Of a DNA stretch of 64,000 nucleotides, positions 1-64,000 are shown one piece after another. The stretch is from contig NZ_CP104144.1 of NCBI RefSeq assembly GCF_025200715.1, positions 1,178,001 to 1,242,000 on the forward strand, in the 5' to 3' direction. This DNA comes from Rhizobium sullae (GTDB taxonomy: Bacteria; Pseudomonadota; Alphaproteobacteria; Rhizobiales; Rhizobiaceae). Position 1 is the first letter of the stretch, and every line of letters starts with the position of its first letter. The translations under genes and the position numbers were made by a program. The notes beneath the pieces are model-generated. The model did no database searches and was not told the origin of the DNA. It was given only the letters and a program-made list of their open reading frames with translations.

Positions 1-645
1 GGGACGGGGCATCACTACTACTGGATCGGCGCTCCCGGTTATTGGCAGTGGATCGGCTCGCTGTTTTCGACGCTTGAGGTAGCGCCCTTCTTCACGATGG
101 TCGTCTTCACGTTCGTCATGACCTGGAAGGCCGGCCGCAAGCATGAGAACAAGGCCGCACTCCTGTGGTCGATCGGCTGCTCGGTCATGGCCTTCTTCGG
201 CGCAGGCGTCTGGGGCTTCCTGCATACCCTGTCGTCGGTCAACTACTATACGCATGGCACACAGGTGACCGCAGCCCATGGGCACCTCGCCTTCTTCGGC
301 GCCTATGTGATGCTCAACTTGGCGGCGATGGCCTATGCCATTCCTCAGATCCGCGGCCGTGCGCCCTATAATCAGTGGCTGTCGATCGCCAGCTTCTGGA
401 TCATGTGCGGTGCGATGTCCGTCATGACCTTTGCCCTAACGTTTGCTGGGGTCATTCAGGTTCATCTGCAGCGCGTGCTCGGCGAATCCTACATGGATGT
501 CCAGGACCAGCTTGCGCTGTTTTACTGGGTGCGCCTCGGATCCGGCATGTTCGTTTTCATCAGTGCATTGATGTTCCTCTGGGCAGTCTTCGTGCCCGGG
601 CGGCAGCGCGCCGCCGCACATGTCGTAGTACAGCCCGCCGAATAG
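1..645 (+). CDS. norB: Nitric oxide reductase large subunit NorB, 3' part only
   Basis: Open from the first base to a TAG stop, giving about 214 C-terminal residues; the 5' end lies outside the window. NorB is the membrane catalytic subunit of cytochrome c-dependent NO reductase (2 NO to N2O) and holds heme b, heme b3 and FeB. The fragment is strongly hydrophobic, with about five membrane spans. The HGTQVTAAHGHLAFFGAY stretch is typical of NorB and holds conserved histidines expected to take part in heme/FeB binding. norQ and norD follow directly, the usual norCBQD order. A Cys-rich or quinol-oxidase fusion can only be excluded for the part seen. Confidence 0.95.
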   Translation, partial: GTGHHYYWIGAPGYWQWIGSLFSTLEVAPFFTMVVFTFVMTWKAGRKHENKAALLWSIGCSVMAFFGAGVWGFLHTLSSVNYYTHGTQVTAAHGHLAFFGAYVMLNLAAMAYAIPQIRGRAPYNQWLSIASFWIMCGAMSVMTFALTFAGVIQVHLQRVLGESYMDVQDQLALFYWVRLGSGMFVFISALMFLWAVFVPGRQRAAAHVVVQPAE

Positions 646-680
646 GCGGACTTTCCCTCTCCCTCAGATTGGAATTCGTC

Positions 681-1493
681 ATGACGATCGCCCTCACCAA
701 GCCGCTGCCTCTGCCGCCGGAGATTCCCGCCTATGTCCCATCCGGCAACGAATGCACCCTCTTTGAGAGCGCCTGGACGCGGCAATTGCCGTTGCTGCTC
801 AAGGGGCCGACAGGATGCGGCAAGACGCGATTTGTCCATCATATGGCCGCGCGTCTCGGCCTGCCTTTGTCGACGGTCTCCTGCCATGACGATCTGACCG
901 CTGCGGATTTGACCGGGCGCTACCTCCTCAAGGGCGGTGACACGGTTTGGGTGGATGGACCGCTGACCCGTGCGGTCCGCGAGGGCGGGCTTTGCTATCT
1001 CGACGAGATCGTCGAGGCGAGGAAGGATGTCGCTGTTGTTTTGCATCCGCTCACCGACGACAGGCGGATCCTGCCGCTTGAGCGGACGGGCGAACTTCTC
1101 GAGGCCCAGCCAGGCTTCATGCTCGTCGTGTCGTACAATCCAGGCTACCAGAACCTGATGAAGGCGCTGAAACCCAGCACCCGCCAGCGCTTCGTTGCAA
1201 TCGAGTTCGACTTCCTGCCCAAGAACCAGGAGATTGCAGTGGTCTCGTCCGAAAGCGGACTGGATGAAGCCCGTGTGGCGCCGCTGGTCGAACTCGCACG
1301 GCGGCTGCGCGCGCTCAAGGGACATGATCTTGAAGAGGGCGTATCGACGCGTCTGCTGGTGTATTGCGCCAGCCTGATCGATAGCGGCCTGCCGGTGCGC
1401 GATGCAGTGCGCTCGGCATTGATCGAACCGCTGACGGATGAGCCCGACGTCAAAGCGGCTCTGATCGAGGTCGCAAACGCCGTCGTCGATTGA
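681..1493 (+). CDS. norQ: NorQ, MoxR-type AAA+ ATPase for NO reductase assembly
   Basis: 270 residues, the usual NorQ length. An N-terminal Walker A motif GPTGCGKTRF (about residues 46-55) and the downstream Walker B-like LCYLDEIVEARKD identify a MoxR-family AAA+ ATPase. NorQ works with NorD to mature the NorBC complex, probably by inserting the non-heme iron FeB. The ATG at 681 is chosen because it gives the family N-terminus (MTIALTKPLPLPPEIPAYVP) and lies 35 nt after norB; the longer upstream reading overlaps norB and has no family similarity. norD begins 10 nt after the stop, so the genes are one transcript. Confidence 0.95.
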   Translation: MTIALTKPLPLPPEIPAYVPSGNECTLFESAWTRQLPLLLKGPTGCGKTRFVHHMAARLGLPLSTVSCHDDLTAADLTGRYLLKGGDTVWVDGPLTRAVREGGLCYLDEIVEARKDVAVVLHPLTDDRRILPLERTGELLEAQPGFMLVVSYNPGYQNLMKALKPSTRQRFVAIEFDFLPKNQEIAVVSSESGLDEARVAPLVELARRLRALKGHDLEEGVSTRLLVYCASLIDSGLPVRDAVRSALIEPLTDEPDVKAALIEVANAVVD

Positions 1494-1503
1494 AGGAACG
1501 GAC

Positions 1504-3390
1504 ATGCTGGAATTCCTGGAGCTTGAAGAGACCGTCGGCCGGGCCTGGCATCGGTGGGTGGGCGACACAAGGTCTTGGCCGCGCTCCCCGGATCACGCGG
1601 TCGCCTTGAATGATCTGAGGTCACCGTTGGCGGTGTGCTTTCGCGGATTCGGGGGAGAGGCAACGGTCCAATTGCAACCGGTGCGTCCGCAGACGTCGCG
1701 GCACCGGCTGAAGCTGCGCCAAGTCGTCGGGCTTGGCGAAGAGCGCAGCGATCATGCAAGACGGGACGAGTCGGCGATCATGCTGCCGGCCCAGATTGAC
1801 CTGTTTGCCGACAGGGGCCTGAACCGCGACCTCTATTTCTGGATGGTCGCCTACATGGCGGTGATGGGAGAGGCTGTGCCCTCGCCTGCCGATCCCCTGC
1901 TCCTCGATCTCCATAGGATCGCGCTCGGCCGCAGCATCGCTGCGCGCGTGCTCAAGGCGTTTCCCGGCATGCGCTCGCGTTACGACCGCCTGTGCCAGGG
2001 CGTGCTTGCGGCGCGAATCCGCGGCCGGCTGCCGGGCGTCGAGAGCCAGGTTGAGGGTTTGATCTGCCTGGCACTGACCCATCCCCTTGGCCACGTCTTG
2101 CCGGAAAATGCGATGCCATCGGTTTTACGCGCTCCGGCCGGATATCTGCCGATGCTGCCTGTTCCGCTGTGGCCGGACTTCGTTGCGCAGACGGAGATGG
2201 CCGCGACCGAACGCGAGGACCTTCCCTCGAAAGGTGACGCCGCCTCCAATGACCGGCAAGCGCATGCGGCGACGCGAAAGCAGGATCGCGACGACCGCGG
2301 GCGGGATCCGTTCATTCTCAACCGGTTCGAGAAGATCCTTGCGATGGCAGAGATGGTCAATGTCGACCGGCCGACCGATGACCGCGACGATGACGCGCAG
2401 GCCGCCAACGAACTGGATGAGATGTCGCTCAGCGAAACGAAAGAGCGTCCGAAGTCGCGGTTCCACTTCGACCTCGATCTGTCGCCCGAGGCCTTCGATC
2501 CGACGCGGATCCAAGCCGAATCGACCTATCCCGAGTGGAACTACCGCAAGCAATTCTATCTTGAGGACTATTGCCGCGTCGTCGTCACCTCGGTGGAAGA
2601 GCCCCTCGCGTCATCCGTGCTGGCCTGCGACGATATGCTCGTGCGTAAGGTAAAGCGGCAGTTCGAGACATTGCGGCCGCGCCGCGAGCTCCTCAGATCG
2701 CAGGTCGATGGCAATGACCTTGACCTCGAAGCGGTGGTTCGGTCCCGGACGGATTTCCTGGCGACGGGACAGCCCGACGATCGGATCTATCAAGCCACGC
2801 GGCCGATGGCTCATGAACTTGCGACGTCGATCCTTGTCGACGTTTCTCTGTCGACCGATTCCTGGGTCGACAATCACCGCGTTCTCGATGTCGAAAAGCA
2901 GGCGCTCGACGTCTTCGCCCGCGGCCTTGACGCCTGCGGCGACAGCTTCGCCATCAACACGTTCACGTCGCGGCGGCGTTCCTGGGTCCGCATCGAAACG
3001 GTGAAAGCCTTCCACGAAGCCTTTTCACCTAAGACGGTCTCGCGCATCAACGCTATGCGGCCCGGCTACTACACCCGCATGGGAGCGGCGATCCGCCATG
3101 TGACGGCGGAGCTCTCCAAGCAAAGCAGCCGCAAAAAGCTGCTGCTGATGCTCACGGACGGAAAACCCAACGATGTCGATCATTATGAAGGACGGTTCGC
3201 GCTGGAGGACAGCCGGCGCGCTGTCGGCGAAGCGCGTGCATTAGGCCTTTCTGTTTTCGCGGTGACGATCGACCGCAATGCGCAGGACTACCTTCCTGCC
3301 ATCTTCGGAAGAGGCGGATTCGCTCTCGTTTCCGATATCACCAGGCTGCCGGCCGCTTTGCCGGCCATCTATCGCGGGCTGGTTTGCTGA
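1504..3390 (+). CDS. norD: NorD, von Willebrand A-domain NO reductase activation protein
   Basis: 628 residues, the usual NorD size. The C-terminal third is a VWA domain with a DVSLSTDS metal-ion-dependent adhesion site (D-x-S-x-S) near residue 440 and LLLMLTDGKP near residue 550. The middle (about residues 240-320) is charged and of low complexity, a likely linker. NorD partners the NorQ ATPase in activating NorBC; VWA plus MoxR pairs are a common chaperone design. It sits 10 nt after norQ and ends just before a strong hairpin shared with convergent hemN, closing the nor operon. Confidence 0.94.
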   Translation: MLEFLELEETVGRAWHRWVGDTRSWPRSPDHAVALNDLRSPLAVCFRGFGGEATVQLQPVRPQTSRHRLKLRQVVGLGEERSDHARRDESAIMLPAQIDLFADRGLNRDLYFWMVAYMAVMGEAVPSPADPLLLDLHRIALGRSIAARVLKAFPGMRSRYDRLCQGVLAARIRGRLPGVESQVEGLICLALTHPLGHVLPENAMPSVLRAPAGYLPMLPVPLWPDFVAQTEMAATEREDLPSKGDAASNDRQAHAATRKQDRDDRGRDPFILNRFEKILAMAEMVNVDRPTDDRDDDAQAANELDEMSLSETKERPKSRFHFDLDLSPEAFDPTRIQAESTYPEWNYRKQFYLEDYCRVVVTSVEEPLASSVLACDDMLVRKVKRQFETLRPRRELLRSQVDGNDLDLEAVVRSRTDFLATGQPDDRIYQATRPMAHELATSILVDVSLSTDSWVDNHRVLDVEKQALDVFARGLDACGDSFAINTFTSRRRSWVRIETVKAFHEAFSPKTVSRINAMRPGYYTRMGAAIRHVTAELSKQSSRKKLLLMLTDGKPNDVDHYEGRFALEDSRRAVGEARALGLSVFAVTIDRNAQDYLPAIFGRGGFALVSDITRLPAALPAIYRGLVC

Positions 3391-3408
3391 GGGGTGCCAG
3401 CCCCCGAA

Positions 3409-3447
3409 GGAGAGACCCGACCGGCTGGGGCGGCCACGGGTCTCTCC
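3409..3447. terminator. Bidirectional hairpin between norD and hemN
   Basis: A perfect 11-bp inverted repeat (GGAGAGACCCG at 3409-3419, CGGGTCTCTCC at 3437-3447) with a 17-nt loop fills the gap between two convergent genes. There is no U-tract on the plus strand. It would serve as a transcription barrier or 3'-end stabiliser for both transcripts. Confidence 0.7.
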
Positions 3448-3453
3448 ACCCCG

Positions 3454-4806
3454 TCAAGCTGCTTTGCTATGGGTACGGCCGGATGCGCCGATATAGGCAT
3501 CGAAGGCTGCGGCCACGGCCCTGATCATGAACCTGAGATCCTTGCGCACGGTAACAAGACCGTCGCGGACCGTCACGACGCCATCGTTTTCGAGCGCACG
3601 CAGCCGATCGTTGCCGTCAAGAACCAGACCGGCTTCATGGCCGAAACGCGCTCCAAGCCGATTGAGATCGACGACGAAATCGCACATCAGCCGTTCGATG
3701 ATTGCCGCCCGGAACCGGTCCTGCCCGGTCAAGCGGTACCCTTTCACGGTGGCCAGGATGCCCGAGGCAATCCGTTGCGCATAGGCCCCGGGGGCGACCT
3801 CATTTTGGACATACCCTCCCGGAAGCTTCCCGATGGCGGATGCCCCGAGACCGATCAGGGTCTCGCACGTGTCCGTGGTGTAGCCCTGGAAGTTACGCTT
3901 CAAGTCCCCGCGCGCGCTGGCCATCGAAAGTTCATCTGTCGGCAATGCGAAGTGATCAAGACCGATCTGCACGTAGCCGGCATCGACAAGCGCTTCTGCG
4001 ATCGCCTCGGCCTGGCTGTTGCGCTCTTCTGCGTTCGGCAAGGTCGCCTCATCGATAAGGCGCTGATGCTTCTTGAAGGCCGGGATGTGTGCATAGCCGA
4101 AGACTGAAAAGCGTTCGGGGCGCAACCGGACGGCTGTCTGCACGGTATCGATGCAAGATGGGACCGTCTGATATGGCAGGCCATAGATCAGATCGAAGTT
4201 GATGCTACCGATGCCGGCCTCTCTCAATTGCAGAACGGCGGTCTCGGTCTGCTCGAAAGTCTGGTTGCGGTTGATGGCCGCCTGGACCACCGGATCGAAA
4301 CTCTGAACCCCTAAGCTTGCACGACAGACGCCCCCCTTAGCGAGCGCGTCGACCATTTCGCTTGCGAGTGTGCGGGGATCAATCTCTACGGCGATTTCCA
4401 CCTCCGGCGTTAATTCGAAGGCGTTCCTCAAATGCTTCATTAAATCTACGAACTCTTCAGGCCGCATGATCGTCGGCGTGCCGCCGCCGAAGTGCACATT
4501 TTGCACGAGCAGCGGTTGCTTCGCCCTGGACGCAATCAGATCGATCTCCTGGCGGAGAACATCCAGATAGTCGAGGATCGGCCGGTCTTGCTTCGTGATC
4601 GTGGTGTGACACCCGCAATACCAGCACATCGACCGGCAGAAGGGGATATGAAGATAGAGCGAGACCGGGTCCCCGGTGTGGAGCTCTGCCAGCCAATCCC
4701 CGTAGGTGCCCCCACCGATCGCGGAAGAAAAGGCAGGCGCGGTCGGATAGCTCGTATAGCGCGGCAGCCGCGTTTCGCCATACTTCTCGACGAGGGGGTG
4801 AGACAT
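3454..4806 (-). CDS. hemN: Oxygen-independent coproporphyrinogen III oxidase (radical SAM)
   Basis: 450 residues. HemN converts coproporphyrinogen III to protoporphyrinogen IX without O2, supplying heme for the denitrification cytochromes. The radical SAM cluster site HIPFCRSMCWYCGC (CxxxCxxC plus the HemN-specific following Cys) lies near residues 55-68; the glycine-rich FGGGTPT and the C-terminal HemN domain are present. Two starts are in frame, at 4821 and 4806. I choose 4806 because AAGGA lies 8 nt before it. An FNR-type box at 4863-4876 would also place a class II transcription start near 4828, leaving almost no leader for the upstream ATG. Confidence 0.93.
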   Translation of the reverse strand: MSHPLVEKYGETRLPRYTSYPTAPAFSSAIGGGTYGDWLAELHTGDPVSLYLHIPFCRSMCWYCGCHTTITKQDRPILDYLDVLRQEIDLIASRAKQPLLVQNVHFGGGTPTIMRPEEFVDLMKHLRNAFELTPEVEIAVEIDPRTLASEMVDALAKGGVCRASLGVQSFDPVVQAAINRNQTFEQTETAVLQLREAGIGSINFDLIYGLPYQTVPSCIDTVQTAVRLRPERFSVFGYAHIPAFKKHQRLIDEATLPNAEERNSQAEAIAEALVDAGYVQIGLDHFALPTDELSMASARGDLKRNFQGYTTDTCETLIGLGASAIGKLPGGYVQNEVAPGAYAQRIASGILATVKGYRLTGQDRFRAAIIERLMCDFVVDLNRLGARFGHEAGLVLDGNDRLRALENDGVVTVRDGLVTVRKDLRFMIRAVAAAFDAYIGASGRTHSKAA

Positions 4807-4862
4807 GATGCGTTCCTTCATAGACGTTTTGGCGACTTTGAAGGTGCTGAGGGTGGCTGTCC

Positions 4863-4876
4863 TTGTCTTAGGTCAA
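4863..4876. promoter_or_regulatory. FNR/FixK-like box upstream of hemN
   Basis: TTGTC-TTAG-GTCAA, a near-palindrome of the TTGAY-N4-RTCAA class. Its centre is 41.5 bp before a start near 4828, which suits a leader of about 22 nt to the preferred hemN ATG. The half-sites differ at one position, so a FixK/FNR or NnrR assignment is tentative. Confidence 0.55.
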
Positions 4877-4915
4877 TGATGACGCCGGCCGCATTTTCGA
4901 GAATCCGGAAATTGT

Positions 4916-4929
4916 TTGCTCACAGTCAA
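4916..4929. promoter_or_regulatory. Candidate FNR/NnrR-like box upstream of the DUF2249 operon
   Basis: TTGCT-CACA-GTCAA with TTG-N8-CAA spacing, 104 bp before the first DUF2249 gene and 47 bp from the hemN box. Imperfect symmetry; it could serve either divergent unit. Confidence 0.4.
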
Positions 4930-5032
4930 ATTGCCGCAGCGAGATTGCCGTTAGGCTTTTGAACATCCGGCAAATCACGGCTGCGGTTTGACCGGGACTT
5001 CATTCGAATGCAGCCTATAAGGGTTCCAATCC

Positions 5033-5317
5033 ATGACTGAAGCGACGATCGCTGAAAGCAACAAGCCGCTGATCGATGTGCGCACGCTGGCGCCGGCCGA
5101 ACGGCATCCGCGCATTTTCAATACCCTCAATGCGCTCGCGCCGGGCAGTTCGCTGCTGATCACCAGCGACCATGACCCCAGGCCGCTACACTATCAACTT
5201 GAAACCAAATTTCCCGACAAGTTCGCCTGGGAGTATCTCGAGCAGGGTCCCGCGGTATGGCGCGTAGAGATCGCTCGCTTGGATTCGGGCTGCGACTGCT
5301 GCTGCGGCAGCCACTGA
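5033..5317 (+). CDS. DUF2249 protein with Cys-rich C-terminal tail
   Basis: 94 residues, one DUF2249 domain (residues about 13-85: LIDVRTLAPAERHPRIF, then the HDPRPLHYQLETKFP segment). DUF2249 proteins are small SirA/TusA-fold relatives that recur beside denitrification and NO-response genes; their biochemical role is not established. The final residues, DSGCDCCCGSH, place four cysteines and a histidine in a short tail, which could bind metal (inference). It is the first gene of a rightward cluster, 24 nt before the membrane-protein gene, and is divergent from hemN. The ATG gives the family N-terminus. Confidence 0.85.
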   Translation: MTEATIAESNKPLIDVRTLAPAERHPRIFNTLNALAPGSSLLITSDHDPRPLHYQLETKFPDKFAWEYLEQGPAVWRVEIARLDSGCDCCCGSH

Positions 5318-5340
5318 CAGGCATTAGGCGGGTAGCGACG

Positions 5341-6693
5341 ATGATCCCCGGTGCAACACTCTCGCGATGGACGATGTCCTATTTCGCTGCCGCGTTGCTC
5401 TTTCTGCTGCTGGCAGAAGGCATGCTGGCGGCAGGTCTTTGGAAACCATCCGCCGACATCGGTGATCCCATTACGCTGATCATAGTGCACTGCGTCACGA
5501 TCGGCTGGTTCGGCCTATTGATGATAGGTGCATTGCTGCAATTTGCACCAGTACTGACGGGGGCGGGGCTGGTGACGGAACGGCTCAACCTCCCTGCCCT
5601 CGTCGCCATCGTCGCCGGTCTTGCGGCCCTGATTTGTGGCTTTGCCGCGATCAAGACCGGATCGCCGACGGTCGCCGTGACAATGCCGGTCGCTGCGGCA
5701 TTGCTCGCTGTGGGTCTGATTGGCATAGGTGCCGTGCTGTTTACTGGACTATGGTGCGGACGCAGCGCTCATTCCGCTGCGTCATTTGTTCTTCTTGGCA
5801 TCCTCTGTCTGGCCGTGACCGTGGTGTTGGGTGTTGGTTTCGCGCTGGTGCTATCGGGGGCGACGGATGTTCCGCTGCTCGTCGATCTTTCCCTGCGCAC
5901 TGTACCGCTGCATGCCGGTTTTGGGCTCGGCGGATGGATGAGCCTCGCCGCCATCGGCGTCAGCTACAAACTTATGAGCATGTTCCTTCTGTCGCCCGAT
6001 ACGTCACGAACGCGCGTCGTACTGGCTGGCGGAGCTTGCACCTTTCTGACGCTTGCTGTTGCCCTGTTTTGCCTGTTCACGCACCGGGACGTGATTGAGC
6101 CGCTGCTCTTCATTTCGGCTGTCGTGTTCCTGGGAACGATTGCAGTCTACGCGACCGAAATGCGCATCCTCTACCGCGCAAGACGGCGCAAGACGCTGGA
6201 GCTCAACAGCATCGGTTCGATTCCGGCATTTGTGCTGCTGGCACTGTCGATGGCAGCGCTCGTCGTTTCCATCCCTCTGCACGCGGATGACCGTACTCGT
6301 GCTGCGATCGTCTATCTTTTCGCTTTCGGATGGCTGACCGGGCTCGGTCTTGCACAGTTGTTGAAGATCGTTCCCTTCCTGACCTGGCTCGAAGCCTTTG
6401 GGCCACTGCTTGGCCGGCGCCCGACGCCACGGCTGCAAGACCTGATCAAGGAGCGCCGCGCATCGTTCTGGCTTGCCGGATTTTACCTTGCGGTCGTTTC
6501 GGCCGCCGCATCCATCGCCGCAAACACCAATGCGGGGTTTCAGATATCAGCCTTTGCTCAACTGATATGCTCTGCTGGCCTGATCTTCGAACTGTTCCAG
6601 GTTCGTATCCTTGCCAACGTCGGTGCCATCGCCAAAAGCAGTCCCTTCCATCAACCCGGTCTGTTGATCGCCAAAATCAATTCAGAGAGGTAA
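5341..6693 (+). CDS. Multi-spanning membrane protein of NO-response clusters (heme-copper-oxidase-like fold suspected)
   Basis: 450 residues with about twelve hydrophobic spans and almost no soluble domain. Conserved-looking His stretches are IIVHCVTIGWFGLLMIGAL (near residue 48) and VPLHAGFGLGGWMSLA (near residue 190), followed by KIVPFLTWLE near residue 345. This pattern is reminiscent of short CcoN/NorB-related membrane proteins found next to nnrS, but the full set of heme and copper ligands is not visible, so no catalytic claim is made. It lies between two DUF2249 genes. The start at 5341 avoids the overlap with the preceding gene that a longer reading would impose. Confidence 0.75.
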   Translation: MIPGATLSRWTMSYFAAALLFLLLAEGMLAAGLWKPSADIGDPITLIIVHCVTIGWFGLLMIGALLQFAPVLTGAGLVTERLNLPALVAIVAGLAALICGFAAIKTGSPTVAVTMPVAAALLAVGLIGIGAVLFTGLWCGRSAHSAASFVLLGILCLAVTVVLGVGFALVLSGATDVPLLVDLSLRTVPLHAGFGLGGWMSLAAIGVSYKLMSMFLLSPDTSRTRVVLAGGACTFLTLAVALFCLFTHRDVIEPLLFISAVVFLGTIAVYATEMRILYRARRRKTLELNSIGSIPAFVLLALSMAALVVSIPLHADDRTRAAIVYLFAFGWLTGLGLAQLLKIVPFLTWLEAFGPLLGRRPTPRLQDLIKERRASFWLAGFYLAVVSAAASIAANTNAGFQISAFAQLICSAGLIFELFQVRILANVGAIAKSSPFHQPGLLIAKINSER

Positions 6694-6698
6694 CGACA

Positions 6699-7223
6699 AT
6701 GATGCCAGTTCGAGAACTCGATGTCAGACAACTCCTGAAGGACGGCGTCATGCCGTTCCAGGTCATCATGGAAACAGTCGAATCGCTGCATCCGGATGAA
6801 AGTCTCCGTCTCCTCGTGATCTTCGAACCCGTTCCCCTCATTCGCCAGCTGAATGAGCGGGGATACAGTCACCACAGCACCAAACGTTCGGAAGACGATT
6901 GGGAAATCGTGTTCACACCGCTGGCGCCGGCTGCCTCGCCAGCGGCTGACGATAGCGCTGCTCCGGCGCCGGATATCTGGCCGGAGCCGGAATGGAACCT
7001 CGATCTGACGGATCTGGCGCCTCCCGAGCCCATGGAGCGGATCCTCGCCCGCATCGAGACAATGAACCCGGGCGAAGTCCTGTTTGCGCTCCTCGCCCGC
7101 GAGCCGGTGTTCCTGTTCAATGAGCTGAAGAGGCGCGGCCATGAATGGGCCGGCAACTTCGATGTGAGCGGGTCGACGTACCGCATCATGATCCGCGTCA
7201 ATCCGTCAGCGAGAGTCTCATGA
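6699..7223 (+). CDS. Tandem DUF2249 protein
   Basis: 174 residues with two DUF2249-like halves (about 1-75 and 95-165) joined by an Ala/Pro-rich linker around residues 78-95. Each half contains the pattern of a helix, LRLLVIFEPVPLIRQLNERG or LFALLAREPVFLFNELKRRG, followed by a strand ending the domain. The start at 6699 is supported by GAGAGG 8 nt upstream. The stop overlaps the next start as ATGA, implying coupled translation. Function unknown; the position suggests a role in handling NO, nitrite or iron-sulfur damage, which is inference. Confidence 0.85.
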   Translation: MMPVRELDVRQLLKDGVMPFQVIMETVESLHPDESLRLLVIFEPVPLIRQLNERGYSHHSTKRSEDDWEIVFTPLAPAASPAADDSAAPAPDIWPEPEWNLDLTDLAPPEPMERILARIETMNPGEVLFALLAREPVFLFNELKRRGHEWAGNFDVSGSTYRIMIRVNPSARVS

Positions 7224-7519
7224 TCACGCTCCAGCCGATCACCGTTTCCACGGTTCTGCTCGCGTTACGGACCATTCAAGATCCCGAGGTTGGGACTGAC
7301 GTCGTCGAGCTGGGCTTGATCTATCTGGTCGAAATCAAACCGGATGCAGCTGTGCGGATCGCTATGACGACGACCACACGCAGTTGTCCCGCTTCGGCCT
7401 TCATCGCGGACGCTGTGCGTGAGCGATTGAGCACAATCCCGGGCATCGGGCGGATATCGGTCGATCTGGTCTACGAGCCACCATGGTCGCCGGATATGAT
7501 CGGCAAGTTTGTGGCTTGA
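7220..7519 (+). CDS. DUF59 (MIP18-type) iron-sulfur assembly-like protein
   Basis: 99 residues, a single DUF59 domain: LRTIQDPEVGTDVVELGLIY near residues 14-33 is the hallmark DPE-x-G...LGLIY pattern, and TTRSCPAS carries the conserved Cys. DUF59 proteins (SufT, the PaaD/MIP18 group) act in Fe-S cluster delivery, so this one may repair or load Fe-S proteins under NO stress. It overlaps the tandem DUF2249 gene by 4 nt and ends 11 nt before a strong terminator. Confidence 0.85.
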   Translation: MITLQPITVSTVLLALRTIQDPEVGTDVVELGLIYLVEIKPDAAVRIAMTTTTRSCPASAFIADAVRERLSTIPGIGRISVDLVYEPPWSPDMIGKFVA

Positions 7520-7530
7520 ACCGTCATTGA

Positions 7531-7557
7531 GGCCGGGCTGTGCGCCCGGCCATTTTT
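7531..7557 (+). terminator. Rho-independent terminator after the DUF59 gene
   Basis: Perfect 8-bp stem GGCCGGGC / GCCCGGCC, 5-nt loop, followed by A and five T on the plus strand. It closes the DUF2249 cluster and separates it from convergent nnrS. Confidence 0.9.
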
Positions 7558-7559
7558 CA

Positions 7560-8768
7560 TCATCGCAATGGTTTTGTCTTCCTGCAAAGATGAGGCGCGT
7601 GTTCGGCCAGGAACAATCCAAAGGCCATGATCCACCCGAGCGCCGCGATCATCAGGACTTCATAGGTGTATGCCGGCAAAAGTTCGGCGGCTGGCCTGAC
7701 GACGGCGACGACCGCAAGGACGGCATAGGACGTCGTCGTCGCAGCGCTTGCCTTGAGCTTGCGGCCCGTATGCCCCCGCGTTGCACGCGTCATGACCGCC
7801 AGCATCATGAGAGCTACTACGCCGATCGCGAGCGTATGCAGGATTGATACCTGATCGAGGCCCATCGATCCGAGCGCGATCATTGCGAAGCCGAAGGGGA
7901 CGAAGAGGTAGGCGACATGAAGGACCGAGAGAATGGGTTCCCGGCGAGTCGTCCAGCCGCGCCATCGGTAAAGCCGGATGAGATTGATAACGGCCGCTAT
8001 GGCGCTCAGGCCACCGGTTGCGATTGACGCTGGTGCGATCGTCCAGCATGCCAGTGCGACGACACCGGTAATGATCGCTGCTGCGTCGAAGTGATTGTAG
8101 GGGACGGGAAAGTCGGTTCGGCCGAACTGGTTCAGCCAGTTGCGGGTAAAGCTTGGAAGGATCCGTCCGCCGACGATCGTGATCAAAGCGACGTAGGCGC
8201 TGAGTGCCAGGCGGATCGGGAGTTCCGGGCTAGCGCGTTCGATGACCAGGATGTGGAAACAGATGTTTGCCGCCGATAGCGCCGCAAGGCCGCTTACAAC
8301 TTTCAAGTCCTTCCACTTCCGGCCGGCGATCACCTCGCGGGCGCAGATGACCAGCATTGCTGGCAGAAAAAGACTATCGATGACGGCGGCGGGCAGTACG
8401 CCGATTGTGTCCGACAAAAGGATGGCGACCCGCCCGAACGTCCACAGCCCAAAAAGAACGACAAGCGGCCGGCCCGAAACCGGCAAGCGGCCGGTCCAAT
8501 TCGGCACCGCCGTCAGCAGGAAGCCGGCGAGGACCGCCGAGGCAAACCCGAAGAGCATTTCATGGGCATGCCAATTGGCCGGTCCGTAGTTGAGCGCGAT
8601 CGCTGGCCCCGAGGAGAGAAACGCCGCCCAGAGCCCTATGGAAAGAATGGACCAGGCCGCAGCGCCGAGGAAGAAGGGCCGGAAGCCGTAAGAAAAGAGC
8701 ACCGATCCTGACGTCCACATTCCTCTTGGGATGCGCGGGGCCGGTTCGGCTGCTGACCTGTTTTGCAT
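7560..8768 (-). CDS. nnrS: NnrS family heme-copper membrane protein
   Basis: 402 residues with about twelve spans; FSYGFRPFFLGAAAWS near the N-terminus and NWHAHEMLFGFASAVLAGF (His pair) are hallmark NnrS motifs, with GGRILPSFTRNWL further on. NnrS proteins bind heme and copper and protect cells from NO-derived stress in denitrifiers and pathogens. The ATG at 8768 has GGAG 9 nt upstream and gives the usual length; a longer reading has no support. It is divergent from nirK across a 197-bp region carrying three FNR/NnrR-type boxes. Confidence 0.95.
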   Translation of the reverse strand: MQNRSAAEPAPRIPRGMWTSGSVLFSYGFRPFFLGAAAWSILSIGLWAAFLSSGPAIALNYGPANWHAHEMLFGFASAVLAGFLLTAVPNWTGRLPVSGRPLVVLFGLWTFGRVAILLSDTIGVLPAAVIDSLFLPAMLVICAREVIAGRKWKDLKVVSGLAALSAANICFHILVIERASPELPIRLALSAYVALITIVGGRILPSFTRNWLNQFGRTDFPVPYNHFDAAAIITGVVALACWTIAPASIATGGLSAIAAVINLIRLYRWRGWTTRREPILSVLHVAYLFVPFGFAMIALGSMGLDQVSILHTLAIGVVALMMLAVMTRATRGHTGRKLKASAATTTSYAVLAVVAVVRPAAELLPAYTYEVLMIAALGWIMAFGLFLAEHAPHLCRKTKPLR

Positions 8769-8823
8769 GATTAAGATCTCCGAATTGACCCGCCAGTAAT
8801 GGTCGCATCGGCCGAAGCAGTCG

Positions 8824-8837
8824 TTGACAATACGCAA
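8824..8837. promoter_or_regulatory. FNR/NnrR-like box, nnrS-proximal
   Basis: TTGAC-AATA-CGCAA; half-sites TTGAC and TTGCG (read inward). It lies 56 bp from the nnrS start, a position suited to leftward control. Confidence 0.5.
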
Positions 8838-8854
8838 AGAGCAGTGACGCGACT

Positions 8855-8868
8855 TTGTGCTCCCACAA
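8855..8868. promoter_or_regulatory. Perfect NnrR-type palindrome between nnrS and nirK
   Basis: TTGTG-CTCC-CACAA, a perfect inverted repeat that extends one base each side (T...A). It is near the middle of the divergent region, 87 bp from the nnrS start and 98 bp from the nirK start. This is the best candidate site for the NnrR encoded downstream. Confidence 0.75.
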
Positions 8869-8877
8869 AGACCGAAT

Positions 8878-8891
8878 TTGCTCCAAATCAA
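8878..8891. promoter_or_regulatory. FNR/NnrR-like box, nirK-proximal
   Basis: TTGCT-CCAA-ATCAA, 75 bp before nirK. Imperfect symmetry. With centre 8884.5, a class II start would be near 8926, leaving a leader of about 40 nt. Confidence 0.5.
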
Positions 8892-8965
8892 AGAGATTAC
8901 GCACCATTCTCCTAGAACTCTTGTGACCGGGCGGCTTCCGCTCCGTCTTCGACTTCAGGAGAAGA

Positions 8966-10102
8966 ATGATGACAAATACATTGCAAATGACCCGGCGCAC
9001 GATGCTGACGGGCGCTGCTGTTGCCGGAGCGCTGACCCCCATCCTCACCTCGGCGGCGGCGAATGCCTCCCCCACTCCTGTCAGAAAGCTCAGCGCCACT
9101 GAAATCGCTGCCCTTCCGCGCAGGAAACTGGACCTCGTGAAGCCACCTTTCGTCCACGTACATACGCAAAAAGCAGAAGGCGGACCGAAAGTCGTCGAAG
9201 TCACACTGACGATCGAGGAAAAGAAGCTCGTGATCGATGGCAAGGGCACCGAAGTCAATGCCATGACCTTTGACGGATCGGTTCCTGGTCCGCTCATCGT
9301 TGTGCATCAGGACGACTACGTCGAGGTCACACTCGTCAATCCCGAGACGAACACGCTGCAGCACAACATCGATTTCCACTCAGCAACCGGTGCGCTCGGC
9401 GGCGGTGCACTGACGGTCGTCAACCCGGGTGAGAGCGCGGTATTGCGCTTCAAGGCGACCAAGGCGGGCGTCTTCGTCTATCACTGCGCCCCTCCCGGCA
9501 TGGTACCCTGGCACGTAACCTCGGGCATGAACGGCGCGATCATGGTGCTGCCGCGCGAAGGTCTGACAGATGGCCATGGCAAGGAACTTGTCTACGACAA
9601 GGTCTATTACGTCGGTGAGCAGGACTTTTATATTCCGCGCGACGAAAAGGGTGAGTTCAAAAAATATGACAGCCCGGGTGAGGCTTATGAGGATACCGTC
9701 GCCGTCATGCGTACCTTGACCCCGACGCATATTGTCTTCAATGGCGCCGTGGGCGCGCTCACCGGTGAAAATGCTCTGACGGCTGCCGTCGGCGAGCGGG
9801 TTCTCATCGTTCACTCGCAAGCCAACCGTGACACCCGGCCGCATCTTATCGGCGGTCATGGCGAATATGTCTGGGCCACGGGCAAGTTCGTCAACGTGCC
9901 CGACCGGGATCAGGAGACCTGGTTCATTCCCGGCGGCACAGCCGGGGCGGCCTACTATACGTTCGAACAGCCCGGTATCTATGCCTACGTCAACCATAAT
10001 CTGATCGAGGCTTTCGAGCTTGGCGCTGCGGCTCACTTCAAGGTCACCGGTGATTGGAACGACGATCTAATGACCACCGTCAGGTCGCCATCGGGTAGCT
10101 GA
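8966..10102 (+). CDS. nirK: Copper-containing nitrite reductase NirK (NO-forming)
   Basis: 378 residues. NirK reduces nitrite to NO in the periplasm as a homotrimer. The N-terminus [13 protein letters not shown] is a Tat signal. Two cupredoxin domains follow: [18 protein letters not shown] holds type 1 and type 2 His ligands, [20 protein letters not shown] holds the type 1 Cys, His and Met together with a type 2 His, and [13 protein letters not shown] lies in domain two. AGGAG lies just upstream of the ATG. nirV follows after a hairpin, and nnrS is divergent across the box-rich promoter. Confidence 0.98.
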
Positions 10103-10118
10103 TCCAGACAGTTCATGC

Positions 10119-10151
10119 CGGCGAGCGGACCAGGATGTAGCCCGCTCGCCG
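10119..10151 (+). terminator. Hairpin between nirK and nirV
   Basis: Perfect 10-bp stem CGGCGAGCGG (10119-10128) / CCGCTCGCCG (10142-10151), 13-nt loop, no U-tract. More likely an mRNA-stabilising or attenuating structure that lowers nirV-nnrR expression relative to nirK than a full terminator. Confidence 0.6.
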
Positions 10152-10188
10152 AAATTCCACGTGAGGCGCCTTCAAACGCGTAGCGGCT

Positions 10189-11148
10189 GTGATACTAGAC
10201 GAAGTCGATGATCAGGTTTCGGGAATTTCCATCGCCATACCGCTGGTGCTGTTGGCGATCCTGCTAGCTACGGTCGCCGTTCAGTCCGGCCTAGTCGCCT
10301 TGCGTGGCGCTCAGAATCCGGTCGCCAGTCCAGATGTGATTACCGTGGTCCCCAGGTCGTTTGCATATCGGGACCATGCGGAATATTTCCGTGCCGGGTT
10401 CGCCGTCGATGCGCCGCGTTCGGTCGTCGCGATTGAAACGCCGCTGGCGATCATGAAATATCAGGTTTCGCGCGCGGAGTATGATCGCTGCGTCCAAGAT
10501 CAAGCCTGTTCCCCGGCGGAGAGCGAAGAACCGGCCTCGCCGGACAAAACACCTGTTATCGGCGTCAGCTATGACGACGCCCTGCACTATGCGGCGTGGC
10601 TTTCGGACCATACCGGGCACTCATGGACCCTGCCGACAGATGAACAACTGGCCTTTGCCGCGGGAAGCCGCTTTCCCGACGACGCGCTCGGCGTTGCAAG
10701 CGACGACAAGAATCCCGCCATCCGCTGGCTCGCAGAATACGAGCGGGAGGCGCGCCGGTCCGCCTCGAAGGACCCCCGTCCCCAGCTCCGGGGATCGTTT
10801 GGCGTCAGCGAATACGGGCTGGCCGACTTTGCCGGCAACATTTGGGAATGGACGCGCAGCTGCAGCAAGCGTGTCGATATGGACGCTCAAAAAGCCGATC
10901 AGGAGGCTGATCCGTCGCGCTGCGGTATCCTGATCGCTTCCGGTAAACATCGAGCTCCGATGAGCAGCTTTATCCGCAATCCAAAAGGCGGCGGCTGCAC
11001 TGTCGGCAGCCCGCCAGACAATCTCGGTTTCCGGCTCGTTCGCCAACCAAGTTCCTTGGAGATGGCGAAAGACTGGATCAGGCGCATGATCGGTTTGACC
11101 ACCTTTTCGATAAACGCCGTTCCCCCGGATGAAGGACCTACGTCATGA
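10189..11148 (+). CDS. nirV: NirV, formylglycine-generating-enzyme-like protein
   Basis: 319 residues. An N-terminal membrane anchor (about residues 14-36) precedes an FGE-sulfatase domain: MKYQVSRAEYDRC, PVIGVSYDDALHYAAWLSD, WTLPTDEQLAFAAG and GLADFAGNIWEWTRSC. NirV is the standard companion of nirK; a role in NirK maturation or nitrite metabolism has been proposed but is not settled. The best start is GTG with only a weak ribosome site, so translation may be low. The last four bases overlap the nnrR start (ATGA). Confidence 0.92.
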   Translation: MILDEVDDQVSGISIAIPLVLLAILLATVAVQSGLVALRGAQNPVASPDVITVVPRSFAYRDHAEYFRAGFAVDAPRSVVAIETPLAIMKYQVSRAEYDRCVQDQACSPAESEEPASPDKTPVIGVSYDDALHYAAWLSDHTGHSWTLPTDEQLAFAAGSRFPDDALGVASDDKNPAIRWLAEYEREARRSASKDPRPQLRGSFGVSEYGLADFAGNIWEWTRSCSKRVDMDAQKADQEADPSRCGILIASGKHRAPMSSFIRNPKGGGCTVGSPPDNLGFRLVRQPSSLEMAKDWIRRMIGLTTFSINAVPPDEGPTS

Positions 11149-11840
11149 AGATTGATCGCGCCGTATTGAAATCGCTGCCGTTGTTCGATCGAATTACGGA
11201 TTCTGATCTCGACGCCATGGTGGAGCATGCGGTTTCACGGCGTGTCGCACAGGGCGATGCCGTTTTCGAGCAAGGGGCGCCTGCCAAATCGTTCTTCCTG
11301 CTCCTGCATGGCAGATTGAAGGTCACGCAGGTCACGGCAGATGGCCAGCAGATCATCGTCCGGGTCGTTCACCCGGGCGATTTGTTCGGTTTTGCCAGAG
11401 CCTTGCAGCGTACCGACTATCCGGGTACCGCAATCGCGGCCGCCGAGAGCCTGACGCTTTCATGGCCGACCGATCTATGGCCGCAATTCGTCGAGCAAAA
11501 TCCACGTTTGGCGGTTACCGCGATGCAGACCATCGGCCAGCGGCTCGAGGAGGCTCATACGCGGATCCGCGAAATGTCGACAGAGGAAGTGGAAAGACGC
11601 GTCGCTCACGCTGTCCTGAGGCTTTCCAAGCAGGCAGGAAAGCAGGAGGGCGATGGCATTCGTATCGACTTTCCGATTTCTCGCCAGGATATCGCGGAAA
11701 TGACGGGAACGACGTTGCACACGGTTTCAAGAATCCTCAGCGCCTGGGAAGCCAAGGGCCTCGTTGAAGGCGGCCGTCAAAAACTGCTTGTCTGCGACTA
11801 CCGGAAGCTGATGATTCTCGCCAACGGCGGCCGTGAATAA
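11145..11840 (+). CDS. nnrR: NnrR, Crp/Fnr-family NO-responsive regulator
   Basis: 231 residues: cyclic-nucleotide-type sensor domain (about 10-125), dimer helix, and C-terminal helix-turn-helix with recognition region ISRQDIAEMTGTTLHTVSRIL (about residues 177-197). It lacks the N-terminal cysteine cluster of FNR (the only Cys is near the C-terminus), which fits NnrR, an NO sensor thought to use heme. Translationally coupled to nirV. The window offers many TTG-N8-CAA sites as probable targets, above all the palindrome between nnrS and nirK. Confidence 0.93.
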   Translation: MKIDRAVLKSLPLFDRITDSDLDAMVEHAVSRRVAQGDAVFEQGAPAKSFFLLLHGRLKVTQVTADGQQIIVRVVHPGDLFGFARALQRTDYPGTAIAAAESLTLSWPTDLWPQFVEQNPRLAVTAMQTIGQRLEEAHTRIREMSTEEVERRVAHAVLRLSKQAGKQEGDGIRIDFPISRQDIAEMTGTTLHTVSRILSAWEAKGLVEGGRQKLLVCDYRKLMILANGGRE

Positions 11841-11925
11841 AGGTCACCCCCCGCGTCTGCCCTCGCCCGCTCCTCGATCACATCAATATCTCTGATCGGC
11901 ATCTGCCACGGAAAAAGCCGGATCC

Positions 11926-11939
11926 TTGATCCCGATCAA
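11926..11939. promoter_or_regulatory. Perfect FNR/FixK anaerobox before CBS-BON gene
   Basis: TTGAT-CCCG-ATCAA, the exact consensus anaerobox. Centre 11932.5 predicts a start near 11974, 31 nt before the chosen ATG. Confidence 0.8.
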
Positions 11940-12004
11940 TTTGCAAAGGCCGCATCGCGCCTAAGCTTTGTTTCGGGCACACCCGTCGAATGCAAGGAAC
12001 CGCC

Positions 12005-12664
12005 ATGCAAGCCAGAGACATAATGACGAGGCCCGTCGCTTCAGTCAGCGTGACGGCCAGCATCCGTAAGGCTATCGAAATAATGATCGCCGCTGATTGC
12101 AGCGGGCTGCCGGTCCTCGGCGACGACGGAAGCCTGCGCGGGATTATCACCGAAGGCGACCTGCTGCGTCGAAAAGAACTGGACTTAAGGGCGGCCGCCG
12201 ATGCAGGCACCGTCGATGCGCTTAGCGACTATGTGCACGGTAGTAGCTGGCGGGTCGAAGACGTCATGTCCGCTGATGTCGTCTCGGTAATGCCCACAGC
12301 GCCTCTCGGCGAGATCGCCGGGCTCATGGCGGTACATTCAATCAAGCGCGTGCCGGTCGTCTTGGATGGCAGGGTTGTCGGTATCGTCAGCCGTCGCGAC
12401 CTTCTTAAGGCGGTCGTTGCAGGCCTGCCCGATCGCATACCGCGCGGCGAGGAGGCGTTGCGCCTTGCTATAGCGACGCGGCTGAAGAGCGATCTGAACC
12501 TCCCGCGGGAGCAGATTGCAGTGGCCGTTCAGGATGGCAACGTCATACTCACCGGTATTGTCGAGACGGAGCTCCATCGCAAGGCGATAAAGGTTCTCGT
12601 CGAGAGCCTCAGAGGCTCGGCGACCGTTGTCGACAACGTGAAGACGATCGCGGATCGGCCGTAG
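12005..12664 (+). CDS. CBS-pair plus BON domain protein (first copy)
   Basis: 219 residues. Two CBS motifs (about residues 5-60, MTRPVASVSVTASIRKAI; and 80-135, MSADVVSVMPTAPLGEI) are followed by a BON domain (about 150-215, NVILTGIVETELHRKAI). CBS pairs bind adenine nucleotides; BON is a phospholipid- or ligand-binding fold. The exact role is unknown. The start at 12005 has AAGGA 6 nt before it; an upstream in-frame ATG overlaps that site and is less likely. A perfect anaerobox precedes it. It is related to the gene at 35033, at the other end of the island. Confidence 0.88.
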   Translation: MQARDIMTRPVASVSVTASIRKAIEIMIAADCSGLPVLGDDGSLRGIITEGDLLRRKELDLRAAADAGTVDALSDYVHGSSWRVEDVMSADVVSVMPTAPLGEIAGLMAVHSIKRVPVVLDGRVVGIVSRRDLLKAVVAGLPDRIPRGEEALRLAIATRLKSDLNLPREQIAVAVQDGNVILTGIVETELHRKAIKVLVESLRGSATVVDNVKTIADRP

Positions 12665-12676
12665 CCCTATGTGCCC

Positions 12677-14056
12677 TCAGCCGAGGAAAAAGAGCGCCCA
12701 AACTCCACAGGTGGCAACAATCGGAACACTGATTGCTGCTGAGACGCCAAGCCTTGCAAAGCGCGACGGGCCGTAACGCCCGGCGATGCTGTATACGAGA
12801 TAGAGGGACCAAAAGCCCGCCGTGCCAACGAGCAAGGAGCGGACTTCGTCGATCATCGGGATCCGTACGCCATCCATGCGCAATTGAGTGACGGTCAGCG
12901 ACAGGAGCCCGCAGAACAAGCCTGCCGCGGCGACCGGAATTAATGCCTGGGCGAGGTGATGGAACCGGCGGCGGCTCCACCCGCCCAACAGGATGGCGCC
13001 GGCCGAGAGAGCCGGCAGGCATGTCACGCACGCCAGTAAACCCGCGCCTGCGATAAAGATCAGAAGAGCGGCTCCGTCGACAAGCGTCATCCGATCGCCG
13101 GGATAGTTCGTCAGCATCCACCATGGAAGGCTGGCGTCAAGCGGCCACGACACCCCGGCATTAAGACACCAGATCGCAATTTGTGCCTTCAACGTCACGT
13201 AAAGTGCGCTGCCGGACCACTGCAGGGCGCCCGTGGCCATGCCCATGAGGACGGCCGTGATCAAAAAGGTCTCCCATCCGTTGGCAGTCTCACCGCCGAC
13301 GGCTACGATCTCTTCGTTGGGCGAACGCCAGGCGAGACGGATAGCCCCGCGATATCCGCTGCAGCGGCCGCACATGTGACATCCACCGGCACCGCGCATC
13401 GTTTTGATCGGCACCAAGGGGGCGCAGTTCACCGCTACGGGCGGCTTGGTCCCTGTGCGGGGCTGCGCCCTGTGCCACGCTGGCCCATCAACCTTGAAAT
13501 GCAACGGCGCGATTTTGGCCAGCAAACCGAAAACACCGCTTACCGGACAAAGAAAACGGCACCATACGCGTTTCGCCTTGCCGTAACGGGCCCCAATAGC
13601 GATCGCAGCTAAAGTCGATCCGCCAAGAACGACGACGGCCGGCGCGGGATATTGGTAGACGCTTGTCAGCTGGCCGTAGATCGTGGTCATGATGAAGGCG
13701 ACAGTCGGCCAGCCCGGCCATTTCAACCAGGCCGGGATCGCCCGCCCCGCGCCTCGCTCGCTAGCCCATTCCGAGAGCGCACCTTCGGGGCACAGTATTC
13801 CGCACCAGAAGCGGCCCACCAACGCGGTGCTCAGCAATACGAACGGCCACCACACGCCCCAGAAGGCAAACTGCGCGAACCGAACAGCATTGTTCCAGAT
13901 GAAATCTGTCCGCGCCGGCAGGGGTATCAGCGCCGGGCCTAGCAGAAGGACCAGATAGACCGCGATCATGCCCCATTCCAAAAGGCGGATGCGCTTCTGC
14001 TGGCGCGCGAGCCATTGCCCCGCGCGATCCAGGTGATCCGGAACGGGCCTCAGCAT
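12677..14056 (-). CDS. ftrD: FtrD-like polyferredoxin membrane protein
   Basis: 459 residues with multiple spans and NapH/NosR-type ferredoxin motifs: FWCGILCPEGALSEW, VWCRFLCPVSGVFG and CHMCGRCSGYRGAI. In FtrABCD/FetMP-type ferrous iron importers this subunit is thought to move electrons across the membrane to reduce Fe3+ made during uptake. The start at 14056 lies 5 nt after the ftrC stop; a longer reading would overlap ftrC by 58 bp. Another possibility is a NosR-like donor, but the neighbours settle the assignment. Convergent with the CBS-BON gene. Confidence 0.85.
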   Translation of the reverse strand: MLRPVPDHLDRAGQWLARQQKRIRLLEWGMIAVYLVLLLGPALIPLPARTDFIWNNAVRFAQFAFWGVWWPFVLLSTALVGRFWCGILCPEGALSEWASERGAGRAIPAWLKWPGWPTVAFIMTTIYGQLTSVYQYPAPAVVVLGGSTLAAIAIGARYGKAKRVWCRFLCPVSGVFGLLAKIAPLHFKVDGPAWHRAQPRTGTKPPVAVNCAPLVPIKTMRGAGGCHMCGRCSGYRGAIRLAWRSPNEEIVAVGGETANGWETFLITAVLMGMATGALQWSGSALYVTLKAQIAIWCLNAGVSWPLDASLPWWMLTNYPGDRMTLVDGAALLIFIAGAGLLACVTCLPALSAGAILLGGWSRRRFHHLAQALIPVAAAGLFCGLLSLTVTQLRMDGVRIPMIDEVRSLLVGTAGFWSLYLVYSIAGRYGPSRFARLGVSAAISVPIVATCGVWALFFLG

Positions 14057-14061
14057 CACAG

Positions 14062-14913
14062 TCAGGCAGCGAGCAAAAGCTGCCTGCGCGGCCGCAGGAG
14101 ATACCCTATTGCGAGCCAATAGGCGGCATAAAGAAGCAGCGGCAAAAGTTCCGGTCGGGCCCGATAGCCGGAGAGACCCGCAATGAATGCCCCTAGTCCG
14201 CTGCCGTCATCAAGAACCCGGCTCGTGTCCCAGATCGGACCCGACAGTGGCGCCACAAGCCCCAGGCCGATCGCCCGGTCGACCGCAGTCATCAAGAGTC
14301 CCGCGCCCACGACGAGGAGCAGCGCTTCACTCACGCGGAAGAACAGGTTCCATGACAAGGCATTCGCACCCCACCGCAGCATCAGATAGCTGAGGCTTGC
14401 GGCAAAAAGGCCGAGTGTTGCCGAAACCAGGTTCGAAATTACACCCGCACCAGACGCTCCCGCCAGCAATCCGTAGAGAAAGACGACCGTCTCGCTGCCT
14501 TCGCGGCCGATCGCCACTGCGGTGAGGATCGAAAGCCCCAGCCAATTGCCGAGCTCGCTCGACCGGCGCGCGACAGGCCGGAGCTCACTGCTCATCTGCC
14601 CTCCACCGCGGCGCATCCACATGACCATGTGCACGATGAGGCAGGCGGCGGCGGCGACCATGACGAATTGCAGAATGTCCTGCCCGTCGCCGGACAGAAA
14701 GCTCTCAAACGAGACCAGGACCACTGCCAGCGACAGGGCGAGGAGAAGACCGGAGGCGATACCGGCTGCCAGCGCCAAACATGCCTTTCGCTTGCGCTCT
14801 GGACCGCCTCTGAGCGACCATGTCGCCAGAATGCCAACCACAAGCAGCGCCTCGAGGCTTTCGCGCCAGACAACAAACGTCACCTGAAACGCCTGTGCTC
14901 CCGTCAGCGTCAT
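14062..14913 (-). CDS. ftrC: FtrC, FTR1-family iron permease
   Basis: 283 residues, about seven spans. The two REGLE-type iron-binding motifs are visible as WRESLEALL (residues about 16-24) and GREGSETVVFLYG (about 135-147). FTR1 permeases import iron together with a periplasmic ferroxidase or cupredoxin partner, here FtrB. Start overlaps the ftrB stop as ATGA, and ftrD follows 5 nt downstream, so the operon is tightly coupled. Confidence 0.93.
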   Translation of the reverse strand: MTLTGAQAFQVTFVVWRESLEALLVVGILATWSLRGGPERKRKACLALAAGIASGLLLALSLAVVLVSFESFLSGDGQDILQFVMVAAAACLIVHMVMWMRRGGGQMSSELRPVARRSSELGNWLGLSILTAVAIGREGSETVVFLYGLLAGASGAGVISNLVSATLGLFAASLSYLMLRWGANALSWNLFFRVSEALLLVVGAGLLMTAVDRAIGLGLVAPLSGPIWDTSRVLDDGSGLGAFIAGLSGYRARPELLPLLLYAAYWLAIGYLLRPRRQLLLAA

Positions 14914-15263
14914 CGTGCGATCAGCCTTGCCGGCGGCATATCAAGGTGAAAATCGTCAAAAAAGGCATAGTTGCCGGGAGCGAGGTTGCGAATGACGATG
15001 AAGCTCTCGGCGCCTGGTGCCAGCACTTTTTCCTTCCGGAGCGGCAGGCTTTCAAATTCGACCGGGCTGGAGCCGTCGTTATGAAGCTCGAGCTTGAAAC
15101 GGGTGTTTGCCGGAACTTCGACCACCGCCGGCGATATCACGCCGTTGCTCATGTGAATGACGAATATCGGATAGTCATCTTCGGCACCAGCTGGCATGGC
15201 GGTTGCCAATAATGATAGAACAGATAATGCCGGTAGGGCGGCGGAGACAGGCTTTGCTGACAT
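14910..15263 (-). CDS. ftrB: FtrB, periplasmic cupredoxin-like protein
   Basis: 117 residues with a signal peptide (about 1-27, ALSVLSLLATAMPAGA) and a cupredoxin-1 domain with motifs VISPAVVEVPANTRFKLEL and SFIVIRNLAPGNYAFFDDFH. In FtrABCD systems this subunit is thought to oxidise or hand over Fe2+. The start at 15263 is chosen for its signal peptide; upstream sequence belongs to ftrA. Lies 40 nt after ftrA. Confidence 0.88.
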   Translation of the reverse strand: MSAKPVSAALPALSVLSLLATAMPAGAEDDYPIFVIHMSNGVISPAVVEVPANTRFKLELHNDGSSPVEFESLPLRKEKVLAPGAESFIVIRNLAPGNYAFFDDFHLDMPPARLIAR

Positions 15264-15303
15264 GGGTGGGGAAGCTCCACTACGGTCGCGGTTCAGACGG
15301 TAA

Positions 15304-15849
15304 TCAGTATCCACCCTTCTTGCCGACGCCGGCAAAAACGAAATCGTAATTGAGCGTGAAGTCGTTGGGCCAGGCGGCGACGCCGGTCTCCTTATCGACG
15401 TGGCGCCCGAATGCCATTTCGCCATGCCCGCTAGGATGCACCGTCAGGACGAGACGGTATTTGGCGGGGCCGAAGAGCTTGACGTTGTCGCCGTAATGCG
15501 GTCCGTCGCTGGCAACCATTGGTCCGAGCGCGCCCGAGGCTTCCCGACCATTTGCGAGGTTCGTCAACTGATATTCGACGTGCAGGTTGGGAAGCCAGTC
15601 TCCTTCCGCGAAACCGTTGGCATTGTCGGCGGTTGCGTGAATGTCGGCTTCAAGATGGATATCCGATTGCGAGGCCTCAAGCATCATTCCCGGCGGGTCC
15701 ATTTCGACCGGCTGCAAAAAGACCGCCGCGACCTCCATCCCCTTAACAAGTTGCGGCTCGCCGATCGGATATTCGGCCGCCCGCACGAGCGCGGGCGCAG
15801 TTGCAAGCGAACCGATTGCGATGACCGTAGCCAGTGTAAATCTTGACAT
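15304..15849 (-). CDS. ftrA: FtrA, P19-type periplasmic iron-binding protein
   Basis: 181 residues with a signal peptide (about 1-24, ending PALVRAAEYP). P19/FtrA motifs are present: EYPIGEPQLVKGMEVAAVFL, the ASQSDIHLEADIHAT segment and LTVHPSGHGEMAFGRHVDKE, rich in the His, Met and Glu residues that bind iron and copper in P19. It delivers Fe2+ to the FTR1 permease. First gene of the leftward operon ftrABCD; the upstream region holds a 17-bp inverted repeat 36 nt away and is shared with nnrU. Confidence 0.92.
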   Translation of the reverse strand: MSRFTLATVIAIGSLATAPALVRAAEYPIGEPQLVKGMEVAAVFLQPVEMDPPGMMLEASQSDIHLEADIHATADNANGFAEGDWLPNLHVEYQLTNLANGREASGALGPMVASDGPHYGDNVKLFGPAKYRLVLTVHPSGHGEMAFGRHVDKETGVAAWPNDFTLNYDFVFAGVGKKGGY

Positions 15850-15884
15850 GAAAAAGCTCCGTTGCTGCCGCTGGACCCGTTGTT

Positions 15885-15901
15885 GTTTGAACTATTCAAA
15901 C
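15885..15901. promoter_or_regulatory. 17-bp inverted repeat before ftrA, possible iron operator
   Basis: GTTTGAA-CTA-TTCAAAC, a perfect 7-3-7 inverted repeat centred 44 bp before the ftrA start. The GAA-N3-TTC core recalls the Irr control element of rhizobia; the RirA pattern is not obvious. Assignment is inference. Confidence 0.5.
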
Positions 15902-15945
15902 ATGATTTGCTTGCTCACCTTTATGGCCGTCAATCGTGCCGCTCT

Positions 15946-15959
15946 TTGTTCCAGCGCAA
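15946..15959. promoter_or_regulatory. Weak FNR/NnrR-like box, ftrA-nnrU region
   Basis: TTGTT-CCAG-CGCAA, correct spacing but only one good half-site. Could give low-O2 or NO input to ftrA. Confidence 0.35.
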
Positions 15960-15980
15960 ATACGAAGCCAGGCGGCGCGT

Positions 15981-15994
15981 TTGAGATTTCGCAA
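15981..15994. promoter_or_regulatory. NnrR/FNR-like box before nnrU
   Basis: TTGAG-ATTT-CGCAA. The same half-sites occur in the ubiD/ubiT box. Centre 15987.5 predicts a start near 16029, 25 nt before the nnrU GTG. Confidence 0.65.
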
Positions 15995-16053
15995 TGAAGC
16001 GATGACTGAAGAAGGGATAGAGGATGGGGTCGACAACTACTTGAGGGTTGAAC

Positions 16054-16734
16054 GTGCAGGAATTCGCAGCCGCCTTCGCAGTCTTCATCGCGCTGCATTC
16101 GATCCCGGCGATCCCGGCTCTGCGCTCGCGCATCATCAGCATCGTCGGAAGACCAGCCTACTTCGTCATCTATTCCGTCATCTCAACGGCGGTTCTCGTC
16201 TGGGTCTTTCGCGCCGCGCTGATGCTGGACTACATCCCGCTTTGGGATTTTCGGCCCTGGCAGGCAATCGCGACGTTTGTCCTGGCCCCGGTGGGTATTT
16301 TTCTGGTGATTGCCGGGCTCTTGAGCGACAATCCGCTGTCGATCTCGCTGGCACGAGGATCGACGCCAGGAGCGATCGTCAGCATCACGCGGCATCCGGT
16401 CTTATGGGGCTTTTTTCTTTGGGCGGCCGGGCACGTGATCGTCAACGGAGACCTGCGCTCCCTGCTGCTTTTCGGCGGATTTGCGCTCTTTGCCATCGGA
16501 GGCATCCCCATGGCGGAAAAACGCGCCCAGCGCCGTCTTGGCGCCGGCTGGGCGACTGTTGCAGCCGGCACATCAAATGTGCCGCTGCTTGGCGCTCTGA
16601 CAGGGCAAATGAAGCCGCGCTTCGACATGCGTCTCGGCGTGGGCGCCTTGGCCACCACTGCTTTGGTGGTGTGGTTGCTAGTGGCTGGCCACAGCTATCT
16701 GTTTGGGACCGACCCGCTTTCCCTGCTCGGTTGA
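16054..16734 (+). CDS. nnrU: NnrU family membrane protein
   Basis: 226 residues with about six spans. NnrU is a membrane protein related to isoprenylcysteine methyltransferases and is needed for full NO-reductase activity in some Rhodobacter strains; its molecular role is unknown. Family motifs are FIALHSIPAIPALRSRI near the N-terminus, GSTPGAIVSITRHPVLWGF and a C-terminal RLGAGWATVAAGTSNVP. The start at 16054 (GTG) has TTGAGGG 6 nt before it, whereas a TTG six bases upstream abuts that site. Its last 40 bp overlap the convergent ubiX. Confidence 0.93.
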   Translation: MQEFAAAFAVFIALHSIPAIPALRSRIISIVGRPAYFVIYSVISTAVLVWVFRAALMLDYIPLWDFRPWQAIATFVLAPVGIFLVIAGLLSDNPLSISLARGSTPGAIVSITRHPVLWGFFLWAAGHVIVNGDLRSLLLFGGFALFAIGGIPMAEKRAQRRLGAGWATVAAGTSNVPLLGALTGQMKPRFDMRLGVGALATTALVVWLLVAGHSYLFGTDPLSLLG

Positions 16735-17324
16735 GCCGGGCCAGGGCCGGCAGGCCGTTCTCCCTGCCAGGTCTGCGCAAGTGGCCGGATCGGCAATGCC
16801 AGCAGGTCGATTGCTCGTGAAGCAATGTGGTCCACGACATCAGCGACCGTTTCCGGCTTCTGATAGAAGGCCGGGACCGGCGGCATGATGATGCCGCCGC
16901 ACTCGGTGACGGTAACCATGTTACGCAGATGGCCAAGGTGAAGCGGTGTCTCGCGAGCCAACAGGACCAGTCTCCGCCGCTCCTTGAGCTGCACGTCGGC
17001 TGCGCGCACGATCAGGTTGTCGGAGAAACCTGCGGCGATCCCCGCCAGTGTCCGCATCGAGCATGGCGCGACGACCATGCCATGAACGGGAAACGAGCCG
17101 CTGGCGATGGCTGCTCCGATGTCGGCGGCATCATGGGCTTTGCGCACCTTGAGCAGAAGCTTGCCATAGGCATCCGCGCTGATCTCATGGGCAAGCGTGC
17201 GCCGTCCCGCTTCCGAAACCACGAGATGAACGTCGATGCCGTGTGCAATAAGCTTGTCCGCAATTGCGACACCGAAGATCGCGCCCGAAGCGCCGGTGAT
17301 CGACAACACCACGCGAGGTGCCAT
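16695..17324 (-). CDS. ubiX: UbiX-type flavin prenyltransferase
   Basis: 209 residues. UbiX prenylates FMN to make the prFMN cofactor required by UbiD decarboxylases. Flavoprotein motifs VVLSITGASGAIFGV at the N-terminus, VVAPCSMRTLAGIAAG with the SMRTLAxIAxG core, and LLARETPLHLGHLRNM are clear. The ATG at 17324 gives the family N-terminus and follows the ubiD stop by 7 nt; a GTG at 17342 would overlap ubiD. The tail beyond residue 190 is Pro/Gly-rich and runs 40 bp into the nnrU 3' end, longer than usual for the family. Confidence 0.93.
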   Translation of the reverse strand: MAPRVVLSITGASGAIFGVAIADKLIAHGIDVHLVVSEAGRRTLAHEISADAYGKLLLKVRKAHDAADIGAAIASGSFPVHGMVVAPCSMRTLAGIAAGFSDNLIVRAADVQLKERRRLVLLARETPLHLGHLRNMVTVTECGGIIMPPVPAFYQKPETVADVVDHIASRAIDLLALPIRPLAQTWQGERPAGPGPAQPSRESGSVPNR

Positions 17325-17331
17325 CAGAGGG

Positions 17332-18846
17332 TCATAAATCACGTTTCACCCTTTCCCAAATGGCACCGGCGCGGGCCGAAACCTCGGGCGGCATCGACAA
17401 GACACGCCCCCAGTCGCGCTCCGTCTCCGAGCCGATCTTGTTGGTCGCATCGCAGCCCATCTTGGCGCCCAAGCCAGGTCTCGGCGAAGCAAAGTCAAGA
17501 TAGTCGATCGGCGTGTTTTCGATGACGGTGAGGTCGCGGCTGGCGTCGAACCGCGTCGACAGGGCCCAGATGACGTCGGCCCAATTGCGGACGTTGATGT
17601 CGGGATCGACCACGATGATTAGCTTCGTGTAGTTGAACTGCGGCAGCATCGACCAGAGACCCATCATAATCCTCTTGGCCTGGCCCGGGTAACGCTTGTC
17701 GATCGAAACCACGATCGCGCGATAGGAGCAGGCCTCCGGCGGCAGCCACAAATCGCATATTTCCGGAAACTGCCGCTTGACTATCGGCACGAAGAGATCC
17801 GTCATCGCCTCTCCCAATCGCGACGGTTCATCGGGCGGGCGGCCGGTGAATGTAGAGAGATAGAAGGGATTTTTTCGACTTGTCATGGCCGAGACGGTCA
17901 TGACCGGGAATGGCTCGACGCTGTTGTAATAGCCTGTATGGTCGCCGTAGGGTCCCTCGGGCGCGCACTCCGTGGCTGACACCGTACCTTCCAGGATAAT
18001 CTCCGCATTGGTCGGAATTGGCATCGGAACCGTCAATGCGGAGCTCACCTCTGTCCTCGCCGATCGCAGGAGGCCGGCAAAGTTGATCTCGCTGAAGCCT
18101 TCCGGAAGGGGCATGACCGCCGAGAGAATGCTGATGGGGTCTGCGCCTATCGCGATTGTGACGGGCATGTCCAATCCTTTGCGCAGCCAGGCCCGATGAT
18201 GTTTTGCTCCGCCGCGATGATCCAGCCAACGCATAATGAGTGAGCGTTGGTCACGCACCTGCATCCGGTATATCCCGACATTGATATCGGACGGATCGTC
18301 CGGAGAGCGCGTGATCACCATCGGCCAGGTGACGAGTGGCGCCGGCTCGCCCGGCCAGCACCATTGGATCGGAAGCAGCGAAAGGTCCACGTCCTCTCCT
18401 GTGCGCATCACCGCCTGCGCCGGCGACCTTGCCCGGCGCTTGGGTCGCATTGACATCGCCGCCCGCACAAGCGGCAACTTGTCCCAAGCCTCCCGGATGG
18501 TCTTCGGCGGGGTTGGCCGATGCAGCTCGCCCAGCATGGCCGCAAGGTTTGCCAGGCCTCCGGTCGGCAAGCCGAAGCCGAGTTCAATCCTTTCCCGGGT
18601 ACCAAAGAGATTGACGAGAACAGGAATGTGCTTGGTCCTGCCGGACGCATCGACCGGCGTCTCGAAAAGAAGGGCCGGACCGTCTTCTTCCATGGACCTT
18701 CGGTGGATCTCTGCCATCTCGTGGACGAGTGAGACCGGCTCGCTGATACGGTGAAGCAGGTTGCGCCGTTCCAGGTCGAGCGCAAAGCTTTGGAGGTCTG
18801 GAAATGTGGCAACGGGAGCGGCGTGATTATTCATCCGCATGCCCAT
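17332..18846 (-). CDS. ubiD: UbiD-family 4-hydroxybenzoate decarboxylase
   Basis: 504 residues, the length of E. coli UbiD. UbiD uses prenylated FMN to decarboxylate 3-polyprenyl-4-hydroxybenzoate in ubiquinone synthesis. Motifs include NVGIYRMQVRDQRSLIMRW, the catalytic ECAPEGPYGDHTGYYN region (with the conserved E-x-R/P...D/E pattern) and PVMTVSAMTSRKNPFY. Three in-frame ATGs lie within 12 nt at the start (18846, 18840, 18834) and none has a strong ribosome site. It is paired with ubiX and divergent from ubiTUV. A decarboxylase for another aromatic acid is possible, but the neighbours favour quinone synthesis. Confidence 0.88.
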   Translation of the reverse strand: MGMRMNNHAAPVATFPDLQSFALDLERRNLLHRISEPVSLVHEMAEIHRRSMEEDGPALLFETPVDASGRTKHIPVLVNLFGTRERIELGFGLPTGGLANLAAMLGELHRPTPPKTIREAWDKLPLVRAAMSMRPKRRARSPAQAVMRTGEDVDLSLLPIQWCWPGEPAPLVTWPMVITRSPDDPSDINVGIYRMQVRDQRSLIMRWLDHRGGAKHHRAWLRKGLDMPVTIAIGADPISILSAVMPLPEGFSEINFAGLLRSARTEVSSALTVPMPIPTNAEIILEGTVSATECAPEGPYGDHTGYYNSVEPFPVMTVSAMTSRKNPFYLSTFTGRPPDEPSRLGEAMTDLFVPIVKRQFPEICDLWLPPEACSYRAIVVSIDKRYPGQAKRIMMGLWSMLPQFNYTKLIIVVDPDINVRNWADVIWALSTRFDASRDLTVIENTPIDYLDFASPRPGLGAKMGCDATNKIGSETERDWGRVLSMPPEVSARAGAIWERVKRDL

Positions 18847-18869
18847 CGGTAAAAAAATCCGGCCTGTCT

Positions 18870-18883
18870 TTGAGATGGCGCAA
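18870..18883. promoter_or_regulatory. NnrR/FNR-like box between ubiD and ubiT
   Basis: TTGAG-ATGG-CGCAA, identical half-sites to the nnrU box. Centre 18876.5 predicts a rightward start near 18918, 19 nt before the ubiT ATG; a leftward class II start would fall at the ubiD start codons. Confidence 0.65.
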
Positions 18884-18936
18884 ATACCGGCCGATCAGCC
18901 GGCGCTAAACCGGTTCCCGCTACCAATGAGGCGCGC

Positions 18937-19443
18937 ATGTTATTCCGACCACGGCTGATGGCTTCCTTGCACGCGGTTCCGTTACCGCTTGCTCAAGGCG
19001 TCTCGGCTTTCCTGTTTAGACAGATCCTCGAACGGCATTCAGGACTCTTTGACCGGCTGGGAGCTTTCAAGGAAAAGCGATTTGCGTTTGTTCCGACGGA
19101 TTTGCCCTTTTCCTTTCTGGTCGATCCGTCCTGCAAGACGACAAAGGCGGTCCGAAAGAGCCACCCGATTACGGCAGACGCGACGGTCGAAGGTCCCCTA
19201 GCGCTCTTGCTGGCGCTGGCGGAGGGGCGCGTTGATGGCGACGCCCTGTTCTTTTCGCGCCGCCTGGCGGTAACCGGCGATATGGAAAGCGTCATTGCTC
19301 TTCGAAACGCTCTCGACGACTGCGATATCGACATTGCCGAAATCATCGCCAACGCCGCCGGCCCTCTGCACCCGATGCTGAGGTCATTGATGGTTTCGAT
19401 CCGCAAACAGGCCCTAACGTCGGAGGGGCTCTCATGGAACTGA
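18937..19443 (+). CDS. ubiT: UbiT, SCP2-domain factor of O2-independent ubiquinone synthesis
   Basis: 168 residues, one SCP2 lipid-binding domain: RFAFVPTDLPFSFLVDP, then VEGPLALLLALAEGRVDGDAL and FFSRRLAVTGDMESVIALRN, the conserved core. UbiT binds lipid intermediates for the anaerobic ubiquinone pathway with UbiU and UbiV. GAGG lies 5 nt before the ATG at 18937; a second in-frame ATG lies 21 nt on. Overlaps ubiU by 10 nt. Confidence 0.9.
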   Translation: MLFRPRLMASLHAVPLPLAQGVSAFLFRQILERHSGLFDRLGAFKEKRFAFVPTDLPFSFLVDPSCKTTKAVRKSHPITADATVEGPLALLLALAEGRVDGDALFFSRRLAVTGDMESVIALRNALDDCDIDIAEIIANAAGPLHPMLRSLMVSIRKQALTSEGLSWN

Positions 19444-20411
19444 TTTGTCCCGCAGGGACTCCGGCAGCCTTCAAGGAGGCCGTCGACGAAGGCGCCGACG
19501 CCGTTTATTGCGGCTTTCGCGACGAAACCAATGCCCGCAATTTCCCCGGGTTGAATTTCACGCGGGAGGAGCTTGCCGCGTCAATCGAATATGCCCGGGC
19601 CAAAGGTGTCCGAACCTTCGTGGCGCTTAACACGTTCATGACGGCGGGCTGCGAGAGGCTCTGGTATTCAGCCGCCGATGACGCTGTGGCGATCGGGGCG
19701 GATGCGCTCATCCTGGCTGACTTCGGCCTGATGGCCTATGTCGCGGAACGCCATCCCCAACAGCGCCTGCATGTTTCCGTGCAGGCTTCTGCGTCAAACC
19801 CTGATGCGATCGCCTTTCTCGTAGATATGTTCAGCGCAGCACGCGTCGTTCTACCGCGCACGTTGACAATTCCCGATATCGCCCGGCTTGCCCGCAAGAT
19901 CAAATGCGAACTGGAGGTCTTCGTCTTTGGCGGCCTGTGCGTCATGGCAGAAGGACGTTGTTCCCTGTCCTCTTATGCCACGGGAAGGTCGCCGAACATG
20001 CAAGGCGTCTGCTCCCCTGCCAGCCATGTGCGCTACCGCCAGGGGCCGGACGGCCTCGTCTCCGAGCTTGGCAATTTCACCATCAATCGCTTCGGGCCTA
20101 ATGAGGCTGCGGGATATCCCACCTTATGCAAGGGCCGTTTCGACATCGCCGACAGCCAAGGCTACGCGTTCGAGGATCCGACGTCGCTCGACGTCATGGA
20201 TGAGATCGATTCGCTGAGGGCAGCAGGCGTTTGCGCGCTTAAAATCGAAGGGCGCCAGCGCGGCAAAGCCTATGTCGGCGAAGTCGTATCGACGCTTCGC
20301 GCCGCTGTCGATGCGGCCCCGGCCGAACGGTCTCGCCTGCTTGCCCGCCTGCGGACATTAAGCGAGGGGCAGAAAACAACGCATGGCGCCTATGAGAAAC
20401 GGTGGAGATAA
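19434..20411 (+). CDS. ubiU: UbiU, U32-family Fe-S protein for anaerobic ubiquinone hydroxylation
   Basis: 325 residues. UbiU pairs with UbiV, each with a 4Fe-4S cluster, to hydroxylate ubiquinone precursors without O2 (prephenate is the reported oxygen donor). The four cluster cysteines are at 169, 176, 193 and 232 (GLCVMAEGRC, QGVCSP, TLCKGRF), the same positions as in E. coli UbiU. The N-terminus MELICPAGTPAAFKEAVDEG is the family start. GGAGGGG lies 6 nt before the ATG inside ubiT, showing translational coupling. Confidence 0.96.
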   Translation: MELICPAGTPAAFKEAVDEGADAVYCGFRDETNARNFPGLNFTREELAASIEYARAKGVRTFVALNTFMTAGCERLWYSAADDAVAIGADALILADFGLMAYVAERHPQQRLHVSVQASASNPDAIAFLVDMFSAARVVLPRTLTIPDIARLARKIKCELEVFVFGGLCVMAEGRCSLSSYATGRSPNMQGVCSPASHVRYRQGPDGLVSELGNFTINRFGPNEAAGYPTLCKGRFDIADSQGYAFEDPTSLDVMDEIDSLRAAGVCALKIEGRQRGKAYVGEVVSTLRAAVDAAPAERSRLLARLRTLSEGQKTTHGAYEKRWR

Positions 20412-20415
20412 CGAC

Positions 20416-21351
20416 GTGATCGATCATTCGACGACGCTTGTCCTCGGTCCCGTCTATTATCTCTGGGACGCCGATCGCTGGCGCGATTTCTATTTCCGCA
20501 TCGCCGACGAAGCGCCGGTCGACACGGTCATCATCGGCGAAACGGTTTGCTCGAAACGGCTGCACATCACCGAACCGGCTTTTGCGGATGTCGTCGATCG
20601 GCTGGAAGCGGCGGGCAAGTCCGTCAGGCTTTCAACGCTTGCTCTCATTACGCTTGATCGCGAAAGCCAATATCAGCGCGATCTTATCCGTGACGGTGGC
20701 CACGTCATCGAAGCCAACGACCTGTCGGCCCTCAATTTGCTCAAGGGCCGCAACCACGCCGTCGGGCCTCTGGTGAACGTCTATAACGGCCCGGCGGCGC
20801 GATTCCTTGCAAAAAGCGGAGCATCGACAATATGCCTGCCGCCGGAGTTGCCGGCGGTGTCCGTCAAGGCGATCACGACGGATTGCCCGGAACTCGCCTT
20901 CGAGCTTTTCGCATTCGGCCGCCTGCCGCTTGCCGTGTCGGCGCGCTGCGCGCATGCAAGGGCGAAAGGCAGGATCAAAGACAATTGTCAGTTCGTCTGT
21001 GGCGAGGAACCTGACGGTCTGACCGTAAAGACGATGTCGAACCAGCCGTTTCTTGCGCTGAATGGCGTTCAAACCGTTTCCTATACGTGCCAGGCGCTGC
21101 TGCAGACGGACGCGGATATCAAAGCACTCGGCGTGTCGGCGCTCCGGCTGTCGCCGCAGGTCTGCGATATGGTCGAGGTCGCCGGGATCTTTCTCGATCT
21201 GACGAAAGACAAGATCGATCCTGACGAGGCGGCGCTTCGCCTGCGAACGGCCTATCCGGCCGTACCGTTGTCGAATGGCTTTCACCATGGTCACGCCGGC
21301 GCCGAATGGGTCGCCCGCAGCCGCAACGCCACGATGGGAGGCCCCCAATGA
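20416..21351 (+). CDS. ubiV: UbiV, partner Fe-S protein of UbiU
   Basis: 311 residues from the chosen start. Cluster cysteines are visible at 45 (GETVCSKR), 178 (VSARCAHARAKG), 191 and 195 (DNCQFVC), the UbiV pattern C-x(n)-C-x12-C-x3-C. The GTG at 20416 is preferred because GGTGGAG lies 8 nt upstream and it avoids overlap with ubiU; two ATGs at 20383 and 20392 would give overlapping starts. Its TGA overlaps the next ATG (ATGA), so a fourth gene is coupled to the set. Confidence 0.95.
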   Translation: MIDHSTTLVLGPVYYLWDADRWRDFYFRIADEAPVDTVIIGETVCSKRLHITEPAFADVVDRLEAAGKSVRLSTLALITLDRESQYQRDLIRDGGHVIEANDLSALNLLKGRNHAVGPLVNVYNGPAARFLAKSGASTICLPPELPAVSVKAITTDCPELAFELFAFGRLPLAVSARCAHARAKGRIKDNCQFVCGEEPDGLTVKTMSNQPFLALNGVQTVSYTCQALLQTDADIKALGVSALRLSPQVCDMVEVAGIFLDLTKDKIDPDEAALRLRTAYPAVPLSNGFHHGHAGAEWVARSRNATMGGPQ

Positions 21352-21734
21352 GTGATTCCAATTCCGTTCTGGCCGCAGCCAACGTCCAAGCTGTCATGCA
21401 CCAGGTCCGTGCGATTATTCGCACCAGCGCTCTGGATTGCAAGTGCCGTGATGTGGTCGATGACGCGCTTGAGGATCTCGAGCGCCGGGAGACGGCAGTC
21501 GCCACCGAGGAACTGCTGAAAGCTGCCGTCGGGCAAAGGGACAAGATCATAAAGCTCACAGAGTTGTTGCGCGACCTCGGTGATGTGTCGACCGGCTCCG
21601 ATGGTGGGGTCATCGATGAGGCCGCGCTGCTGTTTGAAGATCTGGCCATGCAGGCGCAGATGGGATCGCAATTCCTGCACGCGATCGCACGCAGCAGCGA
21701 TATCCCGGGCCGCAAACCCGAGCAACCGGGATGA
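21348..21734 (+). CDS. Hypothetical protein coupled to ubiV
   Basis: 128 residues, mostly helical in appearance and acidic, with no signal peptide or membrane segment. Notable are DCKCRDVVDDALEDLERRE near residue 32 and a stretch LKAAVGQRDKIIKLTELLRD that could form a coiled coil. I do not recognise the family. The ATGA overlap with ubiV argues for a real gene and a role linked to the quinone operon or to low-O2 adaptation. Confidence 0.6.
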   Translation: MSDSNSVLAAANVQAVMHQVRAIIRTSALDCKCRDVVDDALEDLERRETAVATEELLKAAVGQRDKIIKLTELLRDLGDVSTGSDGGVIDEAALLFEDLAMQAQMGSQFLHAIARSSDIPGRKPEQPG

Positions 21735-22057
21735 TCCGGGACGTCTGCACTGGAGCAAAGACCGACCCGCTTCGGCTTGTAGCGTTGAGGGCGCGCAATG
21801 AAATAGGGACTTCATTAATGGCCTGCGACCTTACGGCACATCGCCGTGACACTGTGATCGCGATGGCGGCGTCCGGTATGGCGCTGTCAGGCGAGGCGAT
21901 GTGCTTCATCGATGCTTTTGAAGACTGCAGTGTTCCCTCGGCATCGGCCTTTCGCCGACATGATCGGTCTCTGCTGCTGCACCTTTGCCGCCGCCTCAAC
22001 ACTTGTGTTGTCCACATTTTGACGCAGATCAAGATGATCCGCCCGAAATCGCCCTAA
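21731..22057 (+). CDS. Doubtful small ORF after the ubiV-coupled gene
   Basis: 108 codons starting with an ATGA overlap to the preceding gene, which is the only support. The translation has no domain I recognise, and an FNR-type box for the next gene lies inside its 3' part (22019-22032), which argues that the region is partly promoter DNA. Confidence 0.25.
   Translation: MIRDVCTGAKTDPLRLVALRARNEIGTSLMACDLTAHRRDTVIAMAASGMALSGEAMCFIDAFEDCSVPSASAFRRHDRSLLLHLCRRLNTCVVHILTQIKMIRPKSP
22019..22032. promoter_or_regulatory. FNR/FixK-like box before the DksA-type gene
   Basis: TTGAC-GCAG-ATCAA. Centre 22025.5 predicts a start near 22067, 26 nt before the ATG at 22093. Confidence 0.65.
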
Positions 22058-22092
22058 CTATGGTGGGCAGAGGAAGAACCCGGAGAACCAGG

Positions 22093-22410
22093 ATGCAAAA
22101 AGAGAAATTTGAAAAGATTCTGCGGGGTCGATTGCAAGATCTGAACCGACGCCTGCACCTCGTTGATAGCGATCTGGGGCGGCGAAAGGATGCCGACGAT
22201 GAGGACCGTGCCGTCGAGCTCGAAAACAACGACGTGCTCGAGGGCTTTGGACGTGCGGGCCAGGAAGAGGTGCGCGCCATCCACGCCGCCCTGCAGCGTC
22301 TGGAAAGCGGAACCTTCGGCATCTGCGTAGAATGTGGCGCGCCGATTTCGGAAGCGCGTCTTGAAGCTGTTCCGTTCGCCGTCAAATGCCAATCGTGCCT
22401 CAGCGAGTAA
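22093..22410 (+). CDS. DksA/TraR-type zinc-finger protein
   Basis: 105 residues, shorter than DksA (about 150) and near the TraR-like or short DksA class. A helical N-terminal half carries a DADDEDRAVELENNDVLEGF segment, and the C-terminal zinc finger is GICVECGAPI...CQSCL (CxxC-x17-CxxC). Such proteins bind the RNA polymerase secondary channel and modulate promoters, often with ppGpp. GGAG lies 8 nt before the ATG, with an FNR-type box upstream, so it may adjust transcription at low O2. Confidence 0.85.
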   Translation: MQKEKFEKILRGRLQDLNRRLHLVDSDLGRRKDADDEDRAVELENNDVLEGFGRAGQEEVRAIHAALQRLESGTFGICVECGAPISEARLEAVPFAVKCQSCLSE

Positions 22411-22492
22411 GCCGCACGACGATATTCAAGGAAGGCACGTGCCGGCGGTCGTCAGTGGATGTTACGCACTGCAACAAGGGGAGTAGCAGGTC

Positions 22493-22900
22493 ATGGAGTA
22501 TGGCATCGTAGCAGCCAGGTTGGACGCGGACGAGAAGTCGGGATGCATCATATTGCAAGTTGGTCTACAATGCCGGACCGTCCTGGTGACGCGCCGCGCC
22601 ATACTGAACGTCGCCTCCCCGCCGCGCTCGAGCGAGGCGCATTTCCTGGAGCACGTCAGGACGTTTTGCGAGATTGCCGTCAATCGTATGCAGACGCCGA
22701 TTGTCAATCAGGACATCGTTATTACGGCAGACGACGTGCGGGGCTGGCGCCGGCATTGGCCGTCATCTCCAGCGAAGCTTTCCCCTCGCTCGAATGAAAC
22801 CCGCAACAGCGGGTGTCACATTGGCAAGCAGCCACATCATCTGCGGCTGGTCTCAGCCAAGTCCCCGGAGGAAAAAAGCTATACCGTGGAAGGAAGCTGA
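22493..22900 (+). CDS. Small protein, DUF1488-like family, copy A
   Basis: 135 residues. The first 85 resemble two other small proteins in this window (22926 and 52893): IILQVGLQCRTVLVTRRAIL, the NVASPPRSSE turn, a helix, then the end motif DIVITADDVRGWRR. The family appears to be DUF1488-like; its function is unknown. The last 45 residues have no counterpart in the other two copies and may be an extension or read-on. GGGGAG lies upstream of the start. Convergent with copy B, whose stop is 25 nt away. Confidence 0.6.
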   Translation: MEYGIVAARLDADEKSGCIILQVGLQCRTVLVTRRAILNVASPPRSSEAHFLEHVRTFCEIAVNRMQTPIVNQDIVITADDVRGWRRHWPSSPAKLSPRSNETRNSGCHIGKQPHHLRLVSAKSPEEKSYTVEGS

Positions 22901-22925
22901 GCGGTTGGACGGCCGACGGGGAAGG

Positions 22926-23213
22926 TCAGTGCCGGTGGCCGGGATCTGATTTCCACTTGGAGACATCGCCGGCAGAGATATGGATACGGCCGTCAGACGC
23001 AATGTCCTTGACGCAGTGCTTCGCGCGCACGATGTCGCAGAAGAGCTCGATATTTTCCTGCAGCCGCGTCTCGTCAGCACGCGGCGGAGAGGCGACGTCG
23101 AGGAGCGCCTGTTTGTCGACAACGGCAATCTGATTGCATCCGGCTTCCTCAAGGATGATCATGGCATTTTCGCCGGAAGATCGCAGGAAGGCTGTAACGA
23201 ACTTCAAAGACAT
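22926..23213 (-). CDS. Small protein, DUF1488-like family, copy B
   Basis: 95 residues, related to the genes at 22493 and 52893: AMIILEEAGCNQIAVVDKQAL, DVASPPRADE, then GRIHISAGDVSKW. No signal peptide or membrane span. An FNR-type box (23315-23328) lies upstream, giving a predicted leader near 67 nt, so it is probably induced at low O2. Function unknown. Confidence 0.68.
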   Translation of the reverse strand: MSLKFVTAFLRSSGENAMIILEEAGCNQIAVVDKQALLDVASPPRADETRLQENIELFCDIVRAKHCVKDIASDGRIHISAGDVSKWKSDPGHRH

Positions 23214-23314
23214 CGCGATACCTCATCGCTCGATGAACAAGCGCCCAGGGGGCGTCTCATGACGCATAGAATATGCCGCACGGACAAATATCGCCGCAAC
23301 GCGAAGCGATGTCT

Positions 23315-23328
23315 TTGAGGAAGATCAA
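23315..23328. promoter_or_regulatory. FNR/FixK-like box before copy B
   Basis: TTGAG-GAAG-ATCAA, 102 bp before the leftward gene at 23213. Correct spacing, near-symmetric half-sites. Confidence 0.5.
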
Positions 23329-23360
23329 AATCGCTAGATGTTTCGATGTTTGTTGGCGGG

Positions 23361-23579
23361 TTATTCCGATTCCATCATCAATGCCGTGCTGAGGTATCCG
23401 AGTGCGATCGTATCGCCAAACGCGAAAATGAAGACGCCCTGGGCCACGTAACTTTCCAACGGGCCGAGCGAAGCTGCTGAATCCGAAAATCCTGTTGTCC
23501 AAAGAATTGAACCCGCTACGCTCCCGATGAGGAAGCCGATGGCCATTCTGACGATGATAAACCGGACGAGCTGGGGCAT
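23361..23579 (-). CDS. Small two-span membrane protein
   Basis: 72 residues with two hydrophobic segments, about residues 7-28 (FIIVRMAIGFLIGSVAGSI) and 45-66. Family not recognised. An FNR-type palindrome lies 75-88 bp upstream, shared with the divergent LysE-type gene. Possibly an anaerobically induced envelope protein (inference). Confidence 0.6.
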   Translation of the reverse strand: MPQLVRFIIVRMAIGFLIGSVAGSILWTTGFSDSAASLGPLESYVAQGVFIFAFGDTIALGYLSTALMMESE

Positions 23580-23653
23580 GGCGCAAAAAATCCTTAACGC
23601 CTCATAGGGAAACAGCGAAACGCCTGAAAAAGTTCCAGAAGCAGAGCAAGCTC

Positions 23654-23667
23654 TTGACCTTCGTCAA
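23654..23667. promoter_or_regulatory. Perfect FixK/FNR palindrome, divergent
   Basis: TTGAC-CTTC-GTCAA, perfect half-sites. Centre 23660.5 predicts a rightward start near 23702 (20-nt leader to the LysE-type gene) and a leftward one near 23619 (40-nt leader to the small membrane protein). Confidence 0.7.
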
Positions 23668-23721
23668 AGCGGTCCCTCCCCTTTCCGATCAAATAGTCCC
23701 GATCAGATTGACGGGGAAAGC

Positions 23722-24285
23722 ATGACCCAATTTTCGATTGCTGCCAGTGCCTTTGCTCTTATTGCAATGCCGGGTCCGACCAATACGCTTCTTGCGCTCG
23801 CTGCCCACCGACGAGGAGTATGGCAACTTGCAATTCTCGCAACAACTGTCGTTGCTGCTTACCTGTTGGTGGTGGTTTTGCTTACCGTCCTTACCGGAGG
23901 GTTGCTGCATTCCCATCCACAGGTCGCCGCCGCCCTCAAGCTGGTCTCTGCTGCCTGGGTTTTATATCTTGCCTTCCGGTTGTGGTCCGCGGCCGGTCCA
24001 CTATCGGCCGCGGACCTCTCGGTGCGTCATGTCCTGATAACGACGTTGCTCAATCCGAAGGCAATCATCATCGGGTTGGCCATGGTCCCTGTGGCCGGCG
24101 TTTCGACGCAAATCCCACATCTCCTGACCATCGCCTTTGCTGTCGCTGCAGCCTCGATGCTTTGGCTCGCAATCGGCAAGCTTGTGATTGGGGAGCAAGA
24201 AAGGTTGCCGACGGCCATGCGCCGGGGCAGTTGCGCTATGCTCATGCTGTTTTCAGCCAGTTTGACCGCCAGCCTTTTTACCTGA
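23722..24285 (+). CDS. LysE/RhtB-family exporter
   Basis: 187 residues, about five or six spans, slightly shorter than the usual 200-210. The N-terminal ALIAMPGPTNTLLALAAHRRG carries the family PGP motif, and TLLNPKAIIIGLAM the second conserved NPK site. This family exports amino acids and related small molecules; the substrate cannot be told. A FixK/FNR palindrome 54-67 bp upstream suggests anaerobic induction, unusual for the family. Confidence 0.85.
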   Translation: MTQFSIAASAFALIAMPGPTNTLLALAAHRRGVWQLAILATTVVAAYLLVVVLLTVLTGGLLHSHPQVAAALKLVSAAWVLYLAFRLWSAAGPLSAADLSVRHVLITTLLNPKAIIIGLAMVPVAGVSTQIPHLLTIAFAVAAASMLWLAIGKLVIGEQERLPTAMRRGSCAMLMLFSASLTASLFT

Positions 24286-24322
24286 CGATGTTTGGTTGGC
24301 GCCGAGCTATTCGAGCGCGTTG

Positions 24323-24336
24323 TTGAGATATCTCAA
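24323..24336. promoter_or_regulatory. Perfect FNR-class palindrome before tatA
   Basis: TTGAG-ATAT-CTCAA, a fully symmetric 14-mer. Centre 24329.5 predicts a start near 24371, a 68-nt leader to the tatA ATG. Confidence 0.65.
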
Positions 24337-24438
24337 ACAGTCTGCCTCCTGAACGGCATATATTTACGCAAAGGCCTTGAGGCCAGTGAGGCAATCTCGC
24401 CGCGAACGGCGCAATTGCCTGAAGTAAGGAGTATTGTA

Positions 24439-24630
24439 ATGGGTTCGTTCAGTGCATGGCATTGGCTGATTGTAATGGCAATCGTTCTGCTGCTCTTCGG
24501 CCGCGGTAAGATCCCGACGTTGATGGGTGACGTCGCAAAGGGCATCAAGGCCTTCAAGAAGGGGATCGCAGACGAGGACAAAGTCTCTCCCGCGCCCGAG
24601 GAAATAGCCCACGGCCAGATAGAGCAATGA
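24439..24630 (+). CDS. tatA: TatA/TatE-like twin-arginine translocase subunit
   Basis: 63 residues: N-terminal membrane helix ([21 protein letters not shown]), the conserved FGRGKIP hinge, amphipathic helix [15 protein letters not shown] with the F-K-K pattern, and an acidic tail. TatA oligomers form the Tat pore. AAGGAG lies 7 nt before the ATG. No tatB or tatC is nearby, so this is probably an extra TatA supporting export of the many Tat substrates in the window (NirK, NosZ, NosX). Confidence 0.9.
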
Positions 24631-24657
24631 TCGGCAATCGCTGACGAACTGCCGCTT

Positions 24658-24948
24658 TCATGCAAGGTTCCGGCGGCTGGTCCTTTTCATCGTGCCAGCC
24701 CGGGCGAAGGTCATTTCTTCGGAAATGACGGTGTTGGACTTGTCGAGGATTGCACGCCAAATGCGGTTACCGATCCTGAGGCTCAGCCGCCGCAGGCCGG
24801 CATCCTCGCCTTCTCCAATTTCCACGGTACTTGCAACCAATCCCATCTGCAGCTTTCGCTTGAACTCAGCTCCGGAGAGGCCGAACCGCGAGGAAAGCTC
24901 TGCGGGGTTCAGAACAAAATCGCCATTGTCGTCACGCGTTATCTGCAT
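24658..24948 (-). CDS. DUF6522-like small protein
   Basis: 96 residues: NGDFVLNPAELSSRFGLSGA, then LVASTVEIGEGEDAGLRRLS and RIGNRIWRAILD, which fits the small alphaproteobacterial DUF6522 family of unknown function. The start at 24948 has AGAGGA 7 nt upstream; an ATG at 24975 would overlap the ferritin-like stop as ATGA and cannot be excluded. It is the second gene of the leftward unit divergent from nosR. Confidence 0.7.
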   Translation of the reverse strand: MQITRDDNGDFVLNPAELSSRFGLSGAEFKRKLQMGLVASTVEIGEGEDAGLRRLSLRIGNRIWRAILDKSNTVISEEMTFARAGTMKRTSRRNLA

Positions 24949-24971
24949 ACTGGATCCTCTTTCCGGCCTCG

Positions 24972-25823
24972 TCATGATCGTGTCTCTAGGCGACGCACGA
25001 CAGACAGACAGTGAATAAGTTCGCCTGCGAATATCTGCGCCAGCTCACGTGCCGCTTGATCCTTGCAGCTCTCGGCAAGGTCGAGATAACAGTCAAGCAG
25101 AAGCTCGCTCAGTCCACGAAGGTTCGGCGCTTCACCGTTTCGCGGCACGGCAACCGTCATCGAAACTGCAAACGGCCAGGACCGGACAGCGGCAGCACGT
25201 GCCCGTGCCTGCCGCGCAAGCGCAATGACGTCAGCCAAATCGGCAGCCTCCAGTGTCGAGAACTGCCCATCGAGGGCGCCGGTCAACCGTTCCTCCAAGA
25301 ACGCAATACTTCTGACGACGGTTGCATCCGAGCGCCTTAGAGCATGGAAAGCGCGGCGCCGTTCCTGGCGAAGCGTTGCGACATGTCCGAGCTCTTCCCG
25401 CGCCATGCGCTCGGCGGCTGATCGCATCTCCGGCGTCGGCGCGCCGGCGGCGACATAGGTCCAGAACACAAAGGCGCGTTCCTCATTGCGTACCGCGATC
25501 GAGAAAGCGCGATAAGCGTTAAGCATTTGCGGCGCGACAATACCCGCACCCTCGTCGTCAAAGACGCTATCCTCATCATTCAAAGCCACCGTCTCGCAGG
25601 GAACACCCGTTTGGGCGGACCATTGCTCGACCATGCCGAGATGGTCCTGTTCCTCGGCGACAAGCCGATCGAAAACGGCAGCAAGCTCGGCCCTCCCTTC
25701 CCTGACCATGCGTTCGGACAATGCCTGATAGCCGGCGACCGCCTCCTGCTCCATCGACCGCGCCGTCGTCAGCAGATCCTGCATCGATTGGATGGTTTTC
25801 GGCTCATCGCTCAGTCTCTGCAT
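24972..25823 (-). CDS. Ferritin-like/rubrerythrin-type diiron protein
   Basis: 283 residues, long for a simple rubrerythrin. Helical segments carry paired iron-ligand motifs: SMEQEAVAGYQAL and EEQDHLGMVEQW (about residues 25-75), NEERAFVFWTY and REELGHVATLRQERRR (about 115-160), the E-x(n)-ExxH pattern of a four-helix diiron bundle. The C-terminal 110 residues are additional helices of unknown role. The start at 25823 is preferred because AGGAGG lies 8 nt before it, while an ATG six bases upstream is only 2 nt from that site. Divergent from nosR with an FNR box between. Possible iron storage or peroxide/NO defence. Confidence 0.8.
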   Translation of the reverse strand: MQRLSDEPKTIQSMQDLLTTARSMEQEAVAGYQALSERMVREGRAELAAVFDRLVAEEQDHLGMVEQWSAQTGVPCETVALNDEDSVFDDEGAGIVAPQMLNAYRAFSIAVRNEERAFVFWTYVAAGAPTPEMRSAAERMAREELGHVATLRQERRRAFHALRRSDATVVRSIAFLEERLTGALDGQFSTLEAADLADVIALARQARARAAAVRSWPFAVSMTVAVPRNGEAPNLRGLSELLLDCYLDLAESCKDQAARELAQIFAGELIHCLSVVRRLETRS

Positions 25824-25908
25824 AGGCATTTCCTCCTGTTGCCCCGGAAAAGCGTCTTGCGGCGGCTGTCGTCCCGAACTGCATTAGCAGGAGCGAAAAC
25901 CCAAGAGT

Positions 25909-25922
25909 TTGACCTTCATCAA
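25909..25922. promoter_or_regulatory. FNR/FixK-like box between the ferritin-like gene and nosR
   Basis: TTGAC-CTTC-ATCAA. Centre 25915.5 predicts starts near 25957 (rightward, 36 nt before nosR) and 25874 (leftward, 51 nt before the ferritin-like ATG). Fits shared anaerobic control. Confidence 0.7.
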
Positions 25923-25992
25923 AGAATGACGTTGTCAGGCGACTAGGTTGCAGCCAACTCATCAGCAAGAATCTGCAGGCAGCACCGGCACT

Positions 25993-28281
25993 ATGTCTTC
26001 TCCAATTTCCAGATGGTTCCACCAGCACATCGTCCGATGGCTGACGGCTCTGTGCTTGTCTCTTCTTTCCGCCGGACCGGCTTTTTGCGGTGAGCAGCTT
26101 TCCGCCTATTTGCCGAAAGTGCAGCCATCGGAGCTTTTTGCGGGAGCCGATCATTTTGGCGCCATTCAGGGCGTGCCGCCGATCGCCGCGGTATTCCGCG
26201 GCAACGACATCGTGGGTTACGCCTACCTCAATTCCGACTTCACGGCGTCCACAGGTTACTCCGGCAAACCGATCCATATCATCGTCGGCATCGATCCGGC
26301 CGGTGTCGTCAAGGGTATCAAGCTCGTCGATCACAAGGAGCCGATTGTCCTGATCGGCATACCGCAGGCGAAAGTCGTCGCCGCGTTGAATTCGATTATT
26401 GGCAAGGACCTCGGACGCGTGGCGGCAGGAAAAGAAAGGCCGCCTCAGGTCGATATCGTCAGCGGCGCCACCGTTACCGTCCTGGTGATGGGCGACAGTG
26501 TCGTGCGATCGGCGGTCAAGCTCATTCGCAGTCACCGGCTCGATGGCGGCACGGCACAAAATGTTGCCCCCGCGGTCGTCGAGAAGCGGATGCTCAATGA
26601 GGCAAAGACCGAGAGCCGCGACTGGAAGACTTTGATCGGCGACGGATCAGTCCGCAGTCTGCGGCTCACGGTAGGCGAAGTCTCGCAGGCGTTTCTAACA
26701 GCCAAACAACCGGAAGCGGCTGCACATCCTGAAGATCCCACACCGGAAAACCGTTTCATCGATCTCTTCATCGCGCCGGCAAGTGTTCCGGCCATCGGCC
26801 GGAGCCTGCTAGGCGACACCGGCTACCAGCGCCTGCGTGACCGGCTGAAACCCGGCCAGTCCGCGCTGATCGTCGCCGGTGACGGCACCTATTCCTTCAA
26901 GGGTTCGGGCTATGTCCGCGGCGGCATCTTCGATCGGATTGAGCTGCTCCAGGATGGCCAGGGGCTGCGGTTTCACGATCATGACCACACACGAATAGCA
27001 TCGCTTGCCGCCGAGGGTGCCCCACGCCTGCGCGAGATCGCATTGTTCGTCATACCGGACGACTTCCCCTTCGACGTGACGGCGCCGTTTGAGCTCCAAC
27101 TACTCGTCCAGCGCAGCGCCAGCGGCCGTGACAAAGCCGTCCTGCCCTACAATCTGGGTTACACGCTGCCGGACGATTACGTCTCTATCGAGCGAGCAGC
27201 ACCGCCCCAGCCATCCGTTCAGGCCGCAGCGCCCGCAGATGGGCCGGTGGCGGGGGACGGAGACGACGGCGCTGACCAAGCTCTCTGGATCAGCATCTGG
27301 CAGATGAACCGCGGTGCGATCGCTGTCACGATCGGCGCACTCCTGGTCCTGACTGCCATTTTCTTCTTCCAGGACTGGCTGGTGCGGCGCCCGAAGCTCT
27401 TTGCCTGGGTGCGCAACGGCTATCTGCTGTTCACGCTGGTCTGGCTTGGCTGGTATGCCAATGCCCAGCTGTCCGTCGTGAATGTCCTGACCTTTGCCAA
27501 TTCCCTTGTCACCGGGTTCAACTGGGAGTTCTTTCTCGCCGCGCCACTCGTCTTCATTCTCTGGGCCTCGGTGGCCGCCGGGCTCCTGTTTTGGGGACGC
27601 GGCCCCTTTTGCGGCTGGCTATGCCCTTTCGGAGCATTGCAGGAGCTCACGAACAATATCGCAAAGAAGCTGAAGGTTCCTCAGGTCAAGCTGCCCTGGG
27701 GCCTGCATGAGCGCCTCTGGCCGGTCAAATACATCATCTTCCTCGGTCTTTTGGGTTTGTCGTTCTATTCGATGGCACTTGCCGAGACCGCCTCGGAGGT
27801 CGAGCCATTCAAGACCGTCATCATTCTAAAATTTGCGCGGCAATGGCCGTTCCTGCTTTTTGCAACGGTGCTGCTGGGCGCAGGACTGTTCATCGAACGC
27901 TTCTATTGCCGGTACCTCTGCCCGCTCGGCGCGGCACTCGCCATTCCGGGCCGCATCCGGATGTTCGAGTGGCTGAAGCGGTGGCCGGAATGCGGCTCGC
28001 CGTGCCAGCGCTGCGCCAAGGAATGTCCGGTGCAGGCGATCCATCCCGAAGGCACAATCAACGTCAACGAGTGCATCTACTGCATGCATTGCCAGGAGTT
28101 GTACCAGGACGATCAGCGCTGCCCGCACATGATCCAGGTGCGGCTCAAGCGCGAGAAATTCATGGCTCTTTCCACTCCCGCGTCCCGCGGCGAGACACCT
28201 GAAAAGCGGCCCAAGGTGGAAGTCACCTACAAGGGCACTCCTATCAAGAGCCCTGATGCTGTGCCGGACCAACCGGCATAA
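25993..28281 (+). CDS. nosR: NosR, membrane flavo-iron-sulfur regulator/electron donor for N2O reductase
   Basis: 762 residues. Signal/anchor segment, then a periplasmic FMN-binding domain with the flavinylation motif SGATVTVL (near residue 155), then membrane helices with polyferredoxin motifs: FCGWLCPFGALQEL and YCRYLCPLGAALAI, and C-terminal 4Fe-4S sites CGSPCQRCAKECPVQAIHP and CIYCMHCQELYQ. NosR is needed for nosZ expression and electron supply to NosZ; the covalent FMN is added by NosX. The ATG at 25993 fits the FNR-box start prediction; an upstream TTG at 25948 would precede it. nosZ starts 24 nt later. Confidence 0.96.
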   Translation: MSSPISRWFHQHIVRWLTALCLSLLSAGPAFCGEQLSAYLPKVQPSELFAGADHFGAIQGVPPIAAVFRGNDIVGYAYLNSDFTASTGYSGKPIHIIVGIDPAGVVKGIKLVDHKEPIVLIGIPQAKVVAALNSIIGKDLGRVAAGKERPPQVDIVSGATVTVLVMGDSVVRSAVKLIRSHRLDGGTAQNVAPAVVEKRMLNEAKTESRDWKTLIGDGSVRSLRLTVGEVSQAFLTAKQPEAAAHPEDPTPENRFIDLFIAPASVPAIGRSLLGDTGYQRLRDRLKPGQSALIVAGDGTYSFKGSGYVRGGIFDRIELLQDGQGLRFHDHDHTRIASLAAEGAPRLREIALFVIPDDFPFDVTAPFELQLLVQRSASGRDKAVLPYNLGYTLPDDYVSIERAAPPQPSVQAAAPADGPVAGDGDDGADQALWISIWQMNRGAIAVTIGALLVLTAIFFFQDWLVRRPKLFAWVRNGYLLFTLVWLGWYANAQLSVVNVLTFANSLVTGFNWEFFLAAPLVFILWASVAAGLLFWGRGPFCGWLCPFGALQELTNNIAKKLKVPQVKLPWGLHERLWPVKYIIFLGLLGLSFYSMALAETASEVEPFKTVIILKFARQWPFLLFATVLLGAGLFIERFYCRYLCPLGAALAIPGRIRMFEWLKRWPECGSPCQRCAKECPVQAIHPEGTINVNECIYCMHCQELYQDDQRCPHMIQVRLKREKFMALSTPASRGETPEKRPKVEVTYKGTPIKSPDAVPDQPA

Positions 28282-28305
28282 CCCGAACAACCAAGGAGAG
28301 ACGAA

Positions 28306-30219
28306 GTGGCAATTGATGATAGACAACCGCGCCTCAATCGGCGCCAGCTTTTGGGAACGACGGCCTTTGCCGCAGCGGCAGGTGCCGCAAGCGTGGGTGG
28401 CGCGCTGACGATATCCGGCGCCATGGCGACGCCGGCGCGTGCCGCCAGCGGTCTCGCGTACGAGGTCAAGCCCGGAGAACTGGACGAATATTACGTCTTC
28501 GTGTCGGGCGGCCAATCGGGGGAAATCCGCGTCGTCGGCTTGCCCTCGATGCGCGAGCTCATGCGCATTCCGGTCTTCAATCGCTGCAGCGCCACCGGGT
28601 GGGGTCTCACCAACGAAAGCCGGAAGGTCCTGACGGAGGGGCTGCTGCCCGAAACCGTCGAATTCCTCGGCGAGCGCGGTGGAATTTATCTGAATGGCGA
28701 CCTGCACCACCCACATCCGTCCTTCACCGACGGCACCTATGATGGGCGTTACCTTTATGCCAACGACAAGGCCAATACCCGCGTCTGCCGCATCCGTCTC
28801 GACGTGATGAAGTGCGACAAGATTATTCAACTGCCGAACCAGCACACGGTTCACGGTCTGCGCGTGCAGAAATATCCGAAGACCGGCTACGTATTCTGCA
28901 ATGGCGAAGACCGCGCTCCGATCCCGAACGACGGTAAGGTGCTCGACGACCACAAGCAATATCACGCGATCTTCACCGCTGTTGACGGCGAGACAATGAA
29001 GGTTGCCTGGCAAATTTCGGTCGATGGCAACCTCGACAACGTCGATGCCGACTATCAGGGCAAGTATGCCTTCGCCACCTGCTACAACTCCGAAGAAGGC
29101 GTCAATCTTCCTGAGATGATGGCCAGCGAGCAGGATTGGGTCGTGGTTTTCGACCTCAAGCGCATCGAAGAGGCCGTTGCGAAGGGTGAATTCAAGGAAA
29201 TGGGCGGCGTGCCCGTCCTCAACGGCCGCCACGGCTCACCCTACACCCGCTACATCCCGGTCTCCAACAGTCCGCATGGCATGAACACCGCTCCGGACGG
29301 TATCCATCTGGTCGCCAACGGCAAGCTGTCGCCAACTGTTACCGTCTTCGATGTCCGCAAGTTCGACGACCTTTTTGCTGACAAGATCAAGCCGCGCGAC
29401 ACCGTGGTTGCCGAGCCGCAGCTCGGCCTCGGCCCGCTTCACACGGCCTACGACGGCAAGGGCAACGCCTACACGACGCTCTTCATCGACAGCCAGGTCT
29501 GCAAGTGGAACATCGAAGATGCCAAGCGTGCCTACAAGGGCGAAAAGGTTGATCCGATCCGCCAGAAGCTCGACGTCCAGTACCAGCCGGGTCACAACCA
29601 CACCTCGATGGGCCAGACCAAGGAAGCCGACGGCAAATGGCTGATCTCGCTGAACAAGTTCTCCAAGGACCGGTATCTCAACGTCGGACCGTTGAAGCCG
29701 GAAAATGATCAGCTCATCGACATCTCCGGCGATCAGATGGTTCTGGTCCACGATAATCCGACGTTCGCCGAGCCGCATGACGCGACGATCGTCCACAATT
29801 CCAAGATCAACCCGGTCAGTACCTGGAACCGCGACGACCCGTTCTTCGCTGACGCCGTGAAGCAGGCAAAGGCCGACAATATCGACCTCGTGTCGGACTC
29901 CCAGGTGATCCGCGACGGAAACAAGGTGCGCGTCTACATGACGTCGGCGGCACCGGCCTTCGGTCTGGAGAGCTTCAGCGTCAAGGAAGGGGATGAGGTC
30001 ACGGTCTATGTGACCAATATCGACGACGTCGAAGATCTCACGCATGGCTTTGCCATCGTCAACTACGGGATCAACATGGAGGTTGGCCCTCAGGCGACGG
30101 CCTCGGTGACCTTCAAGGCCGACCGGCCAGGCGTATGGTGGTACTACTGCTCCTGGTTCTGCCATGCCATGCATATGGAAATGAAAGGCCGCATGTTCGT
30201 CGAGCCGAAGCAGGCGTGA
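28306..30219 (+). CDS. nosZ: Nitrous oxide reductase NosZ (clade I, Tat-exported)
   Basis: 637 residues. NosZ reduces N2O to N2 in the periplasm. Tat signal [16 protein letters not shown]. The seven-bladed propeller holds the CuZ histidines, seen in [30 protein letters not shown] and EPHDATIVH. The C-terminal cupredoxin CuA site is [13 protein letters not shown] (C-x3-C-x3-H-x2-M). The Tat signal and NosR/NosX neighbours mark clade I. The start is GTG with GGAGAG upstream. nosD overlaps the stop by one base. Confidence 0.98.
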
Positions 30220-31595
30220 TGCGGCATCTCCTGACCATCGGGATCATTGGAATGGCGGCCGTTGGGGCCGCCACTCCGGCTGCTGCGGCCGAACATACCG
30301 TCGGGCGCGCGCAGGCTTCCGCTCTTCAGTCAATTCTGGACGCCTCGGCCTCAGGCGACATCATCAGGCTGACGCCGGGCGAGTATGAAGGGCCGTTGCG
30401 CGTTAGCACACCCGTGAGACTTGAAGGGCAACCGGGCGCCGTAGTTCTGGGCTCGGCCACGGGAAGCGTGGTCACGGTCACTGCCCCGGGCGCGGTGGTG
30501 CGCGGGCTGGAAATCCGCGGCTCGGGCCGCGATCTCGCCGCAATGGATTCAGGCGTGTTCGTTGCTGCCTCGGCAAAGGGCGCGCTCATCGAAAACAACC
30601 GGATCATCGGCAATCTGACGGGCGTTTACCTCCATGGCGCGGCACACTCGATCGCGCGTGGCAATCAGATCATCGGCATGAACGCCGGCCGCATGAGCGA
30701 GGCGGGCAATGGCGTGACATTGTGGAACGCGCCTGGCGCTGAGGTCGTCGACAACGACATCAGCTTCGGGCGCGACGGCATCGCGACCAACTCCAGCAAG
30801 CGCAACGTCTTCAAGGGCAACCGGTTTCGCGATCTGCGCTTCGCCATCCACTACATGTATACCAATGACAGCGTGATCAGCGACAATGTCTCGACCGGCA
30901 ACCTTGTCGGTTATGCGATCATGTTTTCCAGCCGGCTGAAAATCTCCAACAATCTGTCGGATGGCGATCGCGATCATGGCCTTCTCCTGAACTTCGCCAA
31001 TGGCTCGACGGTCAGCGGCAATACGGTCCGCGGCCGTCTGCAGCCCGCCGATCGCTGGGTGATGGGCGGCGCACGGGACGACGACAAGGACTTGCCCAAG
31101 ATCGACGAGCAGGCCGACGGCCGCTTCGCTGAAGCCGAAGAGCGGCTCGGACCGGAAAAATGCGTCTTCATCTATAACGCCAATAAGAACACCTTCACCG
31201 ACAATGTCTTCGAGGGCTGCTCCATCGGCATTCATTTCACCGCCGGATCCGAGGGTAACTCGATTACCGGCAACGCTTTCATCGCCAATCGAAACCAGGT
31301 CAAATATGTCGGCACGCGCTATCTCGATTGGTCGAAGAACGGGCAAGGCAATTATTGGAGCGACAACCCGGCTTTCGATCTCAATGGCGACGGCCTGGCC
31401 GACAGTCCCTATCGCCCCAACGATATCATCGACCAGGTCTTATGGACCTCTCCACAAGCGAAGGTTCTTACAAGCAGCCCGGCGGTCCAGGTGATCCGAT
31501 GGGCGCAATCCCAGTTTCCCGCGCTGTTGCCCGGCGGAGTTGTCGATAGCCGGCCTTTGATGGCTCCGCCCGGAAGGAAGGACAAGACACCATGA
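30219..31595 (+). CDS. nosD: NosD, periplasmic copper-site maturation protein
   Basis: 458 residues with a signal peptide (about 1-23) and a right-handed beta-helix made of CASH-type repeats such as NNRIIGNLTGVYLHGA and NCSGN-like turns (DNDISFGRDGIATNSSKRN). NosD works with NosF and NosY to deliver sulfide or otherwise assemble the CuZ centre of NosZ. Starts within the nosZ stop (TGATG) and overlaps nosF by 4 nt. Confidence 0.95.
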   Translation: MRHLLTIGIIGMAAVGAATPAAAAEHTVGRAQASALQSILDASASGDIIRLTPGEYEGPLRVSTPVRLEGQPGAVVLGSATGSVVTVTAPGAVVRGLEIRGSGRDLAAMDSGVFVAASAKGALIENNRIIGNLTGVYLHGAAHSIARGNQIIGMNAGRMSEAGNGVTLWNAPGAEVVDNDISFGRDGIATNSSKRNVFKGNRFRDLRFAIHYMYTNDSVISDNVSTGNLVGYAIMFSSRLKISNNLSDGDRDHGLLLNFANGSTVSGNTVRGRLQPADRWVMGGARDDDKDLPKIDEQADGRFAEAEERLGPEKCVFIYNANKNTFTDNVFEGCSIGIHFTAGSEGNSITGNAFIANRNQVKYVGTRYLDWSKNGQGNYWSDNPAFDLNGDGLADSPYRPNDIIDQVLWTSPQAKVLTSSPAVQVIRWAQSQFPALLPGGVVDSRPLMAPPGRKDKTP

Positions 31596-32509
31596 CACCC
31601 TCGGTATGCTTGACGGAAACAAGCAAAAGCTACGGCAAGTTCGCTGCAGTCAGGGATATTTCGTTGTCACTGGGTGAAGGCGAGACAATCGCGCTCGTCG
31701 GCCATAACGGTGCCGGCAAGACCACGATCATCAAGCTGATTCTCGGCCTGATCAGGCCGACATCGGGCACGGTGAGCGTTCTGGGCGAAGATCCGGTGAC
31801 GGGAAACACCGGCGTGCGGCGCCGTCTCGGCTATCTACCGGAAAGCGTGTCCTTCCATCTTGCGCTCACCGGCCGCGAGATTTTGGCTTTTTACGCAAGC
31901 CTGAAGCGGATACGGCTGGCGAAAACGCATGACCTTTTCGCGCGTGTCGGTCTTTCCGAAATCGCCGCCGATCGGCCGGTCCGCACCTATTCGAAAGGCA
32001 TGCGGCAAAGACTGGGCCTGGCGCAGGCCTTGCTCGGCGAGCCGCGGATCCTGCTGCTTGATGAACCGACCAGCGGACTGGATCCCGCACTCAGACGGAA
32101 TTTCTATGACGTTGTCTCCGAGCTGCGCGCAAAAGGCACGACGGTCCTTTTGTCATCCCACGCGCTCACCGAGCTGGAGGACCGGGCGGACCGCGTGATC
32201 ATCGTCAACGGCGGCGTCAAGATTGCCGACGGGACGCTTGAGGACCTGCGGCAGATCGCGCGGCTTCCCACCCGTATTCGCTTCAGGCCAAGCCAGGAGA
32301 CCGCGAATGGCCACCGGGCGGCGGGTCGTTTCCCATGGACGCAATCGGCCGACGGCTTCCTTGAAGCCGATATCGACCACGAGGAGAAGATTGCTGCCCT
32401 TTCCTGCGTCACGGCCGATCCGCAATCCGTGGGAAGCCTGACGATCATGGAGCCGACGCTTGATGACCTCTATGCGCATTTCCTCAACGGACAAGGCACG
32501 AGACAATGA
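31592..32509 (+). CDS. nosF: NosF, ABC-type ATPase of NosDFY
   Basis: 305 residues: Walker A GHNGAGKTT (residues about 36-44), signature YSKGMRQRLGLAQ, Walker B ILLLDEPTSGLDP, H-loop SHALTELED. It powers the NosY membrane subunit for CuZ assembly. ATGA overlaps on both sides (nosD and nosY) show tight coupling. Confidence 0.95.
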   Translation: MTPSVCLTETSKSYGKFAAVRDISLSLGEGETIALVGHNGAGKTTIIKLILGLIRPTSGTVSVLGEDPVTGNTGVRRRLGYLPESVSFHLALTGREILAFYASLKRIRLAKTHDLFARVGLSEIAADRPVRTYSKGMRQRLGLAQALLGEPRILLLDEPTSGLDPALRRNFYDVVSELRAKGTTVLLSSHALTELEDRADRVIIVNGGVKIADGTLEDLRQIARLPTRIRFRPSQETANGHRAAGRFPWTQSADGFLEADIDHEEKIAALSCVTADPQSVGSLTIMEPTLDDLYAHFLNGQGTRQ

Positions 32510-33333
32510 CGAATATACTGATCATCGCCGGCAAGGAAATTCAGGAGGGAATGCGAAATCGCTGGGTCTTGGCCATGACGGTCCTTCTTGCAGCCCTGGC
32601 GCTCACTCTGTCTTTCCTAGGTAGCGCTCCGACCGGACATGTGGGCGTCAACCAGCTCGACATTGTCATCGTCAGCCTCTCGAGCCTGACGATCTTCCTC
32701 GTGCCGCTGATTGCGCTCTTGCTCTCGCATGATGCGATCGTCGGTGAGATGGAGCGCGGAACGATGCTGTTGCTGCTGAGCTACCCGCTCGCCCGGCGCC
32801 AGGTGATTTTCGGCAAGTTTCTGGGACATATTGCGATACTCTCCTTTGCGACGCTTTGCGGCTATGGCGCCGCAGCAGCAGCCCTCGCCTTGACCGGATC
32901 TGCCGTCGCTGCCAGCAGCTGGTGGGCTTTCGCGTCAATGGTCGGCTCGTCGATATTGCTTGGCGCAGTCTTCATCGCCATCGGGTATTTGATGAGTGTC
33001 TCGGTTAGCGAGCGCAGTACGGCGGGCGGTATCGCCATCGGCATATGGCTGTTCTTCGTCATGCTCTACGACATGGCGTTGCTTGGCACGCTCGTGGCGA
33101 TGCAGGGCCACGGCATTCCAGCCGGGCTGCTCGACGTGCTGCTGCTGATCAATCCGACGGATGCTTACCGTCTCCTCAATCTGAGTTCCGGTGGGGCTGG
33201 AACGCTCTCCGGCATGAGTGGCGTTGCCGCAAACGCGACACTGACACCCGCGCTGCTGCTTTCAGCGCTTGGTCTCTGGACGCTCGTGCCACTTACGCTC
33301 GCCACGCTGCGTTTTTCCAGGAGAGAACTATGA
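32506..33333 (+). CDS. nosY: NosY, ABC membrane subunit
   Basis: 275 residues, about six spans (ABC-2 type), with a cytosolic start IAGKEIQEGMRNRWVLAMT. Works with NosF and NosD. The stop overlaps the nosL ATG. Confidence 0.94.
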   Translation: MTNILIIAGKEIQEGMRNRWVLAMTVLLAALALTLSFLGSAPTGHVGVNQLDIVIVSLSSLTIFLVPLIALLLSHDAIVGEMERGTMLLLLSYPLARRQVIFGKFLGHIAILSFATLCGYGAAAAALALTGSAVAASSWWAFASMVGSSILLGAVFIAIGYLMSVSVSERSTAGGIAIGIWLFFVMLYDMALLGTLVAMQGHGIPAGLLDVLLLINPTDAYRLLNLSSGGAGTLSGMSGVAANATLTPALLLSALGLWTLVPLTLATLRFSRREL

Positions 33334-33884
33334 AACGGACAAACCTTGCTGCGATGATAACGGCGGTGTTGCTGCTTGCCGCCTGCGAGAAAACCGAAAC
33401 CGCAGCGCCGCCAGCCGCGCTGCTGACGTCGGAAGCCGTCGACCACTACTGCGGCATGGCCGTCCTGGAGCATCCGGGTCCAAAAGGGCAGATCATACTC
33501 GAAAGCCGTGACGAGCCCGTATGGTTTACATCATCGCGGGACGCGGTCGCGTTCACCAAGCTTCCCGAAGAACCAAAGGACATTGCGGCCATCTACGTCT
33601 CCGACATGAGCCGCGCTTCAAGCTGGGAGCATCCCGGAAACGATAATTGGATCGACGCACGACGCGCCCACTACGTGGTCGGCAGCGGCTTGCGTGGTGG
33701 CATGGGCGCACCCGAAACCGTGCCGTTTTCGAGCCGTGAGGCCGCAGCGGCGTTCGCGGCGAAAAACGGCGGCAAGGTCGTCGTCTTCGAGGAAATCCCC
33801 GAGAGCTATGTTCTCGGAGCAGACACAAGCGCCCCTACCGGCGGCGACACGGGCAACGAAGAAGAGAGCGCGATCAGTGGCTAG
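33330..33884 (+). CDS. nosL: NosL, outer-membrane-type copper lipoprotein
   Basis: 184 residues. Lipobox LLLAACEK places the acylated Cys at residue 19. The copper-binding motif HYCGMAV follows (C-x-M plus His), then the FTSSRDAVAFTKLPEEPK core. NosL binds Cu(I) and supplies copper to apo-NosZ with NosDFY. The tail past residue 160 is acidic and low-complexity. Overlaps nosX by 8 nt. Confidence 0.95.
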   Translation: MKRTNLAAMITAVLLLAACEKTETAAPPAALLTSEAVDHYCGMAVLEHPGPKGQIILESRDEPVWFTSSRDAVAFTKLPEEPKDIAAIYVSDMSRASSWEHPGNDNWIDARRAHYVVGSGLRGGMGAPETVPFSSREAAAAFAAKNGGKVVVFEEIPESYVLGADTSAPTGGDTGNEEESAISG

Positions 33885-34875
33885 TTTGTTTACCCGCCGG
33901 CGAGCCATCGCGATCTTTGCCGCAGCTGCCGGCTTGCCGCTCCTTCGGTCGGGCGAACCTGCCCGTGCAGCAGCTGATGCCGTCGTTTGGAGGGGGCAGG
34001 CGCTTGGGGCGCCGGCAACGCTGATCCTCCATGACGACAATCGTAGCCGGGCTACGATGCTAATTGCCCGAGTGGTGGCAGAGGTGGAGCGGCTCGAGGC
34101 GATCTTCAGTCTATACCGCAGCGATTCTGCACTCTGCGAGCTCAACCGCGTCGGTGGGCTGGCAGCGCCGCCGGTAGAAATGATCGCATTGCTTGATGCG
34201 TGCCGAAGCTATTGGGAGACGACCAAGGGGATATTCGATCCGACAATCCAACCCCTTTTTGCACTTTATGCTCACCATTTCTCGGCACCCGGTGCCGATG
34301 CGTCCGGTCCGCCGGCTGCCCAGTTGAAGGCGGCATTGGCCCGCATCGGCTTCGATGCCGTCAGGTTCAATCGCGACCGGATCGCCTTCATCCGCCCCGG
34401 CATGGCGATGTCGTTGAACGGCGTTGCACAGGGCTTCATAACCGATCGGGTCGTCGATCTTATGCGCAATGCCGGCGTCACCAGCAGTCTCGTCAACATG
34501 GGCGAGGACCGCGCGGTCGGCGCTCAGGCGGGCGGCAGCCCGTGGCGCATCGGGCTTGCATCGCAGGAAGACAGCTTGAAGCCAGATGCTGTGCTGGAGA
34601 TCGTCGACCAAGCCGTCGCCACGTCGAGCGCGGGCGGTTTTCATTTCGACGCATCCGGCCGCTTCGGCCATATTCTTGACCCATGCACCGGAGCCGCCCC
34701 GCAGATCTACCGCCGCTTGAGCGTCCTCGCCAAGTTGGCAGCCACGGCAGATGCGCTGTCGACTGCCATGAGTTTGGTGCAGCCGCAACAGATCCCGGAC
34801 ATGCTGGCTCCTTACCGCGGCGAGGTGAGCGTCGACTTGATGACGATGTCAGGCAAACGCCTTCGTTTTTGGTAA
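33877..34875 (+). CDS. nosX: NosX, ApbE-type FMN transferase
   Basis: 332 residues. N-terminal Tat signal TRRRAIAIFAAAAG. ApbE fold motifs include the SLYRSDSALCELNRVG segment, GMAMSLNGVAQGFITDRV and SLVNMGEDRAVGAQ, plus the C-terminal GRFGHILDPCTGAAP. NosX attaches FMN covalently to a threonine of NosR. The start is GTG inside the nosL 3' end. Closes the nos operon; no clear terminator follows. Confidence 0.94.
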   Translation: MASLFTRRRAIAIFAAAAGLPLLRSGEPARAAADAVVWRGQALGAPATLILHDDNRSRATMLIARVVAEVERLEAIFSLYRSDSALCELNRVGGLAAPPVEMIALLDACRSYWETTKGIFDPTIQPLFALYAHHFSAPGADASGPPAAQLKAALARIGFDAVRFNRDRIAFIRPGMAMSLNGVAQGFITDRVVDLMRNAGVTSSLVNMGEDRAVGAQAGGSPWRIGLASQEDSLKPDAVLEIVDQAVATSSAGGFHFDASGRFGHILDPCTGAAPQIYRRLSVLAKLAATADALSTAMSLVQPQQIPDMLAPYRGEVSVDLMTMSGKRLRFW

Positions 34876-34953
34876 GGGTATCTGATCCACAGCCAGGAGC
34901 ACGGTGCAGGCGCCCTGACCTTTTCCTCGCTATTCGTTTGGACGGCCGGGCCT

Positions 34954-34967
34954 TTGATCCATCTCAA
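34954..34967. promoter_or_regulatory. FNR/FixK-like box before the second CBS-BON gene
   Basis: TTGAT-CCAT-CTCAA. Centre 34960.5 predicts a start near 35002, 31 nt before the ATG at 35033, the same leader length as at the first CBS-BON gene. Confidence 0.65.
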
Positions 34968-35032
34968 AGTGCAAGAGGGACCTTCCGTGTAAGCTGCCTC
35001 GCATGACACTAACAAGGGGTGGGAGGTTCGCC

Positions 35033-35734
35033 ATGCGCGTCAACACCATTATGACATCGACGGTCATCACGATCCAATCGACGGCGACGGTCGCTGAGGC
35101 AGCAAATATCATGCTAAGCAACCGTATCAGCGGCCTGCCGGTCGTCGATACACAAGGCACGCTTGTCGGCCTCATCAGCGAGAGCGATCTTCTGCGGCGC
35201 AGCGAACTTAACACCGAGCGCCAGCGTTCATGGTGGCTGGCGCTGCTGGCAAGCCCCGGAAAAGTTGCCGAGGAGTATGTGCGGGCACATGGACGGAAGG
35301 TCAAGGAGGTCATGTCCGCGCCAGTGACGACGGCATCGCCCTACACGACGCTTGGGGAGGCGGCCGATCTGATGGAGAAATCGAAAGTGAAGCGCCTGCC
35401 AGTTGTTGCGAACGGCCGGCTTGTCGGCATTGTCACCCGCTCGGATTTTCTGAAGCCGCTACGCCAACCTCAGGCAGAACCGGGTCAGCCGCTGCCCGAC
35501 GCAGCCATCGCAGCGGCGATTGCCGAAGAGCTGGCTGCCCAATCCTGGGCCAAAAATGGCCTTATCCGCGCCTACGTCAAGAACGGCGTCGTGACGCTCA
35601 ATGGATCGGTGCTGGATGAGCGCGAGCGCGGTGCGGCGATCGTCGCAGCCGAGAATGTCCCGGGCGTCAAGATGGTTCGCGATCAGCTTGCCTGGATCGA
35701 TCCGAGCTATGGTATCGTCGTGCAGGCACCGTAA
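35033..35734 (+). CDS. CBS-pair plus BON domain protein (second copy)
   Basis: 233 residues with the same layout as the gene at 12005: CBS 1 (MTSTVITIQSTATVAEAANIM), CBS 2 (MSAPVTTASPYTTLGEAAD) and a BON domain (GVVTLNGSVLDERERGAA). A WWLALLASPGKVAEEYV insert lies between the CBS motifs. The start at 35033 has GGGAGG 6 nt upstream; the longer reading lacks one. Preceded by an FNR-type box. Probably an adenylate-sensing stress protein (inference). Confidence 0.86.
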   Translation: MRVNTIMTSTVITIQSTATVAEAANIMLSNRISGLPVVDTQGTLVGLISESDLLRRSELNTERQRSWWLALLASPGKVAEEYVRAHGRKVKEVMSAPVTTASPYTTLGEAADLMEKSKVKRLPVVANGRLVGIVTRSDFLKPLRQPQAEPGQPLPDAAIAAAIAEELAAQSWAKNGLIRAYVKNGVVTLNGSVLDERERGAAIVAAENVPGVKMVRDQLAWIDPSYGIVVQAP

Positions 35735-35795
35735 GACTTCCGGCCCGGGGGCTCTCCTGTTCTCGGCTGGAACATGTTTTTGCTGGAGTACTCTC

Positions 35796-36251
35796 ATGGC
35801 ACTGACACTTCGGACTATGACACAAGGAGAGTGTGTTTCCCTGCTTGAACAGTCGCGTTACGGCCACCTTGCCTGCTGCAGCGATGGCCAACCCTACATT
35901 ATGCCGATCTACTTCTCCTACGATAAAGGTGTCCTCTACAGCTTTTCCATGCCGGGGCAAAAAATCGATTGGATGCGTGCAAACAGTAGGGTTTGCCTGC
36001 AGACGGATCACCTCAGCGACGTCGGCTGGCAAAGCGTCGTCGTGACGGGAGAGTACGAGGAGTTCCCGGATACCGATCTGCTGCACAGCGAGCGTATGCA
36101 TGCCTGGTCGCTACTGCAAAGGCATTCGGATTGGTGGGAAATGGGATCGCTCAAGCCAGAGCCGCAGGCGGCGCAATCCCATTCTCCGCACATCTTCTAT
36201 GGTATCCTGATAAGGGAAATGGCAGGACGAGCGGCGCTTTCGGGCGATTGA
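35796..36251 (+). CDS. Pyridoxamine 5'-phosphate oxidase-like FMN-binding protein
   Basis: 151 residues: SLLEQSRYGHLACCSDGQPY, then PIYFSYDKGVLYSFSMPGQK and VCLQTDHLSDVGWQSVVVTG, a split-barrel flavin-binding fold of the PNPOx-related type. It may bind FMN or F420; the substrate is unknown. Sits after the second CBS-BON gene, a layout seen among anaerobic stress proteins (inference). GGAG lies upstream of the ATG. Confidence 0.8.
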   Translation: MALTLRTMTQGECVSLLEQSRYGHLACCSDGQPYIMPIYFSYDKGVLYSFSMPGQKIDWMRANSRVCLQTDHLSDVGWQSVVVTGEYEEFPDTDLLHSERMHAWSLLQRHSDWWEMGSLKPEPQAAQSHSPHIFYGILIREMAGRAALSGD

Positions 36252-36372
36252 ACAGCCGAAACCTTTGGGCAGGCGGCTTTAACGGGAGTCGAGGTTTTAT
36301 ATCTGCGCTGCAGATGGTTGGGCACCAAAATGGGCCTTCCGCCCAGACGACTGTTTGACGAAAGGATATTCC

Positions 36373-36735
36373 GTGCGGCTGCTGCTTGCTGCCTTTGGTT
36401 GGGGTTTCGTTACAATCGGCGTTGTCGGCATCTTCGTGCCGCTGTTGCCGACGACACCGTTCCTGATCGTTGCCGCCGCGATATTTTCTCGCTCCTCCCC
36501 GCGCTTTGAAGGCTGGCTGCTTGCCCATCCCCGCTTCGGTGAGCCGCTGCAAACCTGGCGCCATCAAGGAGCGATCCGGCGGCGCCATAAATTTGTCGCC
36601 TGCGTCTCGATGGCGTGCAGCTTTGCAATTCTGCTGGTGTTTTTCACACTTCCGGCAGTCGCGATAATTGTTGCTGGAGTTCTGATGGCAACTGCCGCAG
36701 TCTATGTCGCGTCCAGACCTGAACCGGGACACTGA
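36373..36735 (+). CDS. DUF454/YbaN-type membrane protein
   Basis: 120 residues, about three spans. Family signature LGFVTIGVVGIFVP-like start here FGWGFVTIGVVGIFVPLLPT, TPFLIVAAAIFSRSSPRFEGW, and the LAHPRFGEPLQTWRHQGAI segment. Function unknown; often near heme or NO genes. The GTG at 36373 has AAAGGA 6 nt upstream and is preferred over a TTG 18 nt before it. Confidence 0.85.
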   Translation: MRLLLAAFGWGFVTIGVVGIFVPLLPTTPFLIVAAAIFSRSSPRFEGWLLAHPRFGEPLQTWRHQGAIRRRHKFVACVSMACSFAILLVFFTLPAVAIIVAGVLMATAAVYVASRPEPGH

Positions 36736-36940
36736 GAAACCGCTAACAATTTTTCGCTCAGCCCCTGCTTGGAATGCTCCTGCATGCATGTGGCGCAAGG
36801 CGCCTATCCGGGGTTTCCGGTAGAAGAGCACGCGCATCGTGTTGGTTGAAGCGCAATGGAACCGGAGGATTGGAGGTGCGTTTCGAGATATGACCTGAGG
36901 AACGAATGCGCCAACAACCGCTCCCGAAGGAGCCGCGAGG

Positions 36941-37159
36941 ATGAGTATCGAAGGGCATACGACAGCGCCTGGTGCGAACTTCCATGAGAACCATTACTGC
37001 GGCTATGAGGATGCATCTGGCATCCGCTGCACGGAATGGGGTTGTTATGGCTTCGAGGAGAGCACTGGCGCCATGCGCTGGTATTGCCGCAAACACCAGC
37101 CGTTGATCTATCGCGGACTGCCTCCACACGGCAGCGTGCAAGGCTTGAGCGGAACATAG
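36941..37159 (+). CDS. Small Cys-rich protein, possible zinc finger
   Basis: 72 residues with CGYEDASGIRCTEWGC (residues about 20-35) and WYCRKHQP (about 47-54): four Cys and a His in a spacing that could bind one zinc. GAGG lies before the ATG. The 200 bases before it contain no other gene or clear regulatory site. Family not recognised. Confidence 0.6.
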   Translation: MSIEGHTTAPGANFHENHYCGYEDASGIRCTEWGCYGFEESTGAMRWYCRKHQPLIYRGLPPHGSVQGLSGT

Positions 37160-37220
37160 CCTCCGCTCGTTTACTGCTCTCGGCACGACCGGACGTGCGT
37201 GGCTTGATTAGCCAGCAGCT

Positions 37221-37904
37221 CTAATGGTCGCTCTGTTCGCCGGATATGAAGGCGCTGCTGGCGTCGCTGACGATGGCGACGTGAGAATATGCCGCCCGTG
37301 CCGCCGCAGCCCCGTCGGCGCGCAGGATCGAGGCGACGACTATCTCGTGTTCACTGAAGGATTTTGAAAGGCGGCCCGGCAACCGGAACTGCGCTCGTCT
37401 GAAGGGTGCCAGACGAGCTCTCGTCTGTGTGACCAGCTCGTATATGTGATCATTGTGCGCGCCGCGATAAAGCCGGGTATGAAACTCGACATTGTAGACG
37501 GCATAATCTTCATAAGCGCCCTGATGAACCAGGCGGGCGGAATTGCGGTGCCCGAGCTCCAATTCCCTGCGCTCGTCGACCGTCATTCTTTCTGCTGCCA
37601 GCCGGGCGCAGATGCCTTCCAGTTCCGCCATCGCCTCGAACATACCGTATAGGTAAGCCCCGCTGACATTGGAGACGACGGCGCTCCGATTGGGCTCGCG
37701 CCCGACCAGCCCCATGGCTCCGAGCTCGCGAAGCGCTTCCCGGACCGGCGTTCGAGAAACCTCGAAGCGCGCGGCCAAGGAGATTTCGTCGAGCCTTTCT
37801 CCCGGGTGCATCTCGCCTGTCACAATCATGTCCGCGATAGAGCGAACAAGCTGCTCGACGGTCGTTCCCTGGCGAATGACTTCCTTGCGTCTGTTATGCT
37901 TCAA
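37221..37904 (-). CDS. GntR-family (FadR/FCD) transcription regulator
   Basis: 227 residues: N-terminal winged helix with GERLDEISLAARFEVSRTPVREALRELG (quoted in parts: DEISLAARFEVSRT, PVREALRELGAMG), then an FCD ligand domain with metal-binding residues in MFEAMAELEGI, YNVEFHTRLYRGAHN and FSEHEIVVASIL (Asp/His pattern). It is divergent from the BMP transporter-biuret operon and likely controls it through TGCATACA repeats in the 334-bp gap. The effector is probably a urea derivative (inference). Confidence 0.9.
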   Translation of the reverse strand: MKHNRRKEVIRQGTTVEQLVRSIADMIVTGEMHPGERLDEISLAARFEVSRTPVREALRELGAMGLVGREPNRSAVVSNVSGAYLYGMFEAMAELEGICARLAAERMTVDERRELELGHRNSARLVHQGAYEDYAVYNVEFHTRLYRGAHNDHIYELVTQTRARLAPFRRAQFRLPGRLSKSFSEHEIVVASILRADGAAAARAAYSHVAIVSDASSAFISGEQSDH

Positions 37905-38238
37905 TCCAAGAATCCATGCATCTCCATCTGCATACAGATGCGACGCGCTTCCACGGATGTCAAATCATGCGTGCATCACTCTGGTTTTATCTGCTTTTTT
38001 CCCTTCGTCGCTCCGTTTGACACGCATACCGCAGAGAGCTGCAGATGGAAGGAGCGGCGAAATATTTTGCATGCCTATTTAATAATCTCATTGGCCTGAA
38101 TCTGCATACACTTGTTGCACCTGTTCCTGATCTTCGCGGCGCAGTGCAATGATATCAATCGCTTAAAATCTGGCATGGGTATTGCATACACTTTCATGCA
38201 GCATTTTAACTGGCCACAGGCCGACAGGGGGCACTCCA
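37905..38238. promoter_or_regulatory. Divergent operator region with TGCATACA repeats
   Basis: Gene-free 334 bp between the GntR gene and its divergent target. TGCATACA occurs three times (37929-37936, 38103-38110, 38183-38190); the last two extend to the shared 11-mer TGCATACACTT and are 80 bp apart. The first lies within a 5-4-5 inverted repeat ATCTG-CATA-CAGAT (37926-37939). The eighty-base spacing fits binding on the same DNA face and looping, which is inference. Confidence 0.55.
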
Positions 38239-39366
38239 ATGACCAAACTCCTTTCGATGAACCGCCGAAATTTCCTCCAAGCCTCGGCAGCGGGCGCTCT
38301 GCTGAGTGCGGCGCCTGGCTTCCTGTCTTCGCAAGCATCCGCTCAAGGTGCACTGACCGTCGGATTTATCTATGTCGGCCCCAAGGATGACTACGGCTAC
38401 AACCAGGCGCATGCCGAAGGTGCGGCAGTTATCAAATCCATGCCTGGCGTTACGCTAGTGGAAGAGGAAAACGTTCCCGAAACCGTCGACGTTCAGAAGA
38501 CGATGGAGTCGATGATCAACCTCGACGGCGCGGCGGTGCTGTTTCCGACCTCGTTCGGCTACTTCGACCCCCATATGCTGGCCATGGCGGCCAAATATCC
38601 GGAGGTCCAGTTTCGCCATTGCGGCGGGCTCTGGCAGGAATCCAAGAACCCGATGAATACCGGATCGTATTTCGGCTATATCGGCCAGGGCCAGTATCTC
38701 AACGGTGTCGCCGCCGGCTACGCAACGAAGAGCAAAAAAATCGGTTTTGTTGCCGCAAAGCCCATTCCGCAAGTGGTCCAGAACATCAATTCCTTCCTGC
38801 TGGGCGCGCGATCGGTCGATCCCTCGATAACGTGTCAGGTGATTTTCACCGGCGAATGGTCGCTGGCGGTCAAGGAAGCGGAAGCGACCAATGCTCTTGT
38901 CGACCAAGGCGCTGACGTCATCACGTGCCATGTCGACAGCCCGAAAGTGGTCGTCGAAACCGCAGCCGGGCGCAATGCCTTCGTATGTGGTTACCATGCC
39001 AATCAGAGCCCGCTTGCACCGGAAAAATATCTGACGGGCGCCGAATGGGCGTGGGGGAACGTCTATACAAGCTTCATCAAACAGGCACAAGCAGGTGAAA
39101 AGCTTGGCAATTTCGTCCGTGGCGGGCTGAAGGACGGCTTTGTGAAGATGAGTCCCTTAGGCCCGGCGGTCTCCGATGAATCGAGGAAAAAGTTCGAAGC
39201 AACGCTTGCCGAAATCATGGCCGGCAAATTCAGCGTGTTCAAAGGACCGATGAAGGACAACAAGGGCAACGTTATCGTTACCGCCGGCAGGAGCTTCGCC
39301 GAGGACGCGATCGAGCTGGAAAGCATGGATTATCTCGTCGAAGGTGTCATGGGTTCGACGGCCTAG
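38239..39366 (+). CDS. BMP-family ABC transporter substrate-binding protein
   Basis: 375 residues. Tat-like signal NRRNFLQASAAGALLSAAPG with cleavage after SQASAQG. The periplasmic domain is of the BMP/PnrA type (VGFIYVGPKDDYGYNQAHAEG; FTGEWSLAVKEAEATNALVDQGADV). Such receptors usually bind nucleosides, but rhizobial relatives lie in urea-derivative operons. Neighbours make biuret or a related amide the likely ligand. First gene of the operon, 335 bp from the divergent regulator. Confidence 0.9.
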   Translation: MTKLLSMNRRNFLQASAAGALLSAAPGFLSSQASAQGALTVGFIYVGPKDDYGYNQAHAEGAAVIKSMPGVTLVEEENVPETVDVQKTMESMINLDGAAVLFPTSFGYFDPHMLAMAAKYPEVQFRHCGGLWQESKNPMNTGSYFGYIGQGQYLNGVAAGYATKSKKIGFVAAKPIPQVVQNINSFLLGARSVDPSITCQVIFTGEWSLAVKEAEATNALVDQGADVITCHVDSPKVVVETAAGRNAFVCGYHANQSPLAPEKYLTGAEWAWGNVYTSFIKQAQAGEKLGNFVRGGLKDGFVKMSPLGPAVSDESRKKFEATLAEIMAGKFSVFKGPMKDNKGNVIVTAGRSFAEDAIELESMDYLVEGVMGSTA

Positions 39367-39383
39367 GGCTTGGGAGACGCGCC

Positions 39384-40511
39384 ATGACGGTCGATGCGAA
39401 CATTCCCGCAATCATTACGCCGGACAAATTTTCCATGCTCGACGCGGTTCGGGAATGGGCAGCAAGGCGTGCCGAACCGATCGTGATCAGCGTGGGCGCC
39501 GTCGTGATTGGCCTCGGGCTTTTCTGCCTCTTCATTCTGGCCGTCGGAAAATCGCCGGTCATGCTTTTCCAACTGATGTACACGGGCGGTTTTGGTAGCT
39601 GGTTCTCGCTGCAGAACAGCTTGAGCCGGGCCGCGCCCCTGCTCCTGACGGCACTATGCGTCGCGCTTCCGGCGAGACTCGGTCTTGTCATTATCGGTGG
39701 CGAAGGGGCCGTGGTGCTCGGCGGCGTCGCGGCTGCGGCTGCGGCACTTCCCATTGTCGGCATATTGCCGCCGCTCGTGGTTTTTGCGGCGATGGGGATC
39801 GCCGCGATGACTGCGGGCGGTGCCTGGATCGGCCTTGCCGGATTTCTTCGGCACAAACGCGGGGTCAACGAAACCATCTCCTCTCTGCTTCTCGCATATA
39901 TTGCGATTGCGCTGATGAACCAGTTCGTCGAAGGGTTGCTGCGCGATCCGGCCAGTTTGAACAAGCCGTCCACAAGGCCCTTGCCACCGGACTATATGCT
40001 CGGAAACATCCCGGGGATGGACGTGCATTTGGGATTGGTGATCGGGATCGTCGCCTGCTTGTGCACCTGGATATTGATCGAGGCAACCAGTTACGGTTTC
40101 GCGGCACGGATCGCAGGCGGCAATGTCCGCGCCGCCCAGATCCAGGGCCTGCCTGTCGGGCGGCTGATCGTCGGCTTTACGGCAATCGCCGGAGCATTCG
40201 CGGGTCTAGCAGGGATGATCGAAGTGGCGGCAGTCCAGGGCAGCGCCAATGCCTCACTTGCGGCGGGCTACGGCTATACCGGCATCCTCGTTGCCTTCCT
40301 CGCGCGGCACGATCCGCTGGCGATCATTCCCGTCGCAATCCTGCTGGGAGGCATCGATGCATCGGGCGGCTTGATCCAGCGTCGGATGGGACTTCCCGAC
40401 GCCACGGTTCTGGTCATGCAGGGCACGCTCTTCGTCGTCATATTGTTCTGCGAGACATTTTACGGGCGTTTCAAGGTGTTTAACCCCGATCTCTGGAAAA
40501 GGACGGCATGA
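39384..40511 (+). CDS. BMP-type ABC transporter permease 1
   Basis: 375 residues, about nine or ten spans, of the nucleoside/BMP permease type (SRAAPLLLTALCVALPARLGL; VIGGEGAVVLGGVAAAAAAL; GYTGILVAFLARHDPLAI). GGGAG lies 8 nt before the ATG. Stop overlaps the second permease gene (ATGA). Confidence 0.9.
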   Translation: MTVDANIPAIITPDKFSMLDAVREWAARRAEPIVISVGAVVIGLGLFCLFILAVGKSPVMLFQLMYTGGFGSWFSLQNSLSRAAPLLLTALCVALPARLGLVIIGGEGAVVLGGVAAAAAALPIVGILPPLVVFAAMGIAAMTAGGAWIGLAGFLRHKRGVNETISSLLLAYIAIALMNQFVEGLLRDPASLNKPSTRPLPPDYMLGNIPGMDVHLGLVIGIVACLCTWILIEATSYGFAARIAGGNVRAAQIQGLPVGRLIVGFTAIAGAFAGLAGMIEVAAVQGSANASLAAGYGYTGILVAFLARHDPLAIIPVAILLGGIDASGGLIQRRMGLPDATVLVMQGTLFVVILFCETFYGRFKVFNPDLWKRTA

Positions 40512-41437
40512 TGGACGAGACAGGAGTAGGTCTTTGGGGCGTGCCGCTTGCCATACTTGCCGGCGCGGTTCGCGTCTCCACCCCTTTCATCTTCGTCAGC
40601 CTCGGCGAAACCATCACCGAGCGCTCCGGACGCATCAATTTGGGCCTGGAAGGAACACTCGTCTTCGGAGCGATGACGGCCTACGCGGTGGCAGTGATCA
40701 GCGGCTCGCCCTGGCTCGGCGTTTTGGCCGCAATGTGCACGGGAGCGGTCTTCGGCCTCGTTCATGGATGGATTTGCAAGTGGCCCAAGGTCAACGATAT
40801 CGCAATCGGCATTGCCCTGATGCAGTTCGGGCTAGGCTTGGCGTTTTTCCTCGGCAAGCCCTACATCCAGCCGGCTGCCCCGCGGCTACCTTCGATCCCA
40901 TTTGGTGCCTGGTCGCAGGTTCCGCAGATTGAGGCGGCGCTCAACATCAACGTATTGTTTCTTATCGGAGCCGTTCTTGCTGCCGTCCTGTGGTGGGCAT
41001 TTCGCAATACGCGGATCGGCATCGTCCTTCGCGTGGTCGGTGACAGCACGGACGCCGCACGTGCCATGGGCATCGACCCCGATCGAGTGCGGCTGCTTGC
41101 GACTGCCGTCGGCGGCTCGCTGGCTGCGATCGGCGGCGCGTACCTTTCGCTCTATTATCCCGGCTCTTGGAATGAAGGTATCTCTTCGGGTCAGGGGCTG
41201 ATGGCCGTGGCACTGGTGATCTTCGCCCGCTGGAACCCCATCGGCTGCTTTCTGGCGGCTCTCCTTTTCGGCGGAGCGGGAGCCCTGGGACCGGCGTTGC
41301 AGTCGGTCGGCGTGTCGCAGGGATACTATCTCTTTTATGCCACCCCCTATGTGCTGACCCTCATCATATTGATCGCGACCTCCTCTCCGACACGCGCGCT
41401 TGCCGGAGCACCAGGCGCCCTGTCGCTCACCAAGTAG
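40508..41437 (+). CDS. BMP-type ABC transporter permease 2
   Basis: 309 residues, about nine spans. [25 protein letters not shown] and the [11 protein letters not shown] motif are typical of the second BMP permease; a C-terminal [20 protein letters not shown] follows. Partner of the preceding permease and the dual ATPase at 42226. Confidence 0.9.
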
Positions 41438-41454
41438 TAGGAAGGGAATATTCG

Positions 41455-42174
41455 ATGAATGCTTTGGGTGGAATGGACGCGATGGTGGAGACAGAAGGCA
41501 CATATGTCACGGCGGACCCATACCCCTGGCCCTATAACGGAGACTTGAGGCCGGACAATACCGCGCTCATCATCATCGACATGCAGACGGATTTCTGCGG
41601 TGAAGGCGGATATGTCGATCATATGGGCTACGATCTTTCCCTGGTCCGCGCGCCCATCGAACCGATCAGAAAGGTCCTCGCTGCCATGCGTGCGAAGGGA
41701 TACCACATCATCCACACCCGCGAAGGCCATCGTCCGGACCTCGCCGATCTTCCGGCAAACAAGCGCTGGCGTTCGCGGCGCATCAATGCCGGCATCGGCG
41801 ACCCCGGCCCCTGCGGCCGGATCCTCGTGCGCGGCGAGCCCGGCTGGGACATCATCGACGAGCTGAAGCCGATCGACGGCGAAACGATCATCGACAAGCC
41901 CGGCAAGGGCTCCTTCTGCGCCACCGATCTGGAGCTGATCCTCAATCAGAAGCGTATCGAGAACATTATCCTGACCGGGATCACCACCGACGTCTGCGTG
42001 CATACGACGATGCGCGAGGCGAACGATCGCGGCTTCGAATGCCTGCTTCTGCAGGATTGCTGCGGCGCTACCGACTACGGCAATCACCTCGCCGCGATCA
42101 AGATGGTGAAAATGCAGGGCGGGGTCTTCGGTTCCGTGTCCGATTCCAAGTCGCTGGTCGCCGCCCTTCCCTGA
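41455..42174 (+). CDS. biuH: Biuret amidohydrolase BiuH (isochorismatase-like cysteine hydrolase)
   Basis: 239 residues. Converts biuret to allophanate and ammonia. The triad Asp-Lys-Cys is at 42, 148 and 181 ([35 protein letters not shown]). Counted from an internal Met at residue 7 these are D36, K142 and C175, the numbering I recall for the Rhizobium leguminosarum enzyme. The start at 41455 has AGGAAGGG upstream; the internal ATG at 41473 is a fair alternative. [19 protein letters not shown] and [14 protein letters not shown] are distinctive. Embedded in the transport operon. Confidence 0.9.
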
Positions 42175-42225
42175 TCACATTTCTGGAAATGCCGTCCTCA
42201 TCAGCAAACAGGAAAGCAAGCCCTC

Positions 42226-43776
42226 ATGAGCACTGTCCGCGATACACCGCTGCCCGAGGCAGGCAAAGCTGTTGGGATCGAGACGCATGGAATGACCATG
42301 CGCTTCGGAGGCTTCACCGCGCTCGACAATGTCTCCATGAAGATCCCTTCAGGCACGTTTCACGCGCTCCTAGGCGAAAACGGGGCCGGCAAATCCACGC
42401 TCGTCAAATGCATCATGGGTTTTTATCATCAAACGTCCGGGTCACTGTCGGTTGGTGGCAAAGAGGTTGCGGTCGCCTCGCCGAAGGATGCAGCGGCATA
42501 CGGCCTCGGCATGGTCTATCAGCATTTCACACTGGTGCCGTCACTCACGGGCGCGGAAAACCTGGTGATCAATCGCCCGAACGTCCCTGCTGTCATCAAC
42601 TGGGCGAAAGAGCGTGCAGATCTCTCAAAATTCATGGAAAAGATGCCGTTCAAGATCCCTCTCGACCGCCCGGTCAGTCATCTGGCGGCGGGCGAGAAGC
42701 AGAAGCTGGAAATCGTCAAACAGCTCTATCTTGGGCGCGGATTCCTTATTCTCGACGAGCCGACATCGGTGCTGACGCCGGCAGAGGCCGATGAAATGCT
42801 GGGGCTTGTGCGTGGCATGACCGAGCGTGGCGAACTCAGCGTTTTGATGATTTCGCACAAATTCCACGAAGTGACGAAATTTGCTGACGCCATCTCTATT
42901 CTTAGGCGCGGCAAGCTCGTAGGAGGCGGGAACGTCGGGGAATTGAGCATCGCCGATATGGCCTCGTTGATGATCGGCGACGTCAAGCTCGCCTCGCTGG
43001 ACATGCGCATCCCCGTCGCCGAAACCGCAAAGCCGGTGCTGAAAGTCGAGCAGGTAAGGGCCTCCGATCGCTCCGGCCTCAAGACCATCGAAATCGACAA
43101 GCTTGGCATCCGATCCGGCGAGATCGTCGGCGTCGCCGGCATTTCGGGAAACGGTCAAAAGGAACTGACGGAGATATTGGCAGGACAGCGGCTGGTGAGC
43201 GCCGGCACCATAGAGGTCAACGGTGAAGCCTATGGCGCGACACGCGCCGAGACGCGCAGGAACAGAGTTCGCTTTATCCCGGAGGAGCCGCTGCAGAACG
43301 CCTGCGCACCGCGCATGACCGTCAGCGAAAACCTTGCCTTCCGCACCTTCGATCTCGGGGACGGCGGCAAGGACGCCATCTGGCTGAACAAGGGGCGGAT
43401 GCGAAAGCAAGCCGTCGATCTGATCGCCGACTTCAAAGTCAAGACGGCGTCCTCCTCGTCGCCGATCGCAGCTCTGTCCGGCGGCAATGTGCAGCGCGCA
43501 GTCCTTGCCCGCGAACTCACTGGAAAGGTCGACCTTCTGATCGTCTCCAACCCGTGTTTCGGTCTCGATTTTGCCGCGGTCTCAGAAATACGCGCACGCA
43601 TCATCAAGGCACGGAACGCGGGGGCAGCGGTCCTGCTTCTCTCGGAAGACCTCGACGAACTCCTGGAACTGTCGGATCGCATCATGGTCATTTCCGAGGG
43701 GCGTCTCGTCTACGAAACGCCCGCACGCGGCGCGAACATCGAGGTGATCGGAGCGCATATGGCGGGGCACCACTGA
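42226..43776 (+). CDS. BMP-type ABC transporter ATPase (two ABC domains)
   Basis: 516 residues. Domain 1: Walker A GENGAGKST, an LSxGxxQ-type region read as HLAAGEKQKLEIVKQL, Walker B FLILDEPTSVL. Domain 2 (from about residue 265): GVAGISGNGQKEL in the degenerate Walker A position and ALSGGNVQRAVLARELT. This dual layout is usual for BMP/nucleoside importers, with the second site impaired. It lies between biuH and the second hydrolase, supporting one operon. Confidence 0.9.
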   Translation: MSTVRDTPLPEAGKAVGIETHGMTMRFGGFTALDNVSMKIPSGTFHALLGENGAGKSTLVKCIMGFYHQTSGSLSVGGKEVAVASPKDAAAYGLGMVYQHFTLVPSLTGAENLVINRPNVPAVINWAKERADLSKFMEKMPFKIPLDRPVSHLAAGEKQKLEIVKQLYLGRGFLILDEPTSVLTPAEADEMLGLVRGMTERGELSVLMISHKFHEVTKFADAISILRRGKLVGGGNVGELSIADMASLMIGDVKLASLDMRIPVAETAKPVLKVEQVRASDRSGLKTIEIDKLGIRSGEIVGVAGISGNGQKELTEILAGQRLVSAGTIEVNGEAYGATRAETRRNRVRFIPEEPLQNACAPRMTVSENLAFRTFDLGDGGKDAIWLNKGRMRKQAVDLIADFKVKTASSSSPIAALSGGNVQRAVLARELTGKVDLLIVSNPCFGLDFAAVSEIRARIIKARNAGAAVLLLSEDLDELLELSDRIMVISEGRLVYETPARGANIEVIGAHMAGHH

Positions 43777-44441
43777 TGGACCAGATCCGCGCGTTGCCGT
43801 TCGCATTCCCGCTGCAAAAAGATCATCTGGCGCTCATCGTCATCGACATGCAGCGCGATTTTGCGGAGCCGGGCGGTTTTGGCGCGAGCCTCGGCAATGA
43901 TGTGAGCCGGATCACCAGAATTATTCCGGATGTGAAGCGATTGATCGAAGGCTTCCGGCGCGCCGGGCGTCCTGTCATCCACACGATGGAATGCCACAAA
44001 CCGGACCTTTCCGATCTTCCTGATGCGAAACGCAACCGCGGTAGCCCGAAACTTCGCATCGGTGACGAAGGGCCGATGGGACGGATTTTGATCACAGGCG
44101 AGCCGGGAACCGCGATCCTGCCTGAGCTTGCTCCTACTAAGGGCGAGGTCGTCATCGAAAAACCGGGAAAAGGCGCCTTCTATGCCACGGATCTCGGGAA
44201 AGTACTCAAGGTGAAGGACATCCGGCAGCTTGTGTTTGCCGGTGTGACGACGGAGGTCTGCGTTCAGACCACCATGCGAGAGGCGAATGACAGAGGCTAC
44301 GAGTGCCTGCTAGCGGAGGAAGCCACCGAAAGCTATTTCCCGGAGTTCAAGGAGGCCGCGATCGCCATGATCCGTGCACAAGGCGCGATCGTCGGCTGGA
44401 CTGCGCACGTTGGTGACATATTGGAGGCGATCGGTGCCTGA
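43776..44441 (+). CDS. Second isochorismatase-like cysteine amidohydrolase
   Basis: 221 residues with triad Asp24, Lys129, Cys162 ([44 protein letters not shown]), about as divergent from BiuH as a paralogue of different substrate. Motif HTMECHKPDLSDLPDAKRNR corresponds to the [14 protein letters not shown] stretch of biuH. A triuret hydrolase (TrtA type) or another linear urea-oligomer hydrolase is the best guess; it is inference. Starts on the ATPase stop (TGATG). Confidence 0.85.
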   Translation: MDQIRALPFAFPLQKDHLALIVIDMQRDFAEPGGFGASLGNDVSRITRIIPDVKRLIEGFRRAGRPVIHTMECHKPDLSDLPDAKRNRGSPKLRIGDEGPMGRILITGEPGTAILPELAPTKGEVVIEKPGKGAFYATDLGKVLKVKDIRQLVFAGVTTEVCVQTTMREANDRGYECLLAEEATESYFPEFKEAAIAMIRAQGAIVGWTAHVGDILEAIGA

Positions 44442-44778
44442 GACAACGCGCGAGCTGTTAACCTCCAGCGGGTGGAAGGATTTGCCCTTCAACGTCTTTC
44501 GCGACGGGGTGACGATTCACTGGATCAAGCCTTTCGACGGTGACTCGCCAGGTGTTGCCCTCTTGAAATACGCAGCAGGCGCCTCCGTTCCGCGCCACCG
44601 CCACGAGGGACTGGAAACCATCCTGGTGCTTGAAGGAACCCAGTCGGACGAAGCAGGCGATTACGCTAAAGGCACCTACATCGTGAATGCCGCGGGCACC
44701 GAACATTCTGTCTGGAGCGATACGGGGTGCGTTGTTCTGATCCAGTGGGATCGGCCCGTAACAATACTGGAAGGCTAA
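44434..44778 (+). CDS. Cupin-domain protein of the biuret operon
   Basis: 114 residues, one cupin barrel: PFDGDSPGVALLKYAAGA, metal motif PRHRHEGLETILVLEG and AAGTEHSVWSDTGCVVLIQW. Resembles the ChrR-type/anti-sigma-like cupins. Possible role: small-molecule or metal binding related to the operon; unknown. GTG start overlaps the previous gene by 8 nt. Confidence 0.8.
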   Translation: MPETTRELLTSSGWKDLPFNVFRDGVTIHWIKPFDGDSPGVALLKYAAGASVPRHRHEGLETILVLEGTQSDEAGDYAKGTYIVNAAGTEHSVWSDTGCVVLIQWDRPVTILEG

Positions 44779-44780
44779 GG

Positions 44781-46639
44781 ATGAGAGATTTTCGTCCCCT
44801 GGACATCGCGTCGCTTCGCCGGTTTTACGCTGCGGGTGGCAGTCCGATGGAGATCGTAGAGCAGTTTTTTGCTCGACATGCCGAAGTCAACGATCCCGGC
44901 ATCTTCCTGCACCTCGCCAGCAGATCGGCGCTCCTGCAGGAAGGCGGCGGCTCTCGGCGAGTTCGATCCGGTCGCCAAACCGCTCTGGGGAATTCCTTTC
45001 GCGGTGAAGGATAATATCGACGTCGGCGGAATGCCGACGACGGCAGCCTGCCCCGCTTATTCATATTTGCCGGAGAGCGATGCGACGGTCGTCAGGCTGC
45101 TGACAAACGCAGGCGCCCTCGTCGTCGGGAAAACAAATCTCGATCAGTTCGCCACAGGCCTCGTCGGCGTGCGGACACCCTATGCTATACCAAGGAATGC
45201 GTTCGATCCCAAGCTTGTGCCTGGAGGGTCGAGCTCCGGGTCGGCGGTCGCCACAGCTCAGGGCATCGTCAGCTTCGCGCTTGGCACCGACACGGCCGGA
45301 TCGGGGCGTATCCCCGCCGGTCTTAACAATATCGTCGGATTGAAGCCCAGCCTGGGCGCGATATCCACAACTGGCGTGATCCCAGCCTGTCGGACGCTCG
45401 ATTGCGTATCTATCTTCGCCTTGACGGTTGATGACGCATGGAAAGTGTTTCGAGTTGCTGCGCGCGAAGACGCGGCCGATCCCTATTCGAAACCGATCCG
45501 GGCAGCCGAGCTGACTAAACTCCCGAACTGGTCGTCGGGGTTCCCTGGCCCAAGGATCGCCAGTTCTTTGGCGACACGGCGATGGAGGCGTCCTATTCAC
45601 AAGCGCTCGATACGCTGCGAAGTCTCGGCCACGATCTCGTGGAAATCCCCTTTGAGGATTTCGACCGTGTTGCCAAGCTGCTTTATGAGGGGGCTTGGGT
45701 CGCTGAGCGTTATGCCGCGATCAGGGATTTCTTCGACAGAAATGAGGCGTCGCTGCACCCTGTCACGCGCAAGATCTACGGCGATGCCAAGCGCTTGTCG
45801 GCGGCCGACGCCTTCGGCGGCTTTTATGCGGTGCAGACACTGAAAAAGCAAATCGCACCGATCGTCGCGTCGGTCGACGTGATTTGCGTGCCGACCGCGC
45901 CGAGGCATTATACGACCGCCGAACTCGACGCCGAGCCCGTTCGTGAAAATTCCCGGCTCGGTACCTATACGAATTTCGTGAATCTGCTCGACATGTGCGG
46001 CATCGCCGTTCCGACAGGGACCCGAACGGATGGACTTCCGGCGAGCGTCACGCTGCTCGCCCCTTCCGGCCGGGATCATGTGACAACCTCGCTGGCTCGC
46101 GATCTTCACATCGCAAGCGAAGCAACGCTCGGCGCTACCGGACGACCTCTGCCTCCACAGGGTGCTGATGAAACCGCAAAGGTCGAAGGCATTGAGTTGG
46201 TGGTCGTTGGGGCGCATCTGAGCGGAATGCCGTTGAACAGCGAACTGCGGGCGTTGGTGCCCGCTTTCTAAGAGAAGTCCGCACATCGCCAGACTACGAG
46301 CTATTGGCTCTGATAGGTCAAACGCCTGCCAAACCCGGTCTCATCCGCGTCGAACCGGGCGAAGGGTCAAAGATTTCCGTTGAGATTTGGAACTTGGTGC
46401 CTGCCGCATTCGGCGCGTTTGTGGCGCAGATCCCCTCGCCCCTGACGATCGGTACGATTGCGCTGGAGGACGGTTTGACGGCCAAGGGCTTCCTGGTCGA
46501 ACCAGCGGCGCTCAAGGAGGCCGAGAACATTTCGAACTATGGCGGCTGGCGCGCCTATATTCAAAGCCAGGCAGCGGGCATATTGCAGGATCCATCAGCG
46601 CCGAAATCCGCAGCAAGCACAATCGTCTCAAGCTCATGA
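44781..46639 (+). pseudogene. atzF: Allophanate hydrolase (atzF) broken by three frameshifts
   Basis: Read across three frames the sequence is a full-length allophanate hydrolase, the enzyme that turns allophanate into ammonia and CO2. N-terminal part in frame 3: MRDFRPLDIASLRRFYAAGG. After about 44940 frame 1 takes over: [54 protein letters not shown] (the amidase Ser-Ser-Lys region). Near 45524 the frame returns to 3 ([20 protein letters not shown]), consistent with one lost G. Near 46256-46262 a third shift leads to frame 2: the C-terminal domain, PDYELLALIGQTPAKPGLIR and NYGGWRAYIQSQ. Flanking genes are intact. Confidence 0.85.
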
Positions 46640-46662
46640 TAGATGCGTTTGGCGGGTGTTCT

Positions 46663-47613
46663 TCAGCGGTCGGGTGGCTGAATTGAAGACGTTACGACCA
46701 TGTCCGGTTTCTGCGCCTGTAGTCGAACCGAGCCAAATTCGATCTTTGCAAGGATTAGCGGAGGATCAGGTTCGGTCGGGCGCAACAGGCCCCCTTGCGG
46801 CCAGACGCGCTTCAGCTCTTCCCTCGACATCGCTGCGACGTTCACGTCGATGTCGGTAAGCGTGCCCGGCACACGATAGGGACAACGCCGCTTTGAACAA
46901 TTGCTGGCGGAAGAAAACTGCCAGAGAAAGTAGTTCTGCCAGTTTCCAAGCGGAAAGACCTTGCGGATGTCCGGCTTGTATCGCGCATACCACAGCGGCA
47001 GCCTCGCCAACACACTGTAGTCCCGGCGATATGCGGCAATATAACGTGCAGTGTCATGGTTGGTATAAAGGATCGGATAGCGTCCGGTTCTCGCCCTGAT
47101 ATGGCCGACAAATATCTGCGCATCCTCGAGCGACATGAACTGGTTGGCATCGATCCCCTCGATGTCGAGGATCATCAGATCGTTCGCATCAGGCGTCGCG
47201 TAGTCGAGAAAGTGATTGGCCTGGTCGATGGGGTTGCCCGGACGAGCGACATGGTAGGCGCCCCACAGCAGGCCGTTTTGGCGGGCAATCATCCGGCGGC
47301 TCGTATAGAGTTCGCGGCTTACCGCGTATTTCCGCCACATGGTCTTGCAATGCGCAAAGGTGTCCCCACGGTGCTCTCCGTCGCAGCTGAAGCTCTCGGG
47401 CAAGCCATCGGATGCCTTGGAGATAAAGGCCGCGATGCGCTCGTCCTTGAGCAGCGCCTGCCAATCGATCGCATTCATTTCGTAGGCGTCGACAACCAGC
47501 GCATTGTTCGAGCTTTTCCACGGTGACACGTCTGCCGCACGCAGGGCTGCTGCATCCATGATGAAAGCAAGCAGACTAAGGCAGGAGAGAATCGATGTTC
47601 GGAGCCCCTTCAT
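46663..47613 (-). CDS. GH25 lysozyme-like secreted protein
   Basis: 316 residues with an N-terminal signal peptide (about 1-25). The GH25 domain shows the typical ALVVDAYEMNAIDWQAL start, NGLLWGAYHVARPGNPIDQ, LMILDIEGIDANQ with the catalytic-type D-x-E, and a C-terminal segment YFLWQFSSASNC. It would cleave peptidoglycan. The start at 47613 gives the signal peptide; a start 66 nt upstream adds a basic-aromatic stretch unlike a family N-terminus. The last 50 residues have no recognised role. Convergent with the broken atzF. Confidence 0.85.
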   Translation of the reverse strand: MKGLRTSILSCLSLLAFIMDAAALRAADVSPWKSSNNALVVDAYEMNAIDWQALLKDERIAAFISKASDGLPESFSCDGEHRGDTFAHCKTMWRKYAVSRELYTSRRMIARQNGLLWGAYHVARPGNPIDQANHFLDYATPDANDLMILDIEGIDANQFMSLEDAQIFVGHIRARTGRYPILYTNHDTARYIAAYRRDYSVLARLPLWYARYKPDIRKVFPLGNWQNYFLWQFSSASNCSKRRCPYRVPGTLTDIDVNVAAMSREELKRVWPQGGLLRPTEPDPPLILAKIEFGSVRLQAQKPDMVVTSSIQPPDR

Positions 47614-47691
47614 CGATCCAAAGTAGAATATCCTAAGTTTATAATATATTAAGAATAAAATCTTCTTAGTGCCCCGCATTGGGCTGCTGGT

Positions 47692-47715
47692 TGAGCGCCA
47701 CCTCCGTGGCGCTCA
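47692..47715 (-). terminator. Hairpin downstream of the GH16 gene
   Basis: Perfect 10-bp stem TGAGCGCCAC / GTGGCGCTCA with a CTCC loop, 72 nt beyond the leftward glucanase stop and 79 nt before the GH25 gene. No U-tract, so a barrier or mRNA-end structure rather than a classic terminator. Confidence 0.5.
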
Positions 47716-47786
47716 GGAGCACGATGTATTCCTGCCGCGTTCGTGAAAACATTTCAGTTTTCACCTCACGCTTCAGTCTCCTTCGT

Positions 47787-49220
47787 TCAAATGTGCCAGT
47801 CCGTTGTCGCAGACTGGGCGCTGGCAGTGGCAGGAGCGTCATCGAGCGAATAGGCATGGATGTAGTCTATCTTCATCTCAGCGCCGTCGCTAAAGCTGGC
47901 TCCCGGAGTTCCGGCGGTACCGCCCACGGCCAGGTTGACCAGCATGTACATCGGGTCGTGCATGTCGGCCGGCGTATCGGCATGCGCAACGGCGACGTCA
48001 TCGAAATACCAGACGATCTGATCTTCGTCCCACAAGACGCCATAGGTGTGAAAACCGTCGGTGCTCGGGACCTTGACCGGCGTCAACTCCGATGTGCGCG
48101 AGCCGGTTTCGTTGCTGTGGACCGTCACGTTGACGGTGTTCGGGTCCTGCCCCCGCATCTCGACGACATCGAGTTCGGGTGGCCACGATCCGTCCGCAGG
48201 AAGGAGCCAGAAGGCCGGCCAGGCGCCCTGTTCGGCCGGCATGTCGGCGCGAACTTCGAAGTAACCGTAGGTCTGGGCGAAAGAGGAATGCGTGTTCAGG
48301 AGCCCCGATGTATAATCGTAACCATCTATCTGCGATTGGATCGCTGCAGAGGCCGGCGCCGCCGTAATGGTCAGCACCCCGTTGTTGACAGAGAAGGGAT
48401 TGACGGCCGAGGTCGCAGAATAGGACGGGTTGATATACCACTGGAGCTCCCCATTGGCGGAGAGAGTGCTGCCCTTCTCCGGCGCCCACCAGAATTTGGC
48501 ATCCCAAACGCCCTGGTCGCCATTGCGCAGCGACAGGCTGTTGAATTCGTCCGCAAATGTGGGTGTGAGTGCGGACCGGTCGAGCGTCAGCTGGAATTGA
48601 TCGGCATCAAGGTCGGCAACCGTCTTGTTCGCAAAGACCAGGCTTTCTCCGCCGCCAAGATCGAGCCGGAGGTTGGACCCCTCCTGCGTCAAGTGGCTCA
48701 CGACCTGATCGAAGGTCGAAAGTCCGTAGCCGTTCAATCGGACAGTATCGTCGGTGCTGAAATCGACGATAAGGTCGCTGCCATTGCCGCGCGTGAGGAT
48801 GAAGGTATCAGCACCGCCGGCGCCAATGAGGACGTCATTTCCCCCACGACCATCTATCGTCTGGCTGCCGGACCCGCCGGTGATGATATTATCCACAGCA
48901 TTGCCAAAGGCGTAGCGGCCACTGCCGGTCACGGTCAGATTTTCGAAGTTCGCAGGGAGCGTATAGCTCATCCAGGTGCTGATCGTATCGACCCCGGCGT
49001 TCGGGGCCTCGACGGCGCGATTGATGCTGGAATAGAGATAGTAGATATCGTCGCCCGTTCCACCCTGCATGGTAACGTTTACGGAGCTGTCGCCCCAGAT
49101 CGAATCATTGCCGCTCGTGCCGTTCAGCACGGAGCCTGAACCTTTGGCCGAGAACCAGGCGCTCGATGCACCGCTATAAAAGAGTGATTTACCAACGGCG
49201 TTCGTAACCGAGCTTGCCAT
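47787..49220 (-). CDS. Type I-secreted GH16 glucanase with calcium-binding repeats (ExsH/PlyA-like)
   Basis: 477 residues. The N-terminal half has RTX-type calcium repeats (GGTGDDIYYL, GRGGNDVLIGAGGADTFIL); the C-terminal half (from about residue 240) is a GH16 domain with FADEFNSL at its start and the active-site motif PELDVVEMRG (E-x-D-x-x-E). ExsH-type enzymes of rhizobia cut succinoglycan or related polymers and leave by PrsDE. The ATG at 49220 has AAGGAG 9 nt upstream. Position beside prsD/prsE genes supports export by that pair. Confidence 0.88.
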   Translation of the reverse strand: MASSVTNAVGKSLFYSGASSAWFSAKGSGSVLNGTSGNDSIWGDSSVNVTMQGGTGDDIYYLYSSINRAVEAPNAGVDTISTWMSYTLPANFENLTVTGSGRYAFGNAVDNIITGGSGSQTIDGRGGNDVLIGAGGADTFILTRGNGSDLIVDFSTDDTVRLNGYGLSTFDQVVSHLTQEGSNLRLDLGGGESLVFANKTVADLDADQFQLTLDRSALTPTFADEFNSLSLRNGDQGVWDAKFWWAPEKGSTLSANGELQWYINPSYSATSAVNPFSVNNGVLTITAAPASAAIQSQIDGYDYTSGLLNTHSSFAQTYGYFEVRADMPAEQGAWPAFWLLPADGSWPPELDVVEMRGQDPNTVNVTVHSNETGSRTSELTPVKVPSTDGFHTYGVLWDEDQIVWYFDDVAVAHADTPADMHDPMYMLVNLAVGGTAGTPGASFSDGAEMKIDYIHAYSLDDAPATASAQSATTDWHI

Positions 49221-49383
49221 ATATAATTCTCCTTCGTTTTCTGCCTTGTGATCAATAGACGACGATTTAGGCGGTTTTGACACTTGTCGATTTGGTTTTG
49301 AGCGTCAGCCTCCACGGAAAGCCTGCAACAGACCTAATGGAAACACGGCCGCGCGCTCGCTGCTGTGCCATCATCTGGCGTTC

Positions 49384-49421
49384 GGATCATGTTGATCCAT
49401 TGTGAGACGGCGAATATTCGC
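49384..49421. repeat. Two adjacent palindromes upstream of the GH16 gene
   Basis: GGATCA-TGT-TGATCC (49384-49398) and GCGAATATTCGC (49410-49421), two perfect inverted repeats 12 bp apart in the 213-bp gap between the HlyD-type gene stop and the GH16 start. Could be a regulator site or an mRNA end for prsE. No further gene seen in this gap. Confidence 0.45.
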
Positions 49422-49433
49422 GCGCCCAATCAC

Positions 49434-50744
49434 TCAATCCTCCTTGAAAGCACGAGCCACTTGATCGGTCAGCGGCTTCGTCAGATAGGCGAGAGCGGTT
49501 CGTGCGCCCGTTTGCACGAAAGCTTCCACCGGCATGCCGGGGACCGGAATCAGATCACCCAATCGTTTCCATTCGTTCTCAGGAACAGAAATCCGGACTG
49601 TGTAGTATGCCGTGCCCGTCTGCCGATCGGTCGTCAGGTCAGCAGCAACCTGCTGCACAACGCCATTGATCTCGGGCGTGTTTCTTTGGTTGAAGGCGGA
49701 AAGCCGCAGAGTGACTTGCTGGCCGACGGACACCTGATCGATGTCCTGGGGCAAAACACGGACTTCCGGTGTCAGCCTGTCGCGGGCGGGCACGATCTGC
49801 AGGATCGGCTCGCCAGGCGGAACAACGGCGCCGGCGGCATGGACCGAAAGCTGATGGACGATACCCGCCTGAGGCGCCCGGATGTCGACACGCTGCAGCT
49901 CGTCTTTCGCCGCAACCAATCGCTCGGAGAATTCACCGATGTCGCTCTGCGTCTTGCGCAGTTCGTCCGATACCTCACTGCGATGATCGTCATCGACCTG
50001 AATGATCTGCAACTCCGTCTCGGTCACCTTGCCGTTCGTTTCGGCAAGGCTTGCGACGAGACTGCCGAGTTCACCCTTCAAGCGCGCCGATTCACGTTCA
50101 AGCGCATAGAGGCGGTTGACCGGGACGATACCCTGGTCGAACAGACGCCTGACGCTCGCAAGCTCTTTGTCGATGAGTGCCATCTCCGCCTTCTTGCCGG
50201 CCTGCTGTGCGAGAAGCCCCTCCACTTGCTGCCGCAATTGCTGGATGCGCTCGTGCAATTGAGCCTTCCTGCTGGCGCGCGATGTCCGCCGATCTTCGAA
50301 CAATCGCCGTTCGCCGTTGATGATGCCACCCTCCTCGGCGTCGCTACCCTGCTCCAGCAGGCTATCGGGAAAGGCGATCTCCTCAGCGCCATCCCGTTCG
50401 GCGCCCAGCCTGGCGGCTGCGGCGGACAGTTCGTTCAAACGCCGGGAGATGATCGCGCTGTTTGCCCGCAATTGCGTGTCGTCTAGATGCACCAGGATCT
50501 GCCCAGCCTCCACAAGCCCGCCGTTTTTGACGAAGATTTTCCCGACAGTGCCTCCCTTTTGATGCTGAACGGGTTTGACATAGCTGTCGACGACGAGCGT
50601 GCCACTCGCAATCACCGCGCCGGAAAGATAGGTCGTGGCTCCGAGGCCGCCGACCACGCCAACCAGAAGCACGACAAGCGCGAGTGCGATCGTCGTGAGG
50701 CGGCTGATCGCGGCTTCGGATATCGGAGCTGGCTTGCCGGTCAA
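49434..50744 (-). CDS. HlyD-type membrane fusion protein (PrsE-like)
   Basis: 436 residues: short cytosolic N-terminus, one transmembrane span (about residues 13-35), lipoyl/barrel-like half-sites (YVKPVQHQKGGTVGKIFVKN), two long coiled-coil helices (about 105-260), and the C-terminal beta domain with GMPVEAFVQTGARTALAYL. Joins inner-membrane ABC subunit and outer-membrane channel in type I secretion. Overlaps the ABC gene by 4 nt (ATGA). Exports the adjacent ExsH-like enzyme (inference). Confidence 0.92.
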   Translation of the reverse strand: MTGKPAPISEAAISRLTTIALALVVLLVGVVGGLGATTYLSGAVIASGTLVVDSYVKPVQHQKGGTVGKIFVKNGGLVEAGQILVHLDDTQLRANSAIISRRLNELSAAAARLGAERDGAEEIAFPDSLLEQGSDAEEGGIINGERRLFEDRRTSRASRKAQLHERIQQLRQQVEGLLAQQAGKKAEMALIDKELASVRRLFDQGIVPVNRLYALERESARLKGELGSLVASLAETNGKVTETELQIIQVDDDHRSEVSDELRKTQSDIGEFSERLVAAKDELQRVDIRAPQAGIVHQLSVHAAGAVVPPGEPILQIVPARDRLTPEVRVLPQDIDQVSVGQQVTLRLSAFNQRNTPEINGVVQQVAADLTTDRQTGTAYYTVRISVPENEWKRLGDLIPVPGMPVEAFVQTGARTALAYLTKPLTDQVARAFKED

Positions 50745-52483
50745 CTGTCACCTCCCGCGATGACGGTCAGCGTGTTGCTGCGCGGAGCCGTCGAAACTGT
50801 TGCCTTTTTCAGAACGTCGTCTTTCGGCCCGAAGGCCTGAAGCTGGCCGTTTGCGAGCACGAGAACGAGATTGGCGGCGGCCAAAGCACTTGGCCGGTGA
50901 GCAATGACAATGGCAATGCCCTTGCGCGCCCGGATGTCGGCGATCGCCTGGGCAAGCGCTGCCTCGCCGTCGCTGTCGAGGTTCGAATTCGGCTCATCGA
51001 GAACCACGAGGAAAGGATCGCCGTAAAGCGCGCGCGCCAGGCCGATGCGCTGGCGCTGTCCGGCAGAGAGCATCGAACCGTTTTCGCCGATCTGTGTATC
51101 GAAGCCGTCGGGGAACTGCACGATCATCTCGTAGACGCCCGCAGCCCTTGCCGCGGCGATGATCTTCTCGGATGGGGCATTTCTGTCAAAACGGGCGACA
51201 TTCTCGGCGATGGAGCCGTCGAAAAGCGACACCTCCTGCGGTAGATAGCCGATCGACCGGCCGAGCGATGACGGGTCCCACTGATCAAGCGATGCCTTAT
51301 CGAGACGTACCGCGCCGCCCATAGGTTTCCAGAGGCCGACAAGTCCGCGGGCAAGCGACGACTTCCCCGATGCGCTCGGTCCGATGATGCCGACGGCATC
51401 CCCGGCCTCCGCCTTGAACGAGATTCCCCGCAGGACCATCGTGCGGGTACCGGGGACTGCAAGGTGAAGCGCTTCCACGGCAAGACTTGCGGTGGGTGCC
51501 GGCAGGTCGACATGCCGTTTGTCGGCTGGCAGCAGATCCAGATGCTTCGTCAGCCTGCTCCAGCTTTGCCGGGCGGCGACAAAGCCTTTCCATTGTCCGA
51601 TTGCAAGCTCAACTGGCGCGAGTGCCCTGCTGACGAGGATGGAGCTTGCAATCATGATGCCGGGCGTCGCCTCTTGCCTGACGACGAGGACAGCGCCAAC
51701 CGCCAGAACGCCGGATTGCAGCATCATCCGAAGGACTTTCGAGATCGCTGTCAGACTGGTGGTGAGCGTTGTCGCCGAGATATGATTCGCAAGATACCGG
51801 TTGTTGACCTCCGTCCATTTGGCGGCCAGCAGCGAGCCGAATCCCATAGCCAGCACGGCCTCGGAGTTCCGCCGTGTCGCTTCGGCAAGGTTCAGCCGCC
51901 GCGCCGCCAGCTCCGCGGCAACCTTTGCGGGCCCGCGGGATTTGTATTCGGCAAGCGCCGCGAGGCCTATCAAAAGAACGGCCCCCCCAAGTGCCGTGAC
52001 GCCGATCCAGAAGTGAAAGAGAAAGCACAGGCCGATGTAGAAAAGCATCCATGGCATGTCGAACAATGCCGTAGGCCCGGGACCTGAGAGGAAGCCTCGC
52101 ACGGTGTCGAGATCGCGGATCGACTGCAGACCGTCGCCCGGCATTCGCATCCGCGAGGGCAACAGGATGAGGGAGCTGAAGATATCGCCTCCCAGACGTT
52201 CGTCGACGGCGGCTCCGGCGCGCATCAAAAGCATCGACCGGATAAAATCGAGCAGTCCCTGGAAGATGAAGAGGGTCGCCGCAATGATCGCAAGCCCAGC
52301 AAGCGTCGGCAGGCTTCGGCCCGGGATCACCCGATCATAGACTTGCAGCATGAAGAAAGAGCCGGTGAGCGCCAGTATGTTGACGATGCAGCTTGTCGCT
52401 CCGACACCGAGGAAAGCGCGCTTGAGGGAAAAAAGCGCCGCCACAAGGAAAGCCTGTGGTGGGCTGGATTTTTCATTCGCCAT
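50741..52483 (-). CDS. Type I secretion ABC transporter (PrsD-like)
   Basis: 580 residues: about five or six membrane spans (1-300) then an ABC domain with Walker A GPSASGKSS, signature LSAGQRQRIGLARALYG, Walker B FLVVLDEPNSNLDSDG. Typical of PrtD/PrsD exporters, which export calcium-repeat proteins. Forms a pair with the HlyD-type gene. The 409-bp region upstream holds a doubtful small gene and AT-rich promoter-like sequence. Confidence 0.93.
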   Translation of the reverse strand: MANEKSSPPQAFLVAALFSLKRAFLGVGATSCIVNILALTGSFFMLQVYDRVIPGRSLPTLAGLAIIAATLFIFQGLLDFIRSMLLMRAGAAVDERLGGDIFSSLILLPSRMRMPGDGLQSIRDLDTVRGFLSGPGPTALFDMPWMLFYIGLCFLFHFWIGVTALGGAVLLIGLAALAEYKSRGPAKVAAELAARRLNLAEATRRNSEAVLAMGFGSLLAAKWTEVNNRYLANHISATTLTTSLTAISKVLRMMLQSGVLAVGAVLVVRQEATPGIMIASSILVSRALAPVELAIGQWKGFVAARQSWSRLTKHLDLLPADKRHVDLPAPTASLAVEALHLAVPGTRTMVLRGISFKAEAGDAVGIIGPSASGKSSLARGLVGLWKPMGGAVRLDKASLDQWDPSSLGRSIGYLPQEVSLFDGSIAENVARFDRNAPSEKIIAAARAAGVYEMIVQFPDGFDTQIGENGSMLSAGQRQRIGLARALYGDPFLVVLDEPNSNLDSDGEAALAQAIADIRARKGIAIVIAHRPSALAAANLVLVLANGQLQAFGPKDDVLKKATVSTAPRSNTLTVIAGGDS

Positions 52484-52497
52484 GCAGCGCTCCGCGG

Positions 52498-52767
52498 TTA
52501 CATCATCGACGAAGCGGAAGCCGTCTTCGTACGGATATTCAATATTGCGTTCTTCAGCTTGAGGCCATTGTTAGCATCCCATGTGGCCGACGTGACCCCC
52601 TTAAAAAATTTCTTTCGGTCTAAATTAAGGACCGCTTTATGTCGGACGCAGGTGAAGCCCCGCTGTGCAGTAACGAGATCGATTGCACACATGCAGCTCG
52701 CCTTGCGGATGAAGTTCTCGCCCACTATCTCGATGTCGGTGTAAGGTTGCGGCCGGTAACTTTTCAT
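52498..52767 (-). CDS. Possible small protein upstream of prsD
   Basis: 89 codons from an ATG at 52767: MKSYRPQPYTDIEIVGENF, then CMCAIDLVTAQRGFTCVRHK with three cysteines, ending 14 nt before the prsD start. Ribosome site weak. The composition looks coding, but the family is unknown. Confidence 0.4.
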   Translation of the reverse strand: MKSYRPQPYTDIEIVGENFIRKASCMCAIDLVTAQRGFTCVRHKAVLNLDRKKFFKGVTSATWDANNGLKLKNAILNIRTKTASASSMM

Positions 52768-52892
52768 TAACCTTATCGGCCTATCGATGGCTGGCCGCTT
52801 TTCGGCGATAACAAAGCAGCATGCGGCGTGCTGAGTCTCATAGATTCGTGCCTGCCGCTCTTGGACTGGACATCTTCTCCAAGGAGGTTGCA

Positions 52893-53168
52893 ATGCAACT
52901 GATCGCTCTACCAGATACGTTCAACCTGATCGGCAATGATGCGATTATCGTCATGAAGGCCGACGACACGCATCAAGCCGTATGTGTCACGAAAGACGCG
53001 CTTGCAAATGTTCAGGCCGCGCCTGACGCGCGGTGGCTGCCGCAGGATCTCAGCGTGCTTGAACACATCGCGAGCCGGAAATTCGATCATGGCGAGATCG
53101 CCTTCGATGGCCGAATCTGGATCACGGCGAAGGATATCCAAAACTGGCATAAGATGACGCGGCATTAG
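52893..53168 (+). CDS. Small protein, DUF1488-like family, copy C
   Basis: 91 residues, related to the genes at 22493 and 22926: NDAIIVMKADDTHQAVCVTK, DALANVQAAPDARW, a helix, then GRIWITAKDIQNWHK. AAGGAGG lies just before the ATG. Function unknown. It stands far from the denitrification island, and no FNR-type box was seen upstream. Confidence 0.65.
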   Translation: MQLIALPDTFNLIGNDAIIVMKADDTHQAVCVTKDALANVQAAPDARWLPQDLSVLEHIASRKFDHGEIAFDGRIWITAKDIQNWHKMTRH

Positions 53169-53233
53169 CGCCCAGAGTGCTCCACTCGCCGCCTCGATAA
53201 GAATACCCGACCCGAAGGTGCCGAAAAGGCAGT

Positions 53234-53251
53234 TTGTCGCATTTCCGTAAT
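53234..53251 (+). promoter_or_regulatory. Weak PHO-box candidate before phoX
   Basis: TTGTCGC-ATTT-CCGTAAT, two 7-mers spaced by 4, compared with CTGTCAT-N4-CTGTCAT; about nine of fourteen bases match. Lies 66 bp before the phoX ATG. Confidence 0.4.
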
Positions 53252-53316
53252 GTGGCAGCCCTAAGTTTAGAATGGCTCCAAAACTAGGGGCCAATTCTCA
53301 ACTTTGGAGGCATCCC

Positions 53317-55305
53317 ATGAACGAACATCTTTCTCAAAAGATATTCCCCACGACGCAACTTGAAGACGCGGATGGCGAAGGCCACAATTCAAGTGCCAAT
53401 CCGACGATGGGCGAGATCATCAGCAAACGTTTTTCGCGCCGTAATTTCCTCCAGGGTTCGCTTGCTGTTGCCGCCATTACCGCGACCGTCAGCCCGGTCG
53501 CCTTGATGACGGCGGAAAAGGCGCGTGCGAACGGCGCTTCGGCCTTCTCCTTCCCGGAAGTCGAGGCAGGCGTCGATGCCAACCATCACGTCGCCGAAGG
53601 TTACAACGCCGACGTTCTCCTGCGTTGGGGCGACGCGCTGTTCCCAGACTCGCCGGCCTTCGATCCGGCCAAGCAGACCGCAGAAGCCCAGCGCCGCCAA
53701 TTCGGCTACAATAACGACTATGTCGGTTTCATCCCGCTCGAAGGCTCTTCGACACATGGGCTGCTTGTCGTAAACCACGAATATACCAACCCGCACCTGA
53801 TGTTCCCCGGCATCGTCAAGATCGTCGATGGGAAGATCTCCCAGGACAAGCTCAGCAAGGAACAGGTCGACGTCGAAATGGCCGCGCATGGCGGTACGAT
53901 CGTCGAGATCCGCAAGGTCGACGGAAAGTGGCAGGTCGTTCCGGAAGGCATCCACAACCGCCGCATCACATCCACCACGGAAATGCAGCTTACCGGCCCG
54001 GTCGCCGGTCATGATCGCGTCAAGACTTCGGCGGATACGACGGGCACACGTGTCATCGGCACGCTCAACAACTGTGCCGGCGGCGTGACCCCTTGGGGCA
54101 CTTACATCATGGCGGAAGAGAATTTCCACGGCTATTTCTCCGGCGATCTGCCGGAAGGCCATAAGGAAGCTGCCAATTACAAGCGCTATGGCGTGCCGGA
54201 GGGGAGCTACGAGTGGGGCAATTATTACGACCGCTTCGACCTCTCCAAGGAACCGAACGAGCCGAACCGCTTCGGATGGATCGTCGAAGTCGACGTCATG
54301 GATCCGACTGCAACTCCGAAGAAGCGCACTGCTCTTGGCCGCACCAAGCATGAGGGTGCCGCATCGATCGTCAGCAAGGATGGCCGCGTGGTTTTCTATC
54401 TCGGCGACGACGAACGCTTCGACTACGTCTACAAGTTCGTGACTTCGGGAACGCTCAATGCGACCGATCGTGCTGCCAATCTTGATCTCCTCGATGAGGG
54501 CACGCTTTATGTGGCGAAATTCGCAGAAGACGGAACCTTCCAGTGGCTGCCGCTCGTTTTCGGCCAGGGGCCGCTGACGGCCGAAAACGGCTTTGCCAGC
54601 CAGGCTGACGTCCTCATCGAAACGCGCCGCGCCGCCGACATGCTCGGTGCAACGAAAATGGATCGGCCGGAAGACATCGAGCCGAATGCCGTTAATGGCA
54701 AGGTCTATGTCATGCTGACCAACAACAGCAAGCGCAAGGCCGATCAGGTGGATGCCGCCAACCCGCGCGCCGAAAATGCCTTCGGCCACATCATCGAGAT
54801 CACGGAGGAAGGTGGCGATTTCGCTGCGACTTCAGGCAAATGGGAAGTGCTCTTGAAGTGCGGCGATCCTACGGTTGCCGAAGTCGGCGCGACTTTCTCG
54901 ACCGAAACCTCGAAGAACGGCTGGTTCGGCATGCCGGATAACTGTGCAGTCGATTCGGCCGGCCGTCTTTGGGTCTCAACGGACGGCAACAGCAACAAGG
55001 CCACCGGCCGCACTGACGGCCTGTGGGCAGTCGACACTGAGGGTGACGCCCGCGCCACCTCGCGCCTCTTCTTCCGCGTCCCGGTCGGCGCCGAGCTCTG
55101 TGGCCCGCTCTTCGCCCCGGATGACGAAACGGCTTTCGTCGCTGTGCAGCATCCCGGCGATGGCGGTGATGACTGGGCTGGCCACGGGCGTCCGTCTTAT
55201 TACGAGGATCTTTCCACCCGTTGGCCGGATTTCAAGGACGACATGCCGGTGCGCCCGTCCGTACTTGCCATCACCAAGATCGGCGGCGGCAAGATCGGCG
55301 TCTGA
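53317..55305 (+). CDS. phoX: PhoX-type alkaline phosphatase
   Basis: 662 residues. Tat signal SRRNFLQGSLAVAAITA near residue 40, after a longer N-terminal region than usual. PhoX domains follow: RWGDALFPDSPAFDP, HGLLVVNHEYTNPHLMFP, TLNNCAGGVTPWGTYIMAEEN and a calcium-binding KHEGAASIVSKDGRVVFYLG area; C-terminal DNCAVDSAGRLWVSTDG. Calcium/iron-dependent periplasmic phosphatase that releases phosphate from esters. TTGGAGG 5 nt before the ATG. Isolated gene closed by a terminator. Confidence 0.94.
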   Translation: MNEHLSQKIFPTTQLEDADGEGHNSSANPTMGEIISKRFSRRNFLQGSLAVAAITATVSPVALMTAEKARANGASAFSFPEVEAGVDANHHVAEGYNADVLLRWGDALFPDSPAFDPAKQTAEAQRRQFGYNNDYVGFIPLEGSSTHGLLVVNHEYTNPHLMFPGIVKIVDGKISQDKLSKEQVDVEMAAHGGTIVEIRKVDGKWQVVPEGIHNRRITSTTEMQLTGPVAGHDRVKTSADTTGTRVIGTLNNCAGGVTPWGTYIMAEENFHGYFSGDLPEGHKEAANYKRYGVPEGSYEWGNYYDRFDLSKEPNEPNRFGWIVEVDVMDPTATPKKRTALGRTKHEGAASIVSKDGRVVFYLGDDERFDYVYKFVTSGTLNATDRAANLDLLDEGTLYVAKFAEDGTFQWLPLVFGQGPLTAENGFASQADVLIETRRAADMLGATKMDRPEDIEPNAVNGKVYVMLTNNSKRKADQVDAANPRAENAFGHIIEITEEGGDFAATSGKWEVLLKCGDPTVAEVGATFSTETSKNGWFGMPDNCAVDSAGRLWVSTDGNSNKATGRTDGLWAVDTEGDARATSRLFFRVPVGAELCGPLFAPDDETAFVAVQHPGDGGDDWAGHGRPSYYEDLSTRWPDFKDDMPVRPSVLAITKIGGGKIGV

Positions 55306-55329
55306 TTCGGCGCTTTTGACAGAGCTTTT

Positions 55330-55368
55330 GGTAGCCGGGACGAGCACGTCGTCTCGGCTACCTTTATT
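55330..55368 (+). terminator. Rho-independent terminator after phoX
   Basis: Outer stem GGTAGCCG / CGGCTACC with an inner GACGA / TCGTC stem, a G-T pair between them and a 5-nt loop, followed by TTTATT. Confidence 0.85.
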
Positions 55369-55486
55369 CGCACGAACACCATCCCGTCTGGATGTGCGCC
55401 CTCTCCGCGTCACAAAAGCTTCATGCGCCTCTGCGAAAGCTTCGAGGCAAACGAAATCCGCCATCCGATTCATAAGAATTCTCTTC

Positions 55487-56311
55487 ATGACATCCTCCTC
55501 AGTTTCCACCCGCTTGTCACCGGCGGCCTCGCCACGCCTTGAGCTCCTCGCGAAAACGGCGCTGAAAGCGGGAGAAACCGCCCGCAAGTCGCTGAGGCGG
55601 CGACTGGTGAGCGAGATCGTATCGAAGGCACCACATGACTATCAGACGGAAATCGATGTGGCCGTCGAACGGATCATCGTCGATGAAGTGACGAAAGCCT
55701 TTCCTACGTACGCGATCAGGGGGGAGGAAGCCGTCGGCAATCGTGATGCCGACGCAGGCATACCGACCATCTACATCGACCCAATAGACGGCACGACAAA
55801 CTTCGCCTGGGGAATTCCGCATTTCGGCATGACGATCTCGATCGCCGAGGGCGGCCGCATCGTGGCTGGTATCGTCTATGATGCGATGCAGGATGAATTG
55901 TTCAGTGCCGAGGCCGGGGGTGGCGCTTATCTGAACGGCGAATCGATCCGCTGCATCGAGAACGCGGAAATCGAAAATGTCCTCATCGGGGCCGGACTGC
56001 CCGTTCCGGGACAAGTGAAAGCCGTCACCGAGGATATTTATTTCAACGCGCTCAAACGGCTGATGGCCAATACGGCAGGTGTACGCCGGCTCGGCTCGGC
56101 AGCACTTTCGATTGCCTATGTGGCTTGCGGACGGCTGGACGGCTTCTTCGAAGACGGCCTGTCGCTGCATGATTATGGCGCGTCGGCCCTTCTGGTCGAA
56201 GAGGCAGGCGGACAGGTTTCGGCCTTTTCCGGCAGGCCGGTTACGGCAAACGGCGACATCCTCGCCGCAAACAGGGCGATCCATCCGTGGCTTGTCCAGG
56301 GCTTCAACTGA
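55487..56311 (+). CDS. Inositol monophosphatase-family protein
   Basis: 274 residues. First motif is present: GEEAVGN (metal Glu) and IDPIDGTTNFAWGIPHFG (metal Asp residues). The second, usually W-D-x-A-A-G, reads LHDYGASALLVEEAGG: Asp kept, Trp replaced by His. Family members dephosphorylate inositol phosphate, histidinol phosphate or PAP/fructose bisphosphate. The start at 55487 follows 181 bp after phoX with no strong ribosome site. The stop is 8 nt before the convergent GDPD-type gene. Confidence 0.85.
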   Translation: MTSSSVSTRLSPAASPRLELLAKTALKAGETARKSLRRRLVSEIVSKAPHDYQTEIDVAVERIIVDEVTKAFPTYAIRGEEAVGNRDADAGIPTIYIDPIDGTTNFAWGIPHFGMTISIAEGGRIVAGIVYDAMQDELFSAEAGGGAYLNGESIRCIENAEIENVLIGAGLPVPGQVKAVTEDIYFNALKRLMANTAGVRRLGSAALSIAYVACGRLDGFFEDGLSLHDYGASALLVEEAGGQVSAFSGRPVTANGDILAANRAIHPWLVQGFN

Positions 56312-56318
56312 TCTCGAC

Positions 56319-57167
56319 TTACAGGTGCTTGAGCAGAAGCGCTTCCAGCCCGACCGGATCGTCGGTGGTGATCTGATCCGCTTTCAGCGCAAGGAGCCGT
56401 AGAATCTTTGGCAAAACCTCGGGGACGGCTGCCGTGATGGTATAGGTATCGACGCGGCGGCCGATACGGTGGAAGGCGCCAATGAGATCATAACCTGCAG
56501 CGTCGGCGAAGAGCACCAGCTCGTGGTCCAGATAGATCATTTTCGCGCGCGGCGATGCCGCCAGCGCCGTTTCCACGAAACCCCCGAAATCGCGGCTTTC
56601 CATCAAGCGCTCAATGGCTCCGTCGTAACAGGGATCATAGCCAACAAGCATGTCGGGAACCGCACGGGAAAGCCGTTCGACGGCTCTAGCGTCACCGCCC
56701 GACAAGATGACCGACCGTGCCACCGACAACATCGCCGAGGTAAAGGCGGTGATATCCACATCGCGGATGCTAGCCGACTCCTCCTTGAGATCCAGCTGCA
56801 GAACGGCGTTCTCGTGGCATCCGCCCGCGAGAAGAAGCTGTCCGAGGTCGCCGATCAGCATCACCGGGTGATCCGTCAGCAGACCGGCCTGATCGCGCAG
56901 CTGCAAGCCGCGCAGATACTCCTCCGATGCATCGAGGACACGGCCCGTGCCCGTCGTTGCGCGATCGAGCGTTTCATCGTGAAGAACCGCGAAACCTTCA
57001 CCGCGAAAACGAACCAGATCGATCTCGACGCTGGCGCCGAGCAGCATGCCTTCTGCGATCCGCCGGCGCGTGAATGAGATATCACCGGCAAAGCGATGGC
57101 CACGGTGCCATTTCAGCCAGGTCCGGTGCCCTTCCCTCTCGATGGCGATTCCCCTGCGGTCAGACAT
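56319..57167 (-). CDS. Glycerophosphodiester phosphodiesterase-family protein
   Basis: 282 residues with a TIM-barrel GDPD pattern: KWHRGHRFAGD (usual HRG), VEIDLVRFRGEGFAVLHDETLDRATTGTG (read in parts: VEIDLVRF, AVLHDETLDR, TTGTGRV), ILDLKE-type AVLQLDLKEE near residue 135, and an ending ADQITTDDPVGL. No signal peptide. It would split glycerophosphodiesters inside the cell. Overlaps the ABC ATPase stop by 8 nt and is the last gene of a leftward import operon. Confidence 0.85.
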   Translation of the reverse strand: MSDRRGIAIEREGHRTWLKWHRGHRFAGDISFTRRRIAEGMLLGASVEIDLVRFRGEGFAVLHDETLDRATTGTGRVLDASEEYLRGLQLRDQAGLLTDHPVMLIGDLGQLLLAGGCHENAVLQLDLKEESASIRDVDITAFTSAMLSVARSVILSGGDARAVERLSRAVPDMLVGYDPCYDGAIERLMESRDFGGFVETALAASPRAKMIYLDHELVLFADAAGYDLIGAFHRIGRRVDTYTITAAVPEVLPKILRLLALKADQITTDDPVGLEALLLKHL

Positions 57168-58239
57168 GGCCGAACACCCGATTGGTTTGCAGCTCGCCGG
57201 AAGCTGCCGATTGATGGATGAGCTTGTTGTCGCGAAAGGCGAAATAGGCGGTGGCTGTCGGTTCGACAAGGGAACCCCTTGTCCAATCGACATCCGGCGG
57301 CGTCATTGCCTTCAACCGCGCTCCGTCCGCAAGGTCGATGTCTACGATCCTGTGCGTGCCGAAATCGATGCTGCGATGGACAATGGCAGTGTTTGGCGTT
57401 TTGGAGGGACTGAGCACGAGCGCTTCCGGACGGAAGGCAAGCACGGCGTCGCCGTCCTCGACAGGGACGGCAAGCGGGAAGTCTGGATGCTCGCTGATCC
57501 CGTTGCGGATGTTTGCGCGAACAAAATTCATGGAGCCGATGAAACCTGCCACGAATTCGGTTTTCGGTTCGCGGTAGATTACGTCCGGTGGCGCGATCTG
57601 GTCCGTGCCGCCGTCGCGCATGACGACGATCCGGTCGGCAAGGGCGAGCGCCTCGTCCTGCCCATGAGTGACAAACAGCGTCGTGATACCGAGGCGCTGC
57701 TGGATGTCGCGAACCTCCTCCCGCAGACGCTCGCGCAAATGCTGGTCGAGACTGGCAAAGGGCTCGTCGAGCAGCAGGATCTTCGGCTCGAGCACGAGGG
57801 AGCGCGCCAGCGCCACACGCTGTTGCTGCCCGCCCGAAAGCTGCGTCGTCATCCGGTTTCCATAGTTCGAAAGGCCGACAAGCGCGAGCGCGTTTTCGAC
57901 GCGCTCCTTGATCTCGGATTTCGGCATCCTGCGAATCTTCAACCCGAAGGCGATGTTGTTGAAGACGTCCATATGCGTCCAGAGGGCATGGCTTTGAAAC
58001 ACCATGCCGGTAGGACGTTTTTCCGGCGGAAGCGCCGTGATATCCTTGGCGTCGACAAGAATAGAACCCGCGCTTGGTCGCTCGAAGCCGCCGATCATGC
58101 GAAGGAGCGTCGACTTGCCGGAACCGGATGGTCCAAGCAGGCAGACGAGCTCGCCATCATCGACGTCGAGCGAGAAATCGCGCACCGCGAATGAAGCGCC
58201 GAAGGTCTTCGAAACCCCTTTGATCGTCAAGCGTGCCAT
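57160..58239 (-). CDS. ABC importer ATPase (PotA/UgpC-like)
   Basis: 359 residues: Walker A GPSGSGKST, Q-loop GMVFQSHALWTHM, signature LSGGQQQRVALARSL, Walker B ILLLDEPFASLD, and a C-terminal TOBE/regulatory domain (LAFRPEALVLSPSKT). Partner of the two permeases and the substrate-binding protein upstream. Substrate probably an organophosphate given GDPD neighbour and PHO box (inference). Confidence 0.92.
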   Translation of the reverse strand: MARLTIKGVSKTFGASFAVRDFSLDVDDGELVCLLGPSGSGKSTLLRMIGGFERPSAGSILVDAKDITALPPEKRPTGMVFQSHALWTHMDVFNNIAFGLKIRRMPKSEIKERVENALALVGLSNYGNRMTTQLSGGQQQRVALARSLVLEPKILLLDEPFASLDQHLRERLREEVRDIQQRLGITTLFVTHGQDEALALADRIVVMRDGGTDQIAPPDVIYREPKTEFVAGFIGSMNFVRANIRNGISEHPDFPLAVPVEDGDAVLAFRPEALVLSPSKTPNTAIVHRSIDFGTHRIVDIDLADGARLKAMTPPDVDWTRGSLVEPTATAYFAFRDNKLIHQSAASGELQTNRVFGHV

Positions 58240-58275
58240 CTCAAGCCTTTCTTCGGGTCGTACCCGATCTGCGCG

Positions 58276-59091
58276 TCACGCGCCGAAACCGCGGGCAAAG
58301 GCGCCTGTTCCGACGACGCGGCGGGCAAACATCAGCGCGATGAAGGATGGCACCCACAACATGACCGAAAGGACCGCGCCATACTGCACGACGATCTGGT
58401 TGTTAATGAAAGTGATCATCAGCACTGGCATCGTGCGGATCTCCGGCGCGCCGATCAGCCACGCGCCCTCCGTTTCGTAGAAGGTACCGACGAAGGTGAG
58501 CAAAAGCGCGGCCACGATTGTCGGTGCGGCCTGCGGAAGGGTGATCGACCAGAATACCCGCAGCGGGGTTGCCCCTGCATCCTGCGCCGCTTCCTCCATG
58601 CGCCGGTCGACATTCTGAAATGCCGCGACGGGGATCCAGATCATCAGCATCAGCGTGCCGACGAGCTGGATCAGGACGACGCCCCAGAAGGTGCTGATCA
58701 GGCCGAGCTGCAGAAAAATTCCGGCGATCGCGACAAGCAGTCCGAACTTCGGGAAGGCGTGCGACGCGAGAAAGGATAGAAAAAGGATGTTTTTGCCGGG
58801 AAAGGTCAGGCGCGCAAAGGCGTAAGCCGCGGGAAGGCAGATCACGGCCGACAGCAGCGTCACCGTCGCCGTCAGCCGCAGGCTAAGAAAAAGCGATTCC
58901 CAGACGTCGCTGCGCGACAGCGTCTGCGACCAGAAGCGCAGCCCGAACTGCTGCGGGATAACGGAGGGATAACGCCAGACTTCCGTGAAGGCCCAGGTGC
59001 CGACGACGATCAGCGGAAGCGCGATGAACAGCGTCAACAGCGCCGCAAACAAGATGCCTGTCCAATCGATCCTTGCCGCACCAAGGCTCAT
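58276..59091 (-). CDS. ABC importer permease (PotC-like)
   Basis: 271 residues, six spans, with the EAA-type motif EEAAQDAGATPLRVFWSITLP. N-terminus LGAARIDWTGILFAALLTLF. Stop region 36 nt before the ATPase start; start overlaps the first permease stop (ATGA). Confidence 0.92.
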   Translation of the reverse strand: MSLGAARIDWTGILFAALLTLFIALPLIVVGTWAFTEVWRYPSVIPQQFGLRFWSQTLSRSDVWESLFLSLRLTATVTLLSAVICLPAAYAFARLTFPGKNILFLSFLASHAFPKFGLLVAIAGIFLQLGLISTFWGVVLIQLVGTLMLMIWIPVAAFQNVDRRMEEAAQDAGATPLRVFWSITLPQAAPTIVAALLLTFVGTFYETEGAWLIGAPEIRTMPVLMITFINNQIVVQYGAVLSVMLWVPSFIALMFARRVVGTGAFARGFGA

Positions 59092-59981
59092 CGGCCGGCC
59101 TCCCGGTTTTTTGCGATCGAGCGAACATAGAAGATCCCGAAGAACAGGCAGAAACCGAAGGTGATGACGGCTTGTGTCAGCGCATTCAGCGGATCGTTGA
59201 GGTCGGAGAAGGTACGCTGCATGAAGGGACCCATCATCTCCGGCGAAGCAGGGCCAAGCACATAGGGCAGCGTGAAGGACGAAAAGATGCCAAGCACCGC
59301 GAACGAGGCCGTCACGAGCAACGAATTGCCCATGCGCGGCATGATGATCGAAACGAAGACCCGCAGCGGCGAGGCGCCGACATCTCGAGCGGCTTCAATC
59401 GAGCTTTTTGCAATGTTGCCCAACCCGGCCGTCAGCATCAGTACCGTCAGGGGAAGATTGTCCCAGACCAGACCGATCACCGGCCCCCAGGGCGTGAGAT
59501 AGGGAGAAGGCAGCTTCGGAAGCCCGACAGCGTTGAGCAGAATGTCAACAGTGCCGTTCGGACCTATGGTGCGGATGAGCGCGTAAGAAAGGATGATCGA
59601 CGGGACGAACATCGGAAAGATCGCGAGACCTTGGACATAGGCTGGTAAGCGTCCTTGCGAAAAGCGCAGATAGAGGGCGATCGGCAAGCCTGTGACGAGA
59701 AGCAGCAAGCCGCAAACCACCGTCGTCCAGAGCGTGAGCCAGAGATTGGTCAGGCTATAGGCATCGCTGAAGAAAAAGCGGTAGGAGGCGAGCGAAAATG
59801 CCGTAGCACCATCCGGTTGGCGTACGAAGATCGTGCCGATGACTGCGGCGATGATCGGATAGACGATCAGCCAGCTGAGCAGAAGAACCGGCAGGGCGAC
59901 CAGAAGAAGCCCCGTCGAAGCATTCATGCTGACTGGCGCGCGCCAGCGCGTCAGCGATTGTAGCACAAGATCCCTGCGCAT
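59088..59981 (-). CDS. ABC importer permease (PotB-like)
   Basis: 297 residues, six spans, EAA motif EAARDVGASPLRVFVSIIMP. The start at 59981 gives a normal N-terminus and overlaps the receptor stop by one base (TGATG); a longer reading runs inside the receptor gene. Confidence 0.9.
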   Translation of the reverse strand: MRRDLVLQSLTRWRAPVSMNASTGLLLVALPVLLLSWLIVYPIIAAVIGTIFVRQPDGATAFSLASYRFFFSDAYSLTNLWLTLWTTVVCGLLLLVTGLPIALYLRFSQGRLPAYVQGLAIFPMFVPSIILSYALIRTIGPNGTVDILLNAVGLPKLPSPYLTPWGPVIGLVWDNLPLTVLMLTAGLGNIAKSSIEAARDVGASPLRVFVSIIMPRMGNSLLVTASFAVLGIFSSFTLPYVLGPASPEMMGPFMQRTFSDLNDPLNALTQAVITFGFCLFFGIFYVRSIAKNREAGR

Positions 59982-61126
59982 CAGGTGCGGCTGATGCCTG
60001 GTGCGACATTGCGGTACCAGCCGTCGTTGATCGCTGGCTCCCAATCGCCGCTCGGAAAGGTCGGGATCGATGCCGGGACGACGTCGGCATATTTCTGGCG
60101 GAGATCATCCGAGATGTGATCCCAGGAGATGCCGGGGAAGCCGCCGATCTCGGTAATGATCGCTTCCTGCATCTCCTTGGTCAGCAGGAATGCTGCAAGC
60201 TTCAAGGCGACGTCCTTATGCGCGCCGTTCGACAGCACCGTCATGCGCGAGAAATTGCCGCAAAGCGCGAGATCGCCAAGCTGAATGAGGCTGGTCGTTT
60301 CCGGCAGAACGCCTTGGGAAATCGCCTGCAAAACCTGGTCCGACCAGACCGGAACCATGGTGACGACGCCTTGGGCAAGAAGTTGGATCGATTGGGTGTT
60401 GCCGGCCGTATAGGCGCCCTTTTCGTAAAGCGACGGGGCAAGATCATTGAGGATCGCCCAGGCAGGCGTCAGCGTCTGGCTGGCATAATCGGCCGAGAAG
60501 TTGTCGATGGTGAACTTCTTCGGATCGCGACCGTTGGCCTCATGGATCGCACGGCGAACGAAGTTGCTGCCCGAACCGCCTTTGTCGGGACGATTGTAGA
60601 TGAACTGGCCGGGATTGGCCTTGATCCATACCGTCAGCTGCTCCCACGTCTTCGGCGCATCCTTGGGATCGAGCTTTGTGTTGTCGTAAGCAAGAAGAAC
60701 CTGCGAGCCGCGATAGGGAAGCGAATACTCGTTATCGAAACTCAGCGGATTGACGCGGTCGAAGCCTTCGATGTTCTCCGCCGAGAATTTGACCCAGAGG
60801 CCGGCGTCGATCCCGCCTTTCGGCAGGCGCGGGTCGAAGGTTTCGAAAATGTCTGCCTGCGGATCGGTCTTGGTCTGGAGGGCCGCCAGCGCGCGATCGG
60901 CAATGGCGCGCAGGCCGGTGTTGTCGCCGGCGTCGGTTACCTTCAGAGCAATCTCAGGGTGGGCCTTTTCGAAAGCCGGACGCACGATATTGTTCCAGAA
61001 GTCGACGATATTGGCGTCGGAGGGGCTGTAGAGTTCGATCGTCTGTGCTGCCGCCGAAGCGAAACGCGGCACGGCCAGAAGAGCTGTTGCGGCTGACGAT
61101 GTGATAAGAAACTCGCGTCTGTTCAT
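59981..61126 (-). CDS. ABC importer substrate-binding protein
   Basis: 381 residues. N-terminal MNRREFLITSSAATALLAVP is a Tat-like signal with cleavage after FASAAAQ. Periplasmic type 2 receptor fold: TIELYSPSDANIVDFWNNIV, IFETFDPRLPKGGIDAGLW, YSLPYRGSQVLLAYDNTKL and MVPVWSDQVLQAISQG. Related to the spermidine/iron/thiamine-type receptors; the ligand is not identified. The second Met at 61126 gives the proper signal; an upstream start adds only METV. A PHO-box match precedes it. Confidence 0.9.
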   Translation of the reverse strand: MNRREFLITSSAATALLAVPRFASAAAQTIELYSPSDANIVDFWNNIVRPAFEKAHPEIALKVTDAGDNTGLRAIADRALAALQTKTDPQADIFETFDPRLPKGGIDAGLWVKFSAENIEGFDRVNPLSFDNEYSLPYRGSQVLLAYDNTKLDPKDAPKTWEQLTVWIKANPGQFIYNRPDKGGSGSNFVRRAIHEANGRDPKKFTIDNFSADYASQTLTPAWAILNDLAPSLYEKGAYTAGNTQSIQLLAQGVVTMVPVWSDQVLQAISQGVLPETTSLIQLGDLALCGNFSRMTVLSNGAHKDVALKLAAFLLTKEMQEAIITEIGGFPGISWDHISDDLRQKYADVVPASIPTFPSGDWEPAINDGWYRNVAPGISRT

Positions 61127-61193
61127 GACCGTCTCCATTCGGTTTTTCGAGGCTGTGCCCCTCGTGGCTGATGGAGCTAGCTAACGCTGACGC

Positions 61194-61211
61194 GTGACAT
61201 CGGGATGACAA
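61194..61211 (-). promoter_or_regulatory. PHO box before the ABC importer operon
   Basis: On the minus strand TTGTCAT-CCCG-ATGTCAC, two TGTCA-centred 7-mers with 4-bp spacing, very close to the rhizobial PhoB pattern CTGTCAT-N4-CTGTCAT. Lies 68 bp before the receptor ATG. Confidence 0.75.
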
Positions 61212-61411
61212 AAGGGTCTATGTGCGGGATTTTTTGCACAGCCGTGCATTTCATCTCCTCGAACTGGAAAAACATCGAATGCGCAGGCCGATTCGAGGCT
61301 TTTGATGCGGCCTATGGTTTAGGCCCGTCCTGCGGCCATCTTTTCGCCGTCGCTTTTACATTAGATTGTAATCAATCGCGGTTAGATTGTTTTCCTCATC
61401 AGGAGGCAACT

Positions 61412-61636
61412 ATGCGCGATATGACCATGTCAGAGATATTGAGCGATCCGCTGATCCGTCAGCTTATGCGCGCCGACAGGGTATCGCTTGACGTTCTCGC
61501 AACATTGCTTCGAGACGCTGCAGAACGCGTTGACGCGCAGGCGAACAAGAGCATGACCGCCGTCGTGCGGCCAGATCACAATAACAATGCGTTACCGAAG
61601 ACGCTCGGCGAGGTCATGCAAACGGAAGCAGTCTAG
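61412..61636 (+). CDS. Conserved small hypothetical protein
   Basis: 74 residues: MTMSEILSDPLIRQLMRADR, then VLATLLRDAAERVDAQ and DHNNNALPKTLGEVMQ. AGGAGG lies 5 nt before the ATG, a strong sign of a real gene. Soluble, mostly helical, family not recognised. Confidence 0.75.
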   Translation: MRDMTMSEILSDPLIRQLMRADRVSLDVLATLLRDAAERVDAQANKSMTAVVRPDHNNNALPKTLGEVMQTEAV

Positions 61637-61898
61637 CATTGAGAGCCTGGCGCGGCCCTTGTGGACAACGGCCGTACACCTCAATCGGCTGTAGCCGCAG
61701 CAGCTTGTGATTCTGGCGGAGGGGTGATAGGTGCGTTTTCATCCCCAGGGAGTATGCCTGTGTTTGCCGTAGCGGCAATTTTAGCACTCACCCGCCACGG
61801 CGCTGGAAGTGATGGTCCTTAGGCTTGCTACAGGCGAAACGCCAGCTCCCCGTTCCGCCTCAGCGCACCCCCCGGGCCACACGAGATGTCGAGAAAGA

Positions 61899-62369
61899 AT
61901 GATCGTCGAAGCAACTACTTGTGACTTTGAAGCGCTGCTGAAAGGCACCGCGCCTCGCAATCTTCGCGTCGTTCGCGACGGCACGATCGCACCTCCAGAC
62001 GTGCTGGAAATGCTGAGTAAGCTTGCCGACGAGATTCGCCCCTGGTTCGCGCCGTCGGCCTGGCTGATCGTAGGCGAGGATGAGGTCGTTGGTCTTTGCT
62101 CCATAGTCAGAGTTCCCCAGGGCGGGGATATCCATATCGGCTACGGGGTGGCGCCAGCGCGACAAGGCCGTGGATACACGAGCAGGGCTATTGGCGAACT
62201 ACTTTCATGGGGGCGTGCTGACCCGCGCGTCGTCCAGATATCCGCGGAGACAGGCGTCGAGAACATCGCGTCCCAACGCGTTCTGGAGCGCAACGGGTTC
62301 ATCCGCATCGGCGAACGTGTCGACATGGAAGATGGCCCGCTGATCTGTTGGCGAGCAATGACCGCCTAA
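61899..62369 (+). CDS. GNAT-family N-acetyltransferase
   Basis: 156 residues. Acetyl-CoA binding motif GYGVAPARQGRGYTSRAIGE (Q/R-x-x-G-x-G/A), and the end ASQRVLERNGFIRIGE typical of the ribosomal-protein/small-molecule acetyltransferase group. Substrate unknown. The start at 61899 follows GAG-AAAGA; an upstream reading has poor composition. The 262 bp before it show no other gene. Confidence 0.85.
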   Translation: MIVEATTCDFEALLKGTAPRNLRVVRDGTIAPPDVLEMLSKLADEIRPWFAPSAWLIVGEDEVVGLCSIVRVPQGGDIHIGYGVAPARQGRGYTSRAIGELLSWGRADPRVVQISAETGVENIASQRVLERNGFIRIGERVDMEDGPLICWRAMTA

Positions 62370-62430
62370 GTCCGCATGCTCGGTCCTATGTGGATGCCAT
62401 CTACCGTGGTTGGGGTGCGCTGCATGGTTG

Positions 62431-62631
62431 TCACTCCCCGCCGAGCCTGCGGGTGACAAACACGGCCACGCCACCGATCCCCAGGACGATGAGTCCCCAC
62501 AGAATCCAGATGCTTTGATTGATCATAAAACTCGAGGACGGGTACGGGAAAAATCCGCTCCCCTGGCCGATCCAGATCAATCCGAGCAGGATCAAAATCG
62601 TCCCGAATGTGTAACCGAATTTCCGTCTCAT
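62431..62631 (-). CDS. Small two-span membrane protein
   Basis: 66 residues: MRRKFGYTFGTILILLGLIW (first span) and NQSIWILWGLIVLGIGGVAV (second). Basic ends. Family not recognised. GAGG lies upstream of the ATG at 62631, so the 24 residues before it are not needed. Confidence 0.6.
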   Translation of the reverse strand: MRRKFGYTFGTILILLGLIWIGQGSGFFPYPSSSFMINQSIWILWGLIVLGIGGVAVFVTRRLGGE

Positions 62632-62750
62632 TTGCCATCCCTCTCGCACACCACTCGATGCCGACGATAGACCGATCATACGCCGGCGCTGCCTCGATAG
62701 CACCTACAACTCATGGCCCCTCAGGTGCGGGTCGAACTTCGATGCTGGCG

Positions 62751-63623
62751 CTATCCCTTTCCGATAATCTCCTCGAAGCGTCTCGGCAGTGCATCGCCCG
62801 ATGCTGCCGATGAAGCCAATACGACTTCCCAGCATGCATCGGCGTCTTTCAGACGGCAAACACTCAGTATCTGAGCCCGGCTGCAGGCTACCGATTCCGG
62901 CACGAGTGCGATGCCCAGCCCGTGTCCGACGAGTTCCATCAATGTGCCGAGGTCGCTCACCTCGAATGCGATCTTGCGATCAATATTCGCTCTCAGAAAT
63001 AGATCATCTATGATCTTGCGCGTACCCAAATCCTGCTCGAATTCGACAAAGGCATGGGATGCAATTTCGCCAAGAGAAACAAACTCGCTTGATGCAAGCG
63101 AATGCGTCTTGTTGCAGACAACGACCAGTTCTTCGCAGGCGATCGTGACGGTTGCAATGTCGCTCGGGGGATCGAACATCGGCAGGAATGCGAGGTCGAG
63201 TTTGCCGTTCCTGACCTTCTCCAGCAGATGGGCCGCCCCGCCCTGTATCAGGCGCACGTCGATATGCGGATGACGCTCATGAAAACGGGCAAGCAGAAGC
63301 GGCAGATCGAGAAATGCCGGAAGGCCCTGAACGGTTCCCAGGTTCAGCTTGCCAGATTTCGCCTGGGTAACGGCACTTACCGCTTCCCGTGCATCCTTCG
63401 CTGCCTGAAGGACGATCTCCGCCTTCTCGAGCAGCGCCCTGCCGGCGGCTGTCAGCCGCACCTTTCGAGTGGTGCGGACGAAGAGCTGCGCCTTCAGCTC
63501 TTCTTCCAATGCCCGGACCGAACTCGATAGAGCGGACTGAACGATGTTTAAGCGTTGCGCGGCTTTCGTAAAATGCTCGGCCTTTGCTGCAGCGACAAAA
63601 TATTGGAGCTGGCGTAGTTCCAC
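62751..63623 (-). CDS. LysR-family transcription regulator
   Basis: 290 residues: winged-helix VELRQLQYFVAAAKAEHFTK, AAQRLNIVQSALSSSVRALE, then a substrate-binding domain (LNLGTVQGLPAFLDLPLLLA). The GTG at 63623 gives the normal LysR start and follows GAGGA; a TTG 18 nt upstream gives a longer N-terminus. It is divergent from the aldo/keto reductase across 284 bp that hold no other gene, so it probably regulates it. Confidence 0.9.
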   Translation of the reverse strand: MELRQLQYFVAAAKAEHFTKAAQRLNIVQSALSSSVRALEEELKAQLFVRTTRKVRLTAAGRALLEKAEIVLQAAKDAREAVSAVTQAKSGKLNLGTVQGLPAFLDLPLLLARFHERHPHIDVRLIQGGAAHLLEKVRNGKLDLAFLPMFDPPSDIATVTIACEELVVVCNKTHSLASSEFVSLGEIASHAFVEFEQDLGTRKIIDDLFLRANIDRKIAFEVSDLGTLMELVGHGLGIALVPESVACSRAQILSVCRLKDADACWEVVLASSAASGDALPRRFEEIIGKG

Positions 63624-63907
63624 TGGATCCTCATTGTGCAAAGAAATCGATCAATCTTATCTAAATCTTCCGTTTGAAAGATGGAAGCGCCTGACGCATT
63701 CTCTCGCTGTGTTATCGGCACAGCTTCTTCCTCAAGTGACCAATCCTATTCTTCACTCACCCGATTCATGAGTGCCTTCTCAGGCCTTGCACTTCGAAGG
63801 CTGCGGAAGAAAAGGAAGCAATGGCTGCGGCACCGCCGTCAGTGCCGATGATGCTGAGATAGTGGCCGCTCTTAGTGTCGCGGCCTTGATGTTCATTGGA
63901 GGTAAGC

Positions 63908-64000
63908 ATGGATTATCGCAAACTCGGTCCGAGCGGCACGATCGTGACCGCCTATTGTCTCGGCACGATGACCTTCGGCGCAGAGGCTGACGAAGCCGCC
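63908..64000 (+). CDS. Aldo/keto reductase, 5' part only
   Basis: 31 residues to the window edge: [20 protein letters not shown], then [11 protein letters not shown]. This is the N-terminus of AKR11/IolS-type NADPH-dependent reductases. GGAGG lies before the ATG. Confidence 0.8.

Follow-up and report, generated by a model that had tools for sequence, protein, structure and literature searches.

In Rhizobium sullae, a cluster of ubiquinone genes flanked by nirK and nos genes on a 2.76-Mb contig, the megaplasmid, would serve as an O2-free replacement set for the O2-requiring steps of ubiquinone synthesis, with both of its operons switched together through one CRP/FNR-family box; judging from sequence, we give this reading a probability of about 0.87. 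The module spans positions 16695-21734 of the window, that is, of the whole 64,000-nucleotide stretch analysed. Its ubiX-ubiD arm is divergent from an arm carrying ubiT, ubiU, ubiV and a gene for a 128-residue protein, and adjacent genes overlap within each of the two arms. A locus of this kind is already known: Hyphomicrobium denitrificans carries ubiXDTUV (Hden_0564-0568), the same gene set with a single ubiD and ubiX, beside the NO reductase (nor) genes, and its ubiXDTUV transcripts fall together with those of denitrification genes (PMC12423496, 2025). The R. sullae set differs from it in lying on a contig apart from the chromosome-sized one and in having a protein with a CxC motif after ubiV, whereas the conserved box and the genome survey come from our rhizobial analysis and were not met in the available part of PMC12423496. 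Among open-access papers we found none that covers ubiU, ubiV and ubiT together in Rhizobium.

Results

The ubiX gene (16695-17342, minus strand) encodes a flavin prenyltransferase that exceeds the cut-offs of NF004685 (242.5 against 188 bits) and TIGR00421 (208.1 against 108.9 bits), and its product, prenyl-FMN, is used by UbiD. The ubiD gene (17332-18846, minus strand) was assigned to polyprenyl-4-hydroxybenzoate decarboxylase by TIGR00148 (459.7 against 244.85 bits), with PF01977, PF20695 and PF20696 also above cut-off; it fell below the cut-off of the equivalog model NF008175, 4-hydroxy-3-polyprenylbenzoate decarboxylase (575.4 against 788 bits). E. coli UbiD aligned with it end to end at 545 bits, the next PDB family reaching 142 bits, and the PEGPYGDHTGYY stretch of the E. 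coli enzyme is kept. Because the NF008175 cut-off was missed, we argue for a ubiquinone substrate from the E. coli alignment, the nesting described below and the gene context.

All genes of the opposite arm are on the plus strand. They are ubiT (18937-19443), an SCP2-type accessory factor (NF047962, 77.4 against 46.9 bits; PF02036, 49.2 against 21.3 bits); ubiU (19434-20411), the 4Fe-4S U32-family subunit of the O2-independent hydroxylase (NF047963, 495.2 against 440 bits); its 4Fe-4S U32-family partner ubiV (20383-21351; NF047965, 349.1 against 275 bits); and the gene for the uncharacterised 128-residue protein (21348-21734), whose start overlaps the ubiV stop. The ubiV start given is the first ATG of the open reading frame, and the true start may be slightly downstream. 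C169, C176, C193 and C232 of UbiU carry the same numbers as the E. coli ligand cysteines, and C56, C189, C202 and C206 of UbiV align with E. coli C39, C180, C193 and C197 and fit the motif CXnCX12CX3C (E. coli 4Fe-4S ligands as in PMC6747719). The sequence-only reading had described all four cluster cysteines as kept in each protein, with UbiU at the E. coli positions, and had coupled ubiUV to ubiT and the 128-residue protein; the eight aligned residues and the overlapping genes of the arm agree with it.

Denitrification genes lie on both sides, all on the plus strand. Positions 97-3390 hold the C-terminal part of norB, a norQ-like ATPase and a norD-like VWA protein. NorB was recognised by its match to a nitric oxide reductase subunit B of solved structure (253.9 bits), and the NorQ and NorD calls combine GvpN-like and VWA matches below NCBIfam cut-offs with the gene order norB-norQ-norD given in PMC6710368. 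The copper nitrite reductase gene nirK (8966-10102; TIGR02376, 567.2 against 296.3 bits) is followed by a CRP/FNR-family regulator whose only cysteine is Cys 217 (11145-11840), a candidate NnrR, and by nnrU (16048-16734; PF07298, 154.2 against 24.7 bits), which adjoins ubiX. Beyond the module are nosR and nosZ (25948-30219; NosZ by TIGR04244, 1127.7 against 625 bits; NosR at 793.9 bits on NF046105, below its cut-off of 1000). Open reading frames, family models and the nirK and nos flanks thus bear out the earlier description of a ubiDX-ubiTUV module inside a denitrification island.

Between the divergent operons lies a CRP/FNR-family box, TTGAGATGGCGCAA (18870-18883), whose next base is A, so that it reads TTG-N8-CAAA. 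The predicted match to the box upstream of nnrU, TTGAGATTTCGCAA (15981-15994), was found, 12 of 14 bases being equal. Since the window contains 28 matches to TTGN8CAA, the motif by itself is weak evidence, and its strength comes from conservation in relatives: of 48 divergent ubiD-ubiT gaps, 46 held the box, where shuffling gave 2.93 on average and 10 at most. The 48 gaps are the window plus 47 of 62 survey loci; of the remaining 15, 14 lacked UbiD in the stretch retrieved and L097 (from genome G257) had only a fragment of 7% coverage. The exact box was missing in L095 and L096. In a named set of 81 loci, all 72 usable divergent gaps carried it. The two sets overlap, their 143 loci representing 131 distinct ubiU sequences, with 12 in both. 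Seven loci had a ubiD-ubiT spacing of 514-760 bp, and five of these had a separate box for each gene. This conservation of the box in ubiD-ubiT gaps is apparently new.

The regulator acting at the box is most likely NnrR, although the box alone does not tell NnrR from FixK or FnrN. The sequence at 18870, TTGAGATGGCGCAAA, fits TTG-N8-CAAA, the S. meliloti NnrR consensus according to PMC5596199. In Bradyrhizobium diazoefficiens, the bll7628-bll7627 operon, annotated as sterol-binding protein and U32 family peptidase, carries the box TTGTTCCCGCTCAA, and under anoxic, denitrifying conditions an nnrR mutant expressed its genes at levels 10.3- and 15-fold lower (PMC6710368). This member of the published NnrR regulon is most likely ubiT-ubiU. 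Two other Bradyrhizobium loci have a box one base off TTGTTCCCGCTCAA in the ubiD-ubiT gap, and the UbiU of a Bradyrhizobium locus scored 513 bits against the cut-off of 440.

We surveyed 267 genomes of the family (Rhizobiaceae) and 357 of the order (Hyphomicrobiales), with thresholds of our own choice; the genomes are related, so that the counts are not independent events. UbiU was present in 62 of the family genomes, leaving out two weak matches (G084 and G247, E about 1e-34). A UbiD orthologue was found in 51, all of them UbiU-positive, and in none of the 205 UbiU-negative genomes, ten genomes having only matches of 28-34% identity (UbiD-like paralogues) that were not counted. The order gave the same picture, with UbiU in 114 genomes and UbiD in 84, all UbiU-positive, and no UbiD orthologue in 243 UbiU-negative genomes. 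UbiD lay within 4 kb of ubiU in 48 of 51 family genomes and within 6 kb in 58 of 84 order genomes. As a rule for the order, this nesting is apparently new.

The reverse does not hold, as a UbiD orthologue was missing from 11 of the 62 UbiU-positive genomes in the family and from 30 of the 114 in the order. A UbiX-family match was also absent in 39 of these 41, so UbiU can exist without UbiDX. Two of the family genomes concerned, G087 and G257, have UbiU proteins 80% and 72% identical to that of the window and appear to derive from the common rhizobial type by loss. In the 11 family loci (stretches of 4.8-19.9 kb) no common gene stood out beside ubiTUV as a substitute decarboxylase.

These counts bear on the idea that UbiD and UbiX form a decarboxylase pair for aromatic-acid catabolism, linked to ubiTUV by proximity only. 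The low-identity paralogues and the missed NF008175 cut-off would fit it, but the end-to-end E. coli match, the nesting and adjacency, the shared box and the genetics of ubiD-X in Rhodobacter capsulatus (PMC10626278) all speak against it, and we regard it as very improbable.

The link to denitrification is strong, not strict. In the family, NorB was found in 31 of 51 genomes with UbiU and UbiD, 1 of 11 with UbiU and no UbiD, and 16 of 205 without UbiU. Conversely, 16 of 48 NorB-positive genomes had no UbiU, including eight whose NorB has 84-88% identity. Where UbiU and NorB occur together, NorB lay at most 40 kb from UbiU on the same contig in 20 of 32 genomes and on a different contig in the other 12. 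A search for ubiTUV beside nir, nor or nos in other genomes, which the sequence-only reading had proposed, gave such a gene (at least 50% identity and at least 40% coverage) in 16 of 62 and 34 of 80 fetched ubiU stretches, some of them shorter than 20 kb. The co-localisation is therefore not a chance feature of this one genome. That the genes are unrelated passengers of one mobile island would suit the patchy distribution of the module, UbiU being absent in four of the six congeneric genomes surveyed within the family, the R. sullae genome counted, but the recurring UbiD-UbiU adjacency, the conserved box and the denitrification genes in these stretches leave that explanation hardly any probability.

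A rival with overlapping chemistry, but another regulator and another role, is that the module serves low-O2 life generally (nodules, microoxia, other acceptors) under FixK or FnrN, the island being shared anaerobic cargo. It draws on the absence of NorB from 30 of 62 UbiU-positive family genomes, on the variety of box types, from TTGCGC..GCGCAA to the FNR-like TTGATCTGAATCAA, and on the use of Fnr by E. coli (PMC10470549). We consider it unlikely, though clearly less so than the two preceding alternatives, given the unequal NorB counts with and without UbiU and the nnrR dependence of the likely B. diazoefficiens ubiT-ubiU operon (PMC6710368). The sequence evidence supports the earlier proposal that the O2-free route and its decarboxylase pair appear wired to denitrification control, and the nesting and the single UbiD and UbiX found in the genome go beyond it; the link is not strict, and NnrR is the most likely regulator rather than a certain one.

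In whole-genome searches (genome 99.98% complete), the window UbiD was the one PF20696 match and no second UbiD was found. One UbiX-type gene was found, the sole other PF02441 match being a 403-aa CoaBC-like open reading frame on contig C1. With no other UbiD or UbiX found, aerobic decarboxylation is probably carried out by something else. COQ4 was ruled out, as the genome had no PF05019 match at E<=0.001; among open-access papers, none was found on COQ4 oxidative decarboxylation, ubiquinone and UbiD. A candidate is a UbiN-like monooxygenase (L012) whose gene adjoins metC on the chromosome and for which 266 of 267 family genomes had a match at E<=1e-40. It is similar to models of 3-hydroxybenzoate hydroxylase and salicylate hydroxylase, and it stays below the cut-offs of the best 25 of 72 families. 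A second salicylate-hydroxylase-like monooxygenase (L010, contig C2) outscores it on the salicylate model (163.7 against 109.5 bits), which makes the UbiN candidate uncertain.

The 128-residue protein has three predicted helices and a D-C-x-C motif, and no Pfam or NCBIfam match at E<=0.001. C31 and C33 are invariant in a 31-row alignment of its family, for which Pfam scans of the 31 members gave scattered weak matches only (best E 0.012). The predicted structure reached a pLDDT of 84.8 and a pTM of 0.67. Sequence-profile matches in the PDB pointed to no known fold; they were helical proteins, designed coiled coils among them, and we took them as a sign of helix composition. Of 143 loci, 45 have a member no more than 6 kb from ubiU (42 of 131 distinct ubiU sequences), and this three-helix CxC family at ubiU loci is apparently new. 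From gene position we infer an accessory of the O2-free ubiquinone pathway. A bolder combination, to which we give somewhat less than even odds, would make the CxC protein a fourth, so far overlooked part of the O2-independent machinery, working with UbiU-UbiV as a reductant, say, or in the handling of Fe-S clusters or metal, and would have UbiD and UbiX in Hyphomicrobiales act only without O2, being acquired and lost together with UbiTUV; UbiU-positive genomes without UbiDX would then have another anaerobic decarboxylase.

Discussion

For the O2-free replacement set we propose the following course. With O2, chromosomal flavin monooxygenases, two of the UbiH/UbiF family and a UbiN-like decarboxylative hydroxylase, would probably decarboxylate polyprenyl-4-hydroxybenzoate and hydroxylate the ring. 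Without O2 these enzymes would stop, UbiD would decarboxylate with prenyl-FMN from UbiX, and the UbiU-UbiV 4Fe-4S pair together with UbiT would carry out the hydroxylations, while prenylation and methylation by UbiA, UbiE and UbiG would be common to both routes. NnrR most likely, or FixK or FnrN, would switch on both operons at the one box, so that quinone supply would rise with nir, nor and nos.

In R. capsulatus, deletion of ubiD-X or ubiU-V blocked anaerobic and not aerobic growth, ubiD-X being required only without O2 and UbiN performing the aerobic decarboxylative hydroxylation (PMC10626278); that organism, however, is a phototroph, and the rhizobial UbiN is only a candidate. E. coli has the same UbiU and UbiV cysteines and FNR-family control across a divergent gap (PMC6747719, PMC10470549), but its ubiT is divergent from ubiUV and its UbiD and UbiX work with and without O2 alike (PMC6747719), so the nesting is not valid in all bacteria. 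Closest in layout is pSymA of Sinorhizobium meliloti 1021 and ABS7, where nnrU, ubiX and ubiD are divergent from ubiT-ubiU-ubiV, followed by a CxC-family protein, with the box TTGCTCCAGCGCAA in the ubiD-ubiT gap. The set is complete in strain 1021; in the ABS7 record ubiV is in two frames, and the annotations read only UbiD family decarboxylase, SCP2 protein, U32 peptidase and hypothetical.

What the R. capsulatus result and the H. denitrificans transcriptome showed for single organisms, the nesting turns into a rule at the level of an order, and it raises the questions of the rhizobial aerobic decarboxylase and of the anaerobic one, if any, in genomes with UbiU and no UbiD. The module is a gene marker for O2-free ubiquinone renewal that can be checked in any genome. 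Strains with nor and no ubiTUV (the 16 family genomes above) are predicted to detoxify NO or use preformed quinone rather than to grow by denitrification, and the anaerobic growth of rhizobia with nir, nor and nos may depend on O2-free ubiquinone renewal.

Locus organization and protein identities

The open reading frames confirmed the divergent arrangement proposed in the sequence-only reading: the overlapping genes ubiX and ubiD lie on the minus strand, opposite an overlapping plus-strand series of ubiT, ubiU, ubiV and a 128-residue ORF (21348-21734). The whole (16695-21734) stands between nirK (8966-10102) and nosRZ (25948-30219), with nnrU as the neighbour of ubiX. Its 2.76-Mb contig, one of 4 in a genome of 7.6 Mb (largest contig 4.14 Mb), is probably a megaplasmid. 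The closest plasmid relative in the collection was that of Rhizobium etli 8C-3 (88.3% identity across 83% of a 17.7-kb query); the R. gallicum R602sp plasmid showed 87.6% identity across 79% of the same query.

UbiT, UbiU, UbiV and UbiX all passed curated cut-offs. UbiD passed its family model but missed the strict equivalog cut-off; E. coli UbiD aligned along its length with 545 bits, and the next PDB family scored 142 bits. Using the E. coli cluster ligands reported in PMC6747719, alignment bore out the claim that UbiU and UbiV keep all four 4Fe-4S cysteines: UbiU has them at the residue numbers of its E. coli counterpart, and each of the four in UbiV pairs with one in E. coli UbiV. Hyphomicrobium denitrificans is reported to carry the same ubiXDTUV set, likewise with single ubiD and ubiX, beside nor genes and regulated jointly with denitrification (PMC12423496). 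The locus therefore belongs to an already known kind.

Other genes lie close by. A short DksA-like zinc-finger protein (22051-22410) is encoded downstream of the ubi operon, with a TTGN8CAA match just upstream at 22019. A DUF6522 protein and a rubrerythrin/ferritin-like protein (24658-25829) lie between the ubi genes and nosR, and DUF6522-type genes also occur near the ubi loci of some relatives. A possible ferrous iron uptake set (12677-15849) comprises an Fe2+ transport protein (PF10634), a cupredoxin, an EfeU/FTR1-like permease and a NapH-like ferredoxin protein; PF10634-type genes recur near ubi loci (5/62 survey loci and 9/80 from named genomes).

Single copies and the aerobic route

One UbiD, one UbiU and, apart from a CoaBC-type flavoprotein, one UbiX were found in this 99.98% complete genome, and a search of it for Coq4 found none. 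R. capsulatus lacking ubiD-X or ubiU-V is reported to be blocked in anaerobic but not aerobic growth, its UbiN being the enzyme of aerobic decarboxylative hydroxylation (PMC10626278). In our genome, two UbiH/UbiF-family monooxygenases above equivalog cut-offs are encoded on the largest contig (L007, L008). The same contig carries L012, a salicylate-hydroxylase-like monooxygenase adjoining metC, which resembles UbiN in enzyme kind and is a candidate for that role. It missed the cut-offs of the 25 best-scoring families (of 72), and another salicylate-hydroxylase-like enzyme, L010 on the ubi contig, outscored it on the salicylate model. L012-type matches occurred in 266/267 family genomes (E<=1e-40); in its own genome the query matched itself only, though the hits in other genomes may include paralogues.

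UbiD orthologues occur within UbiU genomes

We surveyed 267 genomes (99 genera) of the family, accepting UbiD orthologues at 49% identity or more. UbiU orthologues were present in 62 genomes and UbiD orthologues in 51, all 51 of which have UbiU; ubiD and ubiU lie within 4 kb of each other in 48 of them. No UbiD orthologue was found in the 205 UbiU-negative family genomes. An order survey (357 genomes, 126 genera, including some of the family genomes; UbiD at E<=1e-60 and 46% identity or more) gave UbiU in 114 and UbiD in 84, again all within the UbiU set, with the two genes within 6 kb in 58/84. The named relatives identify this order as Hyphomicrobiales. Fisher tests (p = 2e-44 for the family, 1e-56 for the order) ignore kinship and so mean just that no exception was seen. 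In the main texts of the open literature, we did not find this order-wide nesting described.

The converse fails, since 11 family and 30 order genomes have UbiU without a UbiD orthologue (loci L104, L109, L112, L115 and L117-L121 among them). No UbiX-family match was found in 39 of these 41 genomes; such matches were present in 5/5 genomes with both UbiU and UbiD and in 2/20 UbiU-negative genomes tested. The absence of ubiD and ubiX from some Alphaproteobacteria is remarked on in PMC12423496, and the question of anaerobic ubiquinone in UbiU genomes without UbiD has also been raised for other genera (PMC10626278).

Individual genomes showed further variation. Beside ubiTUV, G257 (L097) has a UbiD fragment only; UbiD contains a stop in G133 and is split over two frames in G196. 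A second UbiU copy in G531 has a stop, and ubiV of the S. meliloti ABS7 record (L205) is likewise spread over two frames. G156 has two UbiU copies (C25, L091; C44, L077), one with ubiDX adjacent and one without.

A small CxC protein follows ubiV

The product of the 128-residue ORF matched no family in Pfam or NCBIfam. A single-sequence search found 7 relatives, and a profile search at least 137 protein clusters at E<=0.001, the named ones including Rhizobium, Mesorhizobium, Chelativorans, Nitratireductor and Aquamicrobium. Both cysteines of its D-C-x-C motif are invariant in 31 aligned rows and conserved at 90% or more in 57. The predicted model has three helices (mean pLDDT 84.8, pTM 0.67), with the motif at the start of helix 2. 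Members lie within 6 kb of ubiU at 45/143 loci (42/131 distinct ubiU sequences) and not within that distance at 98/143; the usual place, S. meliloti pSymA included, is directly after ubiV on the same strand. This genomic position suggests a role alongside the ubi genes. We found no account of the family in the main texts of the open literature.

A shared box between ubiD and ubiT

The 90-bp ubiD-ubiT gap contains TTGAGATGGCGCAA, which fits the S. meliloti NnrR consensus TTG-N8-CAAA (PMC5596199). TTGN8CAA is common by itself (28 matches within the window). Across the survey it occurred in 46/48 divergent ubiD-ubiT gaps, against a mean of 2.93 and a maximum of 10 in 200 shuffles. All 72 usable gaps among the named loci, a set partly shared with the 48, have it too. 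Its distance from the inferred start of ubiD is 20 to 36 bases in most short gaps. At 7 loci the two genes stand 514-760 bp apart, and 5 of these carry a box near each gene. This conserved shared box was likewise not found described in open main texts.

In B. diazoefficiens the NnrR regulon is reported to include an operon of bll7628 ("sterol-binding protein") and bll7627 ("U32 family peptidase") with the box TTGTTCCCGCTCAA, down 10.3- and 15-fold in an nnrR mutant and up 10- and 75-fold in anoxia (PMC6710368). Gene order and product indicate that these are most likely ubiT-ubiU. The words ubiquinone and UbiD are absent from the main text of that paper, and ubiD is not among the NnrR-regulon rows covered of its table. 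At two other Bradyrhizobium loci, one with a UbiU above the cut-off, ubiX-ubiD diverges from ubiT-ubiU-ubiV, with boxes one base off TTGTTCCCGCTCAA. The box is of the CRP/FNR-family type, and FixK or FnrN could also be its controller. FnrN needs N-terminal cysteines (PMC4999443), whereas the candidate regulator in the window (11145-11840) has a single cysteine, close to its C-terminus.

Relation to denitrification

P. aeruginosa denitrification needs ubiTUV, as cited in PMC12423496 and PMC10878069. Using a 182-residue C-terminal NorB query, its identity confirmed against solved NorB, we found NorB in 48/267 family genomes: 31/51 with UbiU and UbiD, 1/11 with UbiU and no UbiD, and 16/205 without UbiU. 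When UbiU and NorB co-occurred (n=32), they lay within 40 kb in 20 genomes and on different contigs in 12. A nor, nir or nos gene was near ubiU at 16/62 survey loci and 34/80 named genome loci, scored in stretches up to ~10 kb each side. Co-localisation confined to this genome, which the sequence-only reading named as a refuting outcome, was thus not what the survey showed. The proposed tie to denitrification proved strong but not strict: by these counts and neighbourhoods the full kit travels with denitrification, neither requiring the other. Among the 16 NorB genomes without UbiU, eight (G042, G048, G077, G148, G163, G182, G201 and G230) have NorB at 84-88% identity. Genomes of this NorB-positive, UbiU-negative type are candidate NO detoxifiers that would be unable to renew ubiquinone without O2.
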